A program made the position numbers and the translations under genes. This document shows, in pieces, positions 1 to 64,000 of a stretch of 64,000 nucleotides of DNA. The stretch comes from Elusimicrobiota bacterium (GTDB lineage Bacteria > Elusimicrobiota > Elusimicrobia > UBA1565), in contig JACPXC010000044.1 in NCBI GenBank assembly GCA_016196755.1, positions 1 through 64,000 of the forward strand. The letters run 5' to 3'. The number at the start of each line of letters is the position of its first letter. Position 1 is the first letter of the stretch. A model generated the notes under the pieces. It did not search any database. It saw only the letters and a list, made by a program, of their open reading frames with translations, and had not been told where the DNA came from.

Positions 1-3
1 ACT

Positions 4-28
4 AAAACAGACACGGCAACGGCTTGCC
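4..28. repeat. Dispersed 25-bp repeat, copy 1
   Basis: An identical 25-base stretch occurs here and at 36483-36507. It ends in GGCAACGGCTTGCC, in which GGCAA and TTGCC form a small hairpin. The similarity continues weakly past the repeat (CGG a few bases on), and both copies are followed by TTTGACAGG (114-122 here, 36513-36521 at the other copy), though at different distances. Bases 1-181 hold no other gene that I can support. The copy lies downstream of the minus-strand gene that ends at 182. It may be a relic of a small mobile or REP-like element. Confidence 0.75.
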
Positions 29-181
29 GACGGACCTGCGTCCAAGCAACGCAAATCGCACACAAGGGAGGTAACGGCCTAACGGCTCATTGCTTCGGTA
101 ACATTCTTAACTGATTTGACAGGGGGGAAACGCCCCAGGGAACCTGGCCCAAGCTCAGCGTTCGCGGAGGCAAAGTCGGGC

Positions 182-3100
182 TCATCGCGCGCCGGACGGC
201 GTCTCGAGGGCGGCCACCTGGGCTACGCCGTCGCCAAGCAGAGTGTAGAGCCAAGGCAGCTGGCGGCGCATGGGCTTGCGCAGGCCGCCAGTGTCGAACT
301 CGCGCAAGAGGCCGTCGCGCGCGGTCCTGTACCCGGCCTCGAGCCGAGCGAGGCGCGTGGGGTCGGCGCGCACGGAGGGGTCGCGCAGCAGCTCGCCATA
401 GGCCGTTATGACGTGCGGGATCGTCGACGGGTAGTAGTACGGGGCAAGGCCGTCACTCCCCGAGAGACCCACAGCCTCGTTTAGGTGGTGTTTGGTCATT
501 GGGATGGAGCGGTGCATCGTAGCGCGCAGAATCGGCTCGTGGCGGGAGAAGTTCAGGAGGGCCTGCTCGAGGCCGTCCATGCGGACGTGGCGCTCGGCCG
601 GGTTCTCGGCAGCCCGAAAGGCCACGAGGTTCATCATCACGCTGGCGGCGGCGCCGCCGCGCGCCGCCGAGTCCCGCTCCGGCTTGACGCTGCCGTAGGC
701 AAAGTACGGAGCCCCGAGCGGGCCGTTCGCGTCGAGCCAGGCGCCGGGCCTGCGGCGCAGGAAGTCCGAGCGCACGCCGGGCGGCAAGGCCAGGAGGGCC
801 GTCATCCGGGCATGGGTCTGGTCGCGGCTGCCGCCGGCGTCGTGCGTGCGATCCTCGTAGCTCAGGGCATCGAGCTCCTCGAGGCCGTAGACGAGGAAGC
901 GGCCGTGCTCGGCGACGGCGGCGGCCAGCTTCTCGCGCCGGGGATCATTCTCGGGCAAAGCGGCCGAGGTCGAGCGCAGGTTCTCGAGGCGGTAGGCGTG
1001 GAGGTATATGTCGGTGGCCGTCATCGGCGGCAGGCCGGGGTGGGGAGCGAAGTAGGACCCTGCCGCGGCCGCCGCCTTGGCGGCGTCTTCGCCGGCGGCT
1101 GGGGCGGGCGCGAGCCGCCCCTTGCGCGCCCTCGCCGCCAGGTCCGCGTAGGCCGGGTGCGTCCGGCTCGCTTGGTCGAAGAAGCGCACCGCCGTCTCCC
1201 GAATGGCAAGGTCGTAGAACCCGCCGCGCGCCTGGTCGTAGCCGAACGCGTTCCAGCCATCGAACTGCCCCGCCGGAAGCCAGGAGGCGGAGTCGGCCAG
1301 GAGGCTTTCGAGCGCCGCGCGGGGCGTTGCCGGCGTTCGCTCCTTGTCGTAGGCGGCCGCGAAGGCGGCGTCGAAGGCGAGGAGGGCTCTTTCTCGATCG
1401 GCGGGCGACAAGATGCCTGCGCGGATCGCGTTGCGCGAGGTCTCCACCCCTCGGAGGTACGCGTGCCAGTCCTCGCCGGAGCCCGCTTCGGGCGGCGTCA
1501 GGATATTCAAGCGGCGCGCGGCGGCGGTGAGCTCCGCGGCCGCCTTGGGGTCGACGCGGCCCAGCTTATAGACGCTCTGCACGACCCGTGCGAACTGCGT
1601 GGAACGCTGGGCTTTCGGCGCCGCGCTTGCGGTTTCCGCTAGGAAGGCCCTGAGGACCCGGGAGTCCCCGGACATGACGCTGCTTCCGGCGAACTCCAGC
1701 GCTTCCTCGCGCTTGGCGGGGTCTTTGAAATCCGCGAGCAAGCCGGGAAGAAAGGCATCGGCCAGCCTGCGCCGCACGGCTTCGACGCGCTCTCTCGACG
1801 TTGGCGGCGGAGGAGGGGGCGGGGGGCCCTTGGAAACGGCGTCGGCCGTGACGAGCTTTGCGAGGAATATTTCAAACGGCAGCGACATCTGCAGTCTGAA
1901 GAAGAGATCGTCGGCCCTGAGAGCGAAGGAGCGGGAGGGTGGGGCCGCCGCCGCGATCCTCGCCAGGCTCTCGGCCGCCTGCACCGCCGACTCTGGAGTC
2001 CCCGCCGCTCGCTCGGAGAGGACCCCCCAGGCCACCTCGAGGGCGGCCATCCTGTCCTCCGGGTTCTTCGGCTGGCCGTCGGCGGCGTGCGCCAGGCCGG
2101 CCCGCATGAACTCGACGACGCGCGCGTCGTCCTTGAAGGGAGGCTGTTGATATTCCCTAGCCTCCGCAAAGAGCGGGAACGCGTCGCCGTCCGCCAGGCG
2201 CTTGGCTTGTTCGGCCAGCACGTCCCCGACGACGGCCGCCCGAGTCTCCTCGACGGCCTTCGCGGCCTCCGGATCGGCTTTGGCGGCTTCAGTCAGCAGC
2301 GGCCACCAAAGCCGCCAGTGCATCCGCCTGACGGAGGCGGACGGGTCTCTCCGGGTCAGCGAGCGTGCCATGGCCGCAAGGCGCGCCGCGGCCTTGGGGT
2401 CGAGGGACTTCTGATGGTCCAGCGCCCGGGTCAGCCCGAGGAGCGCGAACGACCATTGGGCGCCGTGTTTTCCGGAGACCTCTTTCTCCAGGCGCGACAA
2501 GGCGATCCGCAGCAGCGCCTTGGCCTCGGGCGTGTCGGAAAATCCCATGATCTGCACCGCGACGGTGAAATCGGCCGGGTTCTTGGACTCGAGCAGCGGT
2601 TTCGGGTCCGGGAACTCCCCTCTCATCGCCCACAACCGTCCTGACGGATCGGGGGAGTCGTAGAAATCTCGGCGGTCCGAGTAGATGATCCGTATGGGCG
2701 GCTTCGGGTCTTCCGGCGGGGGGCCGGCGCCGCCGTCGGGGAGGGCGGGCGGGGGGGGCGGCGAGGTCAGGCCTAGCCAGCCCGCCACGGTCCGGTAGGC
2801 GGCGCGAATATAGCCGGTGCTCTCATCGGGCGCCGTCGGAGACGGCGGCGTGAACTTGTCTGGCGAGAGCGGCCGGAGAGGGGCGGAGACCGCGGCGGCG
2901 CGGGCCGGGCCAGGCAGACCGGGAGCCGCGGCCAGGACCTCCGCGGGGGGCGGTACCGGCTTGGGGGGAGGCACGAGGTCGCGCGGCGCCACGCGGTCGG
3001 TGGCCCCGGACGCCACGGCCTCGAGATAGCCGGCGGCTTCCTCGGCCGCTCGGGGCCCGTTGAAGAGCGCCGGGTGGCGCCGGGCCAGCGCGGCGGCCTG

Positions 3101-3406
3101 GCGCAGGCGAGTCGCGTCGTTGGACTTGGCGGCGGCCTCCTGCAGGGCGAGTAGGAGAGTGACCTCTTCGACGGTCAGCGGCCGCGGGGGGCGCCGCGCG
3201 AAATCTAGCAGCCGGTCGTCTCCGCCCAGCGCGAAGCGCGCGCTGCCGTCGGGCAGGAGCGGGCCCTCGGTCAGGGCGACGATGGCCCGCACGAGGGCGT
3301 CGTCCTTGCGGGCCAGGACATCGACCATGCTGAACGGCTGGTCGGGCGCCTCCTGGGGCGCTTCGGCGGAGGCGAGGGAAAGGCACAGGAACACCGCCAA
3401 CCTCAT
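182..3406 (-). CDS. Large secreted protein of unknown function (1074 aa)
   Basis: I do not recognise this family. The N-terminus has a short hydrophobic signal peptide with an Ala-rich cleavage zone (about residues 1-17), so the protein is probably periplasmic or exported. The next ~230 residues are Ala/Pro-rich with several poly-Pro runs (about 150-240). The rest is a long, mostly helical Ala/Arg/Leu-rich region with no obvious enzymatic motif. The last ~150 residues are better ordered, with aromatic and histidine residues (MTKHHLNEAV, PYYYPSTIP). The start at 3406 follows the signal peptide and has a -10-like TATCCT only 7 bases upstream, so the message may be leaderless. The next gene upstream on the same strand is a secreted metallopeptidase-like protein. 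Confidence 0.75.
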   Translation of the reverse strand: MRLAVFLCLSLASAEAPQEAPDQPFSMVDVLARKDDALVRAIVALTEGPLLPDGSARFALGGDDRLLDFARRPPRPLTVEEVTLLLALQEAAAKSNDATRLRQAAALARRHPALFNGPRAAEEAAGYLEAVASGATDRVAPRDLVPPPKPVPPPAEVLAAAPGLPGPARAAAVSAPLRPLSPDKFTPPSPTAPDESTGYIRAAYRTVAGWLGLTSPPPPPALPDGGAGPPPEDPKPPIRIIYSDRRDFYDSPDPSGRLWAMRGEFPDPKPLLESKNPADFTVAVQIMGFSDTPEAKALLRIALSRLEKEVSGKHGAQWSFALLGLTRALDHQKSLDPKAAARLAAMARSLTRRDPSASVRRMHWRLWWPLLTEAAKADPEAAKAVEETRAAVVGDVLAEQAKRLADGDAFPLFAEAREYQQPPFKDDARVVEFMRAGLAHAADGQPKNPEDRMAALEVAWGVLSERAAGTPESAVQAAESLARIAAAAPPSRSFALRADDLFFRLQMSLPFEIFLAKLVTADAVSKGPPPPPPPPTSRERVEAVRRRLADAFLPGLLADFKDPAKREEALEFAGSSVMSGDSRVLRAFLAETASAAPKAQRSTQFARVVQSVYKLGRVDPKAAAELTAAARRLNILTPPEAGSGEDWHAYLRGVETSRNAIRAGILSPADRERALLAFDAAFAAAYDKERTPATPRAALESLLADSASWLPAGQFDGWNAFGYDQARGGFYDLAIRETAVRFFDQASRTHPAYADLAARARKGRLAPAPAAGEDAAKAAAAAGSYFAPHPGLPPMTATDIYLHAYRLENLRSTSAALPENDPRREKLAAAVAEHGRFLVYGLEELDALSYEDRTHDAGGSRDQTHARMTALLALPPGVRSDFLRRRPGAWLDANGPLGAPYFAYGSVKPERDSAARGGAAASVMMNLVAFRAAENPAERHVRMDGLEQALLNFSRHEPILRATMHRSIPMTKHHLNEAVGLSGSDGLAPYYYPSTIPHVITAYGELLRDPSVRADPTRLARLEAGYRTARDGLLREFDTGGLRKPMRRQLPWLYTLLGDGVAQVAALETPSGAR

Positions 3407-3413
3407 GTTCCCG

Positions 3414-3419
3414 AGGATA
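3414..3419 (-). promoter_or_regulatory. Putative -10 element for the 1074-aa gene
   Basis: On the minus strand TATCCT lies 7 bases before the ATG at 3406, which would put the transcription start at or next to the start codon. The -35 region is a poor match (TGGAAC at 17-bp spacing). Assigned mainly because the same spacing recurs before many genes in the window. Confidence 0.4.
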
Positions 3420-3454
3420 GACGGGAACCCGAAGCCGTTCCATAGGCCCTAAGA

Positions 3455-5104
3455 CTAGAAGCCCAGTTCCTCGGCCGTAATGAACCGCGGCGCGATGTCG
3501 ACCGCCAGGCCCGCCGCCTTGTCGATGACGGCCTTGGCCTCGGGCCGCAGGACGGCCATGGTCTCCAGCCACTTCTTCGTCTCGGCGTAGTCGCCCTTGG
3601 CCTGGGCGGTCATGATCTCGCGCGCCAAGGACTCGACGCCGCCCTTGACCTTGGCCGTATCCACCGAGAACGTGCCGTCGGCGGCGACCACGAAGGCGCC
3701 CTTGTCGAGCAGGTAGTTGAGCTGGAGGGCCATGCCGCGCCCGTGGGACTCGGAGACGCCGAAGCGCAGGGTGCGGAAGGCCGAGGCCAAAAAGGTCGTG
3801 TACATGACAACCTCGAAGCGCTTGTCGAGCACACCCTTGTCGACGAGCTTCTGCAGGGCCCAGAGTCCGGCGCTGTCGGCCTTGGCCTCCTCGAGAGAGC
3901 TCGAGAGCTCCTTTAAGGCCTGGCGCACGGGGATGGTCTTGCCGGCCGAGTCCTTGGCGTGATGAGGCCCCAGGCCGTGCATGAGCTCGTGCATCAGGAT
4001 GTGGGTGAAGAAGGAATCGAAGTCGACGTTCGGCTGGTCGGCGGCCGACAGCGAGTACTTGGAGAGCGGGGCGAGGACGACGTCGAACTTGGCGCGCTGG
4101 ATGTTCTTGAGCATGGTGCGCTTAGCGCCCTTCTCGGCGGTGACCTTCTCGTCGTTGGGGAGGTTGAAGGCCGCGGTGGTGACGCCGCGCGCGGCGTCGC
4201 CGGCGGCGTAGACCTCGTTGACGACCCGGATGGGGGCCAAGGCGCCCAGCTTGGGGTTCTTGAGGGCCTTGTCGATGGGGAGGTTGTCCTCGAGCCACTG
4301 CAGCTCGGCGCCGAACTTCTTGAGCTTGTCGGTCTCGGCGTCGTCGCGCAGGGTGATGAAGGCCTCGAAGGCGGCCTTGTAGGAGAACCAGCCGTCCTCG
4401 TAGGTCTCGTAAGGGCCGATGGTGGGCTCGAGAGGGCTGTCGAGCTCCATCCAGGCCACGTCGGAGTCGTAGTAGTCGTCGTTGAGGAACGCCGCGGCGC
4501 GCTTGTTGAGGAAGGTCTTGAGCGAGGCGTTCGTGGTGCTGGCGGCCGCGTCCTTGAGGTGCGCGGCCGCGCGCAGGAGGTCGTTCTGGTACTCGACGGC
4601 ATAGGGGATGGTCTGGAACTTCGGGCCGCTGCGCCGGATGGTCGTGAAGAAGCCGACGGCCTTGGCCTTCTCGACCTCGGGCAAGGAGGCGATCCAGGCC
4701 TCGACCTCTTCCTTGGTCGCGTCGGTCGGGTAGAAGTTCGCCTGCGCGGGCTTGGGCGGCGTGTCGGGGATGAAGGCGGCGTTGTGGTCCTGGCGGTCCC
4801 ACGGCCCCTTCTGGGCGAGGAAGTAGCGCAAGCGGGCGCGGCCCAGCATCGACTCGTCGGCCGAAAGGCGCAGGAGCCACTCGGGGGCGGCGTCCCAGAC
4901 CTGCTTGAGGAAGAGGCCGTCCATGACTTGGGCGGCCTTTATAAGGGAAGCGAGGGCGGTGCGGTCGCCGTCGGAGAGCTTGGAGATGTCGGCGCCGATC
5001 TCGACGGGGGCGAACTGGGCCTGGCGCTTGGCGAGCTCCTGGGCGTTGGGGAGGGCCTGGGCCTGGGCTGAGAGCAGAGCGAGAAGCAGAAGATATCGGT
5101 TCAT
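3455..5104 (-). CDS. Secreted M49 (dipeptidyl-peptidase III)-like metallopeptidase
   Basis: A 549-residue protein with a signal peptide (MNRYLLLLALLSAQAQA). It carries a zinc-peptidase signature HELMHGLGPHH at residues 372-382, followed 23 residues later by SLEEAKAD (403-410). HExxH plus a downstream EE(x)KAD matches the bacterial DPP III-like branch of family M49, whose glutamate in the second motif is the third zinc ligand. Substrate is unknown; a periplasmic oligopeptidase role is inferred. Length is typical of that group. The start is supported by the signal peptide and by TAGAAT six bases upstream. It lies 48 bp upstream of the 1074-aa secreted protein and may be functionally linked. Confidence 0.72.
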   Translation of the reverse strand: MNRYLLLLALLSAQAQALPNAQELAKRQAQFAPVEIGADISKLSDGDRTALASLIKAAQVMDGLFLKQVWDAAPEWLLRLSADESMLGRARLRYFLAQKGPWDRQDHNAAFIPDTPPKPAQANFYPTDATKEEVEAWIASLPEVEKAKAVGFFTTIRRSGPKFQTIPYAVEYQNDLLRAAAHLKDAAASTTNASLKTFLNKRAAAFLNDDYYDSDVAWMELDSPLEPTIGPYETYEDGWFSYKAAFEAFITLRDDAETDKLKKFGAELQWLEDNLPIDKALKNPKLGALAPIRVVNEVYAAGDAARGVTTAAFNLPNDEKVTAEKGAKRTMLKNIQRAKFDVVLAPLSKYSLSAADQPNVDFDSFFTHILMHELMHGLGPHHAKDSAGKTIPVRQALKELSSSLEEAKADSAGLWALQKLVDKGVLDKRFEVVMYTTFLASAFRTLRFGVSESHGRGMALQLNYLLDKGAFVVAADGTFSVDTAKVKGGVESLAREIMTAQAKGDYAETKKWLETMAVLRPEAKAVIDKAAGLAVDIAPRFITAEELGF

Positions 5105-5110
5105 GGAGCG

Positions 5111-5116
5111 ATTCTA
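5111..5116 (-). promoter_or_regulatory. Putative -10 element for the M49-like gene
   Basis: Minus-strand TAGAAT is separated by exactly six bases from the ATG at 5104. No convincing -35 is visible. The spacing predicts a leaderless transcript, and no Shine-Dalgarno could fit between this -10 and the start. Confidence 0.5.
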
Positions 5117-5200
5117 GTATGAAGTCGGGGTGCCTGCGGAGAATGATTAGATATATCCACGAACGTCGAAATTCATGGTGTCCGGCCCTTGTCGTAACCA

Positions 5201-5229
5201 TTGACGTAAACTATACGTAAGGCTATCCT
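5201..5229 (+). promoter_or_regulatory. Promoter and operator of the Fic gene
   Basis: TTGACG (5201-5206), a 17-bp spacer and TATCCT (5224-5229) form a good sigma-70-type promoter. Inside the spacer is a perfect inverted repeat ACGTA-N5-TACGT (5204-5218), placed where a bound repressor would block RNA polymerase. The -10 ends six bases before the second in-frame ATG (5236), so transcription probably starts on that codon and the mRNA is leaderless. The Fic protein has a C-terminal DNA-binding-like domain, so autoregulation is plausible. Confidence 0.6.
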
Positions 5230-6255
5230 ATGTCCATGTACCAGCCCAAGTTTCAGATATCCCCGGAGCTGATGGGTCTGCTGACCGAGGCCACCGAACT
5301 GAAAGCCTGGATCAACCAAGCGGTCGTGGACGTGCCGTGGCTCCCGGCCCTTCAGCGCGATACCGCGGCGCGCCTGGCGCATTCGTCTACCGCCATCGAG
5401 GGCAACCCTCTGGCCCTGCCTGAAGTCGAAGCCTTGGCCCGCGGCGAAGCCACGGGCGCCCCCGAGAAGGCAGCCCATGAGGTCAAGAACTACCTAGCCG
5501 CCATGCGCTGGGTCTGGAATAAGAAAGCGGGCGACGCCGTTACGGAGAAAGAGCTGCTCCATCTTCATGCCTTGTTGACTGCCAAGGTTCTCGAGTCCGG
5601 ACAGTCCGGCCGCTACAAGTCCAAGTCGAATCGAGTCATCGACCACAAGGGCCGGACCATCTACACCCCGCCCGGCCCCGACCGCGCTAAGCCTCTCACG
5701 CAGGAATTGCTCTCCTGGATCAACGGCGCCGAGGCGGGTAAGCATCATCCAGTGATCGTCAACGGCGTCGCTCATCACCAGCTCGTTTCGATCCACCCTT
5801 TTTCTGATGGGAATGGCCGCATCGCCAGGTCGCTCGGCGTCTGGCTGCTCTACACCCGCGGCTTCGATACTCAGCATCTCTTTGCGCTGGATGAGTTCTA
5901 CGAGGTGGACCGCCAGCGCTACTACGACAAGATTCAGCAGGCGCGCGACTTGGATGGGGACCTAGGTTTTTGGCTCGAATACGCGGCAGAGGGCGTCGTC
6001 GAGACGCTCAAGAAGACCCGAGATCGCATTGTCTCCCTTCAGGTAACAGCGAAGGCGCCGCGTATGCGGCTGACCAAGCGCCAGGAAGATGTCCTGCGTT
6101 TCCTGCGAGACAAGGGACGGGCGAAGACTCCCGACATCGAGGCCGCGTTTGGCTTTACCCGGGCCCGCGTCGGGCAGATCATCAAACCGTTGGTCGACGC
6201 CGGCTTAGTGATTCGTGAAGGCCAGACCAGGGCGACTACGTATAGGTTGGCGTAA
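5230..6255 (+). CDS. Fic-domain protein (AMPylase-type) with C-terminal winged helix
   Basis: A 341-residue Fic protein. The core motif HPFSDGNGR is at residues 189-197 and is complete, with catalytic His189, so nucleotidyl transfer (usually AMPylation) from ATP is expected. The N-terminal segment has STAIEGN (residues 53-59), matching the (S/T)xxxE(G/N) inhibitory helix of self-inhibited (class II) Fic proteins; Glu57 would clamp the active site. The last ~70 residues resemble a winged-helix DNA-binding domain (TKRQEDVLRFLRDKG). No separate antitoxin gene is adjacent. ATG 5230 overlaps the last promoter base; the transcript more likely begins at ATG 5236, giving two fewer residues. The target is unknown. 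Confidence 0.93.
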   Translation: MSMYQPKFQISPELMGLLTEATELKAWINQAVVDVPWLPALQRDTAARLAHSSTAIEGNPLALPEVEALARGEATGAPEKAAHEVKNYLAAMRWVWNKKAGDAVTEKELLHLHALLTAKVLESGQSGRYKSKSNRVIDHKGRTIYTPPGPDRAKPLTQELLSWINGAEAGKHHPVIVNGVAHHQLVSIHPFSDGNGRIARSLGVWLLYTRGFDTQHLFALDEFYEVDRQRYYDKIQQARDLDGDLGFWLEYAAEGVVETLKKTRDRIVSLQVTAKAPRMRLTKRQEDVLRFLRDKGRAKTPDIEAAFGFTRARVGQIIKPLVDAGLVIREGQTRATTYRLA

Positions 6256-6270
6256 GTTTTGAGATTCCGC

Positions 6271-6516
6271 CTAACGGAGGGATGCGAAAACCTCTTCGAA
6301 TTTGGCATCGAGAATTTTGTTTGGCTCCCTATCGGATCAACATCGAGGTTTGGCGCTCGATGGCTTGAGCGATCCTTTTTCGTCGAGACCGTTGTCCGAC
6401 CCGATGTCCACGCGCGCGATCTGGCCGCCGACGCGGGCCAGCTCGGAGAGCTCCTGGTCGAGCTTCAGGGCCAGGCGGCCGAACGGCGACAGGTCTTCAA
6501 GACGGATCGATGGCAT
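6271..6516 (-). pseudogene. Small ORF of a helical protein, interrupted by in-frame TGA
   Basis: ATG 6516 begins MPSIRLEDLSPFGRLALKLD and runs 59 codons to TGA at 6337-6339. The same frame then continues without a break for 21 codons (ending KFEEVFASLR) to TAG at 6271-6273. A GAGG seven bases before the ATG, overlapping the stop of the rRNA methyltransferase gene, suggests it was a real downstream gene. The first ~45 residues look like the start of a longer family of helical proteins that begin with a similar LSPFG..A.KLDQ pattern (from memory, not searched). The tail after GLDE looks unrelated. Most likely a truncated remnant; the first 59 codons may still be expressed. Confidence 0.5.
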
Positions 6517-6525
6517 GAGCGAACC

Positions 6526-7917
6526 TCAAGACCGGGGTTTCCATCTGAGAAAGAGCCCCACCGATTCCACATGGTGGGTCTGCGGGAACAGGTCCACGGG
6601 CTTCACCCGCGCCAGCCGCCAGCCGTGGCGCGAGAGCCAGTCGGCGTCGCGGGCGAAGGTGGCGGGGTTGCAGGAGACGTAGACGATGCGCCCGAGCGCG
6701 GGGTCCGTCAGCGCCTTGAGCACCGGCTTCGTGCACCCCGCCCGCGGCGGGTCCAAGACCGCCGCCGCCACGCCGTGGGGCATCGAGTTGAGCTCCTTGC
6801 GGATCTTGCCCAAGGCGGTCTCGACCGAGCCCGGCAGAAAGCGCACATTGGTCATCCCGTTTAGGCGCGCGTTGGCCCAGGCATCCTCGACGGCGCCGCG
6901 GTTCTCCTCGACGCCGACGACCCGCCCGCACTTAGGGGCGATCCACAGCGCGATCGAGCCGATGCCGGAATAGAGGTCGAGGACCAGCGACGGCTTGAAC
7001 CCGTCGGAGAGGAGCATCTCGGTCGCCAGCGCGTAGAGCAGCTCTGTGGCCGGGGTGTTGACCTGCATGAAGGCCTCGGGAGAGACCGCCAGCCGCAGAT
7101 GGCCGAGCTTCTCCTCGATCTTATCCTCGCCCCAGAGCTTGCGCCAGGCGCGGCCGAGCACGACCGGGGTCTTCTCTCTCTGGACGTTTTGATGCAGACC
7201 CACTAAGTCGGGGAAGGCCTCCCTCATGAGATCGATGGCGCGCTCCTCGTTGGGGAAATCCTCGGTCCGCGTCACCAGGGCCGCCAGCGCCTTGCCCGCC
7301 GCGTTTGTGCGCACGTAGACGTGCCGCAGCCAGCCGGTGCCTTTGTCCTCGTCGTAGATGCGCCAGCCGAGAGTGCCGGCCAGCTCCTTGACTTTGAGGA
7401 CTATCTTCACGGACAGCTCGGGCTGGACCAAGCAGTCGGGCATGTCGATGATGCGGTGCGTGCCCGAGGCGTAGAAGCCCGCCACGACCTTGCCGTTGGC
7501 CATGCCGAAGGGCACCTGGACCTTGTTGCGGTAGCGCCAGTCCAGCGGCGCCGCCAAGGTCGGCTCGACCTCGGGCTCGCGGAGCTTGGCGATGCGGAAC
7601 AGGCAGTCGCGCACCATCGAACGCTTGCCCTCGAGTTGGGCGGAGGCCTTGAGATGCTGCCAGTCGCAGCCGCCGCAGGCCGCGGTCTGCGGCTTCTCGA
7701 CTTGGAAATGCAGGGGGCAGCGCGGCGTCACGCGATCGGCGCCGGGCTGGAGCAGGGCCTGGACCCGGGCGCGCGCGAACCCCTTCTCGAGCTTGGTGAC
7801 GTTGGCCTCGACCACGTCGCCGGGGGCGGTGTGGGGGACGAAGAAGACCTTGCCGCCCCCGTCGGGGCGGCCCAGGCCGTCGCCCTCAGGCGAGACGCGC
7901 TCGATGCGCAGCTTCAT
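6526..7917 (-). CDS. rlmD: 23S rRNA (uracil-C5)-methyltransferase, RlmD/RumA family
   Basis: A 463-residue class I methyltransferase that makes m5U in RNA. Domains in order: N-terminal TRAM-like RNA-binding domain (about 1-60); iron-sulfur cysteines (CPLHF, then CGGCDW, later MPDCLVQ); the SAM-binding core with VLDLYSGIGSIALW; LDPPRAG; the catalytic-Cys motif YVSCNPATFARD; and the C-terminal HHVES with the proton-abstracting Glu. All key residues are present. A longer open frame upstream is a shadow: ATG 7917 is chosen because it starts the TRAM domain and overlaps the preceding gene's stop as ATGA. Whether the target is U1939 (RlmD) or another uridine cannot be told from sequence alone. Confidence 0.92.
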   Translation of the reverse strand: MKLRIERVSPEGDGLGRPDGGGKVFFVPHTAPGDVVEANVTKLEKGFARARVQALLQPGADRVTPRCPLHFQVEKPQTAACGGCDWQHLKASAQLEGKRSMVRDCLFRIAKLREPEVEPTLAAPLDWRYRNKVQVPFGMANGKVVAGFYASGTHRIIDMPDCLVQPELSVKIVLKVKELAGTLGWRIYDEDKGTGWLRHVYVRTNAAGKALAALVTRTEDFPNEERAIDLMREAFPDLVGLHQNVQREKTPVVLGRAWRKLWGEDKIEEKLGHLRLAVSPEAFMQVNTPATELLYALATEMLLSDGFKPSLVLDLYSGIGSIALWIAPKCGRVVGVEENRGAVEDAWANARLNGMTNVRFLPGSVETALGKIRKELNSMPHGVAAAVLDPPRAGCTKPVLKALTDPALGRIVYVSCNPATFARDADWLSRHGWRLARVKPVDLFPQTHHVESVGLFLRWKPRS

Positions 7918-10157
7918 TTCGGCAGTATAACACTTGCCCGAAGGAACTCCCCGTCGGGCCAGAGCTTCTCGCGGGCCAAGAGCGCATGCAGAGGGAACTC
8001 GGTGCGCGGGCGGTCGTCGGTGATGAGCGGCAGGGAGCGCGACGCGGCGCGGAGCTGGGACCCGCTCACCAGCCAGCCCTCGGCGTAGTACTCGCGCGTC
8101 AGCCAGGGCTCGGGCGGCGTCTTGAAGGTCGTGTCGAGCGGCCCGCGCGAGCCCATGAGCAGGATCCCGTTTAAGTCCTTGCGCGCCCAGGCCGCCATCG
8201 ACGGGAAGGTCTCGCCGAAGTTGCGCGTTATCATCCAGAAGTCGCGCTCGAAGCAGGGGGTCGGCACCCATAGCGCCAGGATCCCGCGCTCGGTGAGGCG
8301 GTCGTTGGCCAACGCCAAAAACTCGAGGCTGTAGAGGTTGACCGTCCCCGCGCTGAAGATCGGCGGCGAAGCGTCGATGACCATCACGTCGTACTCGTCT
8401 CTCGAGCGCAGGAGGTGGTTGCGCCCGTCGTCGATGAAGACCCGCACGCCGGGACGGTTCAGGTACGCGTCGGCGTCGTCGCTGAAGGCGCGGAAGCTGT
8501 CCACCACTCCCGAGACGAGCTCCACCGCGTCTACCTCCCTCACGTGGTCGACCGCCGAGCGGAAGGTCGTCCCCACGCCGAAGCAGATGACCAGGGCCTT
8601 CTTGACGGCCCCGTGGAACATGAGAGGCAGATGCACCATCGCCGCTCCCGCGCGGCCCTCGCCCGAGGTCAGGATGCCGTTGATCAGCAGAAGGTCCTGG
8701 GAGCCGTCCCCGGTGCGCACGCCCGTCAGCGTCGCCGCCGCCTCGTCGCGGTGGAACAGGATCTCGCCGGAGAGGCCGCGCTGGGCCAGGCGCTCGGTGA
8801 TGATGTCGAGCGAGAGCGGGCGGCTCAAGGGAAGCCCCAGGATGAGGGCCAGGCCGACGGCTCCGAGCGCGGGGGCCGCGCGGCGCAGCGTGCCCGACCC
8901 GGCCAGCGCCCAGAGCGCGGCGGCGAAGCTCGTCATGGTCAGCGCCGCGAAGGCCGCCTGCGTCCCCATGCGCGGCATCAGCCAATGCCCGGCGGCCAGG
9001 GCGCCGAGGACCCCGCCCACCGTGTTCCAGGCGTATAGCCTTCCCACGGCGCGGCCGGAGTCGGCGGCGTCTTTGGTCAATGCGCGATGGAGCAGGGGAA
9101 ACAGGGCTCCCAGGATGAAGGTCATCGGGAAGACCACGGCCACGCCGACGGCGGCGAAGAAGAGCAGGTCGCTCGGGCTCTGCAGCGGCGAGTAGAGGTA
9201 TTTCGGATGCGACATCCGGAGCCCCAGCCAGCCGTAGCAGCGCAGGCTCAAGGCTCCCGCCAGCGCCAGCGCCGCCTGCCCCCAGCCGAAGGCCGCCAGC
9301 GGCGAGCGCAGTCGGTCGAGGACGCCCCCGATGGCCAGGCTGCCAAGCGCTATGCCGGCGAGATAGGCCGCCAGCATCAGCGAGAACGCGTAGACCGAGG
9401 AGCCCAAGAGCGGGATGAGCATGCGGGTCCAGACGACCTCATAGCCCAGGGCCGCGAAGCCGCCTAGCGCCGCAAGGAGCAGGAGGGAGGTTTGGGAATC
9501 ATTGGAAAGGGGGAAAGGGTCGGTCTTGGGGGCCTCCAGTTCCTTGGGCAGGCCCGGCCGCGTCCAGACGAAGGCCGCTATCGCCAGGTTGAGGAATACC
9601 GCCAGAGCCGTGCTGCCGGACTCGCCGAGGGCGGCGATGGCGGAAAACCCCGTGCCGAGTACGCCGGCTACGGCGCCCAGCGTGTTCCAGCCGTAGAGCG
9701 TCCCCAGGCGCCGCCCGACTTCGGCGTCGTCTCGCGTCGAGACGCGCACGAGGATCGGGAGGGTCGCGCCCATCAGCGCCGTCGGGACGACCAGGACGAC
9801 GGCGGTGAGTCCCAGCCGCAGCAGGACTCCGTCCGCTCCCGGCGGCCCCGCCAACGCCGCGTAGAGGGCGGGGAGCCGGCTCATCGCCGCCGTCGCCAGC
9901 GCCGCCGAGACCGCCACGCCGAGCTCGATGGCCGCGTAGAGGCGCAGAGAAGGCTCAAGGGTCCGCTGCCGGCGCCCGGCCAACCAGCTCCCCAGCGCCA
10001 GGCCGCCCATGAAGACCGCCACCACGGCCGAGGTGGCGTCGACGGTGATGCCGAATACGCGGATCAGCATCCGCATCCAGACGACCTGATAGACCAGGCC
10101 GCTGACGCCGGAGAGGAAGAAGAGGGGGACCAGCCAGGAAGGCGCGGCGGGACTCAT
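7914..10157 (-). CDS. Fused membrane/spermidine-synthase-like protein
   Basis: A 747-residue protein with many transmembrane segments (about residues 1-460) followed by a soluble aminopropyltransferase-type fold (about 480-747). The membrane part is an internal duplication: YQVVWMRMLI near residue 25 is echoed by YEVVWTRMLI near residue 240, and LYGWNTLGAVAG by LYAWNTVGGVLG. The C-terminal part keeps the nucleotide-binding pattern CFGVGTTFRSA and an acidic VMVIDASPP. Such fusions are widespread and mostly uncharacterised; polyamine synthesis is not proven. The stop overlaps the rlmD-like start by 4 bp, so the two are cotranscribed. TAGACT seven bases before the ATG suggests a leaderless start. 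Confidence 0.82.
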   Translation of the reverse strand: MSPAAPSWLVPLFFLSGVSGLVYQVVWMRMLIRVFGITVDATSAVVAVFMGGLALGSWLAGRRQRTLEPSLRLYAAIELGVAVSAALATAAMSRLPALYAALAGPPGADGVLLRLGLTAVVLVVPTALMGATLPILVRVSTRDDAEVGRRLGTLYGWNTLGAVAGVLGTGFSAIAALGESGSTALAVFLNLAIAAFVWTRPGLPKELEAPKTDPFPLSNDSQTSLLLLAALGGFAALGYEVVWTRMLIPLLGSSVYAFSLMLAAYLAGIALGSLAIGGVLDRLRSPLAAFGWGQAALALAGALSLRCYGWLGLRMSHPKYLYSPLQSPSDLLFFAAVGVAVVFPMTFILGALFPLLHRALTKDAADSGRAVGRLYAWNTVGGVLGALAAGHWLMPRMGTQAAFAALTMTSFAAALWALAGSGTLRRAAPALGAVGLALILGLPLSRPLSLDIITERLAQRGLSGEILFHRDEAAATLTGVRTGDGSQDLLLINGILTSGEGRAGAAMVHLPLMFHGAVKKALVICFGVGTTFRSAVDHVREVDAVELVSGVVDSFRAFSDDADAYLNRPGVRVFIDDGRNHLLRSRDEYDVMVIDASPPIFSAGTVNLYSLEFLALANDRLTERGILALWVPTPCFERDFWMITRNFGETFPSMAAWARKDLNGILLMGSRGPLDTTFKTPPEPWLTREYYAEGWLVSGSQLRAASRSLPLITDDRPRTEFPLHALLAREKLWPDGEFLRASVILPK

Positions 10158-10164
10158 TCAGGGA

Positions 10165-10173
10165 AGTCTAGCA
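10165..10173 (-). promoter_or_regulatory. Extended -10 for the spermidine-synthase-like gene
   Basis: Minus strand reads TGC-TAGACT, an extended -10, ending seven bases before the ATG at 10157. It lies back-to-back with the divergent extended -10 at 10176-10184, two bases apart. Confidence 0.5.
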
Positions 10174-10175
10174 AG

Positions 10176-10184
10176 TGATAGAAT
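10176..10184 (+). promoter_or_regulatory. Extended -10 for the lipoprotein-peptidase operon
   Basis: TGA-TAGAAT, an extended -10, with six bases between its end and ATG 10191. There is no Shine-Dalgarno. The whole divergent intergenic region is only 33 bp, so any -35 contacts for either promoter would lie inside or next to the opposite gene. Confidence 0.55.
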
Positions 10185-10190
10185 CGGCGG

Positions 10191-10973
10191 ATGGTGCGCT
10201 CGACGACCGCCGCCCTCGTGCTGCTCCTTGCGGGCTGCGTCACCCTGCCCTCCGAATACAACCCGCCGTCCGCGGCCCTGCCATCCGAGGCCGGTTTCAC
10301 CCGCCTAGACCCCGGGTCGCAGAAGCTGGTCAGCCTCCACTTCGAGACCTCGGCCTACACCGCCGACGGCGCCAAAGCCGCCTCGGAGACCGCCGAGACG
10401 CTCTACCGCAAGATCATGGAGGACACAGGGCTCTACTCCTTCATGCCGCGCGAGCTCTATCCGCTGGTCGTCTACTCCGGCCAAGACGAGTACCTGCGCA
10501 AGACCGGCATGCCGGCCTGGTCGGGCGGGGTGTCGGTCGGCCGGGCGGTGTACATGCCCGATAGCCCCCAGTTCCGCCACACCCTGGCCCACGAGATGAC
10601 CCACCTCATCTTCAACGAGTTCATGGTCCGTCCCGACCCCTCCCAGCGCTGGATCAACGAGGGCATGGCGGTCTACGAGGAGGAAGAGTCGCGCGGCGGC
10701 ATGCGGATGCGGCCCGGCACGCAGGCCATCCCGTTTCGCGAGATGGTGAGCCTAGCGCCGATCGGCGAGCGCGACGTCGTGGTCGGCGATTGGTATCGGC
10801 AGGTGGGCTCGGTGGTCCGCTTCATGATCGAGCGCGGCGGGAAGGTCGGCTTCGGCGAGTTCCTCAAGGCCGTGCGCGACGGGAGGCCGCTCGACGAGGC
10901 CGTGCGCACGGGCTTCCCCGGGAACTGGGCCTCGGCCGCGGCGCTGGAGGCGGCGTGGACCGCAAACCGCTGA
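10191..10973 (+). CDS. Lipoprotein with gluzincin (peptidase MA-like) domain
   Basis: A 260-residue protein whose N-terminus ends in a lipobox (LLLLAGC, Cys about residue 15), so it is probably lipid-anchored. HEMTH (H134-H138) followed ~27 residues later by WINEGMAVYEEEE is the HExxH plus downstream NEG pattern of gluzincin zinc peptidases of the MA-like type, with both histidines, the catalytic Glu and the third ligand Glu present. Natural substrate unknown. It is first in a five-gene operon; its stop overlaps the next gene, which begins at GTG 10955. Confidence 0.8.
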   Translation: MVRSTTAALVLLLAGCVTLPSEYNPPSAALPSEAGFTRLDPGSQKLVSLHFETSAYTADGAKAASETAETLYRKIMEDTGLYSFMPRELYPLVVYSGQDEYLRKTGMPAWSGGVSVGRAVYMPDSPQFRHTLAHEMTHLIFNEFMVRPDPSQRWINEGMAVYEEEESRGGMRMRPGTQAIPFREMVSLAPIGERDVVVGDWYRQVGSVVRFMIERGGKVGFGEFLKAVRDGRPLDEAVRTGFPGNWASAAALEAAWTANR

Positions 10974-12931
10974 GGGGGGTCTCGCCGCTGAGGCTGGCCG
11001 CCGGCCTGGCCCTGGCCTTGGGGGTCTGGGTGGGCGCTTTGACCCGGCTCTCGCCCTACTCGAGCCTGGCCCTGGCCTACCTCCTGGCCTTCGTCGGCGC
11101 CCGCCCGTTCGCGCGCGGTTTCCGCCGCTCGCTGGCCACCGGCCGGGCCGACGCGGATATGCTGGTCATCTTCGGAGTCTGGGCGGCCCTGGCCCAGGCC
11201 ACCGCGGCGGTGTTCTTCCCGGACCTGCTCCTGCCGGCCGCCCGGCGCCCCTTCTTCGAGGTCTTGGGCGCGCTGGTCGTCTTCCCGGCCCTGGGCCGCC
11301 GTCTCGAGGAACTGCTGGCCGGGCGCGGCGGCGAGGCGCTGTGGCGGCTCTCGCGCCGCATCCCGACTTCGGTGCGGCTGGTCGAAGGCGGCGGGCGTGA
11401 GAGCATGGTCTCGGTAGCGGCCGCGACGGCGGGGGCGCGGTTTCGCGTCATGCCGGGAGAACACATCCCGCTCGACGGCGCCGTCGTCGAGGGCCGCTCC
11501 CGCGTCGATGAGAGCTTGTGGACCGGGCGCGGGGCCCCGATCGAGAAGTCGGCGGGCAGCCGCCTCCTGGGAGGCTCGCTCAACAAGACGGGGGTCCTCA
11601 CCGCCGCCGCCGCGGGGCCGGCCGCGGACACGCGCCTCTCCCGCCTCATCGACACGGTCAGCTCCGGCGTCCAGGCGAAATCCATGGTCCCCGGCGTGGC
11701 CGACCAGTTGGCCGCCTCCTACGCGCCCGGGGTCCTCATCGTGGCGGTAGTGGCGGCCTTGGCCTGGGCCTCGAAGGGCCCCGAGCCGCGCCAGGAGCGC
11801 GCCGTGACGACCCTGGTCCACGTCCTGGTCGCGGCCTGCCCGTGGACCTTCGGCCTGGCAGCGCCCGCCGCGCTGGCGGCCGGCCTGCGCCGGGCGCGGC
11901 GCATGGGGCTTAAGGTGCGCAACCCCGCCGTCCTCCAGGCCCTGCGTCCCCCGGACGTCGTCGTGGTCGGCAAGACCGGGGTCCTCAGCGAGGGCCGCCC
12001 CGAGGTCACCTCCGTGGAGTCGTTCGGGGCGCTGAGTCCCGACGAGATCCTGTCCTTGGCCCGAGCGGCGGGGACCGACTCCGGGCACCCGTACGCCGAG
12101 GCGGTGGCCCGACGGGCGGCTCCTCTACCGCGCCTGAGCGCCGATTCGGTCGAGACCCATCCGGGCCACGGCGTCTCCGGCATCGTCGGCGGCCGCCGCG
12201 TGCTCTTCGGCGCCCTGCCCTGGATCGCCCAGCATGGGATCTCCCCCGGCCCCGCGGAAAGCCGCCGCCTGGCCGAGCGGACCGACCCCGTGGTCGGCGT
12301 GGCCGTCGACGGGGTCCTCGCCGGGGTCGTGGCGCTCTCCGACCCCCTGCGTCCGCGCGCGGCCGAAGAGGTCAAGGCTTTCGCCCAGTTCGGCGTCTCG
12401 GTGGTGCTGGCCTCGGGAGACCGCGAGGCGGCGGTGCGCGCCGCCGCGGAGGCGGCGGGGATCACCCGCTACTTCGCCGAGGTCGAGGAGGAGCAGAAGC
12501 TGCGCGTGGTCACCGACCTGCAGGCCGCCGGCAAGCGCGTGGCGATGGTCGGTTCGGGCTTCCTCGACGCGCCGGCGTTGTCCCGGGCCGACCTCGGCAT
12601 CGCGCTCGAGGGCGCCGAGAGGGCGCGCCGTGCCGGCCCCGACCACGACCCCTCGGGCTTCGACCTGGCCGCCGAGTCGGCCGACCTCGTCGTCGGCAAG
12701 AGCGACCTGGCCTCGCTGCTCGACGCCCTGCGTCTGGCCACGCGCATCCGCGAGGCGGTGCGCGAGAACCTCACCTTGGCTTTCGTCCCCCAGCTCGTGC
12801 TCCTGCCCGTGGCGGCCGGCGTCTTCGGGCCGTCGTTCGGGGTCGTCTTCCAGCCGTCCTACGCCGCCGTCGCCGCCGCGGTCAGCGGCGTAGCGATCGC
12901 CATCAACTCGATCAGGAGGCTCCGCCTATGA
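10955..12931 (+). CDS. P-type ATPase homologue lacking catalytic residues (pseudo-pump)
   Basis: A 658-residue homologue of heavy-metal (P1B) P-type ATPases: transmembrane helices, actuator domain, transmembrane Cys-Pro helix, split phosphorylation/nucleotide domain and final helices are all in order. The phosphorylation motif DKTGT is GKTGV (Gly339 for the Asp). The actuator TGE is TGRG (190-193). The hinge GDGxND is GSGFLD (533-538). The metal motif CPC is CPW (295-297). SGHPYAEA, the nucleotide-domain HP motif, is retained. The frame is intact, so this is not simple decay; ATP-driven transport by the usual mechanism is impossible. Start is GTG 10955 with GGAGG six bases upstream, inside the end of the lipoprotein gene. 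No metal-binding N-terminal domain is seen. It may be a regulator or structural membrane protein. Confidence 0.85.
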   Translation: MDRKPLRGVSPLRLAAGLALALGVWVGALTRLSPYSSLALAYLLAFVGARPFARGFRRSLATGRADADMLVIFGVWAALAQATAAVFFPDLLLPAARRPFFEVLGALVVFPALGRRLEELLAGRGGEALWRLSRRIPTSVRLVEGGGRESMVSVAAATAGARFRVMPGEHIPLDGAVVEGRSRVDESLWTGRGAPIEKSAGSRLLGGSLNKTGVLTAAAAGPAADTRLSRLIDTVSSGVQAKSMVPGVADQLAASYAPGVLIVAVVAALAWASKGPEPRQERAVTTLVHVLVAACPWTFGLAAPAALAAGLRRARRMGLKVRNPAVLQALRPPDVVVVGKTGVLSEGRPEVTSVESFGALSPDEILSLARAAGTDSGHPYAEAVARRAAPLPRLSADSVETHPGHGVSGIVGGRRVLFGALPWIAQHGISPGPAESRRLAERTDPVVGVAVDGVLAGVVALSDPLRPRAAEEVKAFAQFGVSVVLASGDREAAVRAAAEAAGITRYFAEVEEEQKLRVVTDLQAAGKRVAMVGSGFLDAPALSRADLGIALEGAERARRAGPDHDPSGFDLAAESADLVVGKSDLASLLDALRLATRIREAVRENLTLAFVPQLVLLPVAAGVFGPSFGVVFQPSYAAVAAAVSGVAIAINSIRRLRL

Positions 12932-13365
12932 AGCGCCGCGCGTTCCGCTCCACGCCGCTAGGCTACACCGCGTCCCAGGCCCGTTCCGGGACGCACGACG
13001 CCATGCCCGTGCTGGAGGCCTTCCCGAACCAGTATCCGGGCTACTACGAGATCAAGATCGACATGCCGGAGTACACGGCCATGTGCCCCAAGACCGGCCA
13101 GCCCGACTTCGGAACGCTGAGCTTGGAGTACGCGCCGGCCAAGTCGGTCGTCGAGCTCAAGTCGCTGAAGCTCTACCTGCACGGCTTCCGCAGCATGGGG
13201 ATCTTCTATGAGAACGTGGTCAACCGCTTCCTCGACGACGTGGTGCGCGCGGTCAAGCCGCGGTGGGCGCGCGTGACCGGCAAGTTCACGCCGCGCGGCG
13301 GGATCAGTTCGACGGTGACGGCCGAGTACCCGCGACCGACGACCCGGCGCGGAGGCCGGCGCTGA
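12928..13365 (+). CDS. queF: QueF, NADPH-dependent preQ0 reductase (type I)
   Basis: Reduces 7-cyano-7-deazaguanine to 7-aminomethyl-7-deazaguanine in queuosine synthesis. The 145-residue length is that of the single-domain type. Visible motifs are AMCPKTGQPDFGTL with the nucleophile Cys53 and the Asp of QPD, VVELKSLKLYLHGFR, and GKFTPRGGIS. The usual FHE after the FR motif is FYE here (Tyr94 in place of the His), which is worth noting although the Glu is kept. ATGA overlap with the pseudo-pump gene shows translational coupling. No other queuosine-pathway gene is in the window. Confidence 0.92.
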   Translation: MKRRAFRSTPLGYTASQARSGTHDAMPVLEAFPNQYPGYYEIKIDMPEYTAMCPKTGQPDFGTLSLEYAPAKSVVELKSLKLYLHGFRSMGIFYENVVNRFLDDVVRAVKPRWARVTGKFTPRGGISSTVTAEYPRPTTRRGGRR

Positions 13366-14714
13366 AGGCGCTCTGGACGGCGGACAAGCCGGCCGCGCGG
13401 CTGTTCGTCGCCGCCGCGGCGTCGGCCGGGTCCGCGGCCTGGGCTCGCGCGGCGGCCGGCGGCTGGGCCTGCGCGCTGGGCGCGCCGCCGGAGACGCCGC
13501 CGTCGGAGTTCTCCTGGTCGGTCGCCCTGACGGGTCCCGCGGGGGCGCGCCCCGCCCCGGTCCCCGTCGAACGGCTGGGCGGCGCCGTGGGCGCGGCGTC
13601 GGCGGGGGCCCTCGTCCGGCTGGCCGGCCTGCCCGAGACGGCCGCCGCCGCCGTCGGGGGCGTCGACGGCTGGCGCTGGGCCCGCGCCAACCTTCCCGAG
13701 ACCGAGCCCTGGACGCAGACCGTCGTGCTGAAGGCCCCGGAGGCGGCGCCTGGGGCCGCCTTCCTGGCCTCCGCCGCGGGCGCCGAGTTCCTAGGCGCGG
13801 TCGAAGGCGCCAGTCGGCTGGCGGCCTACGCGGCCAGACCGGCCCTCGGCGCCGACGCCGGGATGGCGGCCTGGCTGGCCGCCGGCGCGGCGACCGCGGG
13901 GGCGCGCGCCTGGGTCGAGCCCGCCGGCTCGCCGGCCGCGGCCGACCCCGCGGCGCGCTGGTGCGCGGCGGCCGGCCTGCCCCTGGTCCTCGTCGAGGAG
14001 ACCCCGGGCTGGGGCCTCGGCGCCTCCTGGCTGGCGGTGGCGGCCGAGAGCGCCTTCGCCGCCGCCGAGCTCGGGCGCGCCCCGGCGCGCTTGACGGCGC
14101 CGGCCGTTTCGCTCGACGGCTTCGAGTCGGCGGGCCTTTTGCCCGCCGAGCGGGCCAAGCTGGACCTGCCCGAGGCGGCCTCCGTGCGCTCGGGAGCCGC
14201 GGCGTCCGGCGCCCCTTCGGAACTTGCCAAGGTCTTCCTCTCCGCGGCTTCGGGCGGCGCGTTCGGCCTCGAGGACCTCCGGGTCTTCTCGGCCGGCGAG
14301 CCCCTGCCGGGCCTGGCCTGCCGGCAGGCCTGGGGCCTGGCCGAGGGGGCGGTCCCGGCCGCGGCCGGGGCGCGCCTCTTCGATACCCGGCGCAAATGCG
14401 CCGCGGTCTGCGCGCCGCCGCGCGGGATGTCCTTGGGCTGGCTGCTCCACGCCGCGGCGCGCAACGCCGACCTCGCCGTCCTCGCTCCGCTGGGCGACGC
14501 GGCCGGCGCCCAGACCGCGCGCGCGGCGCTCGAGGCGGCCGGCACGGCGTTCTTCGCGCGTCTGCGCCCCGCCGACGGCGAGCCGGCGGCGGCGGTGCTC
14601 CGGGCCGCTCTGCGCCACCGCGGCCTGGCCTACGTCCTCCTAGACGCGGGGGCGCCCTCCGCCGTCCTGCGCGACGGCGTCCGCCCGCGCAGCTGGGAGG
14701 AGGCCGCCGTATGA
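13362..14714 (+). CDS. Ala-rich protein, possibly a degenerate 2-oxoacid:acceptor oxidoreductase alpha-like protein
   Basis: About 450 residues, extremely rich in Ala. The central part (WLAAGAATAGARAWVEPAG, then AADPAARW, then LPLVLVEETPGWG) resembles the region of 2-oxoacid:ferredoxin oxidoreductase alpha subunits that normally reads GASxAGARA...AADPL...GLVVV. A later segment (LAVLAPLGDAAGAQTARAAL) resembles their domain II. This identification is my inference by eye and is weak. The likely start is CTG 13362, which overlaps the queF stop as CTGA and has GGAGG seven bases upstream. GTG 13263 inside queF is the alternative. The stop overlaps the next ATG (ATGA). Confidence 0.45.
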   Translation: MKALWTADKPAARLFVAAAASAGSAAWARAAAGGWACALGAPPETPPSEFSWSVALTGPAGARPAPVPVERLGGAVGAASAGALVRLAGLPETAAAAVGGVDGWRWARANLPETEPWTQTVVLKAPEAAPGAAFLASAAGAEFLGAVEGASRLAAYAARPALGADAGMAAWLAAGAATAGARAWVEPAGSPAAADPAARWCAAAGLPLVLVEETPGWGLGASWLAVAAESAFAAAELGRAPARLTAPAVSLDGFESAGLLPAERAKLDLPEAASVRSGAAASGAPSELAKVFLSAASGGAFGLEDLRVFSAGEPLPGLACRQAWGLAEGAVPAAAGARLFDTRRKCAAVCAPPRGMSLGWLLHAAARNADLAVLAPLGDAAGAQTARAALEAAGTAFFARLRPADGEPAAAVLRAALRHRGLAYVLLDAGAPSAVLRDGVRPRSWEEAAV

Positions 14715-15667
14715 GTTTCATCGAGGTCCGCTTCTCGGTGACCGACGTGCCCGGCGCGGCGGGGGGGAGGCTGGACCGGTTCCTGGCCGCCCGCATCAAG
14801 GGCTCGACGCGCTCCGACGCCCAGCGCCTGCTCGACGAGGGCCGGGTCAGCGTGGCGGGGCGGCCCGGCGTCCCGCGCGCGGCGACGCGCGTCGGCACGG
14901 CCGACACGGTCGTCGTCCTGTATCCCAAACGCGAGGACCCGCCGCCGGTCGTCGAACGCTTGAGCGTCTTGTACGAGGATGAATTTCTCTTGGCGGTCGA
15001 CAAGCCGGCCAGGATGCTGAGCCATCCCACCGACAAGGTGGCGCGCAACTCGGTGACCGAGGTGTTGGCCGCGCAGTTCCCCGGACTCGAGCCGCGCCTG
15101 GCCCACCGCCTGGACCGCGAGACCAGCGGGGTCCTGCTTCTGACCAAGGACGCCGTGTCGGCCCGCCTGGTGCAGGAGCAGTTCGAACGCCGCGAGACCG
15201 CCAAGGAATACCTGGCTTTGGTCTCGGGCTCCCCGGCTTGGCGGGAGACGACCCTCGACCTGCCGCTGGCCAAGGCCGGCGGCGGCATCAAGGTGCGCCA
15301 GGCCGCGCTCGAAGACGGGGCGCCGGCATGGACCGATTTCTTGGTCCTGGCATCCTCCGAGACGGCGGCGCTCGTCCTCTGCAAGCCCCGGACCGGACGA
15401 CTACACCAGATCCGCGTCCACCTCATGCACCTCGGCCATCCCATCCTGGGCGACATCCTCTACGGCGGCGACGGCTCGCTGTATCTCAAGGCGGTCGCCG
15501 GCAGCATCACCGCCGAGGACCGCGCGGCCGCGGGCGCCCCGCGCCAGATGCTGCATGCCCGCGCTCTGAGCTTCGCGCATCCGCGCGGCGGGGCGCCGCT
15601 GACGGTCACGGCGGAGGCGCCGCGGGACATGAGGGAGTGCGCTCGGGCCCGCGGACTTCTCGTTTAG
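14711..15667 (+). CDS. RluA-family pseudouridine synthase with S4 domain
   Basis: A 318-residue RNA pseudouridine synthase. An N-terminal S4-like RNA-binding region (GRLDRFLAARI, about residues 18-75) precedes the catalytic domain, with the diagnostic HRLDRETSG at 132-140; Asp135 is the catalytic aspartate. KPRTGRLHQIRVHLMHLGHP and the final LHARAL segment are also typical. The exact target (rRNA as in RluC/RluD or tRNA) cannot be assigned. ATGA overlap with the upstream gene makes it the last member of the 10191-15667 operon. Its final four bases overlap the convergent M23 gene. Confidence 0.92.
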   Translation: MSFIEVRFSVTDVPGAAGGRLDRFLAARIKGSTRSDAQRLLDEGRVSVAGRPGVPRAATRVGTADTVVVLYPKREDPPPVVERLSVLYEDEFLLAVDKPARMLSHPTDKVARNSVTEVLAAQFPGLEPRLAHRLDRETSGVLLLTKDAVSARLVQEQFERRETAKEYLALVSGSPAWRETTLDLPLAKAGGGIKVRQAALEDGAPAWTDFLVLASSETAALVLCKPRTGRLHQIRVHLMHLGHPILGDILYGGDGSLYLKAVAGSITAEDRAAAGAPRQMLHARALSFAHPRGGAPLTVTAEAPRDMRECARARGLLV

Positions 15668-16344
15668 AACCGGCTCTTGGGCAGGAGCCCGCGCGGGTTG
15701 AGCGCCACGTTGGCGCGCCGCATCTCGAAGTGGACGTGCGGACCGGTGGAGTGTCCCGTGGAGCCCAGCAGGGCGATGACCTGCCCTTGAGCGACCTTCT
15801 CGCCGAGACGGACCTTCATCGAATGGTTGTGGGCGTAGAGCGTCGTCATCTGCGAGTCGTGCTGGACGATGACGACGTTGCCGTAGCCGCGCATGCGGCT
15901 GTCGGCGTAGATGACCCGGCCGGAGGCCGAGGCGAACACGGGCTCGCCCTCGTCGGCGGCGATGTCGAGGCCCTCGTGCTGCCTCTTCCAGCGCGCGCCG
16001 TACTCCGAGCTGACTATCCCGGCGGCCAGCGGCCAGCGGTAGGTTCCTTTATAGGCGGGGAGCTTCGGGTAGCGGCGTCCGAGCGCTCTCTTCACCTGCG
16101 AGGAGCTGAGATGCCCGCTGTCGTGGTTCTTCTTATAGAAGGCGGCCTTCGCCGCATAATATCCGAAGTCCTTGACCAGCCCCGCGGCGAACACGGTCGT
16201 GCCTACCGCGGTCTTGGCGGCGAGCTTGGTCGTGCCGTAGGCGACCTTCGCCGTCGTCTTGACCGTCGTCCCAACGACCTTCCCGGCCAGACGGCAGGAG
16301 GAGAGGAGGACAAGGACGGCCAAGGCGCGAAAGAGGCGCGGCAT
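15664..16344 (-). CDS. M23-family (LytM) metallopeptidase, lipoprotein
   Basis: A 226-residue protein starting with a hydrophobic segment and a lipobox-like LLSSC. The C-terminal ~110 residues are a LytM domain with both zinc motifs, HEGLDIAA (HxxxD) and GPHVHFE (HxH), plus YGNVVIVQHDSQMTTLYAH. It probably cuts or binds peptidoglycan peptides. A Gly/Ala/Thr-rich helical linker (about 25-75) links the anchor to the domain. It converges with the RluA gene, overlapping by 4 bp. TACCCT lies seven bases before the start codon. Confidence 0.9.
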   Translation of the reverse strand: MPRLFRALAVLVLLSSCRLAGKVVGTTVKTTAKVAYGTTKLAAKTAVGTTVFAAGLVKDFGYYAAKAAFYKKNHDSGHLSSSQVKRALGRRYPKLPAYKGTYRWPLAAGIVSSEYGARWKRQHEGLDIAADEGEPVFASASGRVIYADSRMRGYGNVVIVQHDSQMTTLYAHNHSMKVRLGEKVAQGQVIALLGSTGHSTGPHVHFEMRRANVALNPRGLLPKSRF

Positions 16345-16351
16345 CCCCGTG

Positions 16352-16357
16352 AGGGTA
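16352..16357 (-). promoter_or_regulatory. Putative -10 element for the M23 lipoprotein gene
   Basis: Minus-strand TACCCT seven bases upstream of ATG 16344. A weak match on its own, reported because the spacing matches the leaderless pattern seen elsewhere. Confidence 0.3.
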
Positions 16358-16392
16358 TCTCGGCTTCGCTGATAAATCCAGGGAGGCTGTCG

Positions 16393-16902
16393 TCAGTCCT
16401 TTCTGACCAGCGCGTTGAGGCGCAGGCCGCCATAGCGGTCCGGCCTGACCTGCGCGAGCACGGAACCGCTGCGAGCGTCCTTGAGCGGGTCGTTCTCGTT
16501 GAGGAAAAACCTCTCGATCCCGAAAACGACCCGTCGCCCGCCCCGGCCCTCGGCCAGATTGCCGCGGGCCCAGACGCCCGAGCGGGGCTTCTCCAGAGCA
16601 CAGCCGTCGGCCTCATGGACGACCACCTGGCCGGAAGGCGTGGCGGCTCTGCGTCCTTTGTCCGAGAGCGATACGTAGACCGTCCCGCGCCTGAAAGACC
16701 CTGGGAGGCCGGAGCAGGTCCGCGCGTTCCCGATAGGATAGGACAACGCCACGTAGGTGCCGCTCAGGAGGTCGCGCGGGTCGACCGGCTCGGTCTCGAG
16801 GTAGATGTCGCCGACGTCCTGGCGCGGGGCGCCTATGAGCAGGCCGGCCCAGAGCGCGAAGAACGCCAGCTGCGCGAGGAGGACCAGACGCAGGCCTTTC
16901 AT
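16393..16902 (-). CDS. GDYXXLXY-family membrane-anchored protein
   Basis: A 169-residue protein with one N-terminal membrane helix (about residues 5-25). Near residue 45 it reads DLLSGTYVALSYPIG, the position where the family's GDYVxLxY signature lies (here GTY). Function of the family is unknown; it is habitually encoded next to DUF2157 proteins, as here. Its ATG overlaps the stop of the DUF2157 gene (ATGA). Confidence 0.8.
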   Translation of the reverse strand: MKGLRLVLLAQLAFFALWAGLLIGAPRQDVGDIYLETEPVDPRDLLSGTYVALSYPIGNARTCSGLPGSFRRGTVYVSLSDKGRRAATPSGQVVVHEADGCALEKPRSGVWARGNLAEGRGGRRVVFGIERFFLNENDPLKDARSGSVLAQVRPDRYGGLRLNALVRKD

Positions 16903-18230
16903 CGCTTCGCCTCCTCGGCCGACTGGATCAGGGCCTTGCGTCCCCGGTTGATGAAGGTTGCCAGCGCCGCGAAGCCCAGGCCGGCGCCTATGAAGCCGAG
17001 TCCGCTGTTGAGCAGGCCGCCGAAGAGGTCGACGAACCTGGTGACCGCGATGAGCGAGACGGCCGCGATGCCGTAGTTGATGCGCCGTTCGGAGTTCTCC
17101 ATGGCGCCGTTCCAGATAAGACCCGCTCCCGCCGCGCAGATGATGAGGTTGGCGAAGAGCGCTATGGCCTTAGCATGGACCTCCGTGGCCCCGAATAGCA
17201 GGAAGGCCGCCAAGGGTGGGGCGATGAGCGCGGCCTTGAAGGCGGCCTCCCAGCCCTTCCCCGCGTCTTTGAGCAGGGGCTTGAGCGCGACGGAGCCCAG
17301 GGCGAAGGCGAAGAGAGCCCAGACCAAGACGACGCCCCAAGGACTGTCGGCCCCTCCCTGATGTCGGGGGGAATGGTGCCAGAGGAAGGTCATGGCGTAC
17401 ACGTTGGCGAACCAAGCCAGGTAAGGCAGGCGGGCTTCTCCGCGCTCCTCGGCTGGGGTCCAGGCGACCCAGAGCGCGGTGGCGGAGGAGACCGCAAGGA
17501 GCACAAAGGCCTCACTTCGGACCTTGAGCACGGTGTCGGCCAGGAGCAGCATGACGACCCAGGCCAGGGCGGCGCCGAGCAGGCGGGACGCGGAGTGGCA
17601 GCGCCGATAGAGGCCGACGGCCGACGCGGTACCGAGCACCGAGAGCGCCAGAGGCCAGTGCCACCAGGGAGGGAGGGCCTCGGCCCCGTAGCGGGAGACC
17701 AGCGAGAGCATGCTGCCGGGGGTCAGTGTGCCGGCGAAAAGCGTACCGAAGAGCAGGATCACGAGGAGGAACGCCGACCTTCTCCCGTGGGCCAGGAGCG
17801 CCAGCGGCAGGCTCAGGGCCGCCCAGACCAGGTAAGGCTTCATCGGATCGCCGCTCAGATGGAATATCTGGGCGTAGAGCCCTATTCCGATGACCGGCAT
17901 GAAGAACCACAGCGCCTCCGCCGGGACGGCCGCCGCGGGCCTATCCTCGAGGCGCATGGCAGCCTCGGCGGCGGCCGCGAAGACGAGCAGGAAGCCGGAG
18001 ATCTTGACCACGGCTCCGAACTTGTCCCAGTTGTGGGCGAGGACCAACGAGACGCCGGCCGCGATCAAGATGCCGGAGAACAAGGCGATCCAATGGACCG
18101 CCTTCCATTGCGCCAGCAGGCGGTTGGCGAGGGAACGCTCGTAGACCGCCGAGGCCTGGGCGGCGGTGATGAGGCCCTCGGCGGCGGAGAGGTCGAGGTC
18201 CCGTTTCAGCTTGTCGTAGTAGGAGGCCAT
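16899..18230 (-). CDS. DUF2157-type polytopic membrane protein
   Basis: A 443-residue protein. The first ~60 residues form a soluble helical segment (LKRDLDLSAAEGLITAAQA) followed by about ten or more predicted transmembrane helices. NW-containing early helix LVLAHNWDKFG and the GDYXXLXY neighbour are characteristic of DUF2157. Biochemical role is unknown. The start at 18230 is the first ATG. The two genes form a small operon with a 4-bp overlap. Confidence 0.82.
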   Translation of the reverse strand: MASYYDKLKRDLDLSAAEGLITAAQASAVYERSLANRLLAQWKAVHWIALFSGILIAAGVSLVLAHNWDKFGAVVKISGFLLVFAAAAEAAMRLEDRPAAAVPAEALWFFMPVIGIGLYAQIFHLSGDPMKPYLVWAALSLPLALLAHGRRSAFLLVILLFGTLFAGTLTPGSMLSLVSRYGAEALPPWWHWPLALSVLGTASAVGLYRRCHSASRLLGAALAWVVMLLLADTVLKVRSEAFVLLAVSSATALWVAWTPAEERGEARLPYLAWFANVYAMTFLWHHSPRHQGGADSPWGVVLVWALFAFALGSVALKPLLKDAGKGWEAAFKAALIAPPLAAFLLFGATEVHAKAIALFANLIICAAGAGLIWNGAMENSERRINYGIAAVSLIAVTRFVDLFGGLLNSGLGFIGAGLGFAALATFINRGRKALIQSAEEAKR

Positions 18231-18302
18231 GGCGTCTCGCTAGCCCATCAGTAGCATTTTTTCTGCCAGACGCGCCCGAGCCCGCGGCCCCCTATCGGAC
18301 GC

Positions 18303-18752
18303 TCAGCGGGCGCGTGCCGGGGCCGGCTGGGGGTCCAGCGTGGCCTCCATCGTCACCACCGCGTTGAGCAGGCGCGAGACGGGGCAGCCCTCCTTGGCCT
18401 TGGCGGCCGCGGTCTGGAGCTTCGCCTCGTCGGAGCCGGGTATCTTGGCCGTCACCGCCAGGTGCACCTTGGTCACCGTCCAGCCCGGCTCGAGCTTCTC
18501 CATCGTCACGACGGCCGTCGTCTCCAGGTCCTCGGCGGTGACGCCGAGCTCGCCCAGCTGGCCGGAGAGCGCCATCGTGAAGCAGGCGGCGTGCGCCGCG
18601 GCGATGAGCTCCTCGGGGTTGGTCCCCTTCTCCCCCGCGAAGCGTGAGTTGAAGCCGTAGGCCGTGCCTTTGAGCGCCCCGCTCTCCACCGAGACCGACC
18701 CCCGGCCGTCCTTGAGCCCGCCGTGCCAGCGCGCCGATCCTTTACGTGTCAT
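18303..18752 (-). CDS. OsmC/Ohr-family peroxiredoxin
   Basis: A 149-residue OsmC-type protein that reduces organic hydroperoxides using two cysteines. The reactive Cys is in AAHAACFTMAL, the resolving Cys in GCPVSRLL, and the Glu of NPEELIAAAH is conserved. The NSRFAGEKGTNPEELI segment and length fit the OsmC rather than the Ohr branch. It has a normal leader: AAGGAGG lies five bases upstream of ATG 18752. Confidence 0.93.
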   Translation of the reverse strand: MTRKGSARWHGGLKDGRGSVSVESGALKGTAYGFNSRFAGEKGTNPEELIAAAHAACFTMALSGQLGELGVTAEDLETTAVVTMEKLEPGWTVTKVHLAVTAKIPGSDEAKLQTAAAKAKEGCPVSRLLNAVVTMEATLDPQPAPARAR

Positions 18753-18947
18753 GGTGCCTCCTTGCTCACCGACACCATAAGAAACGCCGGGGCGAGGGCC
18801 TATAGAGGAGTCATCAGGCTTTCTTGGCGGTTGGATTCCGCTCTAGGCGACACGCCCGTCAAGATAACTTGACCGGCCCCGCATAGGTTCGCCGGTCCTC
18901 GCAAGCTACAGTCCCATGAGATCGCCGCACGTTCCAAGGAGGCACAC

Positions 18948-20105
18948 ATGTCGCGCACAAAGCTGGCATCGGCCCTAACCCTTTCCCTGATCGTCGCGGC
19001 CGGTTCGGAAGTCCGGTCCGCGGAGACGGCCCCGCGGCTCCAGGTCGCGGAGCTCTCGGGCGCGCTCGAGCTCGGTGAGCGGGAGCACGAGGACGCCACG
19101 TTCAACCGCCGCCAGCCCCAGCTCATGGCGGGGACCGTGGTCCGGGTCACCTCCGGGACGGCCCGCTTCGAGTCGGACAACCACGTCGACGTGTCGGCCG
19201 TCAAGGGCGACTCCTTCCTATACAAGGCCTCGGCCGCGCCGACGGAAGGCGAGCCCGGCGTCTTGAGCCTCTCCGCCGTCGGCGGCGAGCCGAGCGCCGT
19301 CGCGGTCGGCGTCGGCGGGCTGAAGCTGGGCCTGGGCTCCGAGGGAGCCGTCGACATCGCCTCCGCGCGCGGCAACTCGGACGTCCAAGTCACCGCCGGC
19401 CGCGTGGACATACTCGAAGGCAGCGTGCTCAAGGAGGGGGAGAGCCTCGTCGTCGACTCCTCCGTCGGGGTCGGCACCGGCCTGCGTCGGGGCGACCGCG
19501 TCTCGGTCATGGTGCCTTTGGACGAAGGGTTCACGCTGGCCGCCATGGAGCCGTCGCGCTACAACGTCGCGCGAAAGACCGTGACGGTCTGGGAGTCCAA
19601 GGGGGAGCCCGTCCTCGCGGCCGCGGTCGCCAACGAGCGCGACGCCGCCGTGGAACGGATCATCGCGGACTGGCCGGAAGCCTCGAAGGCAGCGGCCCGC
19701 GTGACGATAGAGGCCTACGGGACGCCGGGCCAGGTCACCCCGACCGCCCTCGCTTGGAGCGGCAACGGCCCGTGGCTCAAGACGGTGGTCTTCAAGAACG
19801 GCCCGCGCGCGACGTTCCCGGCCGAGCACCGCAACATCCTGCGTCAAGCCATCCGCTACGGGGTGCCGCAGGAGAAGGCCGGCGAGCTGGCTAAGATGGG
19901 GATCGGGGTCAAGTTCGACCCGGCCTCCCAGGAGCTCTCGTCGGTCAGCGAGGCCGAGGAGACCAACTTCCTGGCCTTGAACCTGGCCCGCGACGTGGCC
20001 GAAGGCCGGCTCACCGCCAGAGAGGCGCGCGCCGAGTACGCGAGGACCATCCAGATGGCCAGCGCGGGCAGCACCGTGCCGGCCATGCAGGGCCTGCTGT
20101 TCTGA
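18948..20105 (+). CDS. Secreted protein with FecR-like region, unknown function
   Basis: A 385-residue protein with a signal peptide (about residues 1-25). Residues ~30-190 are a beta-rich segment resembling FecR/iron-dicitrate-sensor folds (GTVVRVTSGTARFES, then a second repeat with DVQVTAGRVDILEG). The C-terminal ~150 residues are mostly helical and not recognised. No membrane anchor besides the signal peptide. A good Shine-Dalgarno (AAGGAGG) precedes ATG 18948. Bases 18753-18947 hold only the two divergent leaders. A strong GC hairpin follows the stop. Confidence 0.7.
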   Translation: MSRTKLASALTLSLIVAAGSEVRSAETAPRLQVAELSGALELGEREHEDATFNRRQPQLMAGTVVRVTSGTARFESDNHVDVSAVKGDSFLYKASAAPTEGEPGVLSLSAVGGEPSAVAVGVGGLKLGLGSEGAVDIASARGNSDVQVTAGRVDILEGSVLKEGESLVVDSSVGVGTGLRRGDRVSVMVPLDEGFTLAAMEPSRYNVARKTVTVWESKGEPVLAAAVANERDAAVERIIADWPEASKAAARVTIEAYGTPGQVTPTALAWSGNGPWLKTVVFKNGPRATFPAEHRNILRQAIRYGVPQEKAGELAKMGIGVKFDPASQELSSVSEAEETNFLALNLARDVAEGRLTAREARAEYARTIQMASAGSTVPAMQGLLF

Positions 20106-20113
20106 GCGCCGAA

Positions 20114-20144
20114 GGGCGCCGCCGCCCTCCGGGCGGCGGCGCCC
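20114..20144 (+). terminator. Strong GC hairpin after the secreted-protein gene
   Basis: A perfect 13-bp stem (GGGCGCCGCCGCC / GGCGGCGGCGCCC) with a 5-base loop CTCCG, nine bases after the stop codon. There is no T-run, so it may be a Rho-assisted terminator or an mRNA-stabilising structure rather than a classical intrinsic terminator. Confidence 0.55.
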
Positions 20145-20155
20145 GCCGCGCGGTT

Positions 20156-20164
20156 TGATAGAAT
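20156..20164 (+). promoter_or_regulatory. Extended -10 for the PAS gene
   Basis: TGA-TAGAAT, then exactly six bases, then ATG 20171. Identical in form to the promoter at 10176-10184. Predicts a leaderless mRNA. Confidence 0.55.
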
Positions 20165-20170
20165 GGGCGC

Positions 20171-20563
20171 ATGAGCGGACCCGCGGGCGATGAGACGGAA
20201 TACTACCGCAGCATCCTCGATAACCTCAGCGGCGGCCTCCTCAGCGTCGACCCGGCCGGCCGCGTCATCTACGCCAACCCCACCGCCGCCCGCATCCTGC
20301 ATCTGGCGGCCGACGGCGTCCTCGGCAAGCCTTACGACCGGGCCTTGGCTCCCTACCCGGCGCTCTGCGCCGTGATCCGTCAAACGCTCGACACCCACAA
20401 CACGGTACGGCGGGCCGAGGTCTCGGTCCTGCACGGCGACACCGAGATGATCATCGGCTACAGCACGCTCCAGGTCCGCAACCGGCGCGGAGAGTCTTTA
20501 GGCATCGGGCTCATCTTCCAGGACCTGACGTTGGTCAAGCCGCGCGACGGCGCCCGCGCTTGA
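20171..20563 (+). CDS. Stand-alone PAS-domain protein
   Basis: A 130-residue protein that is essentially a single PAS domain: YYRSILDNLSGGLLSVD, YANPTAARILHLAADGVLGK and the terminal LGIGLIFQDLT are the usual PAS blocks. No kinase, HTH or GGDEF output is attached. It has no membrane helix, so it is cytosolic. It probably acts by binding a partner; the ligand is unknown. It is flanked by a GC hairpin upstream and an intrinsic terminator downstream, making a single-gene unit. Confidence 0.82.
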   Translation: MSGPAGDETEYYRSILDNLSGGLLSVDPAGRVIYANPTAARILHLAADGVLGKPYDRALAPYPALCAVIRQTLDTHNTVRRAEVSVLHGDTEMIIGYSTLQVRNRRGESLGIGLIFQDLTLVKPRDGARA

Positions 20564-20582
20564 AGCCCACGACCGCCCTGCT

Positions 20583-20610
20583 CCGGGAGGTGAACTCCCG
20601 GTACTTTTTT
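20583..20610 (+). terminator. Intrinsic terminator after the PAS gene
   Basis: Stem CCGGGAG / CTCCCGG with loop GTGAA, followed by TACTTTTTT. A standard Rho-independent terminator 20 bases after the stop. Confidence 0.9.
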
Positions 20611-20671
20611 ATGAAACACGCTTCCTTTAATATAGTTACATCGTCGTTATGCGCGGCGAAGTTATATTTTG

Positions 20672-20701
20672 TTGAATAAACGAACATGCGTTTGATAGAC
20701 T
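20672..20701 (+). promoter_or_regulatory. Promoter of tRNA-Val and the thrS operon
   Basis: TTGAAT (20672-20677), an 18-bp spacer, and extended -10 TGA-TAGACT (20693-20701), nine bases before the tRNA. The ~60 bases upstream are AT-rich compared with the surroundings and could act as an UP element. No other promoter is evident before thrS. Confidence 0.7.
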
Positions 20702-20710
20702 CTCTCATTC

Positions 20711-20785
20711 GGGCAGTTGGCGCAGCGGTAGCGCGCTCCCTTGACATGGGAGAGGTCATAGGTTCAAATCCTATACTGCCCACCA
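20711..20785 (+). tRNA. tRNA-Val (anticodon GAC)
   Basis: All arms fold: acceptor GGGCAGT / ACTGCCC, D-arm GCGC/GCGC, anticodon stem CTCCC / GGGAG with loop TTGACAT (anticodon GAC), T-stem ATAGG / CCTAT with TTCAAAT, and an encoded CCA end. It lies 22 bp before thrS and is probably processed from the same transcript. Confidence 0.95.
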
Positions 20786-20807
20786 TTTTTCGCGGCGCGG
20801 TCCATTG

Positions 20808-22586
20808 ATGTCCGACATCATAGCGCCGCCTAAACCCGGAACCCCCGCCTCGCGGGAAGCCTTGGACGCCCTGAGGCACTCCTGCGCCCACGTCTTAGCG
20901 CAGGCCGTCCAGGAGCTCTTTCCGGGCACCAAGATCACGATCGGCCCGCCGATCGACGACGGCTTCTACTACGACTTCGACTCCCCGCACCGCTTCAACG
21001 AGGATGACCTCGCCAGGATCGAGGCCCGCATGCTCGAGGTGGCCAAGGGCAACCACGCGTTCTCCGGCAGGGTGGTCTCGAAGGACGAGTCGCGCGACTA
21101 CTGGCTCAAGCGCGGCGAGACCTACAAGGTCGAGATCCTTGATGAGTTGACCGGGACCGTCACCCACTACACCCACGACACCTTCACCGACCTCTGCCGC
21201 GGCGGCCACCTCCAGGACACCTCATCGATCCGCCACATGAAGCTCTTGTCCGTGGCCGGGGCCTACTGGAGGGGCGACGAGAAGCGCCCGATGCTCCAGC
21301 GGATCTACGGTACGGCCTTCTTCGCCAAGGACGACCTCAAGGCCCACCTCACCCGCCTCGAGGAGGCGCGCAAGCGCGACCACCGCAAGCTGGGCGAAGA
21401 GCTCGACCTCTTCAGCACGCACCAGACCGTGGGCGCCGGCCTGATCCATTGGCACCCGAAGGGCACGGCCCTGCGGCGCTCGATGGAGGAGCACCTGCGC
21501 GGGCTCTTGGAGAAGGGCGGCTACCAGTTCGTGATGACGCCGCACGTGGCCTCCGAAGAGCTCTACAAGACCAGCGGCCACCTCCAGAACTATTCCGACC
21601 TGATGTACGGGCCGATGGACATCGAGGGCAACCCTTTCCGGGCCAAGCCCATGAACTGCCCGAACCACATCATGATCTTCCAGTCGCGCCTGCACTCGTA
21701 TAAGGAATTGCCGATCCGCTACGCCGAGTACGGCACGGTCTACCGCTTCGAGCGCTCCGGCGTCCTGCACGGCCTCATGCGGGTCAGGGGCTTCACCCAG
21801 GACGACGCCCACATCTTCTGCCGGCTCTCCCAGATAGAGGAGGAGATCGGCGTCTTGCTCAAGCTCTGCGGCGAGATCTACTCGAGCTTCGGATTTGCCG
21901 ACATCAAGTGCTACCTTTCGACCAAGCCGGAGAAGTCGACCGGCGAGTCGGAGCTCTGGGACCAGGCCACCGTCCTGCTAGGCCAGGCCCTGTCGGCCTC
22001 GAACCTGCCCTTCGAGAAAGACGAGGGCGGCGGCGCCTTCTACGGCCCCAAGATCGACATCAAGGTCAAGGACGCCATCGGCCGCGAGTGGCAGATGGCC
22101 ACCATCCAGCTCGACTTCGTCCTGCCGCGCCGCTTCGGCGTCAAGTACCGGGACGAGAAGGGCGGCGAGGATTTCGTCGTGATGATCCACCGCGCCATCC
22201 TGGGCTCCTTCGAGCGCTTCATCGGCGTGCTCATCGAGCACTACGGCGGCAAGTTCCCGCTCTGGCTGGCCCCCGTGCAGGTCAAGGTCCTGACCTTGAC
22301 CGACGCGCAGGACGCCAAGGCGTCGGAGCTGGCCGGCGCGCTCCGGGCCGCCGGCCTGCGCGTCGTCCTGGATCAGCGCGTCGAAAAGCTCGGACACAAG
22401 ATCCGCGAGGCCACCTTGGAAAAAGTCCCCTACATGGCCGTGCTCGGGCCCAAGGACGTCGAAGCCGGCGTCGTCAGCGTCCGCCTGCGCGACGGCCGGC
22501 AGGTCAACGGGCTCAGACCCGAGGAATTGGTCGCTAAGCTCACCGAGGAGGCGCGGACCAAATCGTTGGTCCCGACCCTGGCATGA
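20808..22586 (+). CDS. thrS: Threonyl-tRNA synthetase lacking the N-terminal TGS domain
   Basis: A 592-residue class II synthetase charging tRNA-Thr. It begins almost directly with the editing domain (HSCAHVLAQAV, HxxxH; later CRGGHL), so the ~60-residue TGS domain of typical ~640-aa bacterial ThrS is absent. The catalytic core has RYAEYGTVYRFERSG, the RGFTQDDAHIFC motif with zinc-ligand His, and NCPNHIMIF. The C-terminal anticodon-binding domain follows (VKVLTLTD, then VLDQRVEKLGHKIREA). ATG 20808 sits 22 bp after tRNA-Val; no upstream in-frame extension could encode a TGS domain because the tRNA is in the way. Confidence 0.96.
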   Translation: MSDIIAPPKPGTPASREALDALRHSCAHVLAQAVQELFPGTKITIGPPIDDGFYYDFDSPHRFNEDDLARIEARMLEVAKGNHAFSGRVVSKDESRDYWLKRGETYKVEILDELTGTVTHYTHDTFTDLCRGGHLQDTSSIRHMKLLSVAGAYWRGDEKRPMLQRIYGTAFFAKDDLKAHLTRLEEARKRDHRKLGEELDLFSTHQTVGAGLIHWHPKGTALRRSMEEHLRGLLEKGGYQFVMTPHVASEELYKTSGHLQNYSDLMYGPMDIEGNPFRAKPMNCPNHIMIFQSRLHSYKELPIRYAEYGTVYRFERSGVLHGLMRVRGFTQDDAHIFCRLSQIEEEIGVLLKLCGEIYSSFGFADIKCYLSTKPEKSTGESELWDQATVLLGQALSASNLPFEKDEGGGAFYGPKIDIKVKDAIGREWQMATIQLDFVLPRRFGVKYRDEKGGEDFVVMIHRAILGSFERFIGVLIEHYGGKFPLWLAPVQVKVLTLTDAQDAKASELAGALRAAGLRVVLDQRVEKLGHKIREATLEKVPYMAVLGPKDVEAGVVSVRLRDGRQVNGLRPEELVAKLTEEARTKSLVPTLA

Positions 22587-25500
22587 GACATCTATTCGCC
22601 GCCGCCCTGCTGGCCGCCGCCCTGCCGGCCTTTGCCGCCAAGAGCGAGCGGCCCAACCGCGAGGAGGAGGAGCTCTTCAACTCGGCCTCCCAGCTCTATG
22701 GGGACAGCGCCCGCGACAAGGCCGCCGCCATCGAGGCCTTCGAGCGCTTCCTCTCGCGCTTCCCGAACAGCCCGCGCGCGGCCGACGCCCAGTTCATGGC
22801 CGGAGAGGGCGCGCTCGACCAGGCGCTCAAGATCCTCAAGAACGAGTCGGAGTCCAAGAAGAACACCACCTCGCGCCTCCTGGCCCCCAAGAACCAAGCC
22901 GCCGTCCAGTCCCTCAAGGACGCGGAGGAGTCCTTCAACAAGGTGCTCGACCGCTATCGCAAGGCCGACGGCGGCTTGCGCTCCTCCGCCCAGTACCGGG
23001 TAGGCGAGACGGCCTACAACGGCAAGGACTGGGGCCGAGCCATCGAGGAGTGGCGCCGGCTCGAGAAGGACTTCGCGAAGTCCTACCTGGTCCCCGAGGC
23101 CTGGATGGGCATCATCTTCGCCAACCTCGCCCTCGAGCAGTTCAGCCAGGCCGAGGCCAACCTCTTCCTGCTCGGCGAGACCTTCCCGCGCTATCTTAAG
23201 GTCCCGGAGGTGCTCTACGTCCAGGGCATCATCAGCCTGCACAAGGGCGACTACTCCAACGCCGAGAAGTCGCTGGCCCTGGTGAAATCCGCCGAGGCCC
23301 AGTTCTACCTCGGCAAGACCTACCTGCTCTCCAAGCGCCCCTACCTGGCCGCCGCGGCCTTCGAGCGGCTGGTGCGCGAGTATCCCGACTCGGTGCTCAT
23401 CGAAGAGACCGAGTTCTTCATCGGCGACTCGTTCTTTCTGGCCAAGGACTTCGACGGCGGCATCACCAAGTACCAGCGCTTCCTCTCCAAGTATCCCGAC
23501 TCCCCGCTGCGGGTCTCGGCCCTGTTCCGGATCGGCTCCTCGCAGTTCCAGAAGGGGGACTATATCGAGGCGCGCGCCCACTTCCAGTCGGTCATCGACC
23601 GCTACCCGCGCGACTTCTTCGCGCCGCTGGCGCAGTACTTCATCGCCGAGTCCTACCTGGTGGCCGAGCAGTACCGAGAGGGGCTCTTCGCCTACACGAA
23701 GGTCATCACCCAGTACCCCGAGACGATCCGCATCTCGCCCTTGGCCCACTACAAGCTGGCCTGGACCCAGACGCAGGTCGGCGACTACGGCCAGGCGGCC
23801 CAGACCTGCCGCAACTTCCTTTCGCTCTACCCGACCAACGCCCTGGCTAAGAACGTCTACATCGTGATGGCCAACGCCCTGCTGGCCATGAAGCGCCACG
23901 ACGAGGCGGTCACGGCGTTTCAGCGCATCATCGACCTGGCCCCGACCTCCGACATCGCCGAGCAGGCGCTGTTCTCGATCCTCAAGACCCAGCACGAGCG
24001 CAAGCGCTACAACGCGATCCTGACCTCCTACCAGTTCATCTTCCGCCATCTTCCGCCCTCGCAGTCGCACTGGCGGAGCCTCAGCTACCTCTACGCGGCC
24101 GAGGCCTACATCAACATGAACCGGGTCGACGAGGCCAAGGCGATCTACGAGATGGTGCTCAAGGTCTACCCGCACGAGCAGGCGGCCTTCTACGCCCAGG
24201 ACGGCCTGGCCTGGGCCTACCAGATGCTCGGCGACGACGAGATGTCCTTGGAGATGCGCCGCAAGCTGACCGAGATGATGGCCATCGGGCGCTCTTCCTA
24301 TTCGTTCTCGGGCGCCAACCAGCTGGGCATCGCGGACTCCATGTACAACCAGAAGCAGTACGAGGAGGCGTTCCAGCTCTACGACAAGTTCGTGCGCGAG
24401 AACGTGAAAGCCAAGCAGGCCCCGCAGGCCCTCTACCGCGCCGGGATGAGCCTCTACCACCTGCGCTACTACACCCAGGCCATCGACACCTGGACCAAGC
24501 TCCGCGACCAGTTCCCGCAGGCTCCCGAGACGCCCAAGGCCGAGTACCAGATCGGCGACACGATGTTCCGCGCTCAGAAGTACGCCGACGCTTCGGCGCA
24601 GTACCGGCGGGTCATCGAGACGTACAAGGACTCCGACCAGCTGCCGCTGGCCTACCTGCGCGTGGCGATGTCGGCTTTCAACGCGAAGGACGACGCCGGC
24701 ACGCTCAAGGGGGCCCTGGCCCTCATCGGGCGCTTCCCGTCCTCGCCGGAGGCTACCGACGCCCTCGACCTCATGGAGACGGTCTACGACCGCTCGAGCG
24801 GCTCGGACTTCAAGTCCTCGCTGCGCGCCGTAGTCGAGGCCGCGCCGGGCGCGCCGATCGCCGGCGACGCCCAGTTCCGCATCGGGCGGCGCCTTTTCGA
24901 GACCAAGCGCTACGCGGACGCCGCCGTCGAGTTCCAGAAGTTCAGCGTGGACTTCACCGGGAATGCCAAGCTCAGGAAGGCCCAGTTCCTGCTGGCCGAG
25001 TCATACTTCAACGCCGAGAAGCACGACGAGGCGGTCCGGGCGTTCGGACGCTTCCTCGAGAACTTCCCGTCGAGCGAGGACACGCCGCTGGCGCTGTTCC
25101 ACCTGGCCAGCGCCCACTACGCGCTCAAGGACTTCGAGCCGGCGGCCAAGAACTACCAGCGCCTCATCGACGAGTACTCCTCCTCCGAGTATTCCAAGGC
25201 CGCGCTCTACAACCTGGCCTTGGCCTACAAGGCCACCGGGAAGCTCGACCGCGCCGAGGAGTCCTACCGGCGCTACGCCCACCAGGCCGCCCCGGGCGAC
25301 GCCGGTGCCAAGGAGGCGCTATGGGAGCTCTTGGCCATCCAGAAGGAGCGCAAGGACTTCGCCGCCGCCCTGCAGACCCTCGACCGCCTGATGTCGGGGG
25401 CCGAGGGCGAGACGATGATCGAGGCCACCTACCGCAAGGGCGAGGTCTACCTGATGATGGACCGGAAGGAAGAGGCGGTCATGATCTGGGAGAGCCTCGT

Positions 25501-25897
25501 GGCGATGGTGCCCAAGGGCAACGCCTATCGCCTCCAGGGCCTCATCCAACTCGGAGAGGAGTACGAGAAGCGCAAGGAGTCCTGCGACGCGGCCTCGGTC
25601 TACGACGATATCGGCCGGAACTCGCCGCAGGCCAACGTGGCGGCTGCCGCGCGTGAGCGCGCCAAGGGACTCAAGGCCCAGGCCTCCTGCGGCGGCAAAG
25701 CGCCCGCCTCCAAGAGGCGCGACACCACCTCCGACGAGACGCCGCTGGACTTAGACAAGACCCAGGTGATGCCAGACGACGAGGTCGGGCCGGCCGAGAA
25801 GGCCCCGGCCAAGAAACCCTCCGCAAAGAAGTCCGCCAGGCCCGCCAAGGCCTCCGATAAGGCCTCCAAAGAGATCAATATACCGGGGATGAACTGA
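22583..25897 (+). CDS. Giant secreted TPR-repeat protein of a Tol/Ton-like operon
   Basis: 1104 residues with an N-terminal signal peptide (about 1-18). Almost the whole protein is tandem TPR/BamD-YbgF-like repeats, each ~35-37 residues and often ending in a YP.S or FP.S turn (for example YRKADGGLR, YPDSVLIEETEFFIGD, YPDSPLRVSALFRIGS, FPSSEDTPLALFHLAS). The last ~80 residues are Lys/Pro/Ala-rich and unstructured. Probably a periplasmic scaffold, analogous to CpoB/YbgF in Tol-Pal systems but far larger. ATGA overlap with thrS and TGATG overlap with the ExbB/TolQ gene show tight coupling. Confidence 0.85.
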   Translation: MRHLFAAALLAAALPAFAAKSERPNREEEELFNSASQLYGDSARDKAAAIEAFERFLSRFPNSPRAADAQFMAGEGALDQALKILKNESESKKNTTSRLLAPKNQAAVQSLKDAEESFNKVLDRYRKADGGLRSSAQYRVGETAYNGKDWGRAIEEWRRLEKDFAKSYLVPEAWMGIIFANLALEQFSQAEANLFLLGETFPRYLKVPEVLYVQGIISLHKGDYSNAEKSLALVKSAEAQFYLGKTYLLSKRPYLAAAAFERLVREYPDSVLIEETEFFIGDSFFLAKDFDGGITKYQRFLSKYPDSPLRVSALFRIGSSQFQKGDYIEARAHFQSVIDRYPRDFFAPLAQYFIAESYLVAEQYREGLFAYTKVITQYPETIRISPLAHYKLAWTQTQVGDYGQAAQTCRNFLSLYPTNALAKNVYIVMANALLAMKRHDEAVTAFQRIIDLAPTSDIAEQALFSILKTQHERKRYNAILTSYQFIFRHLPPSQSHWRSLSYLYAAEAYINMNRVDEAKAIYEMVLKVYPHEQAAFYAQDGLAWAYQMLGDDEMSLEMRRKLTEMMAIGRSSYSFSGANQLGIADSMYNQKQYEEAFQLYDKFVRENVKAKQAPQALYRAGMSLYHLRYYTQAIDTWTKLRDQFPQAPETPKAEYQIGDTMFRAQKYADASAQYRRVIETYKDSDQLPLAYLRVAMSAFNAKDDAGTLKGALALIGRFPSSPEATDALDLMETVYDRSSGSDFKSSLRAVVEAAPGAPIAGDAQFRIGRRLFETKRYADAAVEFQKFSVDFTGNAKLRKAQFLLAESYFNAEKHDEAVRAFGRFLENFPSSEDTPLALFHLASAHYALKDFEPAAKNYQRLIDEYSSSEYSKAALYNLALAYKATGKLDRAEESYRRYAHQAAPGDAGAKEALWELLAIQKERKDFAAALQTLDRLMSGAEGETMIEATYRKGEVYLMMDRKEEAVMIWESLVAMVPKGNAYRLQGLIQLGEEYEKRKESCDAASVYDDIGRNSPQANVAAAARERAKGLKAQASCGGKAPASKRRDTTSDETPLDLDKTQVMPDDEVGPAEKAPAKKPSAKKSARPAKASDKASKEINIPGMN

Positions 25898-26511
25898 TGC
25901 CTGAGATACACCTGCTGGATATATTCAAAGAGTCGTTCACGCTGATGATCCTCCTGCTATGCTCCATCTTAACGCTGGGATTTACGGCGGAGCGCTTCTG
26001 GTTCTTCCGCAAGGCCTCCACCGAGGGCGACCGTCTCCTGGCCGGGGTGGCGAAGCTGCTGACCGAGGGCAAGGCCGACGAGGCCCTCAAGGCCACCAAG
26101 GAGAACCCGGCCTCGGTGTCCCAGGTCGTCCACTACGGCCTCCTGCACCGCGCCCGCCCGCGCCACGAGCTCGAGGAGCTGCTCTCCTCCAAGCGCCTCG
26201 AGGAGCGGCTCAAGCTCGAGAAGTTCCTGGTCGTCCTCGGCACGATGGGCAACACCGTGCCGTTCATCGGCCTCTTCGGCACCGTCATGGGCATCATCCA
26301 GGCCTTCCGCGACCTGGCGCTGGCCGGGGCAGGCGGCCCGGCGGTCGTGGCCAAGGGCATCGCCGAGGCGCTGGTGGCCACGGCCGGCGGCCTGGCGGTC
26401 GCCATCCCGGCCGTCATCGTCTATAACTTCTTCATGCGCAAGGTGAAGAGCCTCTCGGTCGACATGGAGGTCGTCTCGACGCGATTCCTCGTGATGGTCG
26501 GCAGCAAGTAG
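25897..26511 (+). CDS. MotA/TolQ/ExbB-family proton channel
   Basis: A 204-residue inner-membrane channel subunit. Three transmembrane helices are visible: about 14-32, then the conserved pair near 110-130 and 150-175 ([19 protein letters not shown] and [19 protein letters not shown]). These are the family's diagnostic motifs. With ExbD/TolR partners it converts proton-motive force into movement of a TonB/TolA-like protein. The start overlaps the TPR gene's stop (TGATG). Confidence 0.94.
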
Positions 26512-26517
26512 GCTCCC

Positions 26518-26958
26518 ATGGCCGGCGGCTCGCAGCAGCAGGACGGCGACCCGATCACCGACATCAACGTCACGCCGCTGGTGGACGTGAGCCTGGTGCT
26601 CGTCATCATCTTCATGGCCATAGCACCCTTCGCGATGCAGTCGGGGATCAAGGTCCTCGAATCGAAGACCAAGGCCGCGGTCGGCAAGGTGTCGGCCTCC
26701 GAGAACGTGTCGGTGCGCCTGACCAAGGACGGCGTCATCGCCATCAACGGCAAGCTCACGCCGCGCGAGACCCTCTACGCGGCGATGGCCGAGGCGCTGG
26801 CCGCCTCCAAGGACCATACCGTGACGCTTTCGGCCGATGACGACAACAAGGTCGGCGACGTGGTGTCGGTGCTCGACGCCGCCAAGCAGGCCGGGGCGGT
26901 CAAGATCGCCATCATGACCACGGAGAAGCCCGCCAAGGACAAGGAAAAGGAAGGATGA
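26518..26958 (+). CDS. ExbD/TolR-family protein, first copy
   Basis: A 146-residue single-span protein with the family signature DINVTPLVDVSLVLVIIFM near residues 20-38; the Asp in the membrane helix is the proton-relay residue. A periplasmic ExbD fold follows. It is 6 bp after the TolQ/ExbB gene and overlaps the second ExbD by 4 bp. Confidence 0.94.
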   Translation: MAGGSQQQDGDPITDINVTPLVDVSLVLVIIFMAIAPFAMQSGIKVLESKTKAAVGKVSASENVSVRLTKDGVIAINGKLTPRETLYAAMAEALAASKDHTVTLSADDDNKVGDVVSVLDAAKQAGAVKIAIMTTEKPAKDKEKEG

Positions 26959-27371
26959 AAGGCTCGAGCAGGTTCCAGTTCGACGACGACTCGGTCACCG
27001 GGATCAACGTGACCCCGCTCGTCGACGTCTGCCTGGTCCTCGTCATAATCTTCATGGTGGCCACCCCCCTCCTTTCACGCCCCGCGTTCGAGGTGTCCCT
27101 CCCGGTCGCCAAGACCAAGGAGGGCGAGGAGCAGGACAAGGTGACGCTGTCCTTGTCGGCCGACGGCCGCCTGGCCGTCGATTCGGCGGAGTACCTGAGC
27201 GTCGACGAGGCCCAGACCGCCCTCAAGCGCGCCATCGCCAACACCGAGTCGGGCCTGGTCGTCATCCGGGCCGACCGCGAGGCCCTGCACGGCCGCCTGA
27301 CCGACCTCATGGCTCGCGCCAAGGCCGCGGGGGCCAAGTCCCTGACCGTGGCCACGGAACAAAAGCGATGA
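26955..27371 (+). CDS. ExbD/TolR-family protein, second copy
   Basis: A 138-residue paralogue of the preceding gene, with GINVTPLVDVCLVLVIIFMV near residues 14-33 and the conserved membrane Asp. The two copies differ clearly in the periplasmic part (this one ends ARAKAAGAKSLTVATEQKR), so they may form a heteromeric pair with specialised roles. Starts by ATGA overlap. Confidence 0.94.
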   Translation: MKGSSRFQFDDDSVTGINVTPLVDVCLVLVIIFMVATPLLSRPAFEVSLPVAKTKEGEEQDKVTLSLSADGRLAVDSAEYLSVDEAQTALKRAIANTESGLVVIRADREALHGRLTDLMARAKAAGAKSLTVATEQKR

Positions 27372-27389
27372 CCCCGGGGTCCCACTAGC

Positions 27390-28502
27390 ATGTACGCCGG
27401 CGCGGCGACGATCGGCACGACCGACAAGCGCGTCGCGGGCCCGCGCGTCCCGGTGGCGTTGGGCGTCTCGCTTGCCGTCCATGCCTTGGGCCTGGTGGGC
27501 TTCCTCAAGCTCTCCTTCAAGCCCGAGGAGGCGCCGATCCAGGCCATCGAGAACGTCGACCTCATGGTGCAGGAGGAAGAGCGGAAGGCCGCGCCCGCCA
27601 GGCAGCGCTTGCCGCCTCCTTCGATGAAGGAATTCCTAAGGCTGGCCCTGCCCTCGATCCCCAAGCCGGCCATGCCGATGGACGTCAAGGCCCAGGTGTC
27701 GGAGAAGAAGCTCGTCGACCTCCAGCCGAAGCTCGAGGACCGCGGCCGCATGAAGGAGCTCCAGAAGCTCGACTCCCTGGACCTCGGCAAGAAGCGGCCC
27801 GACCTGGCCAGGATCGCGCCCTTGATCGACCAGAAGCGCGAGGCCCGGGCCTTGGCGGCCATGCCGAAGCTCGAGGAGATCGGCACCCGGCAGGCGCCGC
27901 GGGCCGCCCTGGCCCTGGCGGCCCTGGCCGAGGCCGACCGCGGCCGGCTCCAGCCCCAGCGCATGGACGCCCTGGGTTCGCTGGCCCCGGAGCGCCGCAA
28001 GGCGCCGCAGACGGCCATGCTCCGCGAGGCGTCGCCCGCGACGGGCAAGTCGTTGGGCCGATTGGCCGACATGCTCACCTCCGACTCGAACCGCCTGGCG
28101 CCCGCTTTGCGCGCGGCCCCGGAGCCGCGCCGTGAGAAGCTCTCCGCCATCGCCGAGACCCCCGAGCCGCCGCGCCGCAAGGAGGCCGAGGTCCAGTCGG
28201 TCAAGAAGAAGTCCGTGGAGATCGAGGGCCCGCTCTCCGACCGCAAGGTCCTCAAGCACAGCCTGCCGACCTTCCCCGAGTGGGCTCGCGAGATGGGCTT
28301 AGTGGAGGCCGAGGTCCAGGTGCGCTTCTACGTGACCCCGGCGGGCGCCGTGGTCGCGGACCCGATGCGCATCGAGAGGACCTCCGGCTATGGCCGCCTC
28401 GACCGGCTGGTCATGGAGCACCTCAAGGTCTGGGTGTTCCAGGCCTCGCCGGGCACCGGCAACGAATGGGGCCTCATCACCTTCCGCTTCCTCCTGGAGT
28501 GA
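27390..28502 (+). CDS. TonB/TolA-like energy transducer
   Basis: A 370-residue protein with a short cytoplasmic N-terminus, one membrane helix (about 15-38), a long charged Pro/Lys/Arg/Ala-rich periplasmic spacer (about 55-265) and a C-terminal TonB-type domain with LPTFPEWAREMGLVEAEVQV and TSGYGRLDRLVMEHL. It should span the periplasm and be energised by the ExbB/ExbD complex encoded just upstream. Its outer-membrane partner is not identified. Confidence 0.88.
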   Translation: MYAGAATIGTTDKRVAGPRVPVALGVSLAVHALGLVGFLKLSFKPEEAPIQAIENVDLMVQEEERKAAPARQRLPPPSMKEFLRLALPSIPKPAMPMDVKAQVSEKKLVDLQPKLEDRGRMKELQKLDSLDLGKKRPDLARIAPLIDQKREARALAAMPKLEEIGTRQAPRAALALAALAEADRGRLQPQRMDALGSLAPERRKAPQTAMLREASPATGKSLGRLADMLTSDSNRLAPALRAAPEPRREKLSAIAETPEPPRRKEAEVQSVKKKSVEIEGPLSDRKVLKHSLPTFPEWAREMGLVEAEVQVRFYVTPAGAVVADPMRIERTSGYGRLDRLVMEHLKVWVFQASPGTGNEWGLITFRFLLE

Positions 28503-28506
28503 CATC

Positions 28507-29709
28507 ATGACCAAATTGCTCGCCGTGCTCGTCGCCTGCAGCCTGGCCTCCCCGGCCGGCGCTTTCTCGCTGTTCGGGAAGAAGAAGAAGGCCCCCGAGG
28601 CGCCGGGCGAGGGCGAGTCTCTTCCGGGCATGGAGAAGGGGGGGAGTCCGGGCGACGCCCCGCGCATGGCCCAAGAGGAGGAATCCTCCCGCAAGGAGCT
28701 CGGGCTCGACAAGGACCGGCCCGTCGACGCGGACGCGGACTCCGAGGACCTTCCGGGCGCCGGCAGACGCCGCTCCCAGGCGGGCGACCGCGAGGAGGGC
28801 GAGGCCACGGTCTCCGAGAACGAGACGGCGGTCGGCGAGCACTCCTCGGGCGAGGGCGGCCTTCCTCAGGAGGTCGTCATCCGGAGCGCCACGGGAGGCA
28901 ACAAGCTCAGGGTCAATAAGCCTCCGCTGGCCATCGAGGTCGATTCCTTCGAGTCGATCCGCGAGTCGCTCAAGCCCGACCAGAGCCTGCTCCTTGCCGA
29001 GTCTCCGCTGACCGTGGTCTGGCGGCGCACCCATCCCGAATTCCTGCGCAACGAGCGCGTCATCACGCCGAGCCTGACCACCTTCAGCGAGCGCCCCGGC
29101 ATCGTGTTCAGCCCCAAGGACCAGCTCCAGACGGTCCTCGGCCGCAAGCTCGAGAAAAAAGAGTCCCGCGGCTATCAGTGGAGCCTGACCATCGCCGATG
29201 AGGACGGCAAGGTCTTCCAGCATTACGAGGGCGCCGGCAGCCCTCCCGAGGAGATCGTCTGGTCGGGCGAGAACGACCAGGGCGAGTGGATCCGCGCCGG
29301 CCGCGCCTATTCCCCGGTCTACATGTACACCGACCCCGGCGGCACCCCCTTCACGCGCGCGGGCGACCCGCTGCGCTACAAGGGCGTGGTCCACCAGGAG
29401 CGCGACGGCCTGCACATCTCGCTGGACTCCGCGATCCTCTTCGGCAAGGCCAAGGGCGGGGAAGCGGTCGAGCGGGAGGGCGTCACCCTCCTTCGCTCGG
29501 CGGCCGACCTCGTCAAGCGCAAGTACACCGGCGTCCCGGTGCGTGTCGAGACCTACGCGGGCTCCAAGTCCCTGGCCGAGCGCCAGGCCCAGTCGATCGA
29601 GGACTACCTGGCCAAGGAGCTCATGCTCGAGGGTTCCGAGATCACCACCGACTCCCTGTCGGTGGGCTACGGCGACCAGCGCGTCGAGCTCATCCTCGTC
29701 AACCGCTGA
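28507..29709 (+). CDS. Secreted OmpA-like protein of the Tol/Ton-like operon
   Basis: A 400-residue protein with a signal peptide (about 1-19). Residues ~20-130 are acidic, Pro/Gly-rich and likely disordered. The last ~110 residues resemble an OmpA/Pal peptidoglycan-binding domain (DSAILFGKAKGGEAVEREG, then VETYAGSKSLAERQAQSIED and GYGDQRVELIL), although the motif is divergent (AGS in place of TDS). Only 4 bp separate it from the TonB-like gene. It would provide the cell-wall anchor of the system, the role Pal plays in Tol-Pal. Confidence 0.72.
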   Translation: MTKLLAVLVACSLASPAGAFSLFGKKKKAPEAPGEGESLPGMEKGGSPGDAPRMAQEEESSRKELGLDKDRPVDADADSEDLPGAGRRRSQAGDREEGEATVSENETAVGEHSSGEGGLPQEVVIRSATGGNKLRVNKPPLAIEVDSFESIRESLKPDQSLLLAESPLTVVWRRTHPEFLRNERVITPSLTTFSERPGIVFSPKDQLQTVLGRKLEKKESRGYQWSLTIADEDGKVFQHYEGAGSPPEEIVWSGENDQGEWIRAGRAYSPVYMYTDPGGTPFTRAGDPLRYKGVVHQERDGLHISLDSAILFGKAKGGEAVEREGVTLLRSAADLVKRKYTGVPVRVETYAGSKSLAERQAQSIEDYLAKELMLEGSEITTDSLSVGYGDQRVELILVNR

Positions 29710-29733
29710 AGAGTCAAGCCGGCGGGCATTTCC

Positions 29734-29739
29734 TATAAT
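29734..29739 (+). promoter_or_regulatory. Perfect -10 (TATAAT) before the K+ channel gene
   Basis: TATAAT is followed by six bases and then GTG 29746. No Shine-Dalgarno fits; a leaderless GTG start is predicted. Confidence 0.6.
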
Positions 29740-29745
29740 CGCGGG

Positions 29746-30747
29746 GTGGAAGAGAGCATCCGCCGGCGCCTCGCCCAGGTAGGAATCCTGCTCGGCGTCG
29801 TGCTCGGGACGGGGACCGCGGGCTACCGGCTCGTCGAGGGCTGGAGCCTGTTCGACTCCTTCTACATGACGGTCATCACCGTGGGGACGGTCGGCTACGG
29901 GGAGACCCACCCTCTCACCGGTCCCGGCCGCGTATTCACGATCGTCCTGATCCTGATGGGGCTGGGCGTGACCGCCTATGCATTCTCCCAGCTCACGGCG
30001 ATCCTCGTCGAAGGCGGCCTTTCCAGCGTCATGCGGAGGAAGAAGATGGAGAAGCGCATCAGAGAGCTCGAGCAGCACTTCATCTTGGCCGGCCTCGGCC
30101 ACACGGGGCGGGTCATCCTCGAGGAGTTGGGGAAGACGAACCGCCCGTTGGTCATCGTCGAGCGCGACGCCGACCGTGCCGCCGAGCTCGAGGCCGAGGG
30201 TCGCCTCGTCATCCACGGCGACGCCCTCCACGACGAAGTCCTCGACAAGGCCGGCATCCGCAAGGCGCGCGGCATCTTCTGTACGCTCGGCAACGACCAG
30301 GACAACATCGTCCTGGCCCTGGCCGCCAAGGAGTTCGGCCCGACGGTGCGCGTGGTCAGCGAACTCCACGACCCGCGCCACCGCGACCGCCTGGCGCGCT
30401 GCGGCGCCGACGCGGTGGTCAGCTCTCCTCACATCGGCGGCCTGCGCCTGGCCTCCGAGATGGTCCGGCCGGTCACCGTGGGTTTCCTCGACGCGATGAT
30501 CCGCGACCGCTCCTATACCTATCGCTTCGAGGAGGTCCCGGTGGCCGAGGCCTCTCCCTTGGCCGGCCGCGCCCTGGGACGCCTCGAGGTCTCCGGCGGG
30601 CGAGCTCCGGCGGTCGTCGCCGTCAAGGAGAAGAAGAGCGGCCGCTACTCGATCAACCCGCCCGAGGACCAGGCCCTCGAGGCCGGCGACGTCCTGGTCG
30701 TCCTCGGTTCCACCGAGGAGATCGCCCGTCTGAAAGGCTTGGGTTGA
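29746..30747 (+). CDS. Two-helix K+ channel with TrkA (RCK) regulatory domains
   Basis: A 333-residue channel subunit. Two membrane helices (about 12-30 and 65-88) flank a pore loop with the filter TVGTVGYGE (about residues 45-53). A TrkA-N NAD-binding domain follows (HFILAGLGHTGRVILEEL), and then a TrkA-C domain (about 255-333). It probably works as a tetramer passing K+ under nucleotide or ion control. GTG is the start because of the -10 six bases upstream and because it begins right before the first helix. Its stop lies inside a 20-bp palindrome. Confidence 0.93.
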   Translation: MEESIRRRLAQVGILLGVVLGTGTAGYRLVEGWSLFDSFYMTVITVGTVGYGETHPLTGPGRVFTIVLILMGLGVTAYAFSQLTAILVEGGLSSVMRRKKMEKRIRELEQHFILAGLGHTGRVILEELGKTNRPLVIVERDADRAAELEAEGRLVIHGDALHDEVLDKAGIRKARGIFCTLGNDQDNIVLALAAKEFGPTVRVVSELHDPRHRDRLARCGADAVVSSPHIGGLRLASEMVRPVTVGFLDAMIRDRSYTYRFEEVPVAEASPLAGRALGRLEVSGGRAPAVVAVKEKKSGRYSINPPEDQALEAGDVLVVLGSTEEIARLKGLG

Positions 30748-30760
30748 CCTAGGTCAACCC
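30741..30760. promoter_or_regulatory. 20-bp perfect palindrome upstream of gap
   Basis: GGGTTGACCT followed immediately by its exact reverse complement AGGTCAACCC. It overlaps the channel's stop codon and lies 65 bp before the gap start. It has no loop and no T-run, so it is more like a dimeric-regulator operator than a terminator. The regulator is unknown. Confidence 0.55.
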
Positions 30761-30825
30761 CGTAACCCTGGCGGCCCCCGCCCCGATTTCCTAGGATATA
30801 TTCCGTCGCTCACGGAGGACTTTCC

Positions 30826-31851
<1,026 letters not shown>

Positions 31852-31857
31852 GGCGCC

Positions 31858-32772
31858 ATGCCGGCGGCTCGGAAGGTCTCCGTCCTCGGGGTCCCCTTGG
31901 ACATGGGGGCCTCCAAGCTGGGTGCTGCGGGCGGCCCGGACGCCATCCGGCGCGCGGAGCTGATTCCCGCGCTCGAGCGCCTCGGCCTCGATGTCGAGGA
32001 CCGCGGGGACGTCGACATCCCGGACCGCCCGTCCAAGGCCAAGAACGCCAAGCTGCGCTTCAAGCCTCAGATCCTGGAAGCCTGCGCTTCGCTCTGCGAC
32101 GAGGTCCACGCCGTCCTGAAGGAAGGCCGCCTGCCGGTGACGCTGGGAGGCGACCACAGCCTGGCCATGGGGTCGGTGTCTGGAACCTCGCGCTTCTTCG
32201 CCCAGAAGAAGCAGTCGATCGGCCTCATCTGGGTCGACGCCCACGGCGACATGAACACCCCGGAGACCTCGCCGTCCGGGAACATCCACGGGATGCCGCT
32301 GGCCCACCTCCTCGGCCTGGGCGACCGCGCGCTGGCCGGGATCGGCGGGCGGGGCCCCAAGGTCAAGGCGCGCAACACCGTCCTCGTCGGCATCCGCGAC
32401 CTCGACGCCTCCGAGAAGAAGAACCTGCGCGAGTCGGGCGTGGCGGTCTTCACGATGAAGGAGGTCGACCGCTACGGGATGGCCTGGGTGGCCGCGCGCG
32501 CCATCGAGTTCGCCTCCGACCAGACCGCCGGCTTCCACGTCAGTTTTGACATCGACGCCGCCGACCCCTCGGTGGCCCAGGGCACCGGCACGCCGATGCG
32601 CGGCGGCCTGACCTACCGCGAGTCGCACCTCTTCATGGAGCTGGTGGCCGACTCCGAGATGCTGGCCGCGCTCGACATGGTCGAGATCAACCCCTTGGAA
32701 GACGTCCACAACCAGACCGCCGGCCTGGCCTCCGAGCTCATCCAATCGGCGCTGGGCAAGAGGATATTCTGA
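31858..32772 (+). CDS. rocF: Arginase (ureohydrolase family)
   Basis: A 304-residue Mn-dependent enzyme hydrolysing L-arginine to ornithine and urea. Metal-ligand motifs are complete: LGGDHSLAMG, WVDAHGDMN and SFDIDAADPS. HGMPLAHLLG and TPMRGGLTYRE favour arginase over agmatinase. It is unusual to find it between gap and pgk. Its stop overlaps the pgk start (TGATG), so the two are translationally coupled. Confidence 0.9.
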   Translation: MPAARKVSVLGVPLDMGASKLGAAGGPDAIRRAELIPALERLGLDVEDRGDVDIPDRPSKAKNAKLRFKPQILEACASLCDEVHAVLKEGRLPVTLGGDHSLAMGSVSGTSRFFAQKKQSIGLIWVDAHGDMNTPETSPSGNIHGMPLAHLLGLGDRALAGIGGRGPKVKARNTVLVGIRDLDASEKKNLRESGVAVFTMKEVDRYGMAWVAARAIEFASDQTAGFHVSFDIDAADPSVAQGTGTPMRGGLTYRESHLFMELVADSEMLAALDMVEINPLEDVHNQTAGLASELIQSALGKRIF

Positions 32773-33974
32773 TGACGACCGCCGCCCTCAACCTCAAGAC
32801 CCTCGATCAGCTCGACTATAAGGGGAAGCGCGTCCTCCTGCGCGTCGACTACAACGTGCCGCTCGACGGCGAGCGAGTCACCGACGACGCCCGCATCCGC
32901 GAGACCCTTCCTACCTTGAAAAAGCTCATCGACGCCGGCTGCCGACTGGTCCTCATCGCGCACGCCGGCCGCCCCAAGGGCAAGCCGAACCCCAAGTACA
33001 GCCTCAAGCCCGCGGCGAGCGCCCTCGAGAAGCTGCTCGGCCGCCCGGTCGCCTTCGCCGAGGACTGCGTCGGGCCCGCCGCCGACGCCTCCGTGCAAGC
33101 CCTGGCGCCTGGGCAGGTCCTCCTGCTCGAGAACCTGCGCTTCCATCCCGAGGAGGAGGCCAACGACGCGGCCTTCGCCAAGAAGCTGGCCGCCCACGGC
33201 GAGGTCTTCGTCCAGGAGGCCTTCGGGGCTCTGCACCGCGCCCATGCCTCGACGGCGGCCGTGGCGGGGCTCCTGCCGGGTGCCATCGGCGGCCTCGTGG
33301 CCCGCGAGCTCGAGTTCTTAAACAGGATCGCGGAGCGCCCCGAGCACCCCTACGTGGCCGTGCTAGGCGGGGCCAAGGTCTCCGACAAGCTGCTCGTGGC
33401 CCGGCGCCTGCTCGAGAAGGTCGACGTCATGCTCATCGGCGGCGGGATGGCCTATACCTTTCTCAAGGCCCAGGGCATCGGCATCGGCAAGTCTCTGCTC
33501 GAGGCCGACCGTCTCGGCGACGCCCGCGAGATCCTCGATGAGGCGCGCCGCCGCAACGTCGAGCTCCTGCTTCCCGCCGACCACGTCGCGGCGCCGGAGT
33601 TCAAGGCCGACTCTCCCGCGACCATCACGCCGGCCCAGGAGGTCCCCGAGGGCCTCATGGGCCTCGACATCGGCCCCAAGAGCCGCCAGCTATTCGCCGC
33701 CAGCGTGGCCAAGGCCAAGACCGTGTTCTGGAACGGCCCGATGGGCGTCTTCGAGATGCCGGCCTTCGCGGCGGGCTCCAAGGCCATGGCCGAGTCGCTG
33801 GCCAAGGCCACGGCCAACGGCACGACGACGGTGGCGGGCGGGGGGGACTCCTTGGCGGTGCTGGCCCAGACCGGCCTAGCCTCCAAGATGACCCACTGTT
33901 CCACCGGCGGCGGGGCCAGCCTCGAGCTCCTCGAGGGCAAGCTCCTGCCGGGACTCAAGGCCCTGGCCGGATAG
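32772..33974 (+). CDS. pgk: Phosphoglycerate kinase
   Basis: A 400-residue glycolytic kinase making ATP from 1,3-bisphosphoglycerate. Signatures: RVLLRVDYNVPLDG at the N-terminus, IAHAGRPKGKPN, VLGGAKVSDKL, NGPMGVFEMPAF and VAGGGDSLA. Full length. The triosephosphate isomerase gene that often follows pgk is missing; secG comes next after 21 bp. Confidence 0.97.
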   Translation: MTTAALNLKTLDQLDYKGKRVLLRVDYNVPLDGERVTDDARIRETLPTLKKLIDAGCRLVLIAHAGRPKGKPNPKYSLKPAASALEKLLGRPVAFAEDCVGPAADASVQALAPGQVLLLENLRFHPEEEANDAAFAKKLAAHGEVFVQEAFGALHRAHASTAAVAGLLPGAIGGLVARELEFLNRIAERPEHPYVAVLGGAKVSDKLLVARRLLEKVDVMLIGGGMAYTFLKAQGIGIGKSLLEADRLGDAREILDEARRRNVELLLPADHVAAPEFKADSPATITPAQEVPEGLMGLDIGPKSRQLFAASVAKAKTVFWNGPMGVFEMPAFAAGSKAMAESLAKATANGTTTVAGGGDSLAVLAQTGLASKMTHCSTGGGASLELLEGKLLPGLKALAG

Positions 33975-33977
33975 TTT

Positions 33978-33986
33978 TGCTATAAT
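33978..33986 (+). promoter_or_regulatory. Extended -10 before secG
   Basis: TGC-TATAAT ends nine bases before ATG 33996, directly after the pgk stop. It gives secG and the following tRNA-Leu their own promoter with an almost leaderless transcript. Confidence 0.6.
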
Positions 33987-33995
33987 TCGAACACC

Positions 33996-34322
33996 ATGTA
34001 TCACGTATTGATGGGCATCCACATCCTGGCCTGCATCCTGATGGTCTTCATCGTCTTGCTGCAGGCGGGGCGCGGAGCCGGCTTCAACGTGTTCGGCGGC
34101 GGCGGCGATTCCCTCTTCGCCACTCCGACGGGCTCGAGCTTCCTCAAGAAGCTGACGGCATGGATGGCGGGCACCTTCGCCGTGACCTCCCTCCTCCTGA
34201 CCCTCCTGCAGGGCCGGGAAGGGTTCCGGAGCGTCACGAACACGGTGGCCGCACCGGCGGCGGCTCCGGCCCCGTCGGCGCCGATGCCGCCGGCCGAGCC
34301 GGCGGCGCCGGCAAAACCCTAG
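33996..34322 (+). CDS. secG: Preprotein translocase subunit SecG
   Basis: A 108-residue protein with the two SecG helices (about 3-22 and 52-72) separated by the conserved glycine-rich loop LLQAGRGAGFNVFGGGGDS. The C-terminal tail is Ala/Pro-rich. It assists SecYE in protein export. The final base of its TAG stop (34322) is the first base of tRNA-Leu. Confidence 0.93.
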   Translation: MYHVLMGIHILACILMVFIVLLQAGRGAGFNVFGGGGDSLFATPTGSSFLKKLTAWMAGTFAVTSLLLTLLQGREGFRSVTNTVAAPAAAPAPSAPMPPAEPAAPAKP

Positions 34323-34405
34323 CGCGGGTGGCGGAACTGGCAGACGCGCACGTTTGAGGGGCGTGTGACCGAAAGGTTGTAAGGGTTCGAGTCCCTTCTC
34401 GCGCA
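34322..34405 (+). tRNA. tRNA-Leu (anticodon GAG)
   Basis: Acceptor GCGCGGG pairs with CTCGCGC (one G-U). The anticodon stem CACGT / GCGTG encloses TTGAGGG (anticodon GAG), there is a long variable arm (TGACCGAAAGGTTGT) typical of tRNA-Leu, and the T-arm is AAGGG-TTCGAGT-CCCTT. CCA is not encoded, unlike tRNA-Val in this window. It shares one base with the secG stop, so mature tRNA must be cut from the secG message. Confidence 0.93.
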
Positions 34406-34421
34406 ATACACTGAAAGAAGA

Positions 34422-34451
34422 AGGCCCCGGCTGAGAAGCCGGGGCCTTTTT
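34422..34451 (+). terminator. Intrinsic terminator after tRNA-Leu
   Basis: An 11-bp perfect stem AGGCCCCGGCT / AGCCGGGGCCT with GAGA loop, followed by TTTT. The other strand reads CTTC after the stem, so it may also help end the convergent toxin transcript. Confidence 0.95.
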
Positions 34452-34472
34452 CGCTGGGGGTTACTACAACGT

Positions 34473-35054
34473 TCAGGTCAAGCCCTTGGACCAATCCGGT
34501 AAAGATTTGGCCTTCTCCACCGGCCGACCGTTTCTGAAGACGACGACTTTTCGAAACGGGCGGCTTAGATCGCCGTTGTCGAATACATACACGAGCGGGA
34601 GAGCGCCGATGGCGGCCTTCAGGTTCCTCAGGGTCCGCGGGAAACGAGTTTTCAGTTTTTCCGTGGGGACATCGTGGCCTCCCTGCGAGACGCGCATGGC
34701 GACGCGCTCTTCGCTCAATATCGGATTCTCAAGACCGATGAAGCAGAGAACGACCGTATAGCCCGCGGCCACGGCTTCTTTCAAGAAATTCAATTTGTCG
34801 CCCGCGGGGTCCGAGAAAACGGTCTCGAATGCAAAGCTCTCCTTCTGTCCCAGCAACGCCCGCCGAACGGCATCGGCTGCCTTCGCGGCGGCATACGCGT
34901 CCATCTCCAGCTCGCGCGCGAGGACATCGGCGCTCACGTATCTGAGGGCGGCCGGAGCGATATGGGCGTGATAGAACGTGGTCTTGCCCGCTCCGTTGGG
35001 ACCCGCGACAGCCACGATGATGGGTCGGCGGTCCAACTCGGGAATGTCTTTCAA
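34473..35054 (-). CDS. Zeta-toxin-like P-loop kinase
   Basis: A 193-residue ATPase with Walker A GPNGAGKTTFY near residues 18-28. It also shows the zeta-family pattern SADVLARE, ESFAFETVFSDP and a late RVSQGGHDVP segment. Zeta toxins phosphorylate UDP-N-acetylglucosamine or related sugars; small chromosomal members like this are mostly untested. The start is TTG 35054, overlapping the antitoxin's stop as TTGA, which sets it as the second gene of a toxin-antitoxin pair. Confidence 0.85.
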   Translation of the reverse strand: MKDIPELDRRPIIVAVAGPNGAGKTTFYHAHIAPAALRYVSADVLARELEMDAYAAAKAADAVRRALLGQKESFAFETVFSDPAGDKLNFLKEAVAAGYTVVLCFIGLENPILSEERVAMRVSQGGHDVPTEKLKTRFPRTLRNLKAAIGALPLVYVFDNGDLSRPFRKVVVFRNGRPVEKAKSLPDWSKGLT

Positions 35055-35419
35055 TCAGACGCCGCGAACCGACGATGGACGAATCGGCCGACGGTCCGTG
35101 TACCGTTCGCTTGCGTACGCACCAGTAACCCGGGCCGACCTGGCGCCGGCTGATAGTGCGGAAACGGCAGGCTCTTCAAATGTTCGGCGACGCGGCGGCG
35201 GCCCTCGGCGGAGTCAACGGACTCCAAGATCTCGGACAGCGGTCTAGCCGCTTTTGAACGGATCAGCGCCATCGCCTCCAGACCCTTTAGCAGCGGCTCC
35301 AGAGCCTCTCCGAGAGCCGCCCAGTACTCGATTTGACCGGCGATGGATCGACGTTCGACTGCCCCCGCCAAGCGAGCATCCAAGACCAAGGAATCGGCAA
35401 TCTTGACTGGCTGTCCCAT
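35051..35419 (-). CDS. ParD-like antitoxin of the zeta-type toxin
   Basis: A 122-residue protein whose first ~50 residues (VKIADSLVLDARLAG, then RSIAGQIEYWAALG) resemble the ParD-like/RHH antitoxins found with zeta-type kinases. The C-terminal half (PFPHYQPAPGRPGLLVR) would contact the toxin. Antitoxin first and toxin second with a 4-bp overlap is the usual order. A palindrome sits in its promoter, so autorepression is likely. Confidence 0.75.
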   Translation of the reverse strand: MGQPVKIADSLVLDARLAGAVERRSIAGQIEYWAALGEALEPLLKGLEAMALIRSKAARPLSEILESVDSAEGRRRVAEHLKSLPFPHYQPAPGRPGLLVRTQANGTRTVGRFVHRRFAASD

Positions 35420-35425
35420 GCCAAT

Positions 35426-35453
35426 AGGGTAGCATAAGGCTACCAGTTGTCAA
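35426..35453 (-). promoter_or_regulatory. Promoter and operator of the zeta-type TA operon
   Basis: On the minus strand: TTGACA (35453-35448), a 16-bp spacer and TACCCT (35431-35426), then six bases to ATG 35419. An inverted repeat GGTAGC-N5-GCTACC (35428-35444) fills the spacer and overlaps the -10. This is the expected place for an antitoxin-bound operator. A leaderless antitoxin mRNA is predicted. Confidence 0.7.
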
Positions 35454-35469
35454 GGGCTCGGAGGCCGCG

Positions 35470-36087
35470 CTAGACCCCGTCGAAGAATTCGACGACGCCG
35501 GTCTCGAGCGAGTACTCGGCGCCGAGCACGCTCAGGCCGTTCTCGGCGATGAGCTGCTCGAGGACCTCTGAGCCGTGGCGCAGATGGTCGGCCGAGGCGC
35601 GGATGTTCGCCCGGCCGGCCTCCCTGATCAGGGTCTGCTGGTCCTTGCCCGGGCCGCCCTTGACGATCCCCTCGGCGGCCGGCAGGATGCGGTCGACGAT
35701 GGAGCGCAGGTTCTTCGAGATCCCTCCCGGCGTCGATTGGAGCGCCTCGACCGTCGCATGGATGGCGCCGCACTGGGTGTGGCCCAGCACGACGACCAGG
35801 CGCGTGTCGTAGCGTTCGGCGGCGAACTCGACGCTGCCGACCTGGGAGGGGGCCACGATGTTGCCTGCCACGCGGATGACGAATAGGTCGCCCAGGCCCT
35901 GGTCGAACACTATCTCGGCGGGGACCCGGGAGTCGGAACAGCCCAGGATGATGGCTAAGGGAGCCTGGCCTGCGGCGAGCTCGGCGCGGCGGTCGTGGTC
36001 GATGGGGGCGGCGGCGTCTCGAATGTTGCCGACAAAGCGGCGGTTTCCGTCCTTCAGGCGAGCCAGCGCTTCGTCGGCGGGGATCAT
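35470..36087 (-). CDS. Beta-class carbonic anhydrase
   Basis: A 205-residue zinc enzyme interconverting CO2 and bicarbonate. Zinc ligands are visible in CSDSRVP (Cys, with the Asp-Arg pair) and HTQCGA (His, Cys). LKDGNRRFV and RVAGNIV are also family blocks. ATG 36087 is preferred over TTG 36108 because the -10 (TATCCT) overlaps the TTG. It stands alone, with the TA operon downstream on the same strand. Confidence 0.94.
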   Translation of the reverse strand: MIPADEALARLKDGNRRFVGNIRDAAAPIDHDRRAELAAGQAPLAIILGCSDSRVPAEIVFDQGLGDLFVIRVAGNIVAPSQVGSVEFAAERYDTRLVVVLGHTQCGAIHATVEALQSTPGGISKNLRSIVDRILPAAEGIVKGGPGKDQQTLIREAGRANIRASADHLRHGSEVLEQLIAENGLSVLGAEYSLETGVVEFFDGV

Positions 36088-36098
36088 TCTCAGTCGGT

Positions 36099-36107
36099 AG
36101 GATAGCA
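36099..36107 (-). promoter_or_regulatory. Extended -10 for the carbonic anhydrase gene
   Basis: Minus strand TGC-TATCCT, eleven bases before ATG 36087. It gives a very short leader. Confidence 0.5.
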
Positions 36108-36108
36108 A

Positions 36109-36585
36109 GTTGGAAAATAGGGAAATCCCCCGCCATGGGGATGGAGGATTCTTCCTCCATCCTCCGCGACATCGGCCTCGGCCCCATCCTCAGTTCGTTC
36201 GGTCAGGGCGCGGTGCTGGTCGGCGCTTTGACCGCCGCTCGGGCGCTCGAGCTCATCGGCGGGCTGGCTTAGCAGCCGTCGGAGAACTTCACCTTGGAGC
36301 CGTCCCTCTCGCAGCAGCCGAGAGACAGGAACTCGCAGCGCCGCTCCTCGATCCAGCGGAGGTCGGACTCATTGACGGGTCACTTCCTTCAGCGCTGGAG
36401 GTATGGACCGACGTATGGGTCCATACTTTCCCTCGCAAAGTACGGACCGATTGATGAGTCCGTGCGCCGTTGCGCTACCCACAAAACAGACACGGCAACG
36501 GCTTGCCAACGGTTTGACAGGCACGGAAAGTCGGCATGAATATTGATTCGTCGTGGCTGAAGGGGGGTATCCCCCGGAGGCCGCC
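36109..36585. other. Degenerate intergenic region with gene fragment and hairpins
   Basis: About 480 bp without an intact recognisable gene. On the minus strand 36269-36375 reads an open fragment ending in a Cys-rich tail (RRCEFLSLGCCERDGSK) with no start codon and an upstream stop, probably the 3' end of a lost gene. A plus-strand ORF of 45 residues (36135-36272) overlaps it and is not convincing. A 9-bp inverted repeat GTATGGACC / GGTCCATAC lies at 36401-36426. GGGGG-TAT-CCCCC (36563 to 36575) forms a hairpin just before the next gene's Shine-Dalgarno. The 25-bp dispersed repeat is also inside. Confidence 0.6.
36483..36507. repeat. Dispersed 25-bp repeat, copy 2
   Basis: Identical over 25 bases to 4-28 and same orientation, ending in GGCAACGGCTTGCC. 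It is followed at 36513 by TTTGACAGG, which is also found downstream of copy 1. Located ~80 bp upstream of the DUF2339 gene within a degenerate region. Confidence 0.75.
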
Positions 36586-38655
36586 ATGGACGACATCGAA
36601 CTTCAAAGCCGGATCGCTGACATGCAAGCCGAGCTCGAGCGCCGGCGCTTCGAGGCTCGTCGCGTGACGCCGACGGCCGAAGCGCCCGCCCAGCTCCCGC
36701 CTCCGCCGCCCCTGCTTCCGGACCGGCCCTGCCCGGTCTGCCGCGTCCCGCGTCCGCCGCGCGGCCCCTGCCCCGGCTGCTCTTTCGAGAACAAGCCGCG
36801 CTCCCCGCGCCAGGACGGCATCCTAGACACCGCCGGCGCCTTCCTGGCCAGGCTGGGCGCCAACGTCAAGGAGCTCGGCTTCGAGCGCTTTCTGGCCGAG
36901 CGCCTGTTCGCCTACGTCGGGATGCTCTTGGTCGTCCTCGGCGGCGCCTTCTTCCTTAAATACGCCGCCGAGCACTCCGGCCCTTGGGGCCGCGTCGCCG
37001 TCGGCGTAGTCTCCGGTCTGGGGGTCGCCGCTTGCGGCGAGTTTTTGCGCCGCCGGCCTCGCTTCACGAACCTCAGCGTACCGGTGACGGCCGGCGGCTG
37101 GGCCCTGCTGACCTACACCGCCTACGCGGCGCATGCCGTGGAGGCCTCCAAGGTCGTCGCCGACCCGCGCCTGGGGCTCGTTCTCCTGGTCGCCGCCGCG
37201 GGGGGGATGATCGGCCACTCCCTGCTGACCGGCTCGCGCCTCATGACGGCCTTCGCCTTCGCCGCCTCGTATTTCGCGTTCGCGGCCACGGAGTTCGGTC
37301 CGCAGACCCTGGCGGTCTGCACCGTGCTGGGTCTCGCCGCGGCCTGGACCTCGCGGCGCCTGCGCAGCCCCGAGCTCGTCCCAATCGGTCTCGTCGGCTT
37401 CGCGGTCAACTATTGGCCCACGCTCCAGCAGGCTTTCGCAGGCCCGAGCGCCCCGCGCCTCCTGCTCGACCTCGGAGCGGCGGCGGCCGTCTACGGCGCG
37501 ATGGCCGTGGCGGCTCCGGACGCCGGAGAGGACGAACGCGCCGCCGCCTGGACCGACGCCTCTCTCTCCTTCGGCGCCGTCCTCTTGGGGATCACGGTCC
37601 ACGCCCAGAGCCGGTTCCTTCTGCCGGAGCTGGGTGCCGCCGCCGGTCTGACGGCGGCGGGGTTGTTCTCGGTCCTCTCCGGGCGCGCGAAGGGCGGCGC
37701 CGCGCGGACTATCCAGGGCTTCCTCGGCGCGGCCTCGGCGGCGCTGGCGGTCTGGCGCCTGCCCGGCCTGCCGGCGCAGACCTGGGGCTTCGTCCTGTCC
37801 TCTTCGGCTTTGGCGCTGAGCGGCCTGCGCCTGCGCCGCGAGAGCTTCGAGCGCTACGCCCTGGCCTTGGCCGGTCTCGGGGCACTGACATTCCTCGCCC
37901 AAGGGCCGGCGCCGGACGTCCGCCTGGCCTGTGCCCTGCCGGTCGGTCTCTTCGGGCTGGCCGCCTACGCGCTGGCAGGGCCGTCGCGCCCGACGTCGCG
38001 GGTGTGGCTCCATACCGGCCTGGCCGGGGCGGCGGCGGGGTTGTGGTGCTGGAGCCGGCTCGACCCTGCGCTTCGCCTGCCGGTCCTGGCGCTGGGTTCC
38101 CTCGGGCTCTTGTGGCTGGGCCGCGGCCGGGACGCGCTCGGCGCCGACCTCAGGGCCCAGGGCTATCTGCTGGCGGCGGCGGTCCCCGTCCAGGCCGCGC
38201 TGGTCGCCGCGCCGAGCGGTGTCTGTGCGGGCGCCGCGGCGCTGCTCCTCTTGGCGCCGCTCTCCTGGGCGCCTTGGGCCAAGGACGCCGGCGAGACCGT
38301 CGAGGAGCGCGGCGCGGCCCAAGTCTTCGCCGCGCTGTCGCTGACGCTCCTGGTCCTCTTCGCGGCTCGGACGGCGGCGGGGACCATGGTCACGCTGTGC
38401 TGGACGGCGCTGGGCGGAGTCTATCTCGCCGGCGGCCTGGCCGCGCGCCGGCCGGAACTTCGCCGGCCGGCCCTGGCGGTCCTCGGGCTGTGCGCCTGGA
38501 AGGCCTTCATGGTCGACCTGGTCTTCCTGCCTCTGCCCTATCGCGTGCTCAGCATGACGGCGCTCGGACTGCTGATGGTGCTCTGCTCCGTGGCCTATGT
38601 CCGGCTCGTCAAGGACGAGCCGCCGACGCTAGCCTTGGGCGAGGAGGGCCGCTAG
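36586..38655 (+). CDS. DUF2339 polytopic membrane protein
   Basis: A 689-residue protein. The N-terminus has a short coiled coil (ADMQAELERRRFEARR), a Pro run, and a zinc-ribbon-like CPVC...CPGC pair (about residues 50-70). It then has roughly 18-20 predicted membrane helices, beginning RLFAYVGMLLVVLGGAFFLKY, the usual DUF2339 opening. Function of the family is unknown. ATG 36586 is chosen for its CGGAGG five bases upstream; GTG 36553 is an unlikely alternative. The gene's last 27 bp overlap the convergent GT-C-like gene. Confidence 0.83.
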   Translation: MDDIELQSRIADMQAELERRRFEARRVTPTAEAPAQLPPPPPLLPDRPCPVCRVPRPPRGPCPGCSFENKPRSPRQDGILDTAGAFLARLGANVKELGFERFLAERLFAYVGMLLVVLGGAFFLKYAAEHSGPWGRVAVGVVSGLGVAACGEFLRRRPRFTNLSVPVTAGGWALLTYTAYAAHAVEASKVVADPRLGLVLLVAAAGGMIGHSLLTGSRLMTAFAFAASYFAFAATEFGPQTLAVCTVLGLAAAWTSRRLRSPELVPIGLVGFAVNYWPTLQQAFAGPSAPRLLLDLGAAAAVYGAMAVAAPDAGEDERAAAWTDASLSFGAVLLGITVHAQSRFLLPELGAAAGLTAAGLFSVLSGRAKGGAARTIQGFLGAASAALAVWRLPGLPAQTWGFVLSSSALALSGLRLRRESFERYALALAGLGALTFLAQGPAPDVRLACALPVGLFGLAAYALAGPSRPTSRVWLHTGLAGAAAGLWCWSRLDPALRLPVLALGSLGLLWLGRGRDALGADLRAQGYLLAAAVPVQAALVAAPSGVCAGAAALLLLAPLSWAPWAKDAGETVEERGAAQVFAALSLTLLVLFAARTAAGTMVTLCWTALGGVYLAGGLAARRPELRRPALAVLGLCAWKAFMVDLVFLPLPYRVLSMTALGLLMVLCSVAYVRLVKDEPPTLALGEEGR

Positions 38656-40191
38656 GGCCGCCGCGGCGGCGCCCGGGACGCGCGCGAGCTCGGCCAGCGC
38701 GGCCTCGCGCGAGACGGCCCCGGAGCGCACCTGGGCGGCGACGAAGTCGGGATCGCCCGGGTCGGCCCAGCGCAGCTCGAGGCGGGCGATCGTCTCCGCG
38801 TAGCGCGGCAGGCGGCGAAGGAAGACCTGGGCGGCATCGTCGGACCAGACCAGGGCCCAGCGCTCTTTGGGGAAGCGTCCGGCGTTGGGGGAGCGCGGCA
38901 GGCCGCCCTCGCCGGGCACCGAGACGGGCGGGAAATACGCCAGGGCGTAGTCGGCCTCCGGCTCGGCGCCGCGCGACGAGACCAGCAGGTCTTGGAAGAG
39001 GTAGCGGCCGTCCTGGAACACCGGCCGGCGGCCGCCGCTCTGCCAGGTCACGAAGCCGCCGAAGGTGTAGTCGTTGAACAGGGTCCCGCCGAGCCCTTCC
39101 CGGTCGAGGAAGGCCAGCGCCTCGCGCGGGGTGCGCTCCCAGCGCACCGGCCGGTCCCAGTGCCGGCGCTTGAGGGGCATGAGCAGCGCCACGCTCAGCG
39201 CGGCGCTTGCCAGGAGCATGGCCCCGCGCGTCCGCGGCGGGACAGAGAGGCTGCCCATGCCCGAGAACATGAAGACCGGCGCGCTCAGGCAGAACAGCGG
39301 GGCGAAGCGCGCCCCGCTCAGGCCCAGGAGGGCCAACGGACCGAGGACGGCGGTCCAGAACAGCGCCGAGCGGCGGTTGCGCAGGAGGTCGAGCGGCAGG
39401 CGGGCGGCGACGCCGACGAGGAGCAGCCAGAAGGCCGGGAAATGCCGCAGGCCCTCCGTCATCCACTCCTCGATGCCGGCCTGGGCCGGAGGGTGAAGGA
39501 CGTGCTCGAGGAAGACGCGATGCAGGCCGAGGCCGTAGGGATTGAGCAGCGAGGCCAGGGCGCAGGCGGCGGCCGTCAGCGCCAGCGCCCGGGCCGCCGG
39601 GTCGCGCGTCGAGCGCGTTTCCCAGGCCCGGCCCGCGGCGCAGAGCAGAAGGACCCCCGGCCCGAGCGGCCAGCCGCCGTGCATGTTGGCCCAGAGCGCG
39701 CTGAGCGCGGCCAGCGGCCAAAGCGGAAACCGTCCTCGGCAGCGCGCCCGCGCGGCCAGCAGGAAAAGCGGGAGGAGGACCAAGCTCACCAATTCCGGCC
39801 GGGCATGGGCGCGCAGGCGCACGGCGCTCAAGGCCAGCAGGCTCCCCAGGAGCGCCCCGGCCAGGCCGCTGTCCTCGCGGCGCGCGGCGGCGAAGGTCCC
39901 GGCCACGGCGGCGGCGCAGAGCGCGGCCTTGACGTGGACGAGAGCCTCGAAGCCCCCGAGCCGCAGGACGCCGGCCAGCAGGACCTGGGCCAGCCACTCG
40001 AAGTCGACCCAGGGCGCGCCGCGCAGGGTATGCGACCAGGCCTCGACGCGTGGGATGCCTGCCCCGGCGAGGATGTCCCGGCCCGCGGCCAGGTGCCACC
40101 AGAGGTCGGGGTCGACCAGCGCCGAGGCGCAGACCAGCGCGGCGAAGGCGGCGAGGAGCGCAGCCGGCGCGGCGGCCGAGACTCGCGTCAC
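38629..40191 (-). CDS. Polytopic membrane protein, GT-C glycosyltransferase-like
   Basis: A 520-residue protein with about ten or more helices and a soluble C-terminal ~150 residues. The first extracytoplasmic loop holds DPDLWWHLAAGRDIL and GAPWVDFEWLAQVL, resembling the acidic loop-1 motif of GT-C-fold membrane glycosyltransferases, but a specific family cannot be named. It is the last gene of a seven-gene operon; its GTG start overlaps the preceding stop by 4 bp. If it uses a lipid-linked sugar donor it could modify the operon's product; that is inference. Confidence 0.65.
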   Translation of the reverse strand: MTRVSAAAPAALLAAFAALVCASALVDPDLWWHLAAGRDILAGAGIPRVEAWSHTLRGAPWVDFEWLAQVLLAGVLRLGGFEALVHVKAALCAAAVAGTFAAARREDSGLAGALLGSLLALSAVRLRAHARPELVSLVLLPLFLLAARARCRGRFPLWPLAALSALWANMHGGWPLGPGVLLLCAAGRAWETRSTRDPAARALALTAAACALASLLNPYGLGLHRVFLEHVLHPPAQAGIEEWMTEGLRHFPAFWLLLVGVAARLPLDLLRNRRSALFWTAVLGPLALLGLSGARFAPLFCLSAPVFMFSGMGSLSVPPRTRGAMLLASAALSVALLMPLKRRHWDRPVRWERTPREALAFLDREGLGGTLFNDYTFGGFVTWQSGGRRPVFQDGRYLFQDLLVSSRGAEPEADYALAYFPPVSVPGEGGLPRSPNAGRFPKERWALVWSDDAAQVFLRRLPRYAETIARLELRWADPGDPDFVAAQVRSGAVSREAALAELARVPGAAAAALAALLAQG

Positions 40192-40892
40192 GAGAAGTCG
40201 GGGACGTCGAAGGACGTGGCGGGGGGAAGGCCGAGGTCGGCGGAGTCCTTGGGCACGTCCGAGAACGGGTCGGGCCCCGCGCGGCGGGGACGCGAGCGTC
40301 GTTCCTGCTTCGCGGGCGGCGGCGGCTTCCTGAGCTTCTCCTCGACGCGCTTGAGCTGGCTCTCGAGCTCGGCCGCCTTCTGGCCCTGCATGCTCAGGGC
40401 GGCCCGCGCCTGGTCGAGCTCCTCCTTCATGTTCAGGTAGCCGCCCACGCGGTGGCCCATGGCGCGGACCTTCTCCTCGAGCTCGGCCGCCGCGGCCACG
40501 CGGGCCGCCATGTCGCGCTTGAGCCTCTCGTAAGCCTCGCGGCGCGCGCTGAGGCGCTTCTGGGTGGCCTCGAGGGAGCGGTCGATGATTCCCATGCGCT
40601 CCTGGGCGGTGCCCAGGGCGTCGACGGCCGACCGCTCGGGGTCGGGCGGCCAGGGGCCGACCTTCGGCGGCTCGACGCCGGGCGGCGTGCGCTCGCTCTC
40701 CGGGAAGGCGGCGGAAAACTCAGCGGCGTCCGCGGCGCGGCGCCAGCATTCGGCGGGCGTGCCGAGAAGGTCTTCCTCGCAAAGCGGCAGCTCCGCATCG
40801 AAGACCGGGAGGCGGGAGACCTCCAGCGGGTCGTAAGGGCCCACGACCCTTTCGCCGGAATAGACCCAATAGCGCGGCTTAGCGGCTTGCAC
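40188..40892 (-). CDS. GYF-like N-terminal domain plus coiled coil, unknown function
   Basis: A 234-residue soluble protein. Residues ~7-50 (YWVYSGERVVGPYDPLEVSR) resemble the small GYF_2 domains that bind proline-rich peptides. Residues ~95-190 form a long coiled coil (RLSARREAYERLKRDMAARV, then LESQLKRVEEKL), and the tail is basic then acidic. No enzymatic motif. It starts at GTG 40892, 14 bp inside the upstream prenyl-synthase-like gene, and probably acts as an adaptor. Confidence 0.6.
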   Translation of the reverse strand: MQAAKPRYWVYSGERVVGPYDPLEVSRLPVFDAELPLCEEDLLGTPAECWRRAADAAEFSAAFPESERTPPGVEPPKVGPWPPDPERSAVDALGTAQERMGIIDRSLEATQKRLSARREAYERLKRDMAARVAAAAELEEKVRAMGHRVGGYLNMKEELDQARAALSMQGQKAAELESQLKRVEEKLRKPPPPAKQERRSRPRRAGPDPFSDVPKDSADLGLPPATSFDVPDFS

Positions 40893-41712
40893 AAACCTTA
40901 GGATAAGGCGCGGGGGTTACGCTTTCAAGACGTCGGGCGAAGCCCGACATCGAGCGCTCGAACAAGGCGAGGATCTCCGCTCCGCGGCGGCCGCGCAGGG
41001 CGGGCAGGGAAGCTCGGGAGGCCGCCAGCAGATCAACGGCGCGCAGACGCTCCTCGGTCGCCCAGGCGCGTACGGGGGGGGAGGCGATGAAGGCTCGGCG
41101 GTCCGTCCATGGCGAGCCGGCGGCCGCAGCGGCTAGGGCGACCAGGCGAGGGACGTTGACGAGGCCTCGGGAGAGGTCCTCGTCCAAGTCCCGCATGGTC
41201 GAGCACCAGCCGAAAGCCTCGATGAGTTCCGGGGCGTCACCCGGGCCAAGCTCCGCGCGCGCTGCCTTTAGGAGGAGGGCGAGGGACAAGCGGAAGGTGC
41301 GGCGGTGGTGGGCGCGCAGGTCCTCGGCGTCCGATAGCAGGCCTTGGAGCGCCCGCCGGCGGTCGAAGCGCATGGCGTCTAAGAGCTCGAGGACCTCCTC
41401 CCGGGCGTGCCCCAGGTCCGCCATGAAGGCCTGAGCCAAGCGGGAGAGCGTCCCCGTCCCGTATCGGCCGGCGCGGATCTCGGCCGCGGCCCTGGCGACG
41501 ACGGCGTCGGCATCCTCGGCCGAGGGGGCGTCGCCGTCGAGGAGGTCGTCGGCCAACTGGAGGAAGCAGAAGCCGGTGCGCAGGGCCCGCGAGCCGCGGG
41601 GCCAGAACAGCGCCCGCATGTAGACCAGCAGCATGACGGTGAGGTAGCGCCGGTGCCGGCGCGCGCAGCGCAGGAACTGCGCCAGGCAGAGCAGCTCGAT
41701 GCTATCGGGCAT
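40879..41712 (-). CDS. Squalene/phytoene-synthase-like prenyltransferase
   Basis: A 277-residue all-helical protein with two Asp-rich motifs at the positions seen in head-to-head prenyl synthases: LQLADDLLDGD near residue 70 and CSTMRDLDEDLSRG near residue 175, the latter matching the (N)xxRDxxED of squalene/phytoene synthases. Both motifs are intact. It would condense two prenyl diphosphates; chain length and product are unknown. The start lies 11 bp inside the end of the desaturase gene, so the two are coupled. Confidence 0.72.
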   Translation of the reverse strand: MPDSIELLCLAQFLRCARRHRRYLTVMLLVYMRALFWPRGSRALRTGFCFLQLADDLLDGDAPSAEDADAVVARAAAEIRAGRYGTGTLSRLAQAFMADLGHAREEVLELLDAMRFDRRRALQGLLSDAEDLRAHHRRTFRLSLALLLKAARAELGPGDAPELIEAFGWCSTMRDLDEDLSRGLVNVPRLVALAAAAAGSPWTDRRAFIASPPVRAWATEERLRAVDLLAASRASLPALRGRRGAEILALFERSMSGFARRLESVTPAPYPKVCASR

Positions 41713-42610
41713 CGCCCAGCGGGCGCGGCCCGCGCCACATGCTCGCGTAGACCGACAAGAACGACGGCCGCGGCCGCGAGGAGTCCACGTACTTGGGCAG
41801 GTGGATCCACGGAGTCCGAGGCCTCTGGTGGTGGGCCAGATGGTCGTGGTAGTTGAGGAAGAGGGCCTTGACCACGGGATTGACGGAGAGGTTCCACGCC
41901 CCCTCCGTGACGTCGAGCGCCGACCAAGCGTGGTCGGCGTATTGGAGCGAGCTCCAATTGACGGCGAAAGCCGCGTAGCACAGGAGCCATCCGCCGGGGC
42001 TCAGGTCCAGGACGGCGAAGACCGCGGCCTGCAACAGCCCGGTGAACAGGATCTCCAGGCGCAGCGCGGCCTCCGGGGCCTCGTCGAAGCCGCCGAGCAT
42101 GGCGTCGGCGCTCGTCTGGCCGGCCAGCGCCGAGTCGCCGCGGAGCGGGAAGCGCCGGAAGCAGCCGGGCCAGAGCAGGTAGACGACGGCCCCAAGCGGC
42201 AGAAACGCCCAATAGAGCCCGGTCAGGATGGCGTACCACTGGGCGGCCTTGAGCCAGCGCCGTTCGCCGGGGCGGTAGTAGTCGAACTGCTCGACGGCGG
42301 TCCGGTTGCGGCGGTGGTGGCCCAGGTGGAAGATCCGTTGGAACCCCAAGCCGGTCGGGATGAAGGCCGCCGCTACGCGTCCGCCCCACTCGTTGATGGA
42401 CGGCCGAGGGTGCAGGATGCCGTGGACGGATTCATGGAGGAGGGAGAATACCGTGTTGTTGACGAAGGAGAACGCCACGGCGGCGGCGATCGGCGCCGCC
42501 CAGCCGTCGGCGTGTGAGGCCGTCCACAGCAGCCCGGCGTCGGCGGAGACGGCCGCGAGCAGGAGGAGCGCGTTAAGCCGGGCGGGGACCGGGTCTTGCG
42601 CCTCGGGCAC
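41702..42610 (-). CDS. Membrane fatty-acid-desaturase/carotenoid-hydroxylase-like di-iron enzyme
   Basis: A 302-residue membrane protein with the three histidine boxes of the desaturase/hydroxylase superfamily: HESVH, HLGHH and HDHLAHH, plus several membrane helices around them. The second box lies about 30 residues after the first, as in fatty-acid desaturases and some carotenoid hydroxylases or ketolases. The substrate cannot be read; next to a prenyl synthase an isoprenoid lipid is plausible. Start is GTG 42610, overlapping the upstream stop as TAGTG; a longer open frame upstream is a shadow. Confidence 0.85.
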   Translation of the reverse strand: MPEAQDPVPARLNALLLLAAVSADAGLLWTASHADGWAAPIAAAVAFSFVNNTVFSLLHESVHGILHPRPSINEWGGRVAAAFIPTGLGFQRIFHLGHHRRNRTAVEQFDYYRPGERRWLKAAQWYAILTGLYWAFLPLGAVVYLLWPGCFRRFPLRGDSALAGQTSADAMLGGFDEAPEAALRLEILFTGLLQAAVFAVLDLSPGGWLLCYAAFAVNWSSLQYADHAWSALDVTEGAWNLSVNPVVKALFLNYHDHLAHHQRPRTPWIHLPKYVDSSRPRPSFLSVYASMWRGPRPLGDAR

Positions 42611-43185
42611 TAGGCCCTGGCGTTCCGGCGCCGACCCAGCCAGAACCCCGCGAGAAGGCCCGCCAGGCCCGCGCCGGCGGCCAGCCTGAACGCATATTTT
42701 TTTACGGCGCCGAGCACCGGGTTGTCGAAGACGCTCGTCGAATAATGGATGTTGGCGAGGAGCCATCGGCCGCTTTCTTTGACGAGCGTGCAGCTCCAGC
42801 GCCCGCCGATCTGAAACTGCGAGCCGTCGGCCAGCTTGTAGCTGTCGCGCGAGGAGCCCCAGGCCAGGCCGACGGTGCCGCCGGCGTATAACTTGGTGAG
42901 GTCGTCGACCGACATATCGACGTGGACGCTTTCGACGCGGCGCTCGGGGCCCTTCATCATCGTGTTGTAATAGTCCTTCATCGCCTGGCGGCCGCGGCGC
43001 GTGTCGCCGTTCATGGTCGTAAACAGCACGTCGGGGTGGAGGTGCTCCGCCATCGCGTCGACATCGCCGCGGTTGAGGGCCGCGGCGAAGCCGTCGCGGA
43101 CCGCGCGCAGCTCGTCATGGACGGCGGCGGGCGTCTGCGCCAGGGCGGCGGCGGCCAGGAGGGCGCACAGCGTCGTCATCGTCAT
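42610..43185 (-). CDS. SnoaL/NTF2-like protein, exported with C-terminal membrane helix
   Basis: A 191-residue protein with a signal-like N-terminus (MTMTTLCALLAAAALAQT). An NTF2/DUF4440-type cone fold follows (LRAVRDGFAAALNRGDVDAM, HPDVLFTTMNGDTRRG, and IGGRWSCTLVKESGRWLL). A single membrane helix and an Arg-rich tail end it (about 168-191). Relatives include ketosteroid isomerase-type and polyketide-cyclase-type proteins, and also many non-enzymes. It sits one base after the second Rieske gene, so a role on the same pathway product is likely. Confidence 0.75.
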   Translation of the reverse strand: MTMTTLCALLAAAALAQTPAAVHDELRAVRDGFAAALNRGDVDAMAEHLHPDVLFTTMNGDTRRGRQAMKDYYNTMMKGPERRVESVHVDMSVDDLTKLYAGGTVGLAWGSSRDSYKLADGSQFQIGGRWSCTLVKESGRWLLANIHYSTSVFDNPVLGAVKKYAFRLAAGAGLAGLLAGFWLGRRRNARA

Positions 43186-43186
43186 A

Positions 43187-44200
43187 TCAGGGTCTCCCTA
43201 CGGCTTCGGTTTGCGGGCCGCGGCGCGCCTGGGGGAGCGCGGCTGCCCAGCGGAAGAATTCGACGAGCTCGCGGTCTGCCGCTACGAGGGTCCGGGGGTC
43301 GTAGCGCGTGCCCTTGAGCGAAGCGGCCTCGTCGGCGAGGTAGGCCTGGGTCATCGTCCGACGGGCGCGCAGGCTCAGGCTGTCGACGAGAGGAGCCGCG
43401 CGGCGGGTGAAGACGAATCCATCGACGAAGGTCCCGCCGCCTTCGAGGGGACGGAGGGCCAGGATAAAGCGGGTCTTCAGACGGCCGAAGTCGCCTTCCA
43501 TGACGAAGAAGGTCCCTCCCCATACCGTGATGGACATGTCGATGAATCGGCCGGCAGCGCGCCTGAGCAGGCGGTCGTACCAGGCCCGGCCGACGACCTC
43601 GGCGCGGTAGCGGTTCCGGCGCGCGAAGGGGGCCGGGACATCTATGTCCGGGAGGCCGATCAGGCGCCTGCCGTGGACCAGCAGGAAATGCCTTTCGTCG
43701 AAGCCGTGCGCGGCGGTCATGTACCACGGACAGTCCGCCTCGAAGGAGAATGGGAGGGCCGCGTAGTCCGACGGCTGGCGCCCATCGAAGAACGGGAGGG
43801 GGAAGAGCGGGTGTTCGCCGTGGAAGAAGAATACGGTGCCGTGACGCTCCTCGGCGGGATAGGCGCGCTGACGGGCGAAGTCGGGGATCTCGGTCGAACC
43901 TGGGACGAGACGGCAGCGCCCGTCGGCGCCGTACTCCCAACCGTGGAACGGGCACTGCAGGCGGCCCGAGACCAAGGAGCCCTTCCCGAGGTCGGCGCCC
44001 ATATGGGCGCAGGAGGCTGCCATGACCGTCGGGCGCCCGTCCGGGCCGCGGAAGGCCGCCAGGCGGCGGCCCAATACGGTCTTCGAGACCGGGCGGCCGG
44101 CGAGCTCGGACGACCGGCAGAGCGGATACCAGGAGGCGGGGAAGCGCGTGAAGGCTTCGATGGGAGGAGCCTCGCTCGCCGCCAAGGCCCCGGAAGGCAT
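43187..44200 (-). CDS. Rieske non-heme iron oxygenase, KshA/VanA-like
   Basis: A 337-residue oxygenase. The N-terminal Rieske 2Fe-2S domain has CAHMGADLG and CPFHGWEYG (Cys-His and Cys-His ligands). The catalytic domain has DERHFLLVH, a D-x2-H-x4-H mononuclear iron site. Overall length resembles the 3-ketosteroid-9alpha-hydroxylase or Rieske cholesterol-desaturase branch more than benzoate dioxygenases, but this is by eye. ATG 44200 overlaps the stop of the upstream Rieske gene (TGATG). No ferredoxin reductase is encoded nearby. Confidence 0.85.
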   Translation of the reverse strand: MPSGALAASEAPPIEAFTRFPASWYPLCRSSELAGRPVSKTVLGRRLAAFRGPDGRPTVMAASCAHMGADLGKGSLVSGRLQCPFHGWEYGADGRCRLVPGSTEIPDFARQRAYPAEERHGTVFFFHGEHPLFPLPFFDGRQPSDYAALPFSFEADCPWYMTAAHGFDERHFLLVHGRRLIGLPDIDVPAPFARRNRYRAEVVGRAWYDRLLRRAAGRFIDMSITVWGGTFFVMEGDFGRLKTRFILALRPLEGGGTFVDGFVFTRRAAPLVDSLSLRARRTMTQAYLADEAASLKGTRYDPRTLVAADRELVEFFRWAAALPQARRGPQTEAVGRP

Positions 44201-45315
44201 CAAGCTTTGGCGGACTCGAGGGTCTTGGCCAGGTCGGCTGCCACCAGGCGGTGGAACAGGTGCTCGCCGGCCTCGCGGCGCACCGAGAGGCGCCCCGCGG
44301 TGTAGGAGCGCGAGCTCAGGCCCTTCTGCACCGAGACCGAGATGTCCTGGTCCTCGTGCTGGATGCGCTCGCCCAGGTCGACGCTGGCCTTGTTGCGCTC
44401 GTGCGCGGCCGGGCTGACGTCGTCGAAGTAGAAGTCGAAGACCACCTTGGTGCGGTCGTGGCCCATGGGGAGGACGAGGTTCGTGTCCATCACGCCCTCG
44501 TACCAGTTGAGCATGAAGTTCGGGTAGAGCCAGTAGTAGTAGGCGTGCTCGCCGCGGCGCAGTCGCGAGCTGTCGGCGTTGGAAGCGCTGGCCTTGAGCG
44601 GGGCCTTCTGGAGGCAGAAGCGGTCTTTGTTCTCGACGGTGTAGTTCACGTAGTCGATGACCGTGGCCAGCGACTTGTGCAGGACCGGGACGTGGTAGCC
44701 GCCGTCGAGGTAGTTGTCGACGTAGACCTTCCAATTGCACTTGAATTCGTAGACCCGGCGCTCGAAGAACTTGAAGCGGCCGACGTCGAGCGCCTTGACC
44801 TGGCGCGGCAGGTCGCCGAGGAACTCGGCCAGACTCGGGGCGGCGGGCTCGAGGCAGACGAAGACGTAGTTCTCCCAGGCCTCGACCCGCACCGGCAGGA
44901 GCCCGATCTTGGACTTGTCGAAGTCCCCGCCGCCCATGTCCGGGGCGCCTTTGAGCTTGCCGTCTAAGCCGTAGGTCCAGCCGTGATAGGGACAGCGCAT
45001 CGTCGAGCACTCGCCCTCGGGCTGGCACATGACGAGGGTGGCGTGGTGGCGGCAGACGTTGTAGAAGGCCTTGAGGCCGCCCATGTCGCGGACCACGACG
45101 ATGTGCTCGCCGGCGATCTCGGCGGTGACGTACTGGCCCTGTTTCTGGAGCTGGTCGAGCCGGGCCACGAACTGCCAGCTCGCGCCGAAGACGGTGGGGC
45201 GCTCGGCCTCGTATATCCGCGGGTCGGTGTACCAAGGACCGGGGATCGTCGAGGCCTCCTCGAGGGGCTTGGAGGGGTCGTAGAGGGCCAGCAGGGATTC
45301 CAGGTCGGATTTCAT
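44200..45315 (-). CDS. Rieske non-heme iron oxygenase, choline-monooxygenase-like
   Basis: A 371-residue ring-hydroxylating-type alpha subunit. The Rieske motif is CRHHATLV ... CPYHGWTYG. The catalytic-domain block CNWKVYVDNYLDGGYHVP with HKSL contains the D-x3-H-x4-H iron ligands; this exact type of block occurs in choline monooxygenase and related oxygenases. ATG 45315 is preferred to 45336 because it follows a -10 with nine bases spacing. First gene of the seven-gene operon running down to 38629. Its physiological substrate is unknown. Confidence 0.9.
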   Translation of the reverse strand: MKSDLESLLALYDPSKPLEEASTIPGPWYTDPRIYEAERPTVFGASWQFVARLDQLQKQGQYVTAEIAGEHIVVVRDMGGLKAFYNVCRHHATLVMCQPEGECSTMRCPYHGWTYGLDGKLKGAPDMGGGDFDKSKIGLLPVRVEAWENYVFVCLEPAAPSLAEFLGDLPRQVKALDVGRFKFFERRVYEFKCNWKVYVDNYLDGGYHVPVLHKSLATVIDYVNYTVENKDRFCLQKAPLKASASNADSSRLRRGEHAYYYWLYPNFMLNWYEGVMDTNLVLPMGHDRTKVVFDFYFDDVSPAAHERNKASVDLGERIQHEDQDISVSVQKGLSSRSYTAGRLSVRREAGEHLFHRLVAADLAKTLESAKA

Positions 45316-45324
45316 GGCCTCATT

Positions 45325-45330
45325 ATTGTA
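45325..45330 (-). promoter_or_regulatory. Putative -10 of the Rieske/isoprenoid operon
   Basis: Minus-strand TACAAT nine bases before ATG 45315. The divergent permease starts at 45346, so the whole control region is only 30 bp between start codons. Confidence 0.45.
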
Positions 45331-45345
45331 GAACATTGTCCCCGG

Positions 45346-46614
45346 ATGGCAATGTCGGCCGAAAACCGCGCGCTCACCCGCTTCGACCTCACCTGCATCG
45401 GCATCAACTCAGTCGTGGGCTCGAGCATCTTCATGTTCCCCGCGGCGCTGGCCGGCTTCCTAGGCCCGGCCTCGATCGCGGCGTTCGCGGCGGTGGGGCT
45501 ATTGATGTTCAGCGTGGGACTCTGCTTCGCCGAGGCGGCCACCCACTTCGACGAGGCCGGCGGCTCCTACCTCTACGCCCGCGAGGCCTTCGGCGACCGG
45601 GTGGGATTTGCGATCGGCTGGCTGAGTTGGTTCTCTTACCTCTTCGGCTGGGCCGCGGTCTCCAACGGCATCGCCTCCTACCTGAGCTGGTTCGACGAGA
45701 GCCTGGCGTCGCCGTGGTTCGTCAAGAGCGTGGCCGGCGTCACGATCCTGTCCTTCGGCGTCCTCAACTACCGGGGCGTCAAGCTGGGGGCCTGGGTCTC
45801 GAACTTCTTTACCGCGGCGAAGCTCGCCGCGCTCCTCGTGTTCGTGGCGGTGGGCCTTCCCAAGCTCCAAGGCGGCCTGCTGACTCCGCTCGCCCCGAAA
45901 GCCTGGTCGGGCTTCGGCCCGGCCTGCTTTCTGGCTTACTTCGCGTTTCAGGGCTTCGAGGGCATCCCCGTCCCCTCGGGCGAGGCCGCGACGCCGCGCA
46001 AGCACGTGCCGTTCGCCGTCGTGACGTCGCTGATCGTGGCCTCGGTCGTCTACATGCTCGTGCAGCTCGTCGCGGTCGGGACCAACCCAGGCCTGGCCGA
46101 GGCGAAGCGGCCGCTGGCCGACACGGCCTTCCTCATCATGGGGCCGATGGGGGCCGGCTTCATCGCCCTGGCCGCGGCCGCCTCGATGACGGGCTATACC
46201 TCGAGCGCCGCGCTGGTCTGTCCGCGCTTCCTCTCCGCGCTGGCCCACGACGGCCACGTCCCGGCCGCCCTGGGCGCGAGCCACCCGCGCTTCGCCACGC
46301 CCTACCTCTCCATCCTCGTCACGACCGGGATCGTCCTCTCCGCCGCGCTGGTCTTCGACTTCGGGCGCTTGGTCGACTTCAGCAACATCGCGGTCTGCGC
46401 CCAGTACATCACGACCTGCGCGGCGGTTCCGGTCCTGCGCCGGCGCATGAAGGCCGAGCCGGGCTCCTTCCGCCTGCCCGGCGGCCTCCTCGTCCCCGTC
46501 ATCGGCGTGCTGGCCACGCTCTGGCTGGGCGCCCAGGGCGGGGCCTCCGAGATCCTGTGGTCGGCGGCTATCCTCGCCGCCGGCTTCGTCATCCGCGCCT
46601 TGTGCCGACTTTAA
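45346..46614 (+). CDS. APC-superfamily amino acid permease
   Basis: A 422-residue transporter with about 12 helices. The first helix carries LTCIGINSVVGSSIFMFPAA, the unwound Gly-rich substrate-binding segment of the APC superfamily (G-S/V-x-I-F). FQGFEGIPVPSGEA matches the helix-6 region (normally FxGFE). Substrate is probably an amino acid or amine. ATG 45346 or 45352 starts just before the first helix. Divergent from the Rieske operon, so co-regulation is possible. It overlaps the next gene by 13 bp. Confidence 0.88.
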   Translation: MAMSAENRALTRFDLTCIGINSVVGSSIFMFPAALAGFLGPASIAAFAAVGLLMFSVGLCFAEAATHFDEAGGSYLYAREAFGDRVGFAIGWLSWFSYLFGWAAVSNGIASYLSWFDESLASPWFVKSVAGVTILSFGVLNYRGVKLGAWVSNFFTAAKLAALLVFVAVGLPKLQGGLLTPLAPKAWSGFGPACFLAYFAFQGFEGIPVPSGEAATPRKHVPFAVVTSLIVASVVYMLVQLVAVGTNPGLAEAKRPLADTAFLIMGPMGAGFIALAAAASMTGYTSSAALVCPRFLSALAHDGHVPAALGASHPRFATPYLSILVTTGIVLSAALVFDFGRLVDFSNIAVCAQYITTCAAVPVLRRRMKAEPGSFRLPGGLLVPVIGVLATLWLGAQGGASEILWSAAILAAGFVIRALCRL

Positions 46615-48338
46615 TCTACGACCGCGACTGCGGGTTTTGCCGGCGCTGGGTCGAGCGCTTCCGGGGCATCACCGGCGACCGGGTCGAGTACCTGGCCTCG
46701 GCCGATGCCGCCAAGCGTTTCCCTAATATCCCCGCCGAGGTCATGGACCGCGCCGTTGTGTTTGTCGAGTCCGACGGAACGGTCCGGGAGGGGGCGCGGG
46801 CGGTGTTCGGCGCGCTCGGCCCGCTGTGGCTGGAGGTTTACGAGCGCCTGCCGGGCTTCGCCCCGGTCTCCGAATGGTCTTACGGGCTGGTGGCGCGCAA
46901 TCGGATGTTCTTTTCGCGGGTCACGCGGCTCCTATGGGGGGAAGACCTCTCACTTCCGACCTATCACTTGGCGCGCTGGCTCTTCCTCAAGGGCATGGCG
47001 CTCTGCTACGGGATAGCCTTCGTCTCGTTCGCGGTCCAGGCCCCTGGATTGGTGGGACCGCGCGGCATCATGCCGGCGCCGGGACTCGACCCGGCGATGC
47101 TGGCCTGGGCCGGAGCGGGGCTCTCCGTGGTCTTCCTGTTCGGCCTCCTGCCGTCTCTGCTCTCGGCTCTCTTGTGGCTCATGTACCGACAGGTCTATCT
47201 CGTCGGGGGCGTGTTCCTCGGCTTTCAGTGGGACATCCTCCTGCTCGAGGCCGGGGTCTTGGCCTTTCTGCTGGCGCCATGGGGCATTCGGCCGCGCCTG
47301 GCCGACGCGCGCGCGCCGTCGACGGCCGCCCTATGGCTGGTGCGTTGGCTGTGGTTCCGGCTGGTCTTCCTCTCCGCTCTCGTCAAGCTGGCCAGCGGCG
47401 ACGCGCTGTGGAGCGGATTGACGGCGCTAAGCGTCCACTACGAGACCCAGCCGCTGCCTACCGTCGGCGGCTGGTGGGCCCATCAACTGCCCGCGGGCGC
47501 CCAGCGCTTCTCCTGCGCCGTCATGTTCTTCATCGAGCTGGTCCTGCCGCTGGCGATCTTCCTGCCGCGCCGCCCGCGCCTGGCGGCGTTCCTCGGCGTC
47601 AACCTGCTGATGCTCCTCATCGCGGCCACCGGCAACTACACGTTCTTCAACCTCCTGGCCTTCGTCCTGAGCTTGCCGCTGCTCGACGACAGCTTGCTGG
47701 GGCGTAAGGCCGCGCCGGGCCCGCGCGAGCCGCGCGCGCGCCGGGCTCTAGGCTGGGCGTTCGCGGCCTTCGTCGTGCCGGTCAGCATCGTCCAAGGCCT
47801 GACCCGGGTCTGGACGCCCGTCGCCCGGGACCCGGGGCTCCAGCGCGTGGCCGCGGCCGGCCATGCGTACCAGCTCGTCTCCGCCTACGGCCTCTTCGCC
47901 GTGATGACGCCCCGGCGCGGCGAGATCGTCGTCGAGGGCACCGTCGACGGCCGCGAGTGGAAGGCCTACGAGTTCCGCTGGAAGCCCGGCGACCCCGCGC
48001 GGCGCCCGGGGTGGGTCCAGCCGCACCAGCCGCGGCTGGATTGGCAGATGTGGTTCGCCGCGCTCTCGCCCTACCAGCACAACGGCTGGTACCTGGCGTT
48101 CCTGCAGAGGCTCCTCGAAGGCTCGCCCGAGGTTCGGGGGCTCTTGGCCAATGACCCGTTCCCGGCCGCGCCGCCCAAGGCCATCCGGTCGCTGTTCTAC
48201 GAGTATAAGTTCACCGACGCGAAGACCCGGCGCGAGACCGGGGCCTGGTGGCGGCGGGAGTTCAGAGGAATGTATGCGCCGATCCTCACGCTGATGCCCG
48301 ATGGGCGCCTTGCCGCGTTGGCACCGCCGGGCGACTAG
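46602..48338 (+). CDS. DCC thiol-oxidoreductase-like domain fused to lipase maturation factor-like membrane protein
   Basis: A 578-residue fusion. Residues ~1-110 are a DCC (YuxK-like) domain with LIYDRDCGFCRRWVERF carrying a CxxC pair. The remainder is a polytopic LMF-family protein (FLGFQWDILLLEAG, then SVHYETQPLPT) with a long soluble C-terminus (FAALSPYQHNGWYLAFLQRL). LMF1 in animals helps lipases fold in the ER; bacterial functions are unknown. Start is GTG 46602, inside the end of the permease gene, chosen because it lies directly before the DCC domain. Confidence 0.83.
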   Translation: MPTLIYDRDCGFCRRWVERFRGITGDRVEYLASADAAKRFPNIPAEVMDRAVVFVESDGTVREGARAVFGALGPLWLEVYERLPGFAPVSEWSYGLVARNRMFFSRVTRLLWGEDLSLPTYHLARWLFLKGMALCYGIAFVSFAVQAPGLVGPRGIMPAPGLDPAMLAWAGAGLSVVFLFGLLPSLLSALLWLMYRQVYLVGGVFLGFQWDILLLEAGVLAFLLAPWGIRPRLADARAPSTAALWLVRWLWFRLVFLSALVKLASGDALWSGLTALSVHYETQPLPTVGGWWAHQLPAGAQRFSCAVMFFIELVLPLAIFLPRRPRLAAFLGVNLLMLLIAATGNYTFFNLLAFVLSLPLLDDSLLGRKAAPGPREPRARRALGWAFAAFVVPVSIVQGLTRVWTPVARDPGLQRVAAAGHAYQLVSAYGLFAVMTPRRGEIVVEGTVDGREWKAYEFRWKPGDPARRPGWVQPHQPRLDWQMWFAALSPYQHNGWYLAFLQRLLEGSPEVRGLLANDPFPAAPPKAIRSLFYEYKFTDAKTRRETGAWWRREFRGMYAPILTLMPDGRLAALAPPGD

Positions 48339-48352
48339 CGGAACCGTAAACG

Positions 48353-48403
48353 TTGACACTGTAGTAATGCCATACTACACTTGTAGTAAGAATGAACTAC
48401 AGT
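48353..48403 (+). promoter_or_regulatory. Promoter with alternating operator half-sites, MNT gene
   Basis: TTGACA (48353-48358), a 17-bp spacer and TACACT (48376-48381) form a near-perfect promoter. Four half-sites in alternating orientation overlie it: TGTAGTA (48360), TACTACA (48373), TGTAGTA (48382) and ACTACAG (48396). The outer pair forms ACTGTAGT / ACTACAGT. The last half-site lies inside the coding start (ATG 48392). The encoded protein has an HTH domain, so autorepression is expected. Confidence 0.75.
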
Positions 48404-48982
48404 CCCGCAGCCCTCTTCGGCTTCGAGAAGTCCAAGGCGCGCCGCGCGCTCGTGGCCCTGTTTTTCACCAACCCGGAGCAGGAGTACTTCCCCCGCCAAC
48501 TGGAAAGGCTCTCGGGAATCTTCGTGGGCAACCTGCAGAAGGAACTCGTTAAAATGGAGAGCGCCGGTTTGCTTGAGTCGCGGCGGCTGGGAAAGCTCAA
48601 GCTCTACAAGCTCAACGTGAAGCACCCCCTCTATCCCGAGCTCAAGGGTGTGGTCTCCAAGACCGTGGGGCTCGAAGCGATGATCCGCGGAGAGCTGGGC
48701 AAGCTCAAGAGCGTGGAGGCCGCCTGTATTTACGGTTCCTTCGCCCGCGGCGAGGCTCGCGCCGACAGTGACGTTGACCTCCTGATCCTGGGAGAGGTTG
48801 AGGAGAAACCCCTCATCCGCGCCCTCAAGAGACTGGAAGACAAGCTCAGGCGGGAGATCAACTACACTCTCTACTCCCAGGCCGACTGGACGAAACGCAG
48901 AACGGCCAAGGACCCTTTCATCATGGAAGTCCTCAAGCAGCCGAGAATCCCACTCCTAGGAGAACCAGATGTCCTCCGATGA
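48392..48982 (+). CDS. Winged-helix plus MNT-type nucleotidyltransferase
   Basis: A 196-residue protein. Residues ~10-75 are a winged helix (FFTNPEQEYFPRQLERLSGI, then LVKMESAGLLESRRLG). The C-terminal part is a minimal nucleotidyltransferase with YGSFARGEARADSDVDLLI, the GSxxRG...SDxDL metal and nucleotide motif, near residues 112-130. Such proteins normally pair with a HEPN-domain partner as toxin-antitoxin-like modules in which the MNT AMPylates HEPN. The downstream partner gene is truncated here. Region composition is less GC-rich than neighbours, suggesting acquired DNA. Confidence 0.85.
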   Translation: MNYSPAALFGFEKSKARRALVALFFTNPEQEYFPRQLERLSGIFVGNLQKELVKMESAGLLESRRLGKLKLYKLNVKHPLYPELKGVVSKTVGLEAMIRGELGKLKSVEAACIYGSFARGEARADSDVDLLILGEVEEKPLIRALKRLEDKLRREINYTLYSQADWTKRRTAKDPFIMEVLKQPRIPLLGEPDVLR

Positions 48983-49052
48983 CCTTCTGCGCAAGCTGAC
49001 CGAGGGCGGTTTCAAGTACTCAAGCAGGCGCGAAAGGAAAGCCCTCAGTTAG
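48969..49052 (+). pseudogene. Truncated partner (likely HEPN) of the MNT gene
   Basis: ATG 48969 overlaps the MNT stop by 14 bp and encodes only 27 residues (MSSDDLLRKLTEGGFKYSSR and a short basic tail) before TAG. The opening resembles the N-terminus of small HEPN proteins that follow such nucleotidyltransferases, but the HEPN core with RxxxxH is missing. The break after GGF suggests a deletion. Family assignment is inference from position and the first residues. Confidence 0.55.
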
Positions 49053-49076
49053 AGCTGGATTTCCCCGCGTAAGCGC

Positions 49077-49433
49077 TCAGCGTCGTGGCCGGCAACCGAC
49101 TTCCACTCCCCGTTCCCTGAGAACCTTGACCGCCCGCGCCAGCTCGGCCTCGCATTCATTGTCCGTGCAGGGCGCGAGCAAAGGCGTCCTCTCGCAGTAG
49201 CGGAGATACTCCTCGCCGAAGGCCTGTTCAAGGCGGCTTTCCTCCAAGGCGACCCGCTGCATGACCAGGATCGAGGCGAAGCCGAACGTGATGAGCATCG
49301 CCGGGCTTCCCAGCATAATCGCGGTGCCGATCCAGGTCATCAGGAAGCCTAGCGCCAAGGGATGCCGACAAACTTGGAAAGCTCCATAGGTTACCAGAGC
49401 TGTCTTCGGCTGAAGCTGTGGAACCTGGAGAGG
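49077..49433 (-). pseudogene. 5'-truncated isoprenylcysteine-methyltransferase-like (ICMT/PEMT) gene
   Basis: The open frame encodes TALVTYGAFQVCRHPLALGF, two hydrophobic helices, then EEYLRYCERTPLL: the C-terminal half of an ICMT/PEMT-type membrane methyltransferase (RHP and EE.Y..Y signatures). The N-terminal helices are missing; upstream the frame reaches a stop at 49434-49436 with no good start, apart from internal ATG 49358. The upstream part overlaps the end of the AraC gene in another frame, so a deletion probably joined the two. Confidence 0.7.
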
Positions 49434-50113
49434 TCATTGAACCCCGCCTCGAAGGCCGTATCGGTAACGGCCTTTTGCTCGGCCAAGTGACGGAAAGACT
49501 CCATGACGCGCAGCCAGTTTCGAAACTGGACGGGCGGCTTTCCCCAATCACGCCGAAATAACCTCGACAGAACCGCGGGAGAACTGCCCAACTCCCGCGC
49601 TAAGACCGACAGTGGCGAGGATTCCTGAAAGCTCTGCCCCAACCTTGCCTTCACCTCCTCGGATAGAGGATGAGGCCTCGTAGATCGGCTGATGGGCACT
49701 GCCCGCCTGTTCCCTCGCAGAACGGCCTCAACGTCCGCCATAGAACGGAGCGGCTCGACCCGCTTGATCGGGAACGCGATGGGCACTTTCGGCATCCCTT
49801 CCGGTAGCCTGCCACGCGAAAACGCCGCGAAGTTGAGGGTCCTGGCGTTCTCAAGGACGGCCGAGACCACTGAGTGCGGCGGCATGACCATGACGAAGGC
49901 TCGGCGAGGCGCGTCGGCCAGCCGTCCGTCCACAAGAAAACGGACACGGCCGGCCATGACTTGGATTAGGCCAACGACCCAGTAAGGCCCCGTCGCGTCG
50001 TAGCCCGTGTTGCGGCCTGGCGCCTTGATGGCCTGATCCATCCGATAGAGGTCCCTCCCAATTCGGAAACATTTCCGATCGCTGGGCCGATCGCCGAAGG
50101 AGCGCGCCCTCAC
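49391..50113 (-). CDS. AraC-family regulator, C-terminally truncated
   Basis: About 240 residues. The N-terminal half is a cupin-like sensor (WVVGLIQVMAGRVRFLVDG). The DNA-binding part has two HTH motifs: SPLSVLARELGSSPAVLSRLF and then AFEAGFNDLSRFHSFSRRQLW, where it stops. Normal members continue ~20 residues past the second helix (RxxGxTPxxYR), so the end is lost at the same place where the ICMT fragment begins. Start is uncertain: GTG 50113 overlaps the upstream stop as TAGTG, while ATG 50041 is 24 codons later. It may be non-functional. Confidence 0.7.
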   Translation of the reverse strand: MRARSFGDRPSDRKCFRIGRDLYRMDQAIKAPGRNTGYDATGPYWVVGLIQVMAGRVRFLVDGRLADAPRRAFVMVMPPHSVVSAVLENARTLNFAAFSRGRLPEGMPKVPIAFPIKRVEPLRSMADVEAVLRGNRRAVPISRSTRPHPLSEEVKARLGQSFQESSPLSVLARELGSSPAVLSRLFRRDWGKPPVQFRNWLRVMESFRHLAEQKAVTDTAFEAGFNDLSRFHSFSRRQLW

Positions 50114-50778
50114 TATAATCGAGGAGGAACACCGCTGACGACGAGATGCCGCTCGCTGGCCTGCGTGGGCGCGAAAGGCAGTCCCGCCGCCGCCAACTGC
50201 GCGGCGACCTCCTCGAGCGAGAACGCCGCCAACAGCGAGTTATAGAAGTCCTCTTTGAGCACCGGGTCCTCACCGGCCGCCGCGGCCTCGACGATGCGCC
50301 GCGCCTCCGCCTCGGAAGCGGGGCGGAAGAGGTCCATGACGAACACGGCCCCGCCGGGACGGACCAGGCGCTTCACCTCGCCCCAGAACGCCGCGGGGTC
50401 GGGGAGCTGGTGGAGCAGGCTGTTGGAGACCACGACGTCGAAGCCGCCGTCGGGCAGCGGCAGGCCGGGGAGGTAGCCCTCGACGAGCGTCACACGCGCC
50501 TCGAGCTTGGCCTTCGCCACCGCGCGCTTCGCCAAGACTATCATCGGGGCCGAGGCGTCGACGGCGGTGACCTTCGCTTCCGGGGCGGCTTGGGCCAGGC
50601 GGATGGGGATGTCGGCCGGCCCGCAGCCCAGGTCGATGATGCTCCCGCGCGCGGCGCCGGGATGGGCGGCCAGCAGGCGGCCGACGAAGGCCTGGTTGAC
50701 GCCGGCGAAGTCGGCCTTCGCGTAGGCGATGACCTGGGTCTCGTCGTCCATGACTTCCTTCTCGGGCAGTCTCTTCAT
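50113..50778 (-). CDS. SAM-dependent class I methyltransferase
   Basis: A 221-residue methyltransferase with motif I SIIDLGCGPADIPIRLA, acidic motif II (VTAVDASAPMIVLA), FDVVVSNSLLHQLPDP (motif IV) and VRPGGAVFVMDLFRP. These match UbiE/Methyltransf_11/25-type small-molecule enzymes; the substrate is unknown. It overlaps the M42 peptidase gene (ATGA) upstream and the AraC start downstream, so all three were one operon. Confidence 0.88.
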   Translation of the reverse strand: MKRLPEKEVMDDETQVIAYAKADFAGVNQAFVGRLLAAHPGAARGSIIDLGCGPADIPIRLAQAAPEAKVTAVDASAPMIVLAKRAVAKAKLEARVTLVEGYLPGLPLPDGGFDVVVSNSLLHQLPDPAAFWGEVKRLVRPGGAVFVMDLFRPASEAEARRIVEAAAAGEDPVLKEDFYNSLLAAFSLEEVAAQLAAAGLPFAPTQASERHLVVSGVPPRL

Positions 50779-51905
50779 CGCGCCGTCCTCATGAGCCGCT
50801 TCATCTCCGCCGCCCCGAAGCGTTCCTCGGCCCAGGCCTTGAGGCGCTTGCGGGCCCCGTCCGGGTCGATCCCGCGCGCCGCGAAGGCGGCCAGCAGGTC
50901 GACGGCGGCGAGGTAATCCTTCTCGTGGATGTTCTCGGCCGCCACGCCGGCGGCGCCGACGTTGTGGTAGTTACCCAAGGGGAAGGCGAAGCCTACGGTC
51001 TGATAGCCCGAGAGCCCGAAGGCGGTGGCCTCGCAGGTGCCGCCGTCCATCAGGCGGCGCTGGAAGGCCAAGCCGGGGCGCTCGCGCTGGAGCGCGCGGG
51101 CGCGCTCCTCGAGGGCGGCCGCGGCGTCGGCGTCGAAGACCCGGGCCTTGTCGCCGACCCGGATGACCGGACCCTTGCCCTGCTCGGCGCCGGCCATGGC
51201 CTTCGAGCACTCGAGGACGACGACCGGGCGGTCGTTGCGGATGGTGCCCAGCTTGATAGCACCCCAACAGCCGTGGAAACCCACTTCCTCGGCGCGCGTG
51301 AAGAGGGCGACGACGTCGCCGGGCAGGCGCCGGCGCGCCAGGTGGTCGAGGGCCGCGACGATGGACGCGCAGCCGCTGACGTTGTCGTGGGCTTTGGAAT
51401 GGATGAGCCCGCCGCGGCGCTCGAAGAGGGGGAGGTCGGCGTGGCCGAAGTCGCCGGGGAGGGAGCCCGCTGGGACCCTGAGGGTCAGGAGGTTGTGCGG
51501 CCTGCCGCGCACGAGGCCCGGCTTGCGTCCGTCGCCGCGGAGCACCGCGGCGGTCCCGCGGCGAACCGAGGTCTTCCCGTCATGGAGCGCCAGGCGCAGC
51601 CCCTTGAGCTCGAAGGTGGGGACCTGGCCGTTCCAGCGCGCCTCGGCCGTGGTCCCTTTCACCGAGAGCAGCTCGAAGCCCGGATGGTCCATGTGGGCGG
51701 TGAAGGCCACGGGACGGGCGCTCCCTTTACGGTAGCGGGCGACGAGGTTGCCGGCCGCGTCGACGTTCCACGGCACGCCCGCGGCGTCGAGCGCCGCGGC
51801 CAGGGCGGCGCGCACGCGGCGCTCGTGGAACGGCGCGGTGGGCTGGACCAGGACCGACTCGAGGATGGCCAGAGCGCGGCCGGCGTCGGGGGCGGGGAGC
51901 TTCAT
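50775..51905 (-). CDS. M42-family aminopeptidase
   Basis: A 376-residue di-metal aminopeptidase of the M42 (glutamyl aminopeptidase/TET) family. Metal-ligand blocks are AHMDHPG, HDNVSGCAS, the catalytic-Glu block FTRAEEVGFHG, VLECSKA and a late NYHNVGA. Domain order and length are normal, with the inserted PDZ-like region around 85-150. Probably forms large cytosolic complexes that trim short peptides. It starts with ATG 51905, 13 bp after the preceding gene. Confidence 0.9.
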   Translation of the reverse strand: MKLPAPDAGRALAILESVLVQPTAPFHERRVRAALAAALDAAGVPWNVDAAGNLVARYRKGSARPVAFTAHMDHPGFELLSVKGTTAEARWNGQVPTFELKGLRLALHDGKTSVRRGTAAVLRGDGRKPGLVRGRPHNLLTLRVPAGSLPGDFGHADLPLFERRGGLIHSKAHDNVSGCASIVAALDHLARRRLPGDVVALFTRAEEVGFHGCWGAIKLGTIRNDRPVVVLECSKAMAGAEQGKGPVIRVGDKARVFDADAAAALEERARALQRERPGLAFQRRLMDGGTCEATAFGLSGYQTVGFAFPLGNYHNVGAAGVAAENIHEKDYLAAVDLLAAFAARGIDPDGARKRLKAWAEERFGAAEMKRLMRTAR

Positions 51906-51918
51906 GGGCCCAATCCTA

Positions 51919-53097
51919 TCAATCGCCGCGGCGGAAGGCGAGGGCCAGGCCCGCGCCGGCCAGCGCGGCCTGAAGGACGACGGCGGCCGGCCGGCCGGCG
52001 TAGACGAAGGCGGTGACCAGGCCGATGAGGAAGTTGAGGCCGGAGGCCAGGAAGACGCCGCGCGCCTGTCCCCGGACGTCGAGCCGGGAACAGCGCTTGT
52101 CGAGCCACAGCCGCCAGGAACCCTTCGAGAGGGTGTGCAGGGCGCTGGCCTGGAGGATGCGGTCGAGCGGCAGGCCCCAGCCGGCGACGGGGTTGACGAG
52201 CAGGGCCATCAGCGCCGTCCCGATGAGGCCGTCCAGGGCCAGGGCGGCCGCGTTTGAGGCCGGCGTCTCGGCGGGAGCCCCCGACACCCAGGTCTTGAGG
52301 CGGGCCAGGTAGCGGCCGCCCAGGCCGAAGGCGAAGGCCGCGACGGGGACGACCGGGTGGAGGGGAAGGGCGGCCGAAAACGACAGCGACGCCAGGACGG
52401 CGTTCCAGAGGCCGTTGACGAGGTCCGCGCGTACGAGCAGGGGGCGCGCCACGCCTACCGGCGCGTAGAGCTCGGAGAACGCTCGCCGGAGCTCCGGAGC
52501 GCGGCGCGTGGTCCCCGGCGGCAGGAGGCGCGCCAGGTAGCCGGCGCCGTGGGCGATGAAGTCCTCCTCGCCGCGGAAACGGCGTCCCTCGAGCGTAGCC
52601 ATGACCTTGATCGGGAAGCTCGTGCCCAAGCCGCGGAAGGCCAGCTCGAGCTCGAGGGCCTGGCGGGCGAGCACGGCCTCGGGCCGGCAGGTCGGGTCGA
52701 TGAGGATGGCATGCAGGTCCGAGGTGTGGGGGTCGTTGAGGCCGAACTCCTTGATGGCGGTCTTCTCGATGCGCAGGCCTTCGGCGCCCGGCCAGGTCGG
52801 CGACGGCGTGCGCTTCTCGGCCGAGAGCGGCAGGAGTTCGGCCAGCAGCGGGTCGAGCGTGCGCTGGCGCAGGCGCGGGCCCGAGACCCGGCTGCCGATC
52901 AGGGCCAGGCCGAGCCCGCGCCGGGCGGCCTCGCGGGCCAGCGTGTCGAGCTGGGCGGGAGAGAGGCCGATGAGGACGTTGAGGCGTCCTGAGGCCGCCC
53001 GAATCCGGGCGAAGCGGTAGCGGCCGGAGCGCACGCCGGCGAGGATGTCCTCGTAGGCGTGGCGCCCGGGGGGGAGGAGGGCCGCTACGGCTTCCAT
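51919..53097 (-). CDS. Protein of unknown function with C-terminal membrane segments
   Basis: 392 residues, not recognised. Residues ~1-235 are soluble and include LALIGSRVSGPRLRQRTLDP and FGLNDPHTSDLHAILIDPT, loosely like a nucleotidyltransferase GS...D layout, though I do not claim it. Residues ~235-390 contain four or five likely membrane helices broken by charged loops. It precedes the M42 gene on the same strand by 13 bp and is probably the first gene of that operon. Confidence 0.6.
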   Translation of the reverse strand: MEAVAALLPPGRHAYEDILAGVRSGRYRFARIRAASGRLNVLIGLSPAQLDTLAREAARRGLGLALIGSRVSGPRLRQRTLDPLLAELLPLSAEKRTPSPTWPGAEGLRIEKTAIKEFGLNDPHTSDLHAILIDPTCRPEAVLARQALELELAFRGLGTSFPIKVMATLEGRRFRGEEDFIAHGAGYLARLLPPGTTRRAPELRRAFSELYAPVGVARPLLVRADLVNGLWNAVLASLSFSAALPLHPVVPVAAFAFGLGGRYLARLKTWVSGAPAETPASNAAALALDGLIGTALMALLVNPVAGWGLPLDRILQASALHTLSKGSWRLWLDKRCSRLDVRGQARGVFLASGLNFLIGLVTAFVYAGRPAAVVLQAALAGAGLALAFRRGD

Positions 53098-53244
53098 AGG
53101 GTATAGAGTGGCATGGCGTCGGGCCGTACACCCATGGCCTCGGGCCCCGGGAGGCCTAGGTCTTTCGGCTCAGATAATGTTCGAATAAAACCGCCGCTCC
53201 CGGATTATCTTGGCGAGGGGAAAGCCGCTCTCGCGAGGTGTCAG

Positions 53245-53751
53245 ATGACCAGGAATATGTTGTTTGCGGCCGTATCCGCGCTGTCGTGGCTTGCCGCGCC
53301 GCTGTCGGCCGGCGATTGGAAGCTCGGCCTCGATGGGACTCAGACCGGTCCGCGGGTCTGCGCCATCAGTCGACCGCAATGCTTGATCTTTTGGAAGGCC
53401 AAGGACGGGCCCGAGTTCATGGGCGGGGCGGCCGTCGACTGCGAGTTCGCCAAGAGCGCCGTGGCGGACGGGAACAAGGCTCCCAAGGCGGCGGACTATT
53501 GGCTGCGCGAGGTGTGGGTCAACGCCGACATCGACATCGTCTCGGACTGCCGGCCCGTCGCGGAGGCTCCCTCCATCTGCAAGAGCTACGGCACGGCGGC
53601 CTCTGCGAAGGACTACCTCAGGGAGCTGGACTGCCTGACGGGTTGGTTGGCGGACTCGAAGGGCCTGGACCCGAAGACCGTGGCGGGGGAACGGGCCCGC
53701 GCGAAGGCGGTGCTGGCGAAGTTGTCGGCTCTGATGTCACAAGGGATCTAG
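53245..53751 (+). CDS. Small secreted protein with conserved cysteines, unknown function
   Basis: A 168-residue protein with signal peptide (MTRNMLFAAVSALSWLAAPLSA, cut near residue 21). Six cysteines (PRVCAISRPQC, DCEF, SDCRP, SICKS, LDC) suggest disulfides in the periplasm. ATG 53245 is chosen over the longer frame from 53113 because GAGGTG lies five bases upstream and the signal peptide begins there. Intergenic 53098-53244 holds no other gene. Confidence 0.68.
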   Translation: MTRNMLFAAVSALSWLAAPLSAGDWKLGLDGTQTGPRVCAISRPQCLIFWKAKDGPEFMGGAAVDCEFAKSAVADGNKAPKAADYWLREVWVNADIDIVSDCRPVAEAPSICKSYGTAASAKDYLRELDCLTGWLADSKGLDPKTVAGERARAKAVLAKLSALMSQGI

Positions 53752-53765
53752 CACCAACGGAGTCT

Positions 53766-54614
53766 TTATCTGTCCCAATCCCCGCCTCCGGGATCGACGC
53801 TGGCCGAGTCGACGATATGCTTGAGCAGGCGCAAGGCGTCTTGGGCCTTGCGCTCGTCGGTCGGGCTCTCGCGGGCCGCGAAGGCCGCGACGATGTAGGA
53901 CTGGATGTTTCCTTCGCTCACTGAGGAAACCGAACGGCCTCCGATGAATATGTCCGCCGTATTCAGGTAGGAGGGAAGGCGGAGTGTATCGGGCGAGGGG
54001 CGATGGTTGAATGCCAAGGCGGCTTGATCCATCTGCCATTGGCGAGCCTCGTTCCGGGATTCCTCCTGGGCCGCCCGGAGGCGCGTGTTGAACAATGCCA
54101 TGGTCAAGAGGCCGGAGCCCATCAGCATGACAAGCACAGATGGAGCGAATCCCACGGCGGACCCGATGACGAATACGCCTGCGCGCAGGATCGGGAGGAC
54201 TCCGCTCAAGTACGCGAACGCGGGGTATATCTTATCGAAGTTTCTCGCGATATCGCAGATGCTCTTGCCTGCTATCCTCCCGAACTCGCCGAAAATCTGC
54301 GCGGCGACTTCCGGCAGGGTGTAGCCGCCCGGCGTCGACTCGCACCCTGCGGCGACGAAGGCCCGGGCCGCGTTCCTGAGATTGGCCAGTGTAGGGATGA
54401 AGGGGGCCTTGTCGACGGAGCCGGCGCGCAGGGCTTGGGTCGACAAACCGAATCCCGCTGGGAGCTTCGGGATATCCAATCCCGCTCCGAAGGCCTGCCC
54501 GGCCGCGGACGAATCGGTCTCGAGCCGCTGCGCCGCAGCGGCCGGCAGCATCGGCGGCAGAACCAATGCAGCCGACATCAAGGCTGTCAGTGACGACTTT
54601 AGGGTCGTTCTCAT
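53766..54614 (-). CDS. Secreted or membrane protein of unknown function
   Basis: 282 residues with an N-terminal signal peptide (about 1-27, ending PAAAAQ) and a strongly hydrophobic stretch around 140-172 (AGVFVIGSAVGFAPSVLVML). Two cysteines at about 90 and 120. The C-terminal ~110 residues are soluble and helical. No family is recognised. GAGGAG lies five bases before ATG 54614. It is convergent with the small Cys-rich gene and divergent from the ECF sigma factor. Confidence 0.6.
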   Translation of the reverse strand: MRTTLKSSLTALMSAALVLPPMLPAAAAQRLETDSSAAGQAFGAGLDIPKLPAGFGLSTQALRAGSVDKAPFIPTLANLRNAARAFVAAGCESTPGGYTLPEVAAQIFGEFGRIAGKSICDIARNFDKIYPAFAYLSGVLPILRAGVFVIGSAVGFAPSVLVMLMGSGLLTMALFNTRLRAAQEESRNEARQWQMDQAALAFNHRPSPDTLRLPSYLNTADIFIGGRSVSSVSEGNIQSYIVAAFAARESPTDERKAQDALRLLKHIVDSASVDPGGGDWDR

Positions 54615-54666
54615 CTCATCTCCTCAATCCCACCGATAGGGTTGCTCAGAGGGGCACGAGACGGCC

Positions 54667-54685
54667 AGTTAAGTCTCGCTTAACT
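54667..54685. promoter_or_regulatory. Inverted repeat in the unknown-gene/ECF-sigma divergent region
   Basis: Perfect AGTTAAG-N5-CTTAACT lying between the divergent genes starting at 54614 and 54820. It could be an operator for either gene. The rest of 54615-54819 shows no gene. Confidence 0.45.
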
Positions 54686-54804
54686 CCATTTAGAACGATG
54701 GGGCGAGGGAATTTCTCTCGGTTCAGGGAATGGCTTCACTAGGCATTAAGATAGGGAAGTGGTGTGGGACCCCGTCCGCTCGAATAGATTCGCCGATTCT
54801 GGGT

Positions 54805-54810
54805 TATCCT
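54805..54810 (+). promoter_or_regulatory. Putative -10 before the ECF sigma gene
   Basis: TATCCT nine bases before ATG 54820; the -35 is not clear. ECF genes are often self-transcribed, in which case this sequence may not be the true promoter. Confidence 0.35.
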
Positions 54811-54819
54811 ATCAGCGAC

Positions 54820-55356
54820 ATGCCGGAAGCGGACCGACTTATACAGGGCTGCCGCCAAGACCCCGAGCTCTTCCGGGAACTGGTCGGGCTGTTCCAGGCC
54901 CGGCTCTACAGCTTCCTGATCCGCTTGGCCGGCCGCCAAGCCGCCGACGACCTGTTCCAGGAGGTCTGGCTGAGGGTGTATCAGGCCGCCCCGCGCTACG
55001 AGGCGCGGGGGAAGGCGGCGAGCTGGATCTTCAAGATCGCTCACAACGTCGCCCTCCAGCATCACGGCCGGCGCGCCAAGCAACCCGAGGCGGCCGGCGA
55101 CGCCTTGGACGCCCTGCCTTCGGGCGACCTCGACCCGGCCGCGGCCGGCGAGCGGGCCGAGACGCTCGGGCAAGTCGATGCCGCCATCGCGGCCCTGCCC
55201 TTCGAGCAGCGGCAGGTCTTCCTGCTCCGCGAGTTCGGAGGCATGCCTTTCAAGGAGGTGGCCGAGCTGCTGGAGATCCCGCTCGGCACCGCCCTGTCGC
55301 GCATGAACGCCGCTCTCGAGAAGCTGCGCGGGCGCCTGGAGGACTTCCGTGCATAG
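54820..55356 (+). CDS. ECF-family RNA polymerase sigma factor
   Basis: A 178-residue sigma-70-family protein. Region 2 is at ~10-80 (LYSFLIRLAGRQAADDLFQE, WIFKIAHNVALQ) and region 4 at ~120-170 (AALPFEQRQVFLLREFGGM, then FKEVAELLEIPLGTALSRM). ATG 54820 begins the sigma-2 domain; an upstream in-frame start at 54730 lacks support. The anti-sigma gene overlaps its stop by 8 bp, so they are co-expressed. The signal and regulon are unknown. Confidence 0.92.
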   Translation: MPEADRLIQGCRQDPELFRELVGLFQARLYSFLIRLAGRQAADDLFQEVWLRVYQAAPRYEARGKAASWIFKIAHNVALQHHGRRAKQPEAAGDALDALPSGDLDPAAAGERAETLGQVDAAIAALPFEQRQVFLLREFGGMPFKEVAELLEIPLGTALSRMNAALEKLRGRLEDFRA

Positions 55357-56146
55357 GGACCAATGCCTGCTGTACGCCTCGGGTGAGATGAGCGCCGAAG
55401 AGAGCGGGCGGTTCCAGTCGCACCTGGGGGCCTGCCCGGACTGCCGGGGCTGGCTGGAGCTCGTCGGGCGCGGGGCCGCCTGGGCCGGAAGCGCGGCGGA
55501 GAACGCGCCGACCGGCGTGCTCGTGGCCGTCCTGGGCCTGACGGCGGCGGCGCCCGTCGTCGCGGCGGCGAAGACGGGCCTCTGGGCCAAGCTGCCGGGC
55601 TGGCTCAAGTGGGTCCTGCTCACGGCCGTCGCCAGCGCGGCGCTGCGCGTGGCTCAGGGGCCGCGGGATCCGGTTCCCGAGCCTGCCCCGGCGTTTCCGT
55701 CGAACGCGCGTCTCGAGATCCCGTCGTCGGGGCCGGCTCCGCGCCCCTCGGAGCCGCCGCGCGGCAGCCAGGACCTCGTCGCCGGGCCACTCGAGCCGAC
55801 GCTGGAAAAGCCCGACGTCCTCGAGTGCAAGGACCCCGCGTCGATCCGCGCCTTCAAGCGCTGGGTCATCTACGACTATCAGGCCTTCCCGGAGGACGGG
55901 GACACCGCCGCCGAGGATTGGAGCGCCTGCCTGTGCGGTCCCGCGGCGGCCGCCGCGGGCATGCCGGCCCTGCCGCCGCGGACGTCGAGCACCCGCAAGC
56001 TGCCCGGGTGTCCGAGCGGGAAGGAGTCCGTCAAGGAGCCGTACATCGCCATCGCGAAGTTCTTCTACGAGGCGCTGCCTATCACCCAAGAGCAGGCGGT
56101 GAAGATGCCGGCCTGCTACTGCGGCCCGTCGCCGCGGGGGCGATGA
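55349..56146 (+). CDS. Anti-sigma factor with zinc-finger (ZAS-type) domain
   Basis: A 265-residue protein. The cytoplasmic N-terminus has HLGACPDC (His25, Cys29, Cys32) plus Cys6, the H-x3-C-x2-C zinc anti-sigma motif. One or two hydrophobic segments (about 55-75 and 86-102) anchor it. The extracytoplasmic part is Pro-rich and then carries cysteines (ECKD, ACLCG, PGCPS, PACYCGP). Start is GTG 55349 with GGAGG six bases upstream, overlapping the sigma gene. It should hold the ECF factor inactive until a signal is sensed. Confidence 0.83.
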   Translation: MHRDQCLLYASGEMSAEESGRFQSHLGACPDCRGWLELVGRGAAWAGSAAENAPTGVLVAVLGLTAAAPVVAAAKTGLWAKLPGWLKWVLLTAVASAALRVAQGPRDPVPEPAPAFPSNARLEIPSSGPAPRPSEPPRGSQDLVAGPLEPTLEKPDVLECKDPASIRAFKRWVIYDYQAFPEDGDTAAEDWSACLCGPAAAAAGMPALPPRTSSTRKLPGCPSGKESVKEPYIAIAKFFYEALPITQEQAVKMPACYCGPSPRGR

Positions 56147-56152
56147 CTTCCT

Positions 56153-56161
56153 TGGTATCAT
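56153..56161 (+). promoter_or_regulatory. Extended -10 of the 56169 gene
   Basis: TGG-TATCAT followed by seven bases and ATG 56169. Another near-leaderless promoter. Confidence 0.45.
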
Positions 56162-56168
56162 AGACGGG

Positions 56169-57041
56169 ATGAAGGCCGTCCTCCTCCTCGCCGCCGGCCT
56201 CCTTCTGCCCTCGCCCGCCCGCGCCGCCGAGTCCCCGCTGCTCGAGATGAAGGCCCGCAAGGTCGTCTCCGCCGACGCCACGGAGTGGAGCCCCGAGGAG
56301 ACCGCCACGCTCAGGCGCCTGCGCCGCGCGGAGGCCTGGGGGGCCCTGCAGTACCTGCGCGACAAGACCGGCACCTTGGACGGCTCGGCGGTGGAGCTGC
56401 CCAGCGGGAAAGGCTACAAGCGCCTGCTGCTGACGGTGCGCGGCCACGACAACTGGCTGTTCATCCTCTCGCAGGAGGCGCGCGCCTATTTCGAGAGCAA
56501 GGGGGGCGAGGCCAAGTACATCTTCCAGCTCACCGACCTCGAGAAGAAGCGCTTCTTCGACGACGAGGGGATGCTCACCGACCACGGCGTGGCGACCTAC
56601 CGCCGGATCCGCCGCCGCCAGGCGGTGTACTGGATCAACACCGACGGCCGCCCCCAGGGGACCATCCGCCCGCCGCTGGCCGCCCAAGCCGTGCCGCGGC
56701 AGGCCCCGGCGCCCCCGCCGCCGCCGCCCGCGCCGCCCAAGAAGCCGGAGACCGAACCCGGAGAACTGCCGCCGGGCGCGCCGGTCGAGGGCGGCTTCGG
56801 CCAGCGCTTCCCCGCCGACGCGGCGGCGGGCGGCCTCATCGACGCCATGGTCAAGGGCGGGGCCGTCGAGATCACCGAGGAGGAGGCTAAAGCGCTGGCG
56901 GCTTCCAGCCAGATGAGCCAAGAGGATCTGCTCAAGACCAGCCTCCAGGCCGTGCCGTTCAACGGCAAGATGCGTTTCTACCTCAAGCCCGGCGACCCGC
57001 TGGCCGAGAAGCTGCTGCTGCTGCGCCAAGCCCAGCGTTGA
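56169..57041 (+). CDS. Secreted protein of unknown function
   Basis: 290 residues with a signal peptide (about 1-20, ending PARAAE). The first domain (~30-165) is mixed alpha/beta with YKRLLLTVRGHDNWLFILSQ; a Pro-rich linker with a run of prolines (~185-205) separates it from a C-terminal ~85-residue segment. No family is recognised. It follows the ECF/anti-sigma pair and could be part of its regulon. Its stop overlaps the next start (TGATG). Confidence 0.6.
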   Translation: MKAVLLLAAGLLLPSPARAAESPLLEMKARKVVSADATEWSPEETATLRRLRRAEAWGALQYLRDKTGTLDGSAVELPSGKGYKRLLLTVRGHDNWLFILSQEARAYFESKGGEAKYIFQLTDLEKKRFFDDEGMLTDHGVATYRRIRRRQAVYWINTDGRPQGTIRPPLAAQAVPRQAPAPPPPPPAPPKKPETEPGELPPGAPVEGGFGQRFPADAAAGGLIDAMVKGGAVEITEEEAKALAASSQMSQEDLLKTSLQAVPFNGKMRFYLKPGDPLAEKLLLLRQAQR

Positions 57042-57784
57042 TGGCGGGCCTGCGCGGCGAGGTGCGGGCCGTGGCCGGAACCGACGAGTCCCTGCGGCGC
57101 TCACTCCACGAGCTCTTCATCCGCCACTACGATAACGTCTCCTGGGAGGTCTTCTCCGCCGACTTCGCCGAGAAAGACTTCGTCATCCTGCTGCGGCGCG
57201 CCGCGGACGGCGCCGCGGCCGGGTTCTCCACCCAGAAGGTCCTGCGCGGCGAGCGCGGGGGGGACGAGGCGCGGATCCTTTTCTCGGGCGACACCGTCAT
57301 CGACAAGGCGGCCTGGGGCGAGCAGGAGCTGGTCAAGGCCTGGTGCCGTCTGGCCGGGGCGGTCAAGTCCCAGGAGCCCAACTCGCCGCTGCATTGGCTG
57401 CTCATCTGCAAGGGCTACCGCACCTACCTCTACCTCCCGTTGTTCTTCGACGAGTACTGGCCGCGCCGCGAGGCGCCCACGCCGCCGGAGGAGCAGGCGC
57501 TCATCGACGACTTCGGACGCTGGAAGTTCGGCCCGGCCTACAAGGACGGCCTGCTGCGCTTCGCGGCCCCCAAGGGCAACCTGACCCCCGAATTGGCCGC
57601 GGTGCCGTCCGGCCGCCGCGAGGACCCGCGGGTCAAGTTCTTCCTTGAGCGCAACCCCGGCTACGCCGCGGGCGACGAGCTGGTCTGCCTGACCGAAGTC
57701 AGCGACGGGAACATGAAGGGGTTGGCCAAGCGGCTCTACCGCGACGGCTACGCCACGGGCCTGCACGGCCTGCTGACGGGCTGA
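57041..57784 (+). CDS. Conserved-looking cytosolic protein, unknown function
   Basis: A 247-residue soluble protein. The region around 115-140 (LLICKGYRTYLYLPLFFDEYWP) and the early DVxF-like layout (HYDNVSWEVFSADFAEKDFVILL) recall GNAT-fold proteins, but no acetyl-CoA motif is clear. I have a recollection of similar hypothetical proteins with a ...KGYRTY..LP.FF..Y.PR block, without a function. ATG 57041 overlaps the preceding stop as TGATG. Confidence 0.6.
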   Translation: MAGLRGEVRAVAGTDESLRRSLHELFIRHYDNVSWEVFSADFAEKDFVILLRRAADGAAAGFSTQKVLRGERGGDEARILFSGDTVIDKAAWGEQELVKAWCRLAGAVKSQEPNSPLHWLLICKGYRTYLYLPLFFDEYWPRREAPTPPEEQALIDDFGRWKFGPAYKDGLLRFAAPKGNLTPELAAVPSGRREDPRVKFFLERNPGYAAGDELVCLTEVSDGNMKGLAKRLYRDGYATGLHGLLTG

Positions 57785-57789
57785 TTCCG

Positions 57790-60195
57790 GTGTCCAGTCC
57801 GGCCCTACCCATCGACCCGTTCCGCGACCGCATCGCGTCCGAGTTGGTCGAGGCGGGGAGCCTCATCCTCACCGCGCCCACCGGCTCCGGCAAGTCCACC
57901 CGGACCCCCCGCTTCCTCAAGGGCCGCCCCGGCCGCACCCTGGTGCTCGAGCCCCGCCGCCTAGCCGCCCGGAGCCTGGCATCGCGCGTGGCTTTCGAGG
58001 CCGGCGCCGCTCTCGGCGGGGAGGTCGGCTACCAGGTCCGCTTCGACAGCCGCTGCGGGCCCGAGACGCCGCTGGTGTTCCAGACCTATGGGGTGTTCAT
58101 CCAGCAGGCTCTGAGGGACCCCGATTTGCGCGGCGTCGGCAGCGTCATCCTCGACGAGTTCCACGAGCGCACCCTGGAGTGCGACCTGGCCCTGGCCTGG
58201 ACCCAGGCCCTGCGCCGCAAGCGCCGGCCCGACTTGGCCTTGGTCGTGATGTCGGCCACGCTCGACGCGTCGGCCCTGGCCCGCTACATGCCGGGGGCCG
58301 CGCGCGTCGACGTGCCGGGCCGCCTGCATCCGGTGAGCGTGCGCCACCTCGCTTCGGAGAGCCGGACCGACACCGAGCGGGCGGCCTTGAGCGCGCTTCA
58401 ACTCCTCTCGGCCGAGGGTCTCGACGGTTCGGTGCTGGTCTTCATGCCCGGCGCCCGCGAGATCCGCCGCACCCTCGACGCACTCGGTCCGTTCTGCCGC
58501 GCCCAAGGGCTGGCCCTGCAATCCCTGCACGGCTCGATGGAGCTCGCCGAGCAGGAGCGCGTGCTCTCCCCAGAGGGCCGCGGCCTGCGCGTCATCGTCA
58601 CGACCAACGTGGCCGAGACCGGCCTGACCGTCCCCGGCGTGACCGCGGTCATCGACAGCGGTCTGCATCGTCTGGCGGCCTATGACCCGGCGCGCGGCGT
58701 CAACACCCTCTACGTCACGCGCATCAGCCTCGCCAACGCCGTCCAACGCGCCGGCCGGGCGGGCCGGACCGCCCCGGGGCGCTGCATGCGCCTATGGCCC
58801 GTCTCGGAGGACCGCGGCATGGCGGAGAGCCTGGCCCCCGAGGTGACGCGCCTGGAGCTGAGCTCGCTCATGCTGCAGGCGGCCTCGCTGCCCGAGCCGG
58901 TGGCTTGGTTGACGCCGCCCCAGGAGGCGGCCATGACGTCGGCGCGCCGCTCTCTTTCGGCCCTGTCGGCCTTGGACGCGGACGGACGCATCACGGCGCG
59001 GGGACGGGCGCTCCTGCGCTACCCCGTTCCCCCGCGGCTGGCGGCCGTCCTCGAGGCGGCGGGGGCCATGGAGGACGACGTCTTCGAGCGCGCCTGCGCC
59101 ATGGCCGCGGTATTCGAGGCCTCCGGCGACCGGCGGCGCGACGGCGCGGCGGACTTGACTGAGCTGGCCGACCAGCTCCTGGCCGACCGCCGCGACGAAC
59201 TGCCCTGGGAGGCTTTCGAGGTCTTCCGCCAGCTCAAGAGGCTGCGCGGCGCCGAGCGCCCCGCCGCCGCGGCGCCCGAGGGTCTCGGCCGCGCCTGGCT
59301 GTCGGCCTTCGTCGACCGCTTGGCCGCGCGAGAGGGAGACGGGCCGGCCTACCGCCTGGCCGACGGCCGCAGCGTGATCCTCACCGGCCGCGGGCCGGCC
59401 CTGCTCCTCGCCCTCGACATCCGCGAGCGCGGCGGCGGCGGGCAGGCGCGCCGGACGGACATCAGCCTCTATCTCCCCTATTCGGTCTCGGCGGTGCAAA
59501 ACGCCTTCCCGGGGGAATGCGCCTGGGTCAAGGCCGGCGAGTTCGACGCCCGCAAGGAGAGGGTCCTCAAGGAGGACCGGCTCATGTTCCGCGGGCTGGT
59601 CCTCGAGCGGCGCGAGCGCGCCGCCGAGAAGGCGGACCGCAAGGCCGCGGCCGAGCTATGGGCGGAACGCTTCGCCACGGGCGAGCTCTCGCATCCGGGC
59701 CTCGACGAGCGCGCGCGCCAGCTCCTCACGCGCGTCAAGGTGGCGCGCGGCCTCTATCCGGACCTGGGATTGCCGGAGATGAACCTCGACGACTGGCGCC
59801 TCATCTACGGCGAGGCCTGCGCGGGGCGCAACTCGCTCAAGGACATCGAGCGCGCGCCGCTCGAGCCCCACATCCTCGCCTATATCGGCGCGCCGCTGGC
59901 CGCCTTCCTCGACAAGGCCCTGCCGACGTCCAAGCGCCTGCCGTCGGGGAAGTCCGGCCGCTTCACCTATTTCGAGTCGCGGCCGCCCGAGCTCGCGGCG
60001 CGGCTGGGCGACTTCCTCAAGATGAGCGGCACCCTGAGCCTCTGCGAGGGCCGCCTGAGCGTGCTCTTCGACATCCTCGCCCCCAACTACCGTACGGTGC
60101 AGAAGACGCCCGACCTCGGGTCGTTCTGGAAGAACACCTACCCCGAGGTCAAAAAGGAGCTCAAGCGGCGCTACCCGCGCCATCCCTGGCCCTAG
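57790..60195 (+). CDS. hrpB: ATP-dependent helicase HrpB
   Basis: An 801-residue DEAH-box-type RNA helicase. Visible motifs: APTGSGKST (Walker A, about residues 28-36), DEFHER (motif II), MSATLD (motif III), TNVAETGLTVPGV (motif V) and QRAGRAGRTAPG (motif VI). The winged-helix/HA2 region and the long HrpB-specific C-terminus (EMNLDDWRLIYGE, PSGKSGRFTYFESRPPELA) follow. Length is typical of HrpB (~800-850 aa). Start is GTG 57790, five bases after the previous stop. Its biological role is poorly known even in model species. Confidence 0.95.
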   Translation: MSSPALPIDPFRDRIASELVEAGSLILTAPTGSGKSTRTPRFLKGRPGRTLVLEPRRLAARSLASRVAFEAGAALGGEVGYQVRFDSRCGPETPLVFQTYGVFIQQALRDPDLRGVGSVILDEFHERTLECDLALAWTQALRRKRRPDLALVVMSATLDASALARYMPGAARVDVPGRLHPVSVRHLASESRTDTERAALSALQLLSAEGLDGSVLVFMPGAREIRRTLDALGPFCRAQGLALQSLHGSMELAEQERVLSPEGRGLRVIVTTNVAETGLTVPGVTAVIDSGLHRLAAYDPARGVNTLYVTRISLANAVQRAGRAGRTAPGRCMRLWPVSEDRGMAESLAPEVTRLELSSLMLQAASLPEPVAWLTPPQEAAMTSARRSLSALSALDADGRITARGRALLRYPVPPRLAAVLEAAGAMEDDVFERACAMAAVFEASGDRRRDGAADLTELADQLLADRRDELPWEAFEVFRQLKRLRGAERPAAAAPEGLGRAWLSAFVDRLAAREGDGPAYRLADGRSVILTGRGPALLLALDIRERGGGGQARRTDISLYLPYSVSAVQNAFPGECAWVKAGEFDARKERVLKEDRLMFRGLVLERRERAAEKADRKAAAELWAERFATGELSHPGLDERARQLLTRVKVARGLYPDLGLPEMNLDDWRLIYGEACAGRNSLKDIERAPLEPHILAYIGAPLAAFLDKALPTSKRLPSGKSGRFTYFESRPPELAARLGDFLKMSGTLSLCEGRLSVLFDILAPNYRTVQKTPDLGSFWKNTYPEVKKELKRRYPRHPWP

Positions 60196-60620
60196 ACGGC
60201 GGTCTGCGACACCTCGCGGACGACCTCTCCGGCCTTGTGCGCGCTGACCTTGCGCGCGATGTCGGCCTGCGAGACGATGCCGCACAGGCGGCCCTTCTCG
60301 TCGATGACGGGCACGCGGCGGATCTGGTGCTGCTCGAGCAGCTCGCAGCAGTCGTCGACGTCGACCTCGGCCGTCACGGTCACGGCGGGCCGGCTCATGC
60401 AGCCTTCCACCCGGAGCGTCAGCGGATTCTTGCCCTGGGCCACCGCCCGGCAGGTGATGTCGCGGTCGGTGATCACGCCGATCGGCCTCATCGTCTGGGC
60501 GCTGTCGAGCACCGGAAGCTCCCCGCAGTCGCCCTCGCACATCATCCGGGCCGCGGCAAGCAGGCTCGTGTTCGGGGTGCAGAACGACGGGGACTTCGTC
60601 ATGATCTCTTTGACTTTCAT
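60192..60620 (-). CDS. CBS-domain pair protein
   Basis: A 142-residue protein consisting of two CBS domains: MTKSPSFCTPNTSLLAAARM to VITDRDITCRAVAQG, then CMSRPAVTVTAEVDVDDCCE to VIDEKGRLCGIVSQADIARK. CBS pairs bind adenosyl ligands; acting alone, it probably senses energy state. The start has a GGAGG seven bases upstream (normal leader; TATCCT is ~23 bases upstream). It converges with hrpB with a 4-bp overlap. Confidence 0.93.
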   Translation of the reverse strand: MKVKEIMTKSPSFCTPNTSLLAAARMMCEGDCGELPVLDSAQTMRPIGVITDRDITCRAVAQGKNPLTLRVEGCMSRPAVTVTAEVDVDDCCELLEQHQIRRVPVIDEKGRLCGIVSQADIARKVSAHKAGEVVREVSQTAV

Positions 60621-60752
60621 GTCGGCCTCCAGCCCACACGGATAGGATAGCGCCCGGCGGCCGCAAGGCCCATTGCGGGGCCGTCACGGTTTCGTAAACC
60701 CCCCGTCAGGAAAAAGTCGCGTCGCGGCAACCTGCCGCCGGCCGCGCGGCGC

Positions 60753-60758
60753 TAGAAT
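60753..60758 (+). promoter_or_regulatory. -10 element before the hsp20 operon
   Basis: TAGAAT, followed ~14 bases later by a strong AGGAGG before ATG 60779. This shows the conventional Shine-Dalgarno class of leader that coexists with the leaderless class. Confidence 0.5.
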
Positions 60759-60778
60759 CATGGAGAGAGGAGGTGGCC

Positions 60779-61231
60779 ATGAACACGCGACATACTGCCC
60801 CTGCCCACCGCGGCAAGGAGTTGGCCTCGAACGCCTTCGAGTCGATGCGGGGCCTCATGGAGCGCATGGAGAGCTTCTTCGAGAAGCCCTTCGACCTGAT
60901 CGGCTCCCTGGCCGAGCCCAAGGTCGACATCGAGGAGACTCCGATGGAGCTCGTCGTCACGGCCCGCCTGCCGGGCTTCCAGCGCGGCGACGTGGCCGTC
61001 AACGTCACCGAGAACAGCGTCACCCTGCGGGGCTGCAGGACCACGAGCAAGGAGAGCCGGCGCCACGGGGCGCTGGAGCGCGAAGAGATGGAGAAGACCT
61101 TCGTGCGGAGCCTGACGCTGCCCGCGCCGGTCGTCTTGTCGGGTGCGAAGGCCAGCTTCAAGGGGGACCGCCTGGAGATCCACCTGCCCCGTATGCATGA
61201 GACCGAGGTGCGCTCCCTGGAGGTGGAGTGA
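60779..61231 (+). CDS. Hsp20/alpha-crystallin small heat-shock protein
   Basis: A 150-residue chaperone that holds unfolding proteins. The alpha-crystallin domain is clear: VDIEETPMELVVTARLPGF, DVAVNVTENSVTLRG, then FVRSLTLPAPV and LEIHLPRM. The usual C-terminal IxI/V motif is not evident. ATG 60779 has AGGAGG upstream; the earlier in-frame GTG 60773 overlaps the Shine-Dalgarno and is less likely. First of three small genes with a shared terminator. Confidence 0.92.
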   Translation: MNTRHTAPAHRGKELASNAFESMRGLMERMESFFEKPFDLIGSLAEPKVDIEETPMELVVTARLPGFQRGDVAVNVTENSVTLRGCRTTSKESRRHGALEREEMEKTFVRSLTLPAPVVLSGAKASFKGDRLEIHLPRMHETEVRSLEVE

Positions 61232-61232
61232 T

Positions 61233-61457
61233 ATGCCCGAGAAGGCGACGCTGAGACGGGCCCGTAGGGCTAGACGCCGCGGGCTGGCGCCGTCCACGCA
61301 GGCCGGGGAGTTCGTGCGCGAGGAGTTCCATCACGTCCGGCGGGGCAAGCACGGGGCCAGCAGCCCCGAGCAGGCCATCGCGATCGGACTGTCGAAGGCG
61401 CGGCGCGCGGGGGTGCGGATACCCTCCCGCCCGCGCCATCGGAGGGGGAAATCATGA
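61233..61457 (+). CDS. Small basic protein, DUF6496-like
   Basis: A 74-residue very basic protein. EFHHVRRGKHGASSPEQAIAIGLSKARRAG matches, by eye, the short DUF6496 pattern (hydrophobic start, GK..S..QAIAI.LSxAR). Possibly nucleic-acid-binding; function unknown. One base after the Hsp20 stop, and ATGA overlap with the next gene. Confidence 0.65.
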   Translation: MPEKATLRRARRARRRGLAPSTQAGEFVREEFHHVRRGKHGASSPEQAIAIGLSKARRAGVRIPSRPRHRRGKS

Positions 61458-61720
61458 GCGACAAACGACGTCCGGATTCCATGCGCCAGCGCGCCCGCGC
61501 CGTGCTGGACCTCATCAAGCTGGCGGGGGAATCGACGGCAGCCGCGCCGGAGCCGATGATCGACGCGGGCCGCACGGCCTCCCGGCGGCGCGGAGACAAG
61601 GACCTGCGCCGGGCCGCGCGGCGGACCGTGGCCAAGAGCGGGACCGGACGACGTCAGGCCTCGCGCACGGCGGCGCACACGCGCCGCTACCGGTCCAAGC
61701 AGCGGGCGCTCGCGCGTTAG
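61454..61720 (+). CDS. Small Arg/Lys-rich protein, unknown function
   Basis: 88 residues with about a quarter Arg+Lys, ending RRYRSKQRALAR. Two short segments (VLDLIKLAGESTAAAPEP and the basic tail) suggest one helix plus a disordered cationic region, compatible with DNA or RNA binding. It overlaps the DUF6496-like gene by 4 bp, so it is translated with it. A terminator follows directly. Confidence 0.6.
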   Translation: MSDKRRPDSMRQRARAVLDLIKLAGESTAAAPEPMIDAGRTASRRRGDKDLRRAARRTVAKSGTGRRQASRTAAHTRRYRSKQRALAR

Positions 61721-61728
61721 CCGCAAAG

Positions 61729-61766
61729 AGGCCGGGACCCAGGGAAAGGATCCCGGCCTTCTTTAT
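61729..61766 (+). terminator. Intrinsic terminator of the hsp20 operon
   Basis: Stem AGGCCGGGA (61729-61737) / TCCCGGCCT (61751-61759), followed by TCTTTAT. The 5' flank AAAG is complementary in part, so it can also end the convergent DoxX transcript on the other strand. Confidence 0.85.
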
Positions 61767-61773
61767 GCCCCGA

Positions 61774-62202
61774 CTAGTCGCCGTACTGGCGGCTCAAGCG
61801 CCACAGCGAGAAGGCGCCCACCGCCAGGCCGAAGTCCCGCAGGGCCACGTCGTAGTAGCCCGGGAACATCAGCAGGTTGCCGATGATGCCCGACAGCCAG
61901 ACGCCGACGACGAAGGAACCCCAGCGCGGCTTGGCGGCCACCAGGATGCCGGCCGACATCTCGATGACGCCTACCGTCTTCATGAAGGCGTCGACCTGGC
62001 CGCCCAGCACCCGCAGCATGGACGGGGCCAGGTACTGGTTCCAGTCGGTCAGGTAGTGCGTGAACTTGTCGGCTCCCGCGATGAGCGGCAGCGCGGCGTA
62101 GCCGGCCACGAGCAGGCAGTACGCTTGAAAGGCTGGGTCGGTCCCGCGGACAGGCATGCGGGGCCGGATCCCGAGCTGGGCCGGACGATCCATGAGCTTC
62201 AT
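61774..62202 (-). CDS. DoxX-family membrane protein
   Basis: A 142-residue protein with four membrane helices (LLVAGYAALPLIAGADKF, GVIEMSAGILVAA, SFVVGVWLSGIIGNLLM, FGLAVGAFSLW). The pattern of charged ends and the ADKF..Y..W.QYL block fit DoxX/DUF417-like proteins. Function is unknown; some members work in redox or quinone-related complexes. AGGAGG lies six bases before ATG 62202. Confidence 0.8.
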   Translation of the reverse strand: MKLMDRPAQLGIRPRMPVRGTDPAFQAYCLLVAGYAALPLIAGADKFTHYLTDWNQYLAPSMLRVLGGQVDAFMKTVGVIEMSAGILVAAKPRWGSFVVGVWLSGIIGNLLMFPGYYDVALRDFGLAVGAFSLWRLSRQYGD

Positions 62203-62277
62203 AGAACCTCCCTGCTGTCTGTAGTCTATTACCCGGCCGCCCGAAGGGATGTTGTGCGGGCGTAAAATTATCGTGCC

Positions 62278-62667
62278 TTACTTCCAGAGCCGCAATCCCG
62301 GCACACGGCGGAAATGGGCGTCGAAGGTGACTAGGACCGAGCCGGTCTCGATGGCCTGCGCGGCGATCCAAACGTCGTTGATGGGGATGGGCGTCCCCGC
62401 CCGCTTCAAGCCGTCCTTGACCTCGCCGAAGATCTGCGCGGTTTCTGAGGAGAGCAGCAGGGTGGAGACGCCCGGCTTGCCTAGGAACTCAGCGAGGGTC
62501 CTCTCGTTCTCGGCGCGCCGGCTCCCGCCCCTAAATCCCGCGTGCAGTTCGCCGAGGACGATCACGGACATCGCCACGGTCTCCGCCTGAGCGAGGACAT
62601 CCAGCAAGGACTCGTCCCCGGAAAGGAACGCCGCATAGGCGTTCGTATCGAAGAGGACGCTCCTCAT
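62278..62667 (-). CDS. PIN-domain (VapC-type) toxin
   Basis: A 129-residue RNase with the PIN acidic residues in place: FDTNAYAAF (Asp6-7 area), GELHAGF (Glu), INDVWIAA (Asp) and TFDAHF (Asp). Likely cuts RNA when free of its antitoxin. ATG 62667 overlaps the antitoxin stop as ATGA, supporting this start over the longer frame from 62751. Second gene of the pair. Confidence 0.9.
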   Translation of the reverse strand: MRSVLFDTNAYAAFLSGDESLLDVLAQAETVAMSVIVLGELHAGFRGGSRRAENERTLAEFLGKPGVSTLLLSSETAQIFGEVKDGLKRAGTPIPINDVWIAAQAIETGSVLVTFDAHFRRVPGLRLWK

Positions 62668-62918
62668 GCCCAGTCTTCGGGCTCCACGCGCTCGAGGTCC
62701 GAGACGGCTTGTCGGAACTCCTTGGCCTGCTCTTTGGACCATTTCCCGCACAGGCCTTGGAAGCTCCGGCGACGCCCGGCGCCGGCCGGGGAGATTCCCA
62801 GGGCGCCTGCCAGCAGCTTCTTGATCGTCTTGTTTAGGCTCAGGCCGCTCTCGCGAGCGCTGCGCTCAAGGCGCGAGGCCAGGTCGGCATCCATCCCATG
62901 GATCGTGATTGATTTCAT
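62664..62918 (-). CDS. Ribbon-helix-helix antitoxin
   Basis: 84 residues. The N-terminus SITIHGMDADLASRLERSA with SGLSLNKTIKKLL is the ribbon-helix-helix DNA-binding fold (beta strand SITIH, then two helices). The C-terminal half (WSKEQAKEFRQAVSDLE) should bind the PIN toxin. ATG 62918 is chosen because the longer reading frame has only AT-rich promoter sequence upstream. A palindrome GAACC-N7-GGTTC lies in the leader. Confidence 0.85.
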   Translation of the reverse strand: MKSITIHGMDADLASRLERSARESGLSLNKTIKKLLAGALGISPAGAGRRRSFQGLCGKWSKEQAKEFRQAVSDLERVEPEDWA

Positions 62919-62931
62919 CCTCGCCCCGTAC

Positions 62932-62948
62932 GAACCATACAGCGGTTC
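62932..62948. promoter_or_regulatory. Operator-like palindrome of the RHH/PIN module
   Basis: GAACC-N7-GGTTC between the -10 and the antitoxin start codon. This is the expected binding position of an autorepressing RHH antitoxin. Confidence 0.65.
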
Positions 62949-62960
62949 ATAACGATTTAT

Positions 62961-62989
62961 ATTATAGTTCACACCCTGATGCCCGTCAA
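62961..62989 (-). promoter_or_regulatory. Promoter of the RHH/PIN module
   Basis: Minus strand TTGACG (62989-62984), exactly 17 bp, TATAAT (62966-62961). This is one of the best sigma-70-type promoters in the window, giving a leader of about 36 nt. Confidence 0.85.
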
Positions 62990-63086
62990 GAGCTTGTGGG
63001 CTATTAAGTCCCGATTTTCTAGGTCTTTTGCCTGACGTGTGCCGGACTTAAGGCGTGATACAATCTCGGGGCTCGACCGAGGCCCC

Positions 63087-64000
63087 TTGTCGCTGAAGGA
63101 ATACTGGTACATCGCCGCCGAGTCGTCGGAACTGGCTTCCAAGCCCCTGGCCCGCGTCGTTCTGGGCGAACGCCTGGTCTTGTTCCGGGGCCCCGACGGC
63201 AAGCCCGCCGCCCTCGAGGACCGTTGCGCGCACCGCAACATCGCCCTTTCCGGGGGCAAGGTAGAAAACGGCACTCTGCGCTGCCGCTACCACGGCTGGC
63301 GCTACGCCCCGGCCGGCACCTGCGTAGAGGTTCCTGCCCTGGGCGAGACCAAGCTCCCGCGCCGGGCCTGCGTGCGCCCCTACCCCTGCGTCGAGAGCCA
63401 GGGCTTCGTCTGGGTCTATCCGGGCGTAGAGGCTCCGCCGCCGGCCCCGCCGGCCTTCGCCCGCCTCGGCGAGCCGGGCTGGACCACCTTCACGATGCGC
63501 AACCTCTTCGAAGGCACCGTCGAGGCCTGCATGGAGAACTTCCTCGACTGCCCGCATACGGTCTACGTCCACCGCGGCTGGTTTCGCACCAGCGACCCGC
63601 GGCCCCTCAAGGCCGTCGTGACCAGGAGCGCGGACCGGGTGGAGGCCGCTTTCGAGGACGAGCCCATCTCCGAGAGCGTGGTCTCCCGCCTGCTCTTCCC
63701 TAAGGGCCGGAGGTTGACCCACACCGACCGGTTCATCCTGCCGGCGATGAGCCGGGTCGACTATTCCTTCGGCCCGGACCGCCATTTCATCATCTCCTCC
63801 TGGTGCACGCCGGCCCAGGACGAGTCGCATACCCGGGTCTACACGGCCATCACCTACCGCTTCGGCGCTTGGGGCCCGCTGGTGCGGCTCTTCTTCGAGC
63901 CGCTCTGCCGGACCATCATCGCCCAGGACGTGGAGGTCATCGCGGCCCAGGACGCCAACATCCGGCGCTTCGGCGGCCCGCGCTTCACGCACCTCGAGAT
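63087..64000 (+). CDS. Rieske non-heme iron oxygenase, partial (runs off window)
   Basis: At least 304 residues; the 3' end is outside the window. The Rieske motif CAHRNIALSGG with CRYHGWRY (both Cys-His pairs) and the catalytic ENFLDCPHTVYVH (D-x2-H-x4-H) are complete, so it is an active-type oxygenase resembling vanillate/phenoxybenzoate-type monooxygenases. Start is probably TTG 63087 with GAGG five bases upstream; an extended -10 TGA-TACAAT ends at 63064. It is the third Rieske protein in the window and is not clustered with the other two. Confidence 0.85.
   Translation, partial: MSLKEYWYIAAESSELASKPLARVVLGERLVLFRGPDGKPAALEDRCAHRNIALSGGKVENGTLRCRYHGWRYAPAGTCVEVPALGETKLPRRACVRPYPCVESQGFVWVYPGVEAPPPAPPAFARLGEPGWTTFTMRNLFEGTVEACMENFLDCPHTVYVHRGWFRTSDPRPLKAVVTRSADRVEAAFEDEPISESVVSRLLFPKGRRLTHTDRFILPAMSRVDYSFGPDRHFIISSWCTPAQDESHTRVYTAITYRFGAWGPLVRLFFEPLCRTIIAQDVEVIAAQDANIRRFGGPRFTHLE

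Follow-up and report, generated by a model that had tools for sequence, protein, structure and literature searches.

Genes and junctions at the locus

The window, which is the whole stretch of 64,000 nucleotides that was analysed, comes from a member of the phylum Elusimicrobiota and contains a run of seven genes on the minus strand, from R1 (gene 1) to the GT-C-like gene (gene 7) (Table 1). An ORF check of the window reproduces the tight run and the junctions given in a preliminary description of this DNA. R1 and R2 overlap by one base in TGATG, a single base separates R2 from the SnoaL gene, and the SnoaL and desaturase genes overlap by one base in TAGTG. The remaining overlaps are of 11 bases (desaturase/SQS5), 14 bases (SQS5/GYF) and 4 bases (GYF/GT-C). 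GC3 is 0.86-0.94 across all seven genes. Scanning for promoter-like sites gives two in 9 kb, compared to 0.3 in shuffles.

Table 1. Features of the window discussed in the text
Feature	Position	Strand	Remarks
R1, Rieske oxygenase alpha subunit	44200..45315; alternative ATG at 45336	-	First gene of the insert
R2, KshA/dicamba-type Rieske oxygenase	43187..44200	-	Module 1
SN, SnoaL/DUF4440 protein, predicted exported and C-terminally membrane-anchored	42610..43185	-	Module 1
DES, membrane fatty-acid-desaturase-superfamily enzyme, GTG start	41702..42610	-	Module 1
SQS5, divergent squalene/phytoene-synthase-fold enzyme	40879..41712	-	Module 1
GYF coiled-coil protein	40188..40892	-	Probable ancestral neighbour, outside pathway
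Multi-TM GT-C-like protein	38629..40191	-	Probable ancestral neighbour, outside pathway
Predicted ancestral GYF-gene promoter, TTGAAA-17-TATCCT	40900..40928	-	Within last codons of SQS5
Promoter-like site upstream of R1, TTGCCA-16-TACAAT	45325..45352	-	10/12 matches
Amino-acid permease (APC), divergent from R1	45346..46614	+	PF13520, 2.2e-45
DCC1/lipase-maturation-factor-like (LMF) gene	46602..48338	+	Pfam LMF1, 7.9e-52; probable ancestral right flank of the insertion
GNAT-like protein, ~240 aa, of the module 2 family accompanying GH3	57041..57784	+	HMM 2.7e-87, family f31
VanA-type Rieske oxygenase	63087..64000	+	Start of module 2, which extends beyond the window to C6:75975

R1 matches PF00355 (1.3e-17) and PF00848 (9.4e-32); its best PDB match is 6y9c (2.3e-38), its nearest solved relative is carnitine monooxygenase, and its CxH..CxxH and NWKVYVDNYLDGGYHVPVLH motifs are intact. 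R2 matches PF00355 (1.4e-20), with KshA (2zyl, 2.3e-20) as the best PDB match and 50-51% to the homologues of loci L022 and L027, and here too the motifs (CAH..CPFH and DERHFLLVH) are intact. Aligned to carnitine monooxygenase and KshA, both proteins have the CxH-CxxH cluster ligands and the 2-His-1-carboxylate site. The two Rieske oxygenases first proposed are therefore present as genes (Pfam Rieske twice, plus Ring_hydroxyl_A), but R1 does not belong with the conserved set described below: in relatives, near homologues of R1 lie away from that set, which indicates that R1, although the first gene of the insert, lies outside the module.

The SnoaL gene matches PF14534 (DUF4440/SnoaL, 4.7e-11), and 36 of the 43 members of its family are hydrophobic at the N-terminus and also carry a hydrophobic segment at the C-terminus. 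The desaturase matches PF00487 (FA_desaturase, 6.8e-22), has three invariant His boxes (HESVH, HLGHH and HLAHH), and reaches 65-66% identity at loci in other phyla. Against the CrtW model NF045690 it scores 18.9 bits for a cut-off of 350 bits (E 7.5e-4). This match, far under the cut-off, is the sole basis for a carotenoid reading, which we do not retain.

An insertion next to an ancestral gene pair

Counting the genome itself, the GYF gene is found in 55 of 57 related genomes and the GT-C-like gene in all 57, while gene 5 is missing from nearly all of them. The GT-C-like protein, which has no match in Pfam or NCBIfam, has 59-63% counterparts in the same genus, located next to GYF; the GYF assignment itself was made by sequence inspection only. 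In a genome of the same genus (G001), the order is secG-GTC-GYF-LMF with nothing separating GYF from LMF, and genes 1-5 are absent. The permease is missing at that site as well, and belongs to the extra DNA that here separates GYF from the LMF gene. LMF and GYF are likewise adjacent in G003. A profile search of 78 related loci finds no GYF or GT-C homologue. Sequence comparison thus shows that R1, module 1 (genes 2-5) and the divergent permease were inserted between the GYF-GTC pair and the LMF-like gene, and that GYF and GT-C are ancestral neighbours that probably have no part in the pathway. The proposal that both act in the pathway, and that its product is glycosylated, finds no support in this distribution or in the uninterrupted site in G001.

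The 3' end of SQS5 aligns with the region upstream of GYF in a sister genome (G002), with none of 5000 shuffles scoring as high. For the corresponding region of G001 the alignment is no better than shuffles, and the clear promoter match is to G002 only. The SQS5 tail encoded over the old GYF promoter is unconserved. Because GYF-GTC is ancestral and its old promoter appears to persist in the last codons of gene 5, the SQS5/GYF overlap is an insertion scar. Of the single coupled operon first described, the overlaps stand, but the coupling of genes 5 and 6 does not, since that overlap is a scar and not evolved coupling.

A module conserved across phyla

Scanning contigs with gene 5 alone recovered no relatives, and homologous loci were found through a desaturase-profile scan. 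In that scan SQS5 adjoins the desaturase in 22 further loci from at least 7 phyla, of which 19 include a Rieske gene, 19 a PAP2 gene and 15 a SnoaL gene. The order Rieske-SnoaL-desaturase-SQS5 recurs in many phyla. Carriers of the gene set span at least eight phyla and include a cultured Neisseria strain; in Neisseria elongata, a desaturase and a PAP2-SQS protein form a two-gene minimal unit. Fusions occur as PAP2-SQS5 (L029, L032, L041, L064, L065, L072), DES-SQS5 (L045, L050), and DES-PAP2-SQS5 (L033). The SQS5 distances track those of the desaturase (r 0.69), SnoaL (0.87), PAP2 (0.71) and Rieske (0.44), each with 0/2000 permutations. Control DNA (~220 kb) has no match to SQS5, GH3, SnoaL or the desaturase. 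The tree and the synteny are based largely on MAGs, and the R1/R2/RV labels in the locus gene strings are unreliable, as the three Rieske profiles converge.

From this synteny and these fusions, genes 2-5 (Rieske, SnoaL, desaturase, SQS5) can be recognized as a conserved module, and the association first noticed here, which links a prenyl-type fold to a Rieske enzyme and a membrane di-iron desaturase, extends to many phyla. The desaturase, GH3, GNAT and PAP2 families are also present in clusters without SQS5, so the core may be non-isoprenoid, with SQS5 doing no more than tailoring it.

Gene 5 has a squalene/phytoene synthase fold

Taken alone, SQS5 finds nothing convincing in Pfam, NCBIfam, PHROGs, or by phmmer against PDB, and its profile has only weak matches to PDB sequences. 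Its homologues are more informative: 10 of 22 match PF00494 (best 5.1e-6), and the Neisseria homologue, a fusion, exceeds the PF00494 cut-off (34.6 vs 26 bits). Compared by hhalign to the genome's own SQS set, SQS5 has a probability of 93.5 (E 2e-7). The AF2 model has a class I all-helical fold with pLDDT 92.5 (39.8 when predicted from the single sequence). The model superposes on HpnC with Z 18.7 (246 residues, 3.7 A), on CrtM-like structures with Z 18.6, and on the carbazole prenyltransferases LvqB4 and CqsB4 (Foldseek ranks 4 and 7) with Z 17.7 and 17.1. The motifs QLADDLLDGD and MRDLDEDLSRG contain residues D55, D56, D59, D61, R174, D175 and D179, all invariant in a 22-sequence alignment. 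The homologue matches and the modelled fold bear out the original assignment and indicate that gene 5 is a divergent member of the SQS/PSY (PF00494) superfamily with both Asp motifs intact; the loss of catalytic residues in the prenyl synthase, named earlier as refuting the proposed pathway, is not observed in these motifs. The two weak gene-5 matches in relatives, in G036 and G045, run antisense to radical-SAM genes or out of their frame and were set aside as chance.

Module 2 and other isoprenoid genes of the genome

A second gene group, module 2, lies on the same contig 18 kb from module 1, beyond the span covered by the preliminary description, and the two are not one operon. After its VanA-type Rieske gene come TM, NqrB-UnbV fusion, Rieske, GH3, GNAT and AurF genes; it also includes B12-rSAM, a desaturase paralogue, a further gene and a SnoaL-like gene. 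Across loci, module 2 consists of GH3, two GNAT-like enzymes, and one of two alternatives, either a VanA-type Rieske with the NqrB/UnbV fusion or a B12-radical-SAM pair. GH3 is within 14 of the 22 SQS5 loci, and for 6 of the remaining 8 it is elsewhere in the same genome, compared to 1 of 14 control genomes. Thus 20/22 have a GH3 gene in locus or genome, in most cases accompanied by GNAT-like genes and by Rieske or B12-radical-SAM genes; such genes adjoin the unlinked GH3 in 4 of the 6 cases. The module 2 GH3 matches its family at 1.3e-48, and scores 48 bits for a 620-bit cut-off against the OlsH model NF052613 (6e-13).

The genome has only one PAP2 of the module type, on contig C35 and unlinked to module 1; it is closest to the PAP2s of SQS5-type clusters. 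The module has no linked prenyl-diphosphate synthase; the two polyprenyl synthases of the genome are on C61 and C52 and not on C6. The genome's conventional SQS/PSY genes lie on C50 and C37, its squalene-hopene cyclase on C61.

Comparison with known systems

A literature search of open-licence papers found no report of this gene set, in agreement with the initial impression that no pathway has been described for it. The gromomycin cluster of Streptomyces, which escaped cluster-finding tools, encodes a PAP2 phosphatase together with three Rieske oxygenases; its chemistry uses prenyl diphosphates, and prenyl transfer to arginine has been proposed for it (PMC12105684). The likeness is in Rieske, PAP2, and prenyl-diphosphate chemistry with an amino acid. 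Gromomycin has its own polyprenyl synthetase, the GroF cyclase and a P450, whereas no polyprenyl synthetase is linked here; its PAP2 is linked, whereas ours is not, although PAP2 is linked in most homologous loci. Neither SnoaL nor a membrane desaturase, nor GH3 or an SQS/PSY fusion, is named in the gene table and text for gromomycin (PMC12105684). NzsG, CqsB4 and LvqB4 share the fold and the two Asp-rich motifs with SQS5 and act in an aromatic carbazole pathway; they show that the superfamily is able to prenylate a non-prenyl acceptor. HpnC/HpnD and CrtM/CrtB share the fold and the motif positions, but SQS5 has DDxxDGD and RDLxxDxxxGLxNxP where they have the usual ..GRxYLP, and unlike them it is often fused to PAP2 and accompanied by oxygenases. 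OlsH is a GH3-family enzyme making N-acyl ornithine (PMC12493201); the OlsH/OlsI ornithine-lipid pathway has GH3 N-acyl amino acid formation in common with ours, without oxygenases or SQS5. The cyanobacterial CylC clusters are orphans that combine several Rieske proteins with desaturases, acyltransferases and a di-iron enzyme resembling AurF; by description they resemble module 2 in gene content, and the portion of the source consulted does not mention SQS5 (PMC8406957).

Alternative explanations

It is possible, though we lean against it, that SQS5 performs no head-to-head condensation and works instead as a prenyltransferase whose acceptor is an amine, an amino acid or some other compound. 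Its closest folds include LvqB4 and CqsB4, NzsG is a phytoene-synthase-like prenyltransferase (PMC7466098), GroH is the enzyme proposed for the transfer to Arg in gromomycin (PMC12105684), and GH3/GNAT amine chemistry occurs in SQS5 clusters. However, HpnC and CrtM-like structures equal LvqB4 and CqsB4 in score or slightly exceed them, so the fold does not decide, and no aromatic acceptor pathway is linked. A fatty-acyl lipid seems rather unlikely; in that case an acyl chain would be the target of the desaturase and Rieske, GH3 and GNATs would form an N-acyl amino-acid lipid, and SQS5 would only tailor it or would take another diphosphate. The desaturase does belong to the fatty-acid desaturase superfamily, a planctomycete GH3 makes N-acyl ornithine (PMC12493201), and there are the related clusters without SQS5; but the module has no visible acyl-carrier protein or ketosynthase, both Asp-rich prenyl-diphosphate motifs are invariant, and the fusions of SQS5 with PAP2 and with the desaturase connect the desaturase to a prenyl-type enzyme.

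Oxidation of a carotenoid, squalene or sterol, with the GT-C-like protein then glycosylating the product, would account for the SQS/PSY fold, the weak CrtW match, and the SQS/PSY and squalene-hopene cyclase genes of the genome. Those conventional SQS/PSY genes are already elsewhere, no carotenoid desaturase is seen in the cluster, and neither GT-C nor GYF, both ancestral neighbours, is linked to the module, which makes the proposal improbable; in particular, glycosylation is unsupported, because GYF and GT-C are placed outside the pathway. Least probable of all is one functional operon of seven genes in which GYF and GT-C export or cap the lipid. The overlapping genes probably allow read-through, but GYF-GTC is paired in relatives that lack gene 5, keeps its own conserved (predicted) promoter, and leaves no homologue in the profile search of related loci.

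Proposed pathway and significance

The reading that we favour, by a little over even chances, is that genes 2-5 are module 1 of a horizontally spread, undescribed two-module pathway in which an isoprenoid-type chain is made, oxidised, and joined by GH3 to an amino acid. Sequence evidence establishes the insertion, the existence of both modules, how these are linked and fused, the fold of SQS5 and its intact motifs. An isoprenoid substrate, the succession of steps set out below and an amide as the product are our inferences. SQS5, as a class I prenyl-diphosphate enzyme, would make or transfer the isoprenyl group, and the PAP2 enzyme would remove phosphate or exchange the head group. Oxidation of the chain by the membrane desaturase and R2 would follow at the membrane, where the exported and anchored SnoaL protein would act on the outer face. 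Module 2 would attach an amino acid or amine to the product, in the manner of GH3 enzymes. More tentatively, the loci may represent an unknown, widespread class of lipid or natural product, spread horizontally, in which an SQS/PSY enzyme makes or transfers an isoprenyl chain, desaturase and Rieske oxidise it, and GH3 joins it to an amino acid, one step having radical-SAM and oxygenase versions.

This biosynthetic gene set, conserved and repeatedly transferred in many phyla, has no described product in the open-licence papers searched. It holds a divergent SQS/PSY subfamily fused to phosphatase and desaturase, and couples isoprenoid-type enzymes to GH3 amino-acid ligation in one gene set. The locus also carries a warning: overlapping genes need not share function, as the overlap here is the scar of an insertion over an old promoter. 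The cultured carrier Neisseria elongata renders the question testable.

Gene order around the insertion

Re-reading of the ORFs and junction bases in the window (1-64000 of contig C6 in the 4.59-Mb source genome) agreed with the seven minus-strand ORFs and junctions of the preliminary description. Relatives of gene 6 (GYF) are present in 55/57 and of gene 7 (GT-C-like, GTC) in 57/57 related genomes, own included, and the two are neighbours in G001, G002 and G004. No gene 5 was found in the 96 relatives searched, two chance matches being dismissed. In the congeneric G001, secG is followed by GTC, GYF and a lipase-maturation-factor-like gene (LMF), with ~50 bases separating GYF from LMF, and GYF also adjoins LMF in G003. 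In the window this distance is 5.7 kb, and the interval holds the squalene/phytoene-synthase-like gene 5 (SQS5), the desaturase, SnoaL, the Rieske genes R2 and R1, and an amino-acid permease. The seven-gene run is thus two things joined: genes 6-7, and inserted DNA with genes 1-5. Because secG and GTC are adjacent in G001, the content of 34473-38655 between them (Zeta-toxin-like kinase with a small partner, carbonic-anhydrase-like gene, DUF2339 membrane protein) is a further indel, next to the insertion.

Sequence from upstream of GYF in G002 (GTCTTGAAAGCGTAACCC..GCGCC.TATCCT) aligns within the last SQS5 codons (0/5000 shuffles as good), and the protein tail encoded by the matching stretch is unconserved; therefore the predicted old GYF promoter has been kept, with the SQS5 frame running through it. 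The tight junctions that had suggested one coupled set are real, but the gene 5/6 overlap is an insertion scar, giving no evidence for common function, and GYF and GTC are paired in relatives where gene 5 is absent. R1 also looks like an addition to the module of genes 2-5, since its near homologues (67% in G011, 48% in G006) occur without the module. Directly before the lone G011 homologue (L137, G011:C194) lies a homologue (87%) of the window gene at 5230-6255, which in the window is 38 kb from R1.

Features of the insertion and of the second module
Feature	Position	Strand	Remarks
Old GYF promoter	40928-40900	minus	TTGAAA-17-TATCCT, promoter scan
Amino-acid permease	45346-46614	divergent	between GYF and LMF
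240-aa GNAT-like gene	57041 (window)		
Second module, own genome	from window 63087 to C6:75975		L014:1-11975

The SQS5 family and its module

Gene 5 alone has no family match in Pfam or NCBIfam. Scanning genome contigs with desaturase profile A3 gave 78 loci, in 22 of which a homologue of gene 5 adjoins the desaturase. In an alignment of gene 5 with 21 of these 22, QxxDDxxDGD and S..RD...D......N.P are invariant; the loss of catalytic residues in the prenyl synthase, which the preliminary description held would refute its reading, was not found in either Asp motif. SQS_PSY is matched by 10/22 members, and the Neisseria elongata fusion scores above the Pfam cut-off. The AF2 model of gene 5 from this alignment (pLDDT 92.5) is closest in fold to HpnC (Z 18.7), CrtM-like (18.6) and the carbazole prenyltransferase LvqB4 (17.7), with general terpene synthases behind (about 14.5). 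Conventional SQS/PSY genes are present on C37 and, as an adjacent pair, on C50, and the genome also encodes a squalene-hopene cyclase, so that gene 5 is not needed for hopanoids.

Synteny is conserved in part: the desaturase accompanies SQS5 in 22 loci, Rieske in 19, PAP2 (a phosphatase family) in 19 and SnoaL in 15, many contigs being short, but GYF and GTC are paired in relatives without gene 5. Fusions include DES-PAP2-SQS5, PAP2-SQS5 and DES-SQS5. SQS5 distances correlate with those of desaturase (r 0.69), SnoaL (0.87), PAP2 (0.71) and Rieske (0.44; 0/2000 permutations each), part of which may be common ancestry of the genomes. Explaining the SQS5 label on the desaturase tree takes 6 changes, versus 19.4 when labels are shuffled, and explaining phylum takes 30, which, MAG labels being imperfect, fits horizontal spread of the module. 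A hydropathy rule predicts an export signal and C-terminal anchor in 36/43 SnoaL-family proteins. A cytochrome P450 (family f52) replaces or accompanies the Rieske gene in L038, L044, L055, L073 and L094. Neisseria elongata subsp. elongata ATCC 25295 (L065, L152), a cultured carrier, has a two-gene unit of desaturase and PAP2-SQS set amid housekeeping genes; its GH3-Rieske-TM-GNAT-like locus lies apart from this unit.

A second module

GH3 is on the same contig in 14/22 SQS5 loci, usually with 370-aa and 240-aa GNAT-like proteins plus one of two sets: Rieske/TM/NqrB-UnbV, or a pair of B12-radical-SAM genes. The eight SQS5 genomes without GH3 on the locus contig have it elsewhere in 6/8 cases, versus 1/14 control genomes, and the same partners surround it in four of the six (G341 Neisseria elongata, G342, G344, G347). 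In the own genome, the PAP2 nearest to SQS5-type PAP2s is on C35. The second module there holds two Rieske genes, an NqrB/RnfD-FG-GAP-ASPIC/UnbV fusion, GH3, GNAT-like, AurF, B12-radical SAM, a desaturase paralogue (34%) and a SnoaL-like gene, and is in part conserved in G001 (L017). The NqrB/RnfD and FG-GAP-ASPIC/UnbV fusion partners belong to families known from enediyne clusters. Among L022-L099 and L014, the fusion occurs in 15 loci, B12-radical-SAM in 42 and both in 2 (including L014), as if they were alternative solutions to one step.

Proposed product

SQS/PSY-fold enzymes use Asp motifs to act on prenyl diphosphates, and GH3 enzymes couple acyl acids to amino acids as amides. Carbazole enzymes have an SQS/PSY fold able to prenylate an acceptor (PMC7466098), the OlsH product is an N-acyl ornithine (PMC12493201), and gromomycin has three Rieske oxygenases, PAP2 and prenyl enzymes in one isoprenoid-amino pathway (PMC12105684), resembling the modules here in Rieske oxygenases, PAP2 and a prenyl-type enzyme. 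On these precedents, the best reading of the product would be an oxidised isoprenoid-type lipid with an amino acid attached. SQS5 may transfer a prenyl group instead of catalysing condensation, and the core chain may be acyl instead of isoprenoid. Because clusters without SQS5 exist, SQS5 may be an optional addition to a common core.

The enzyme families are already known. Neither their combination nor the SQS5 subfamily appears to have been described in the literature searched, where, as the preliminary description had it, no pathway with this gene set was found, and the product class has a real chance of being new.
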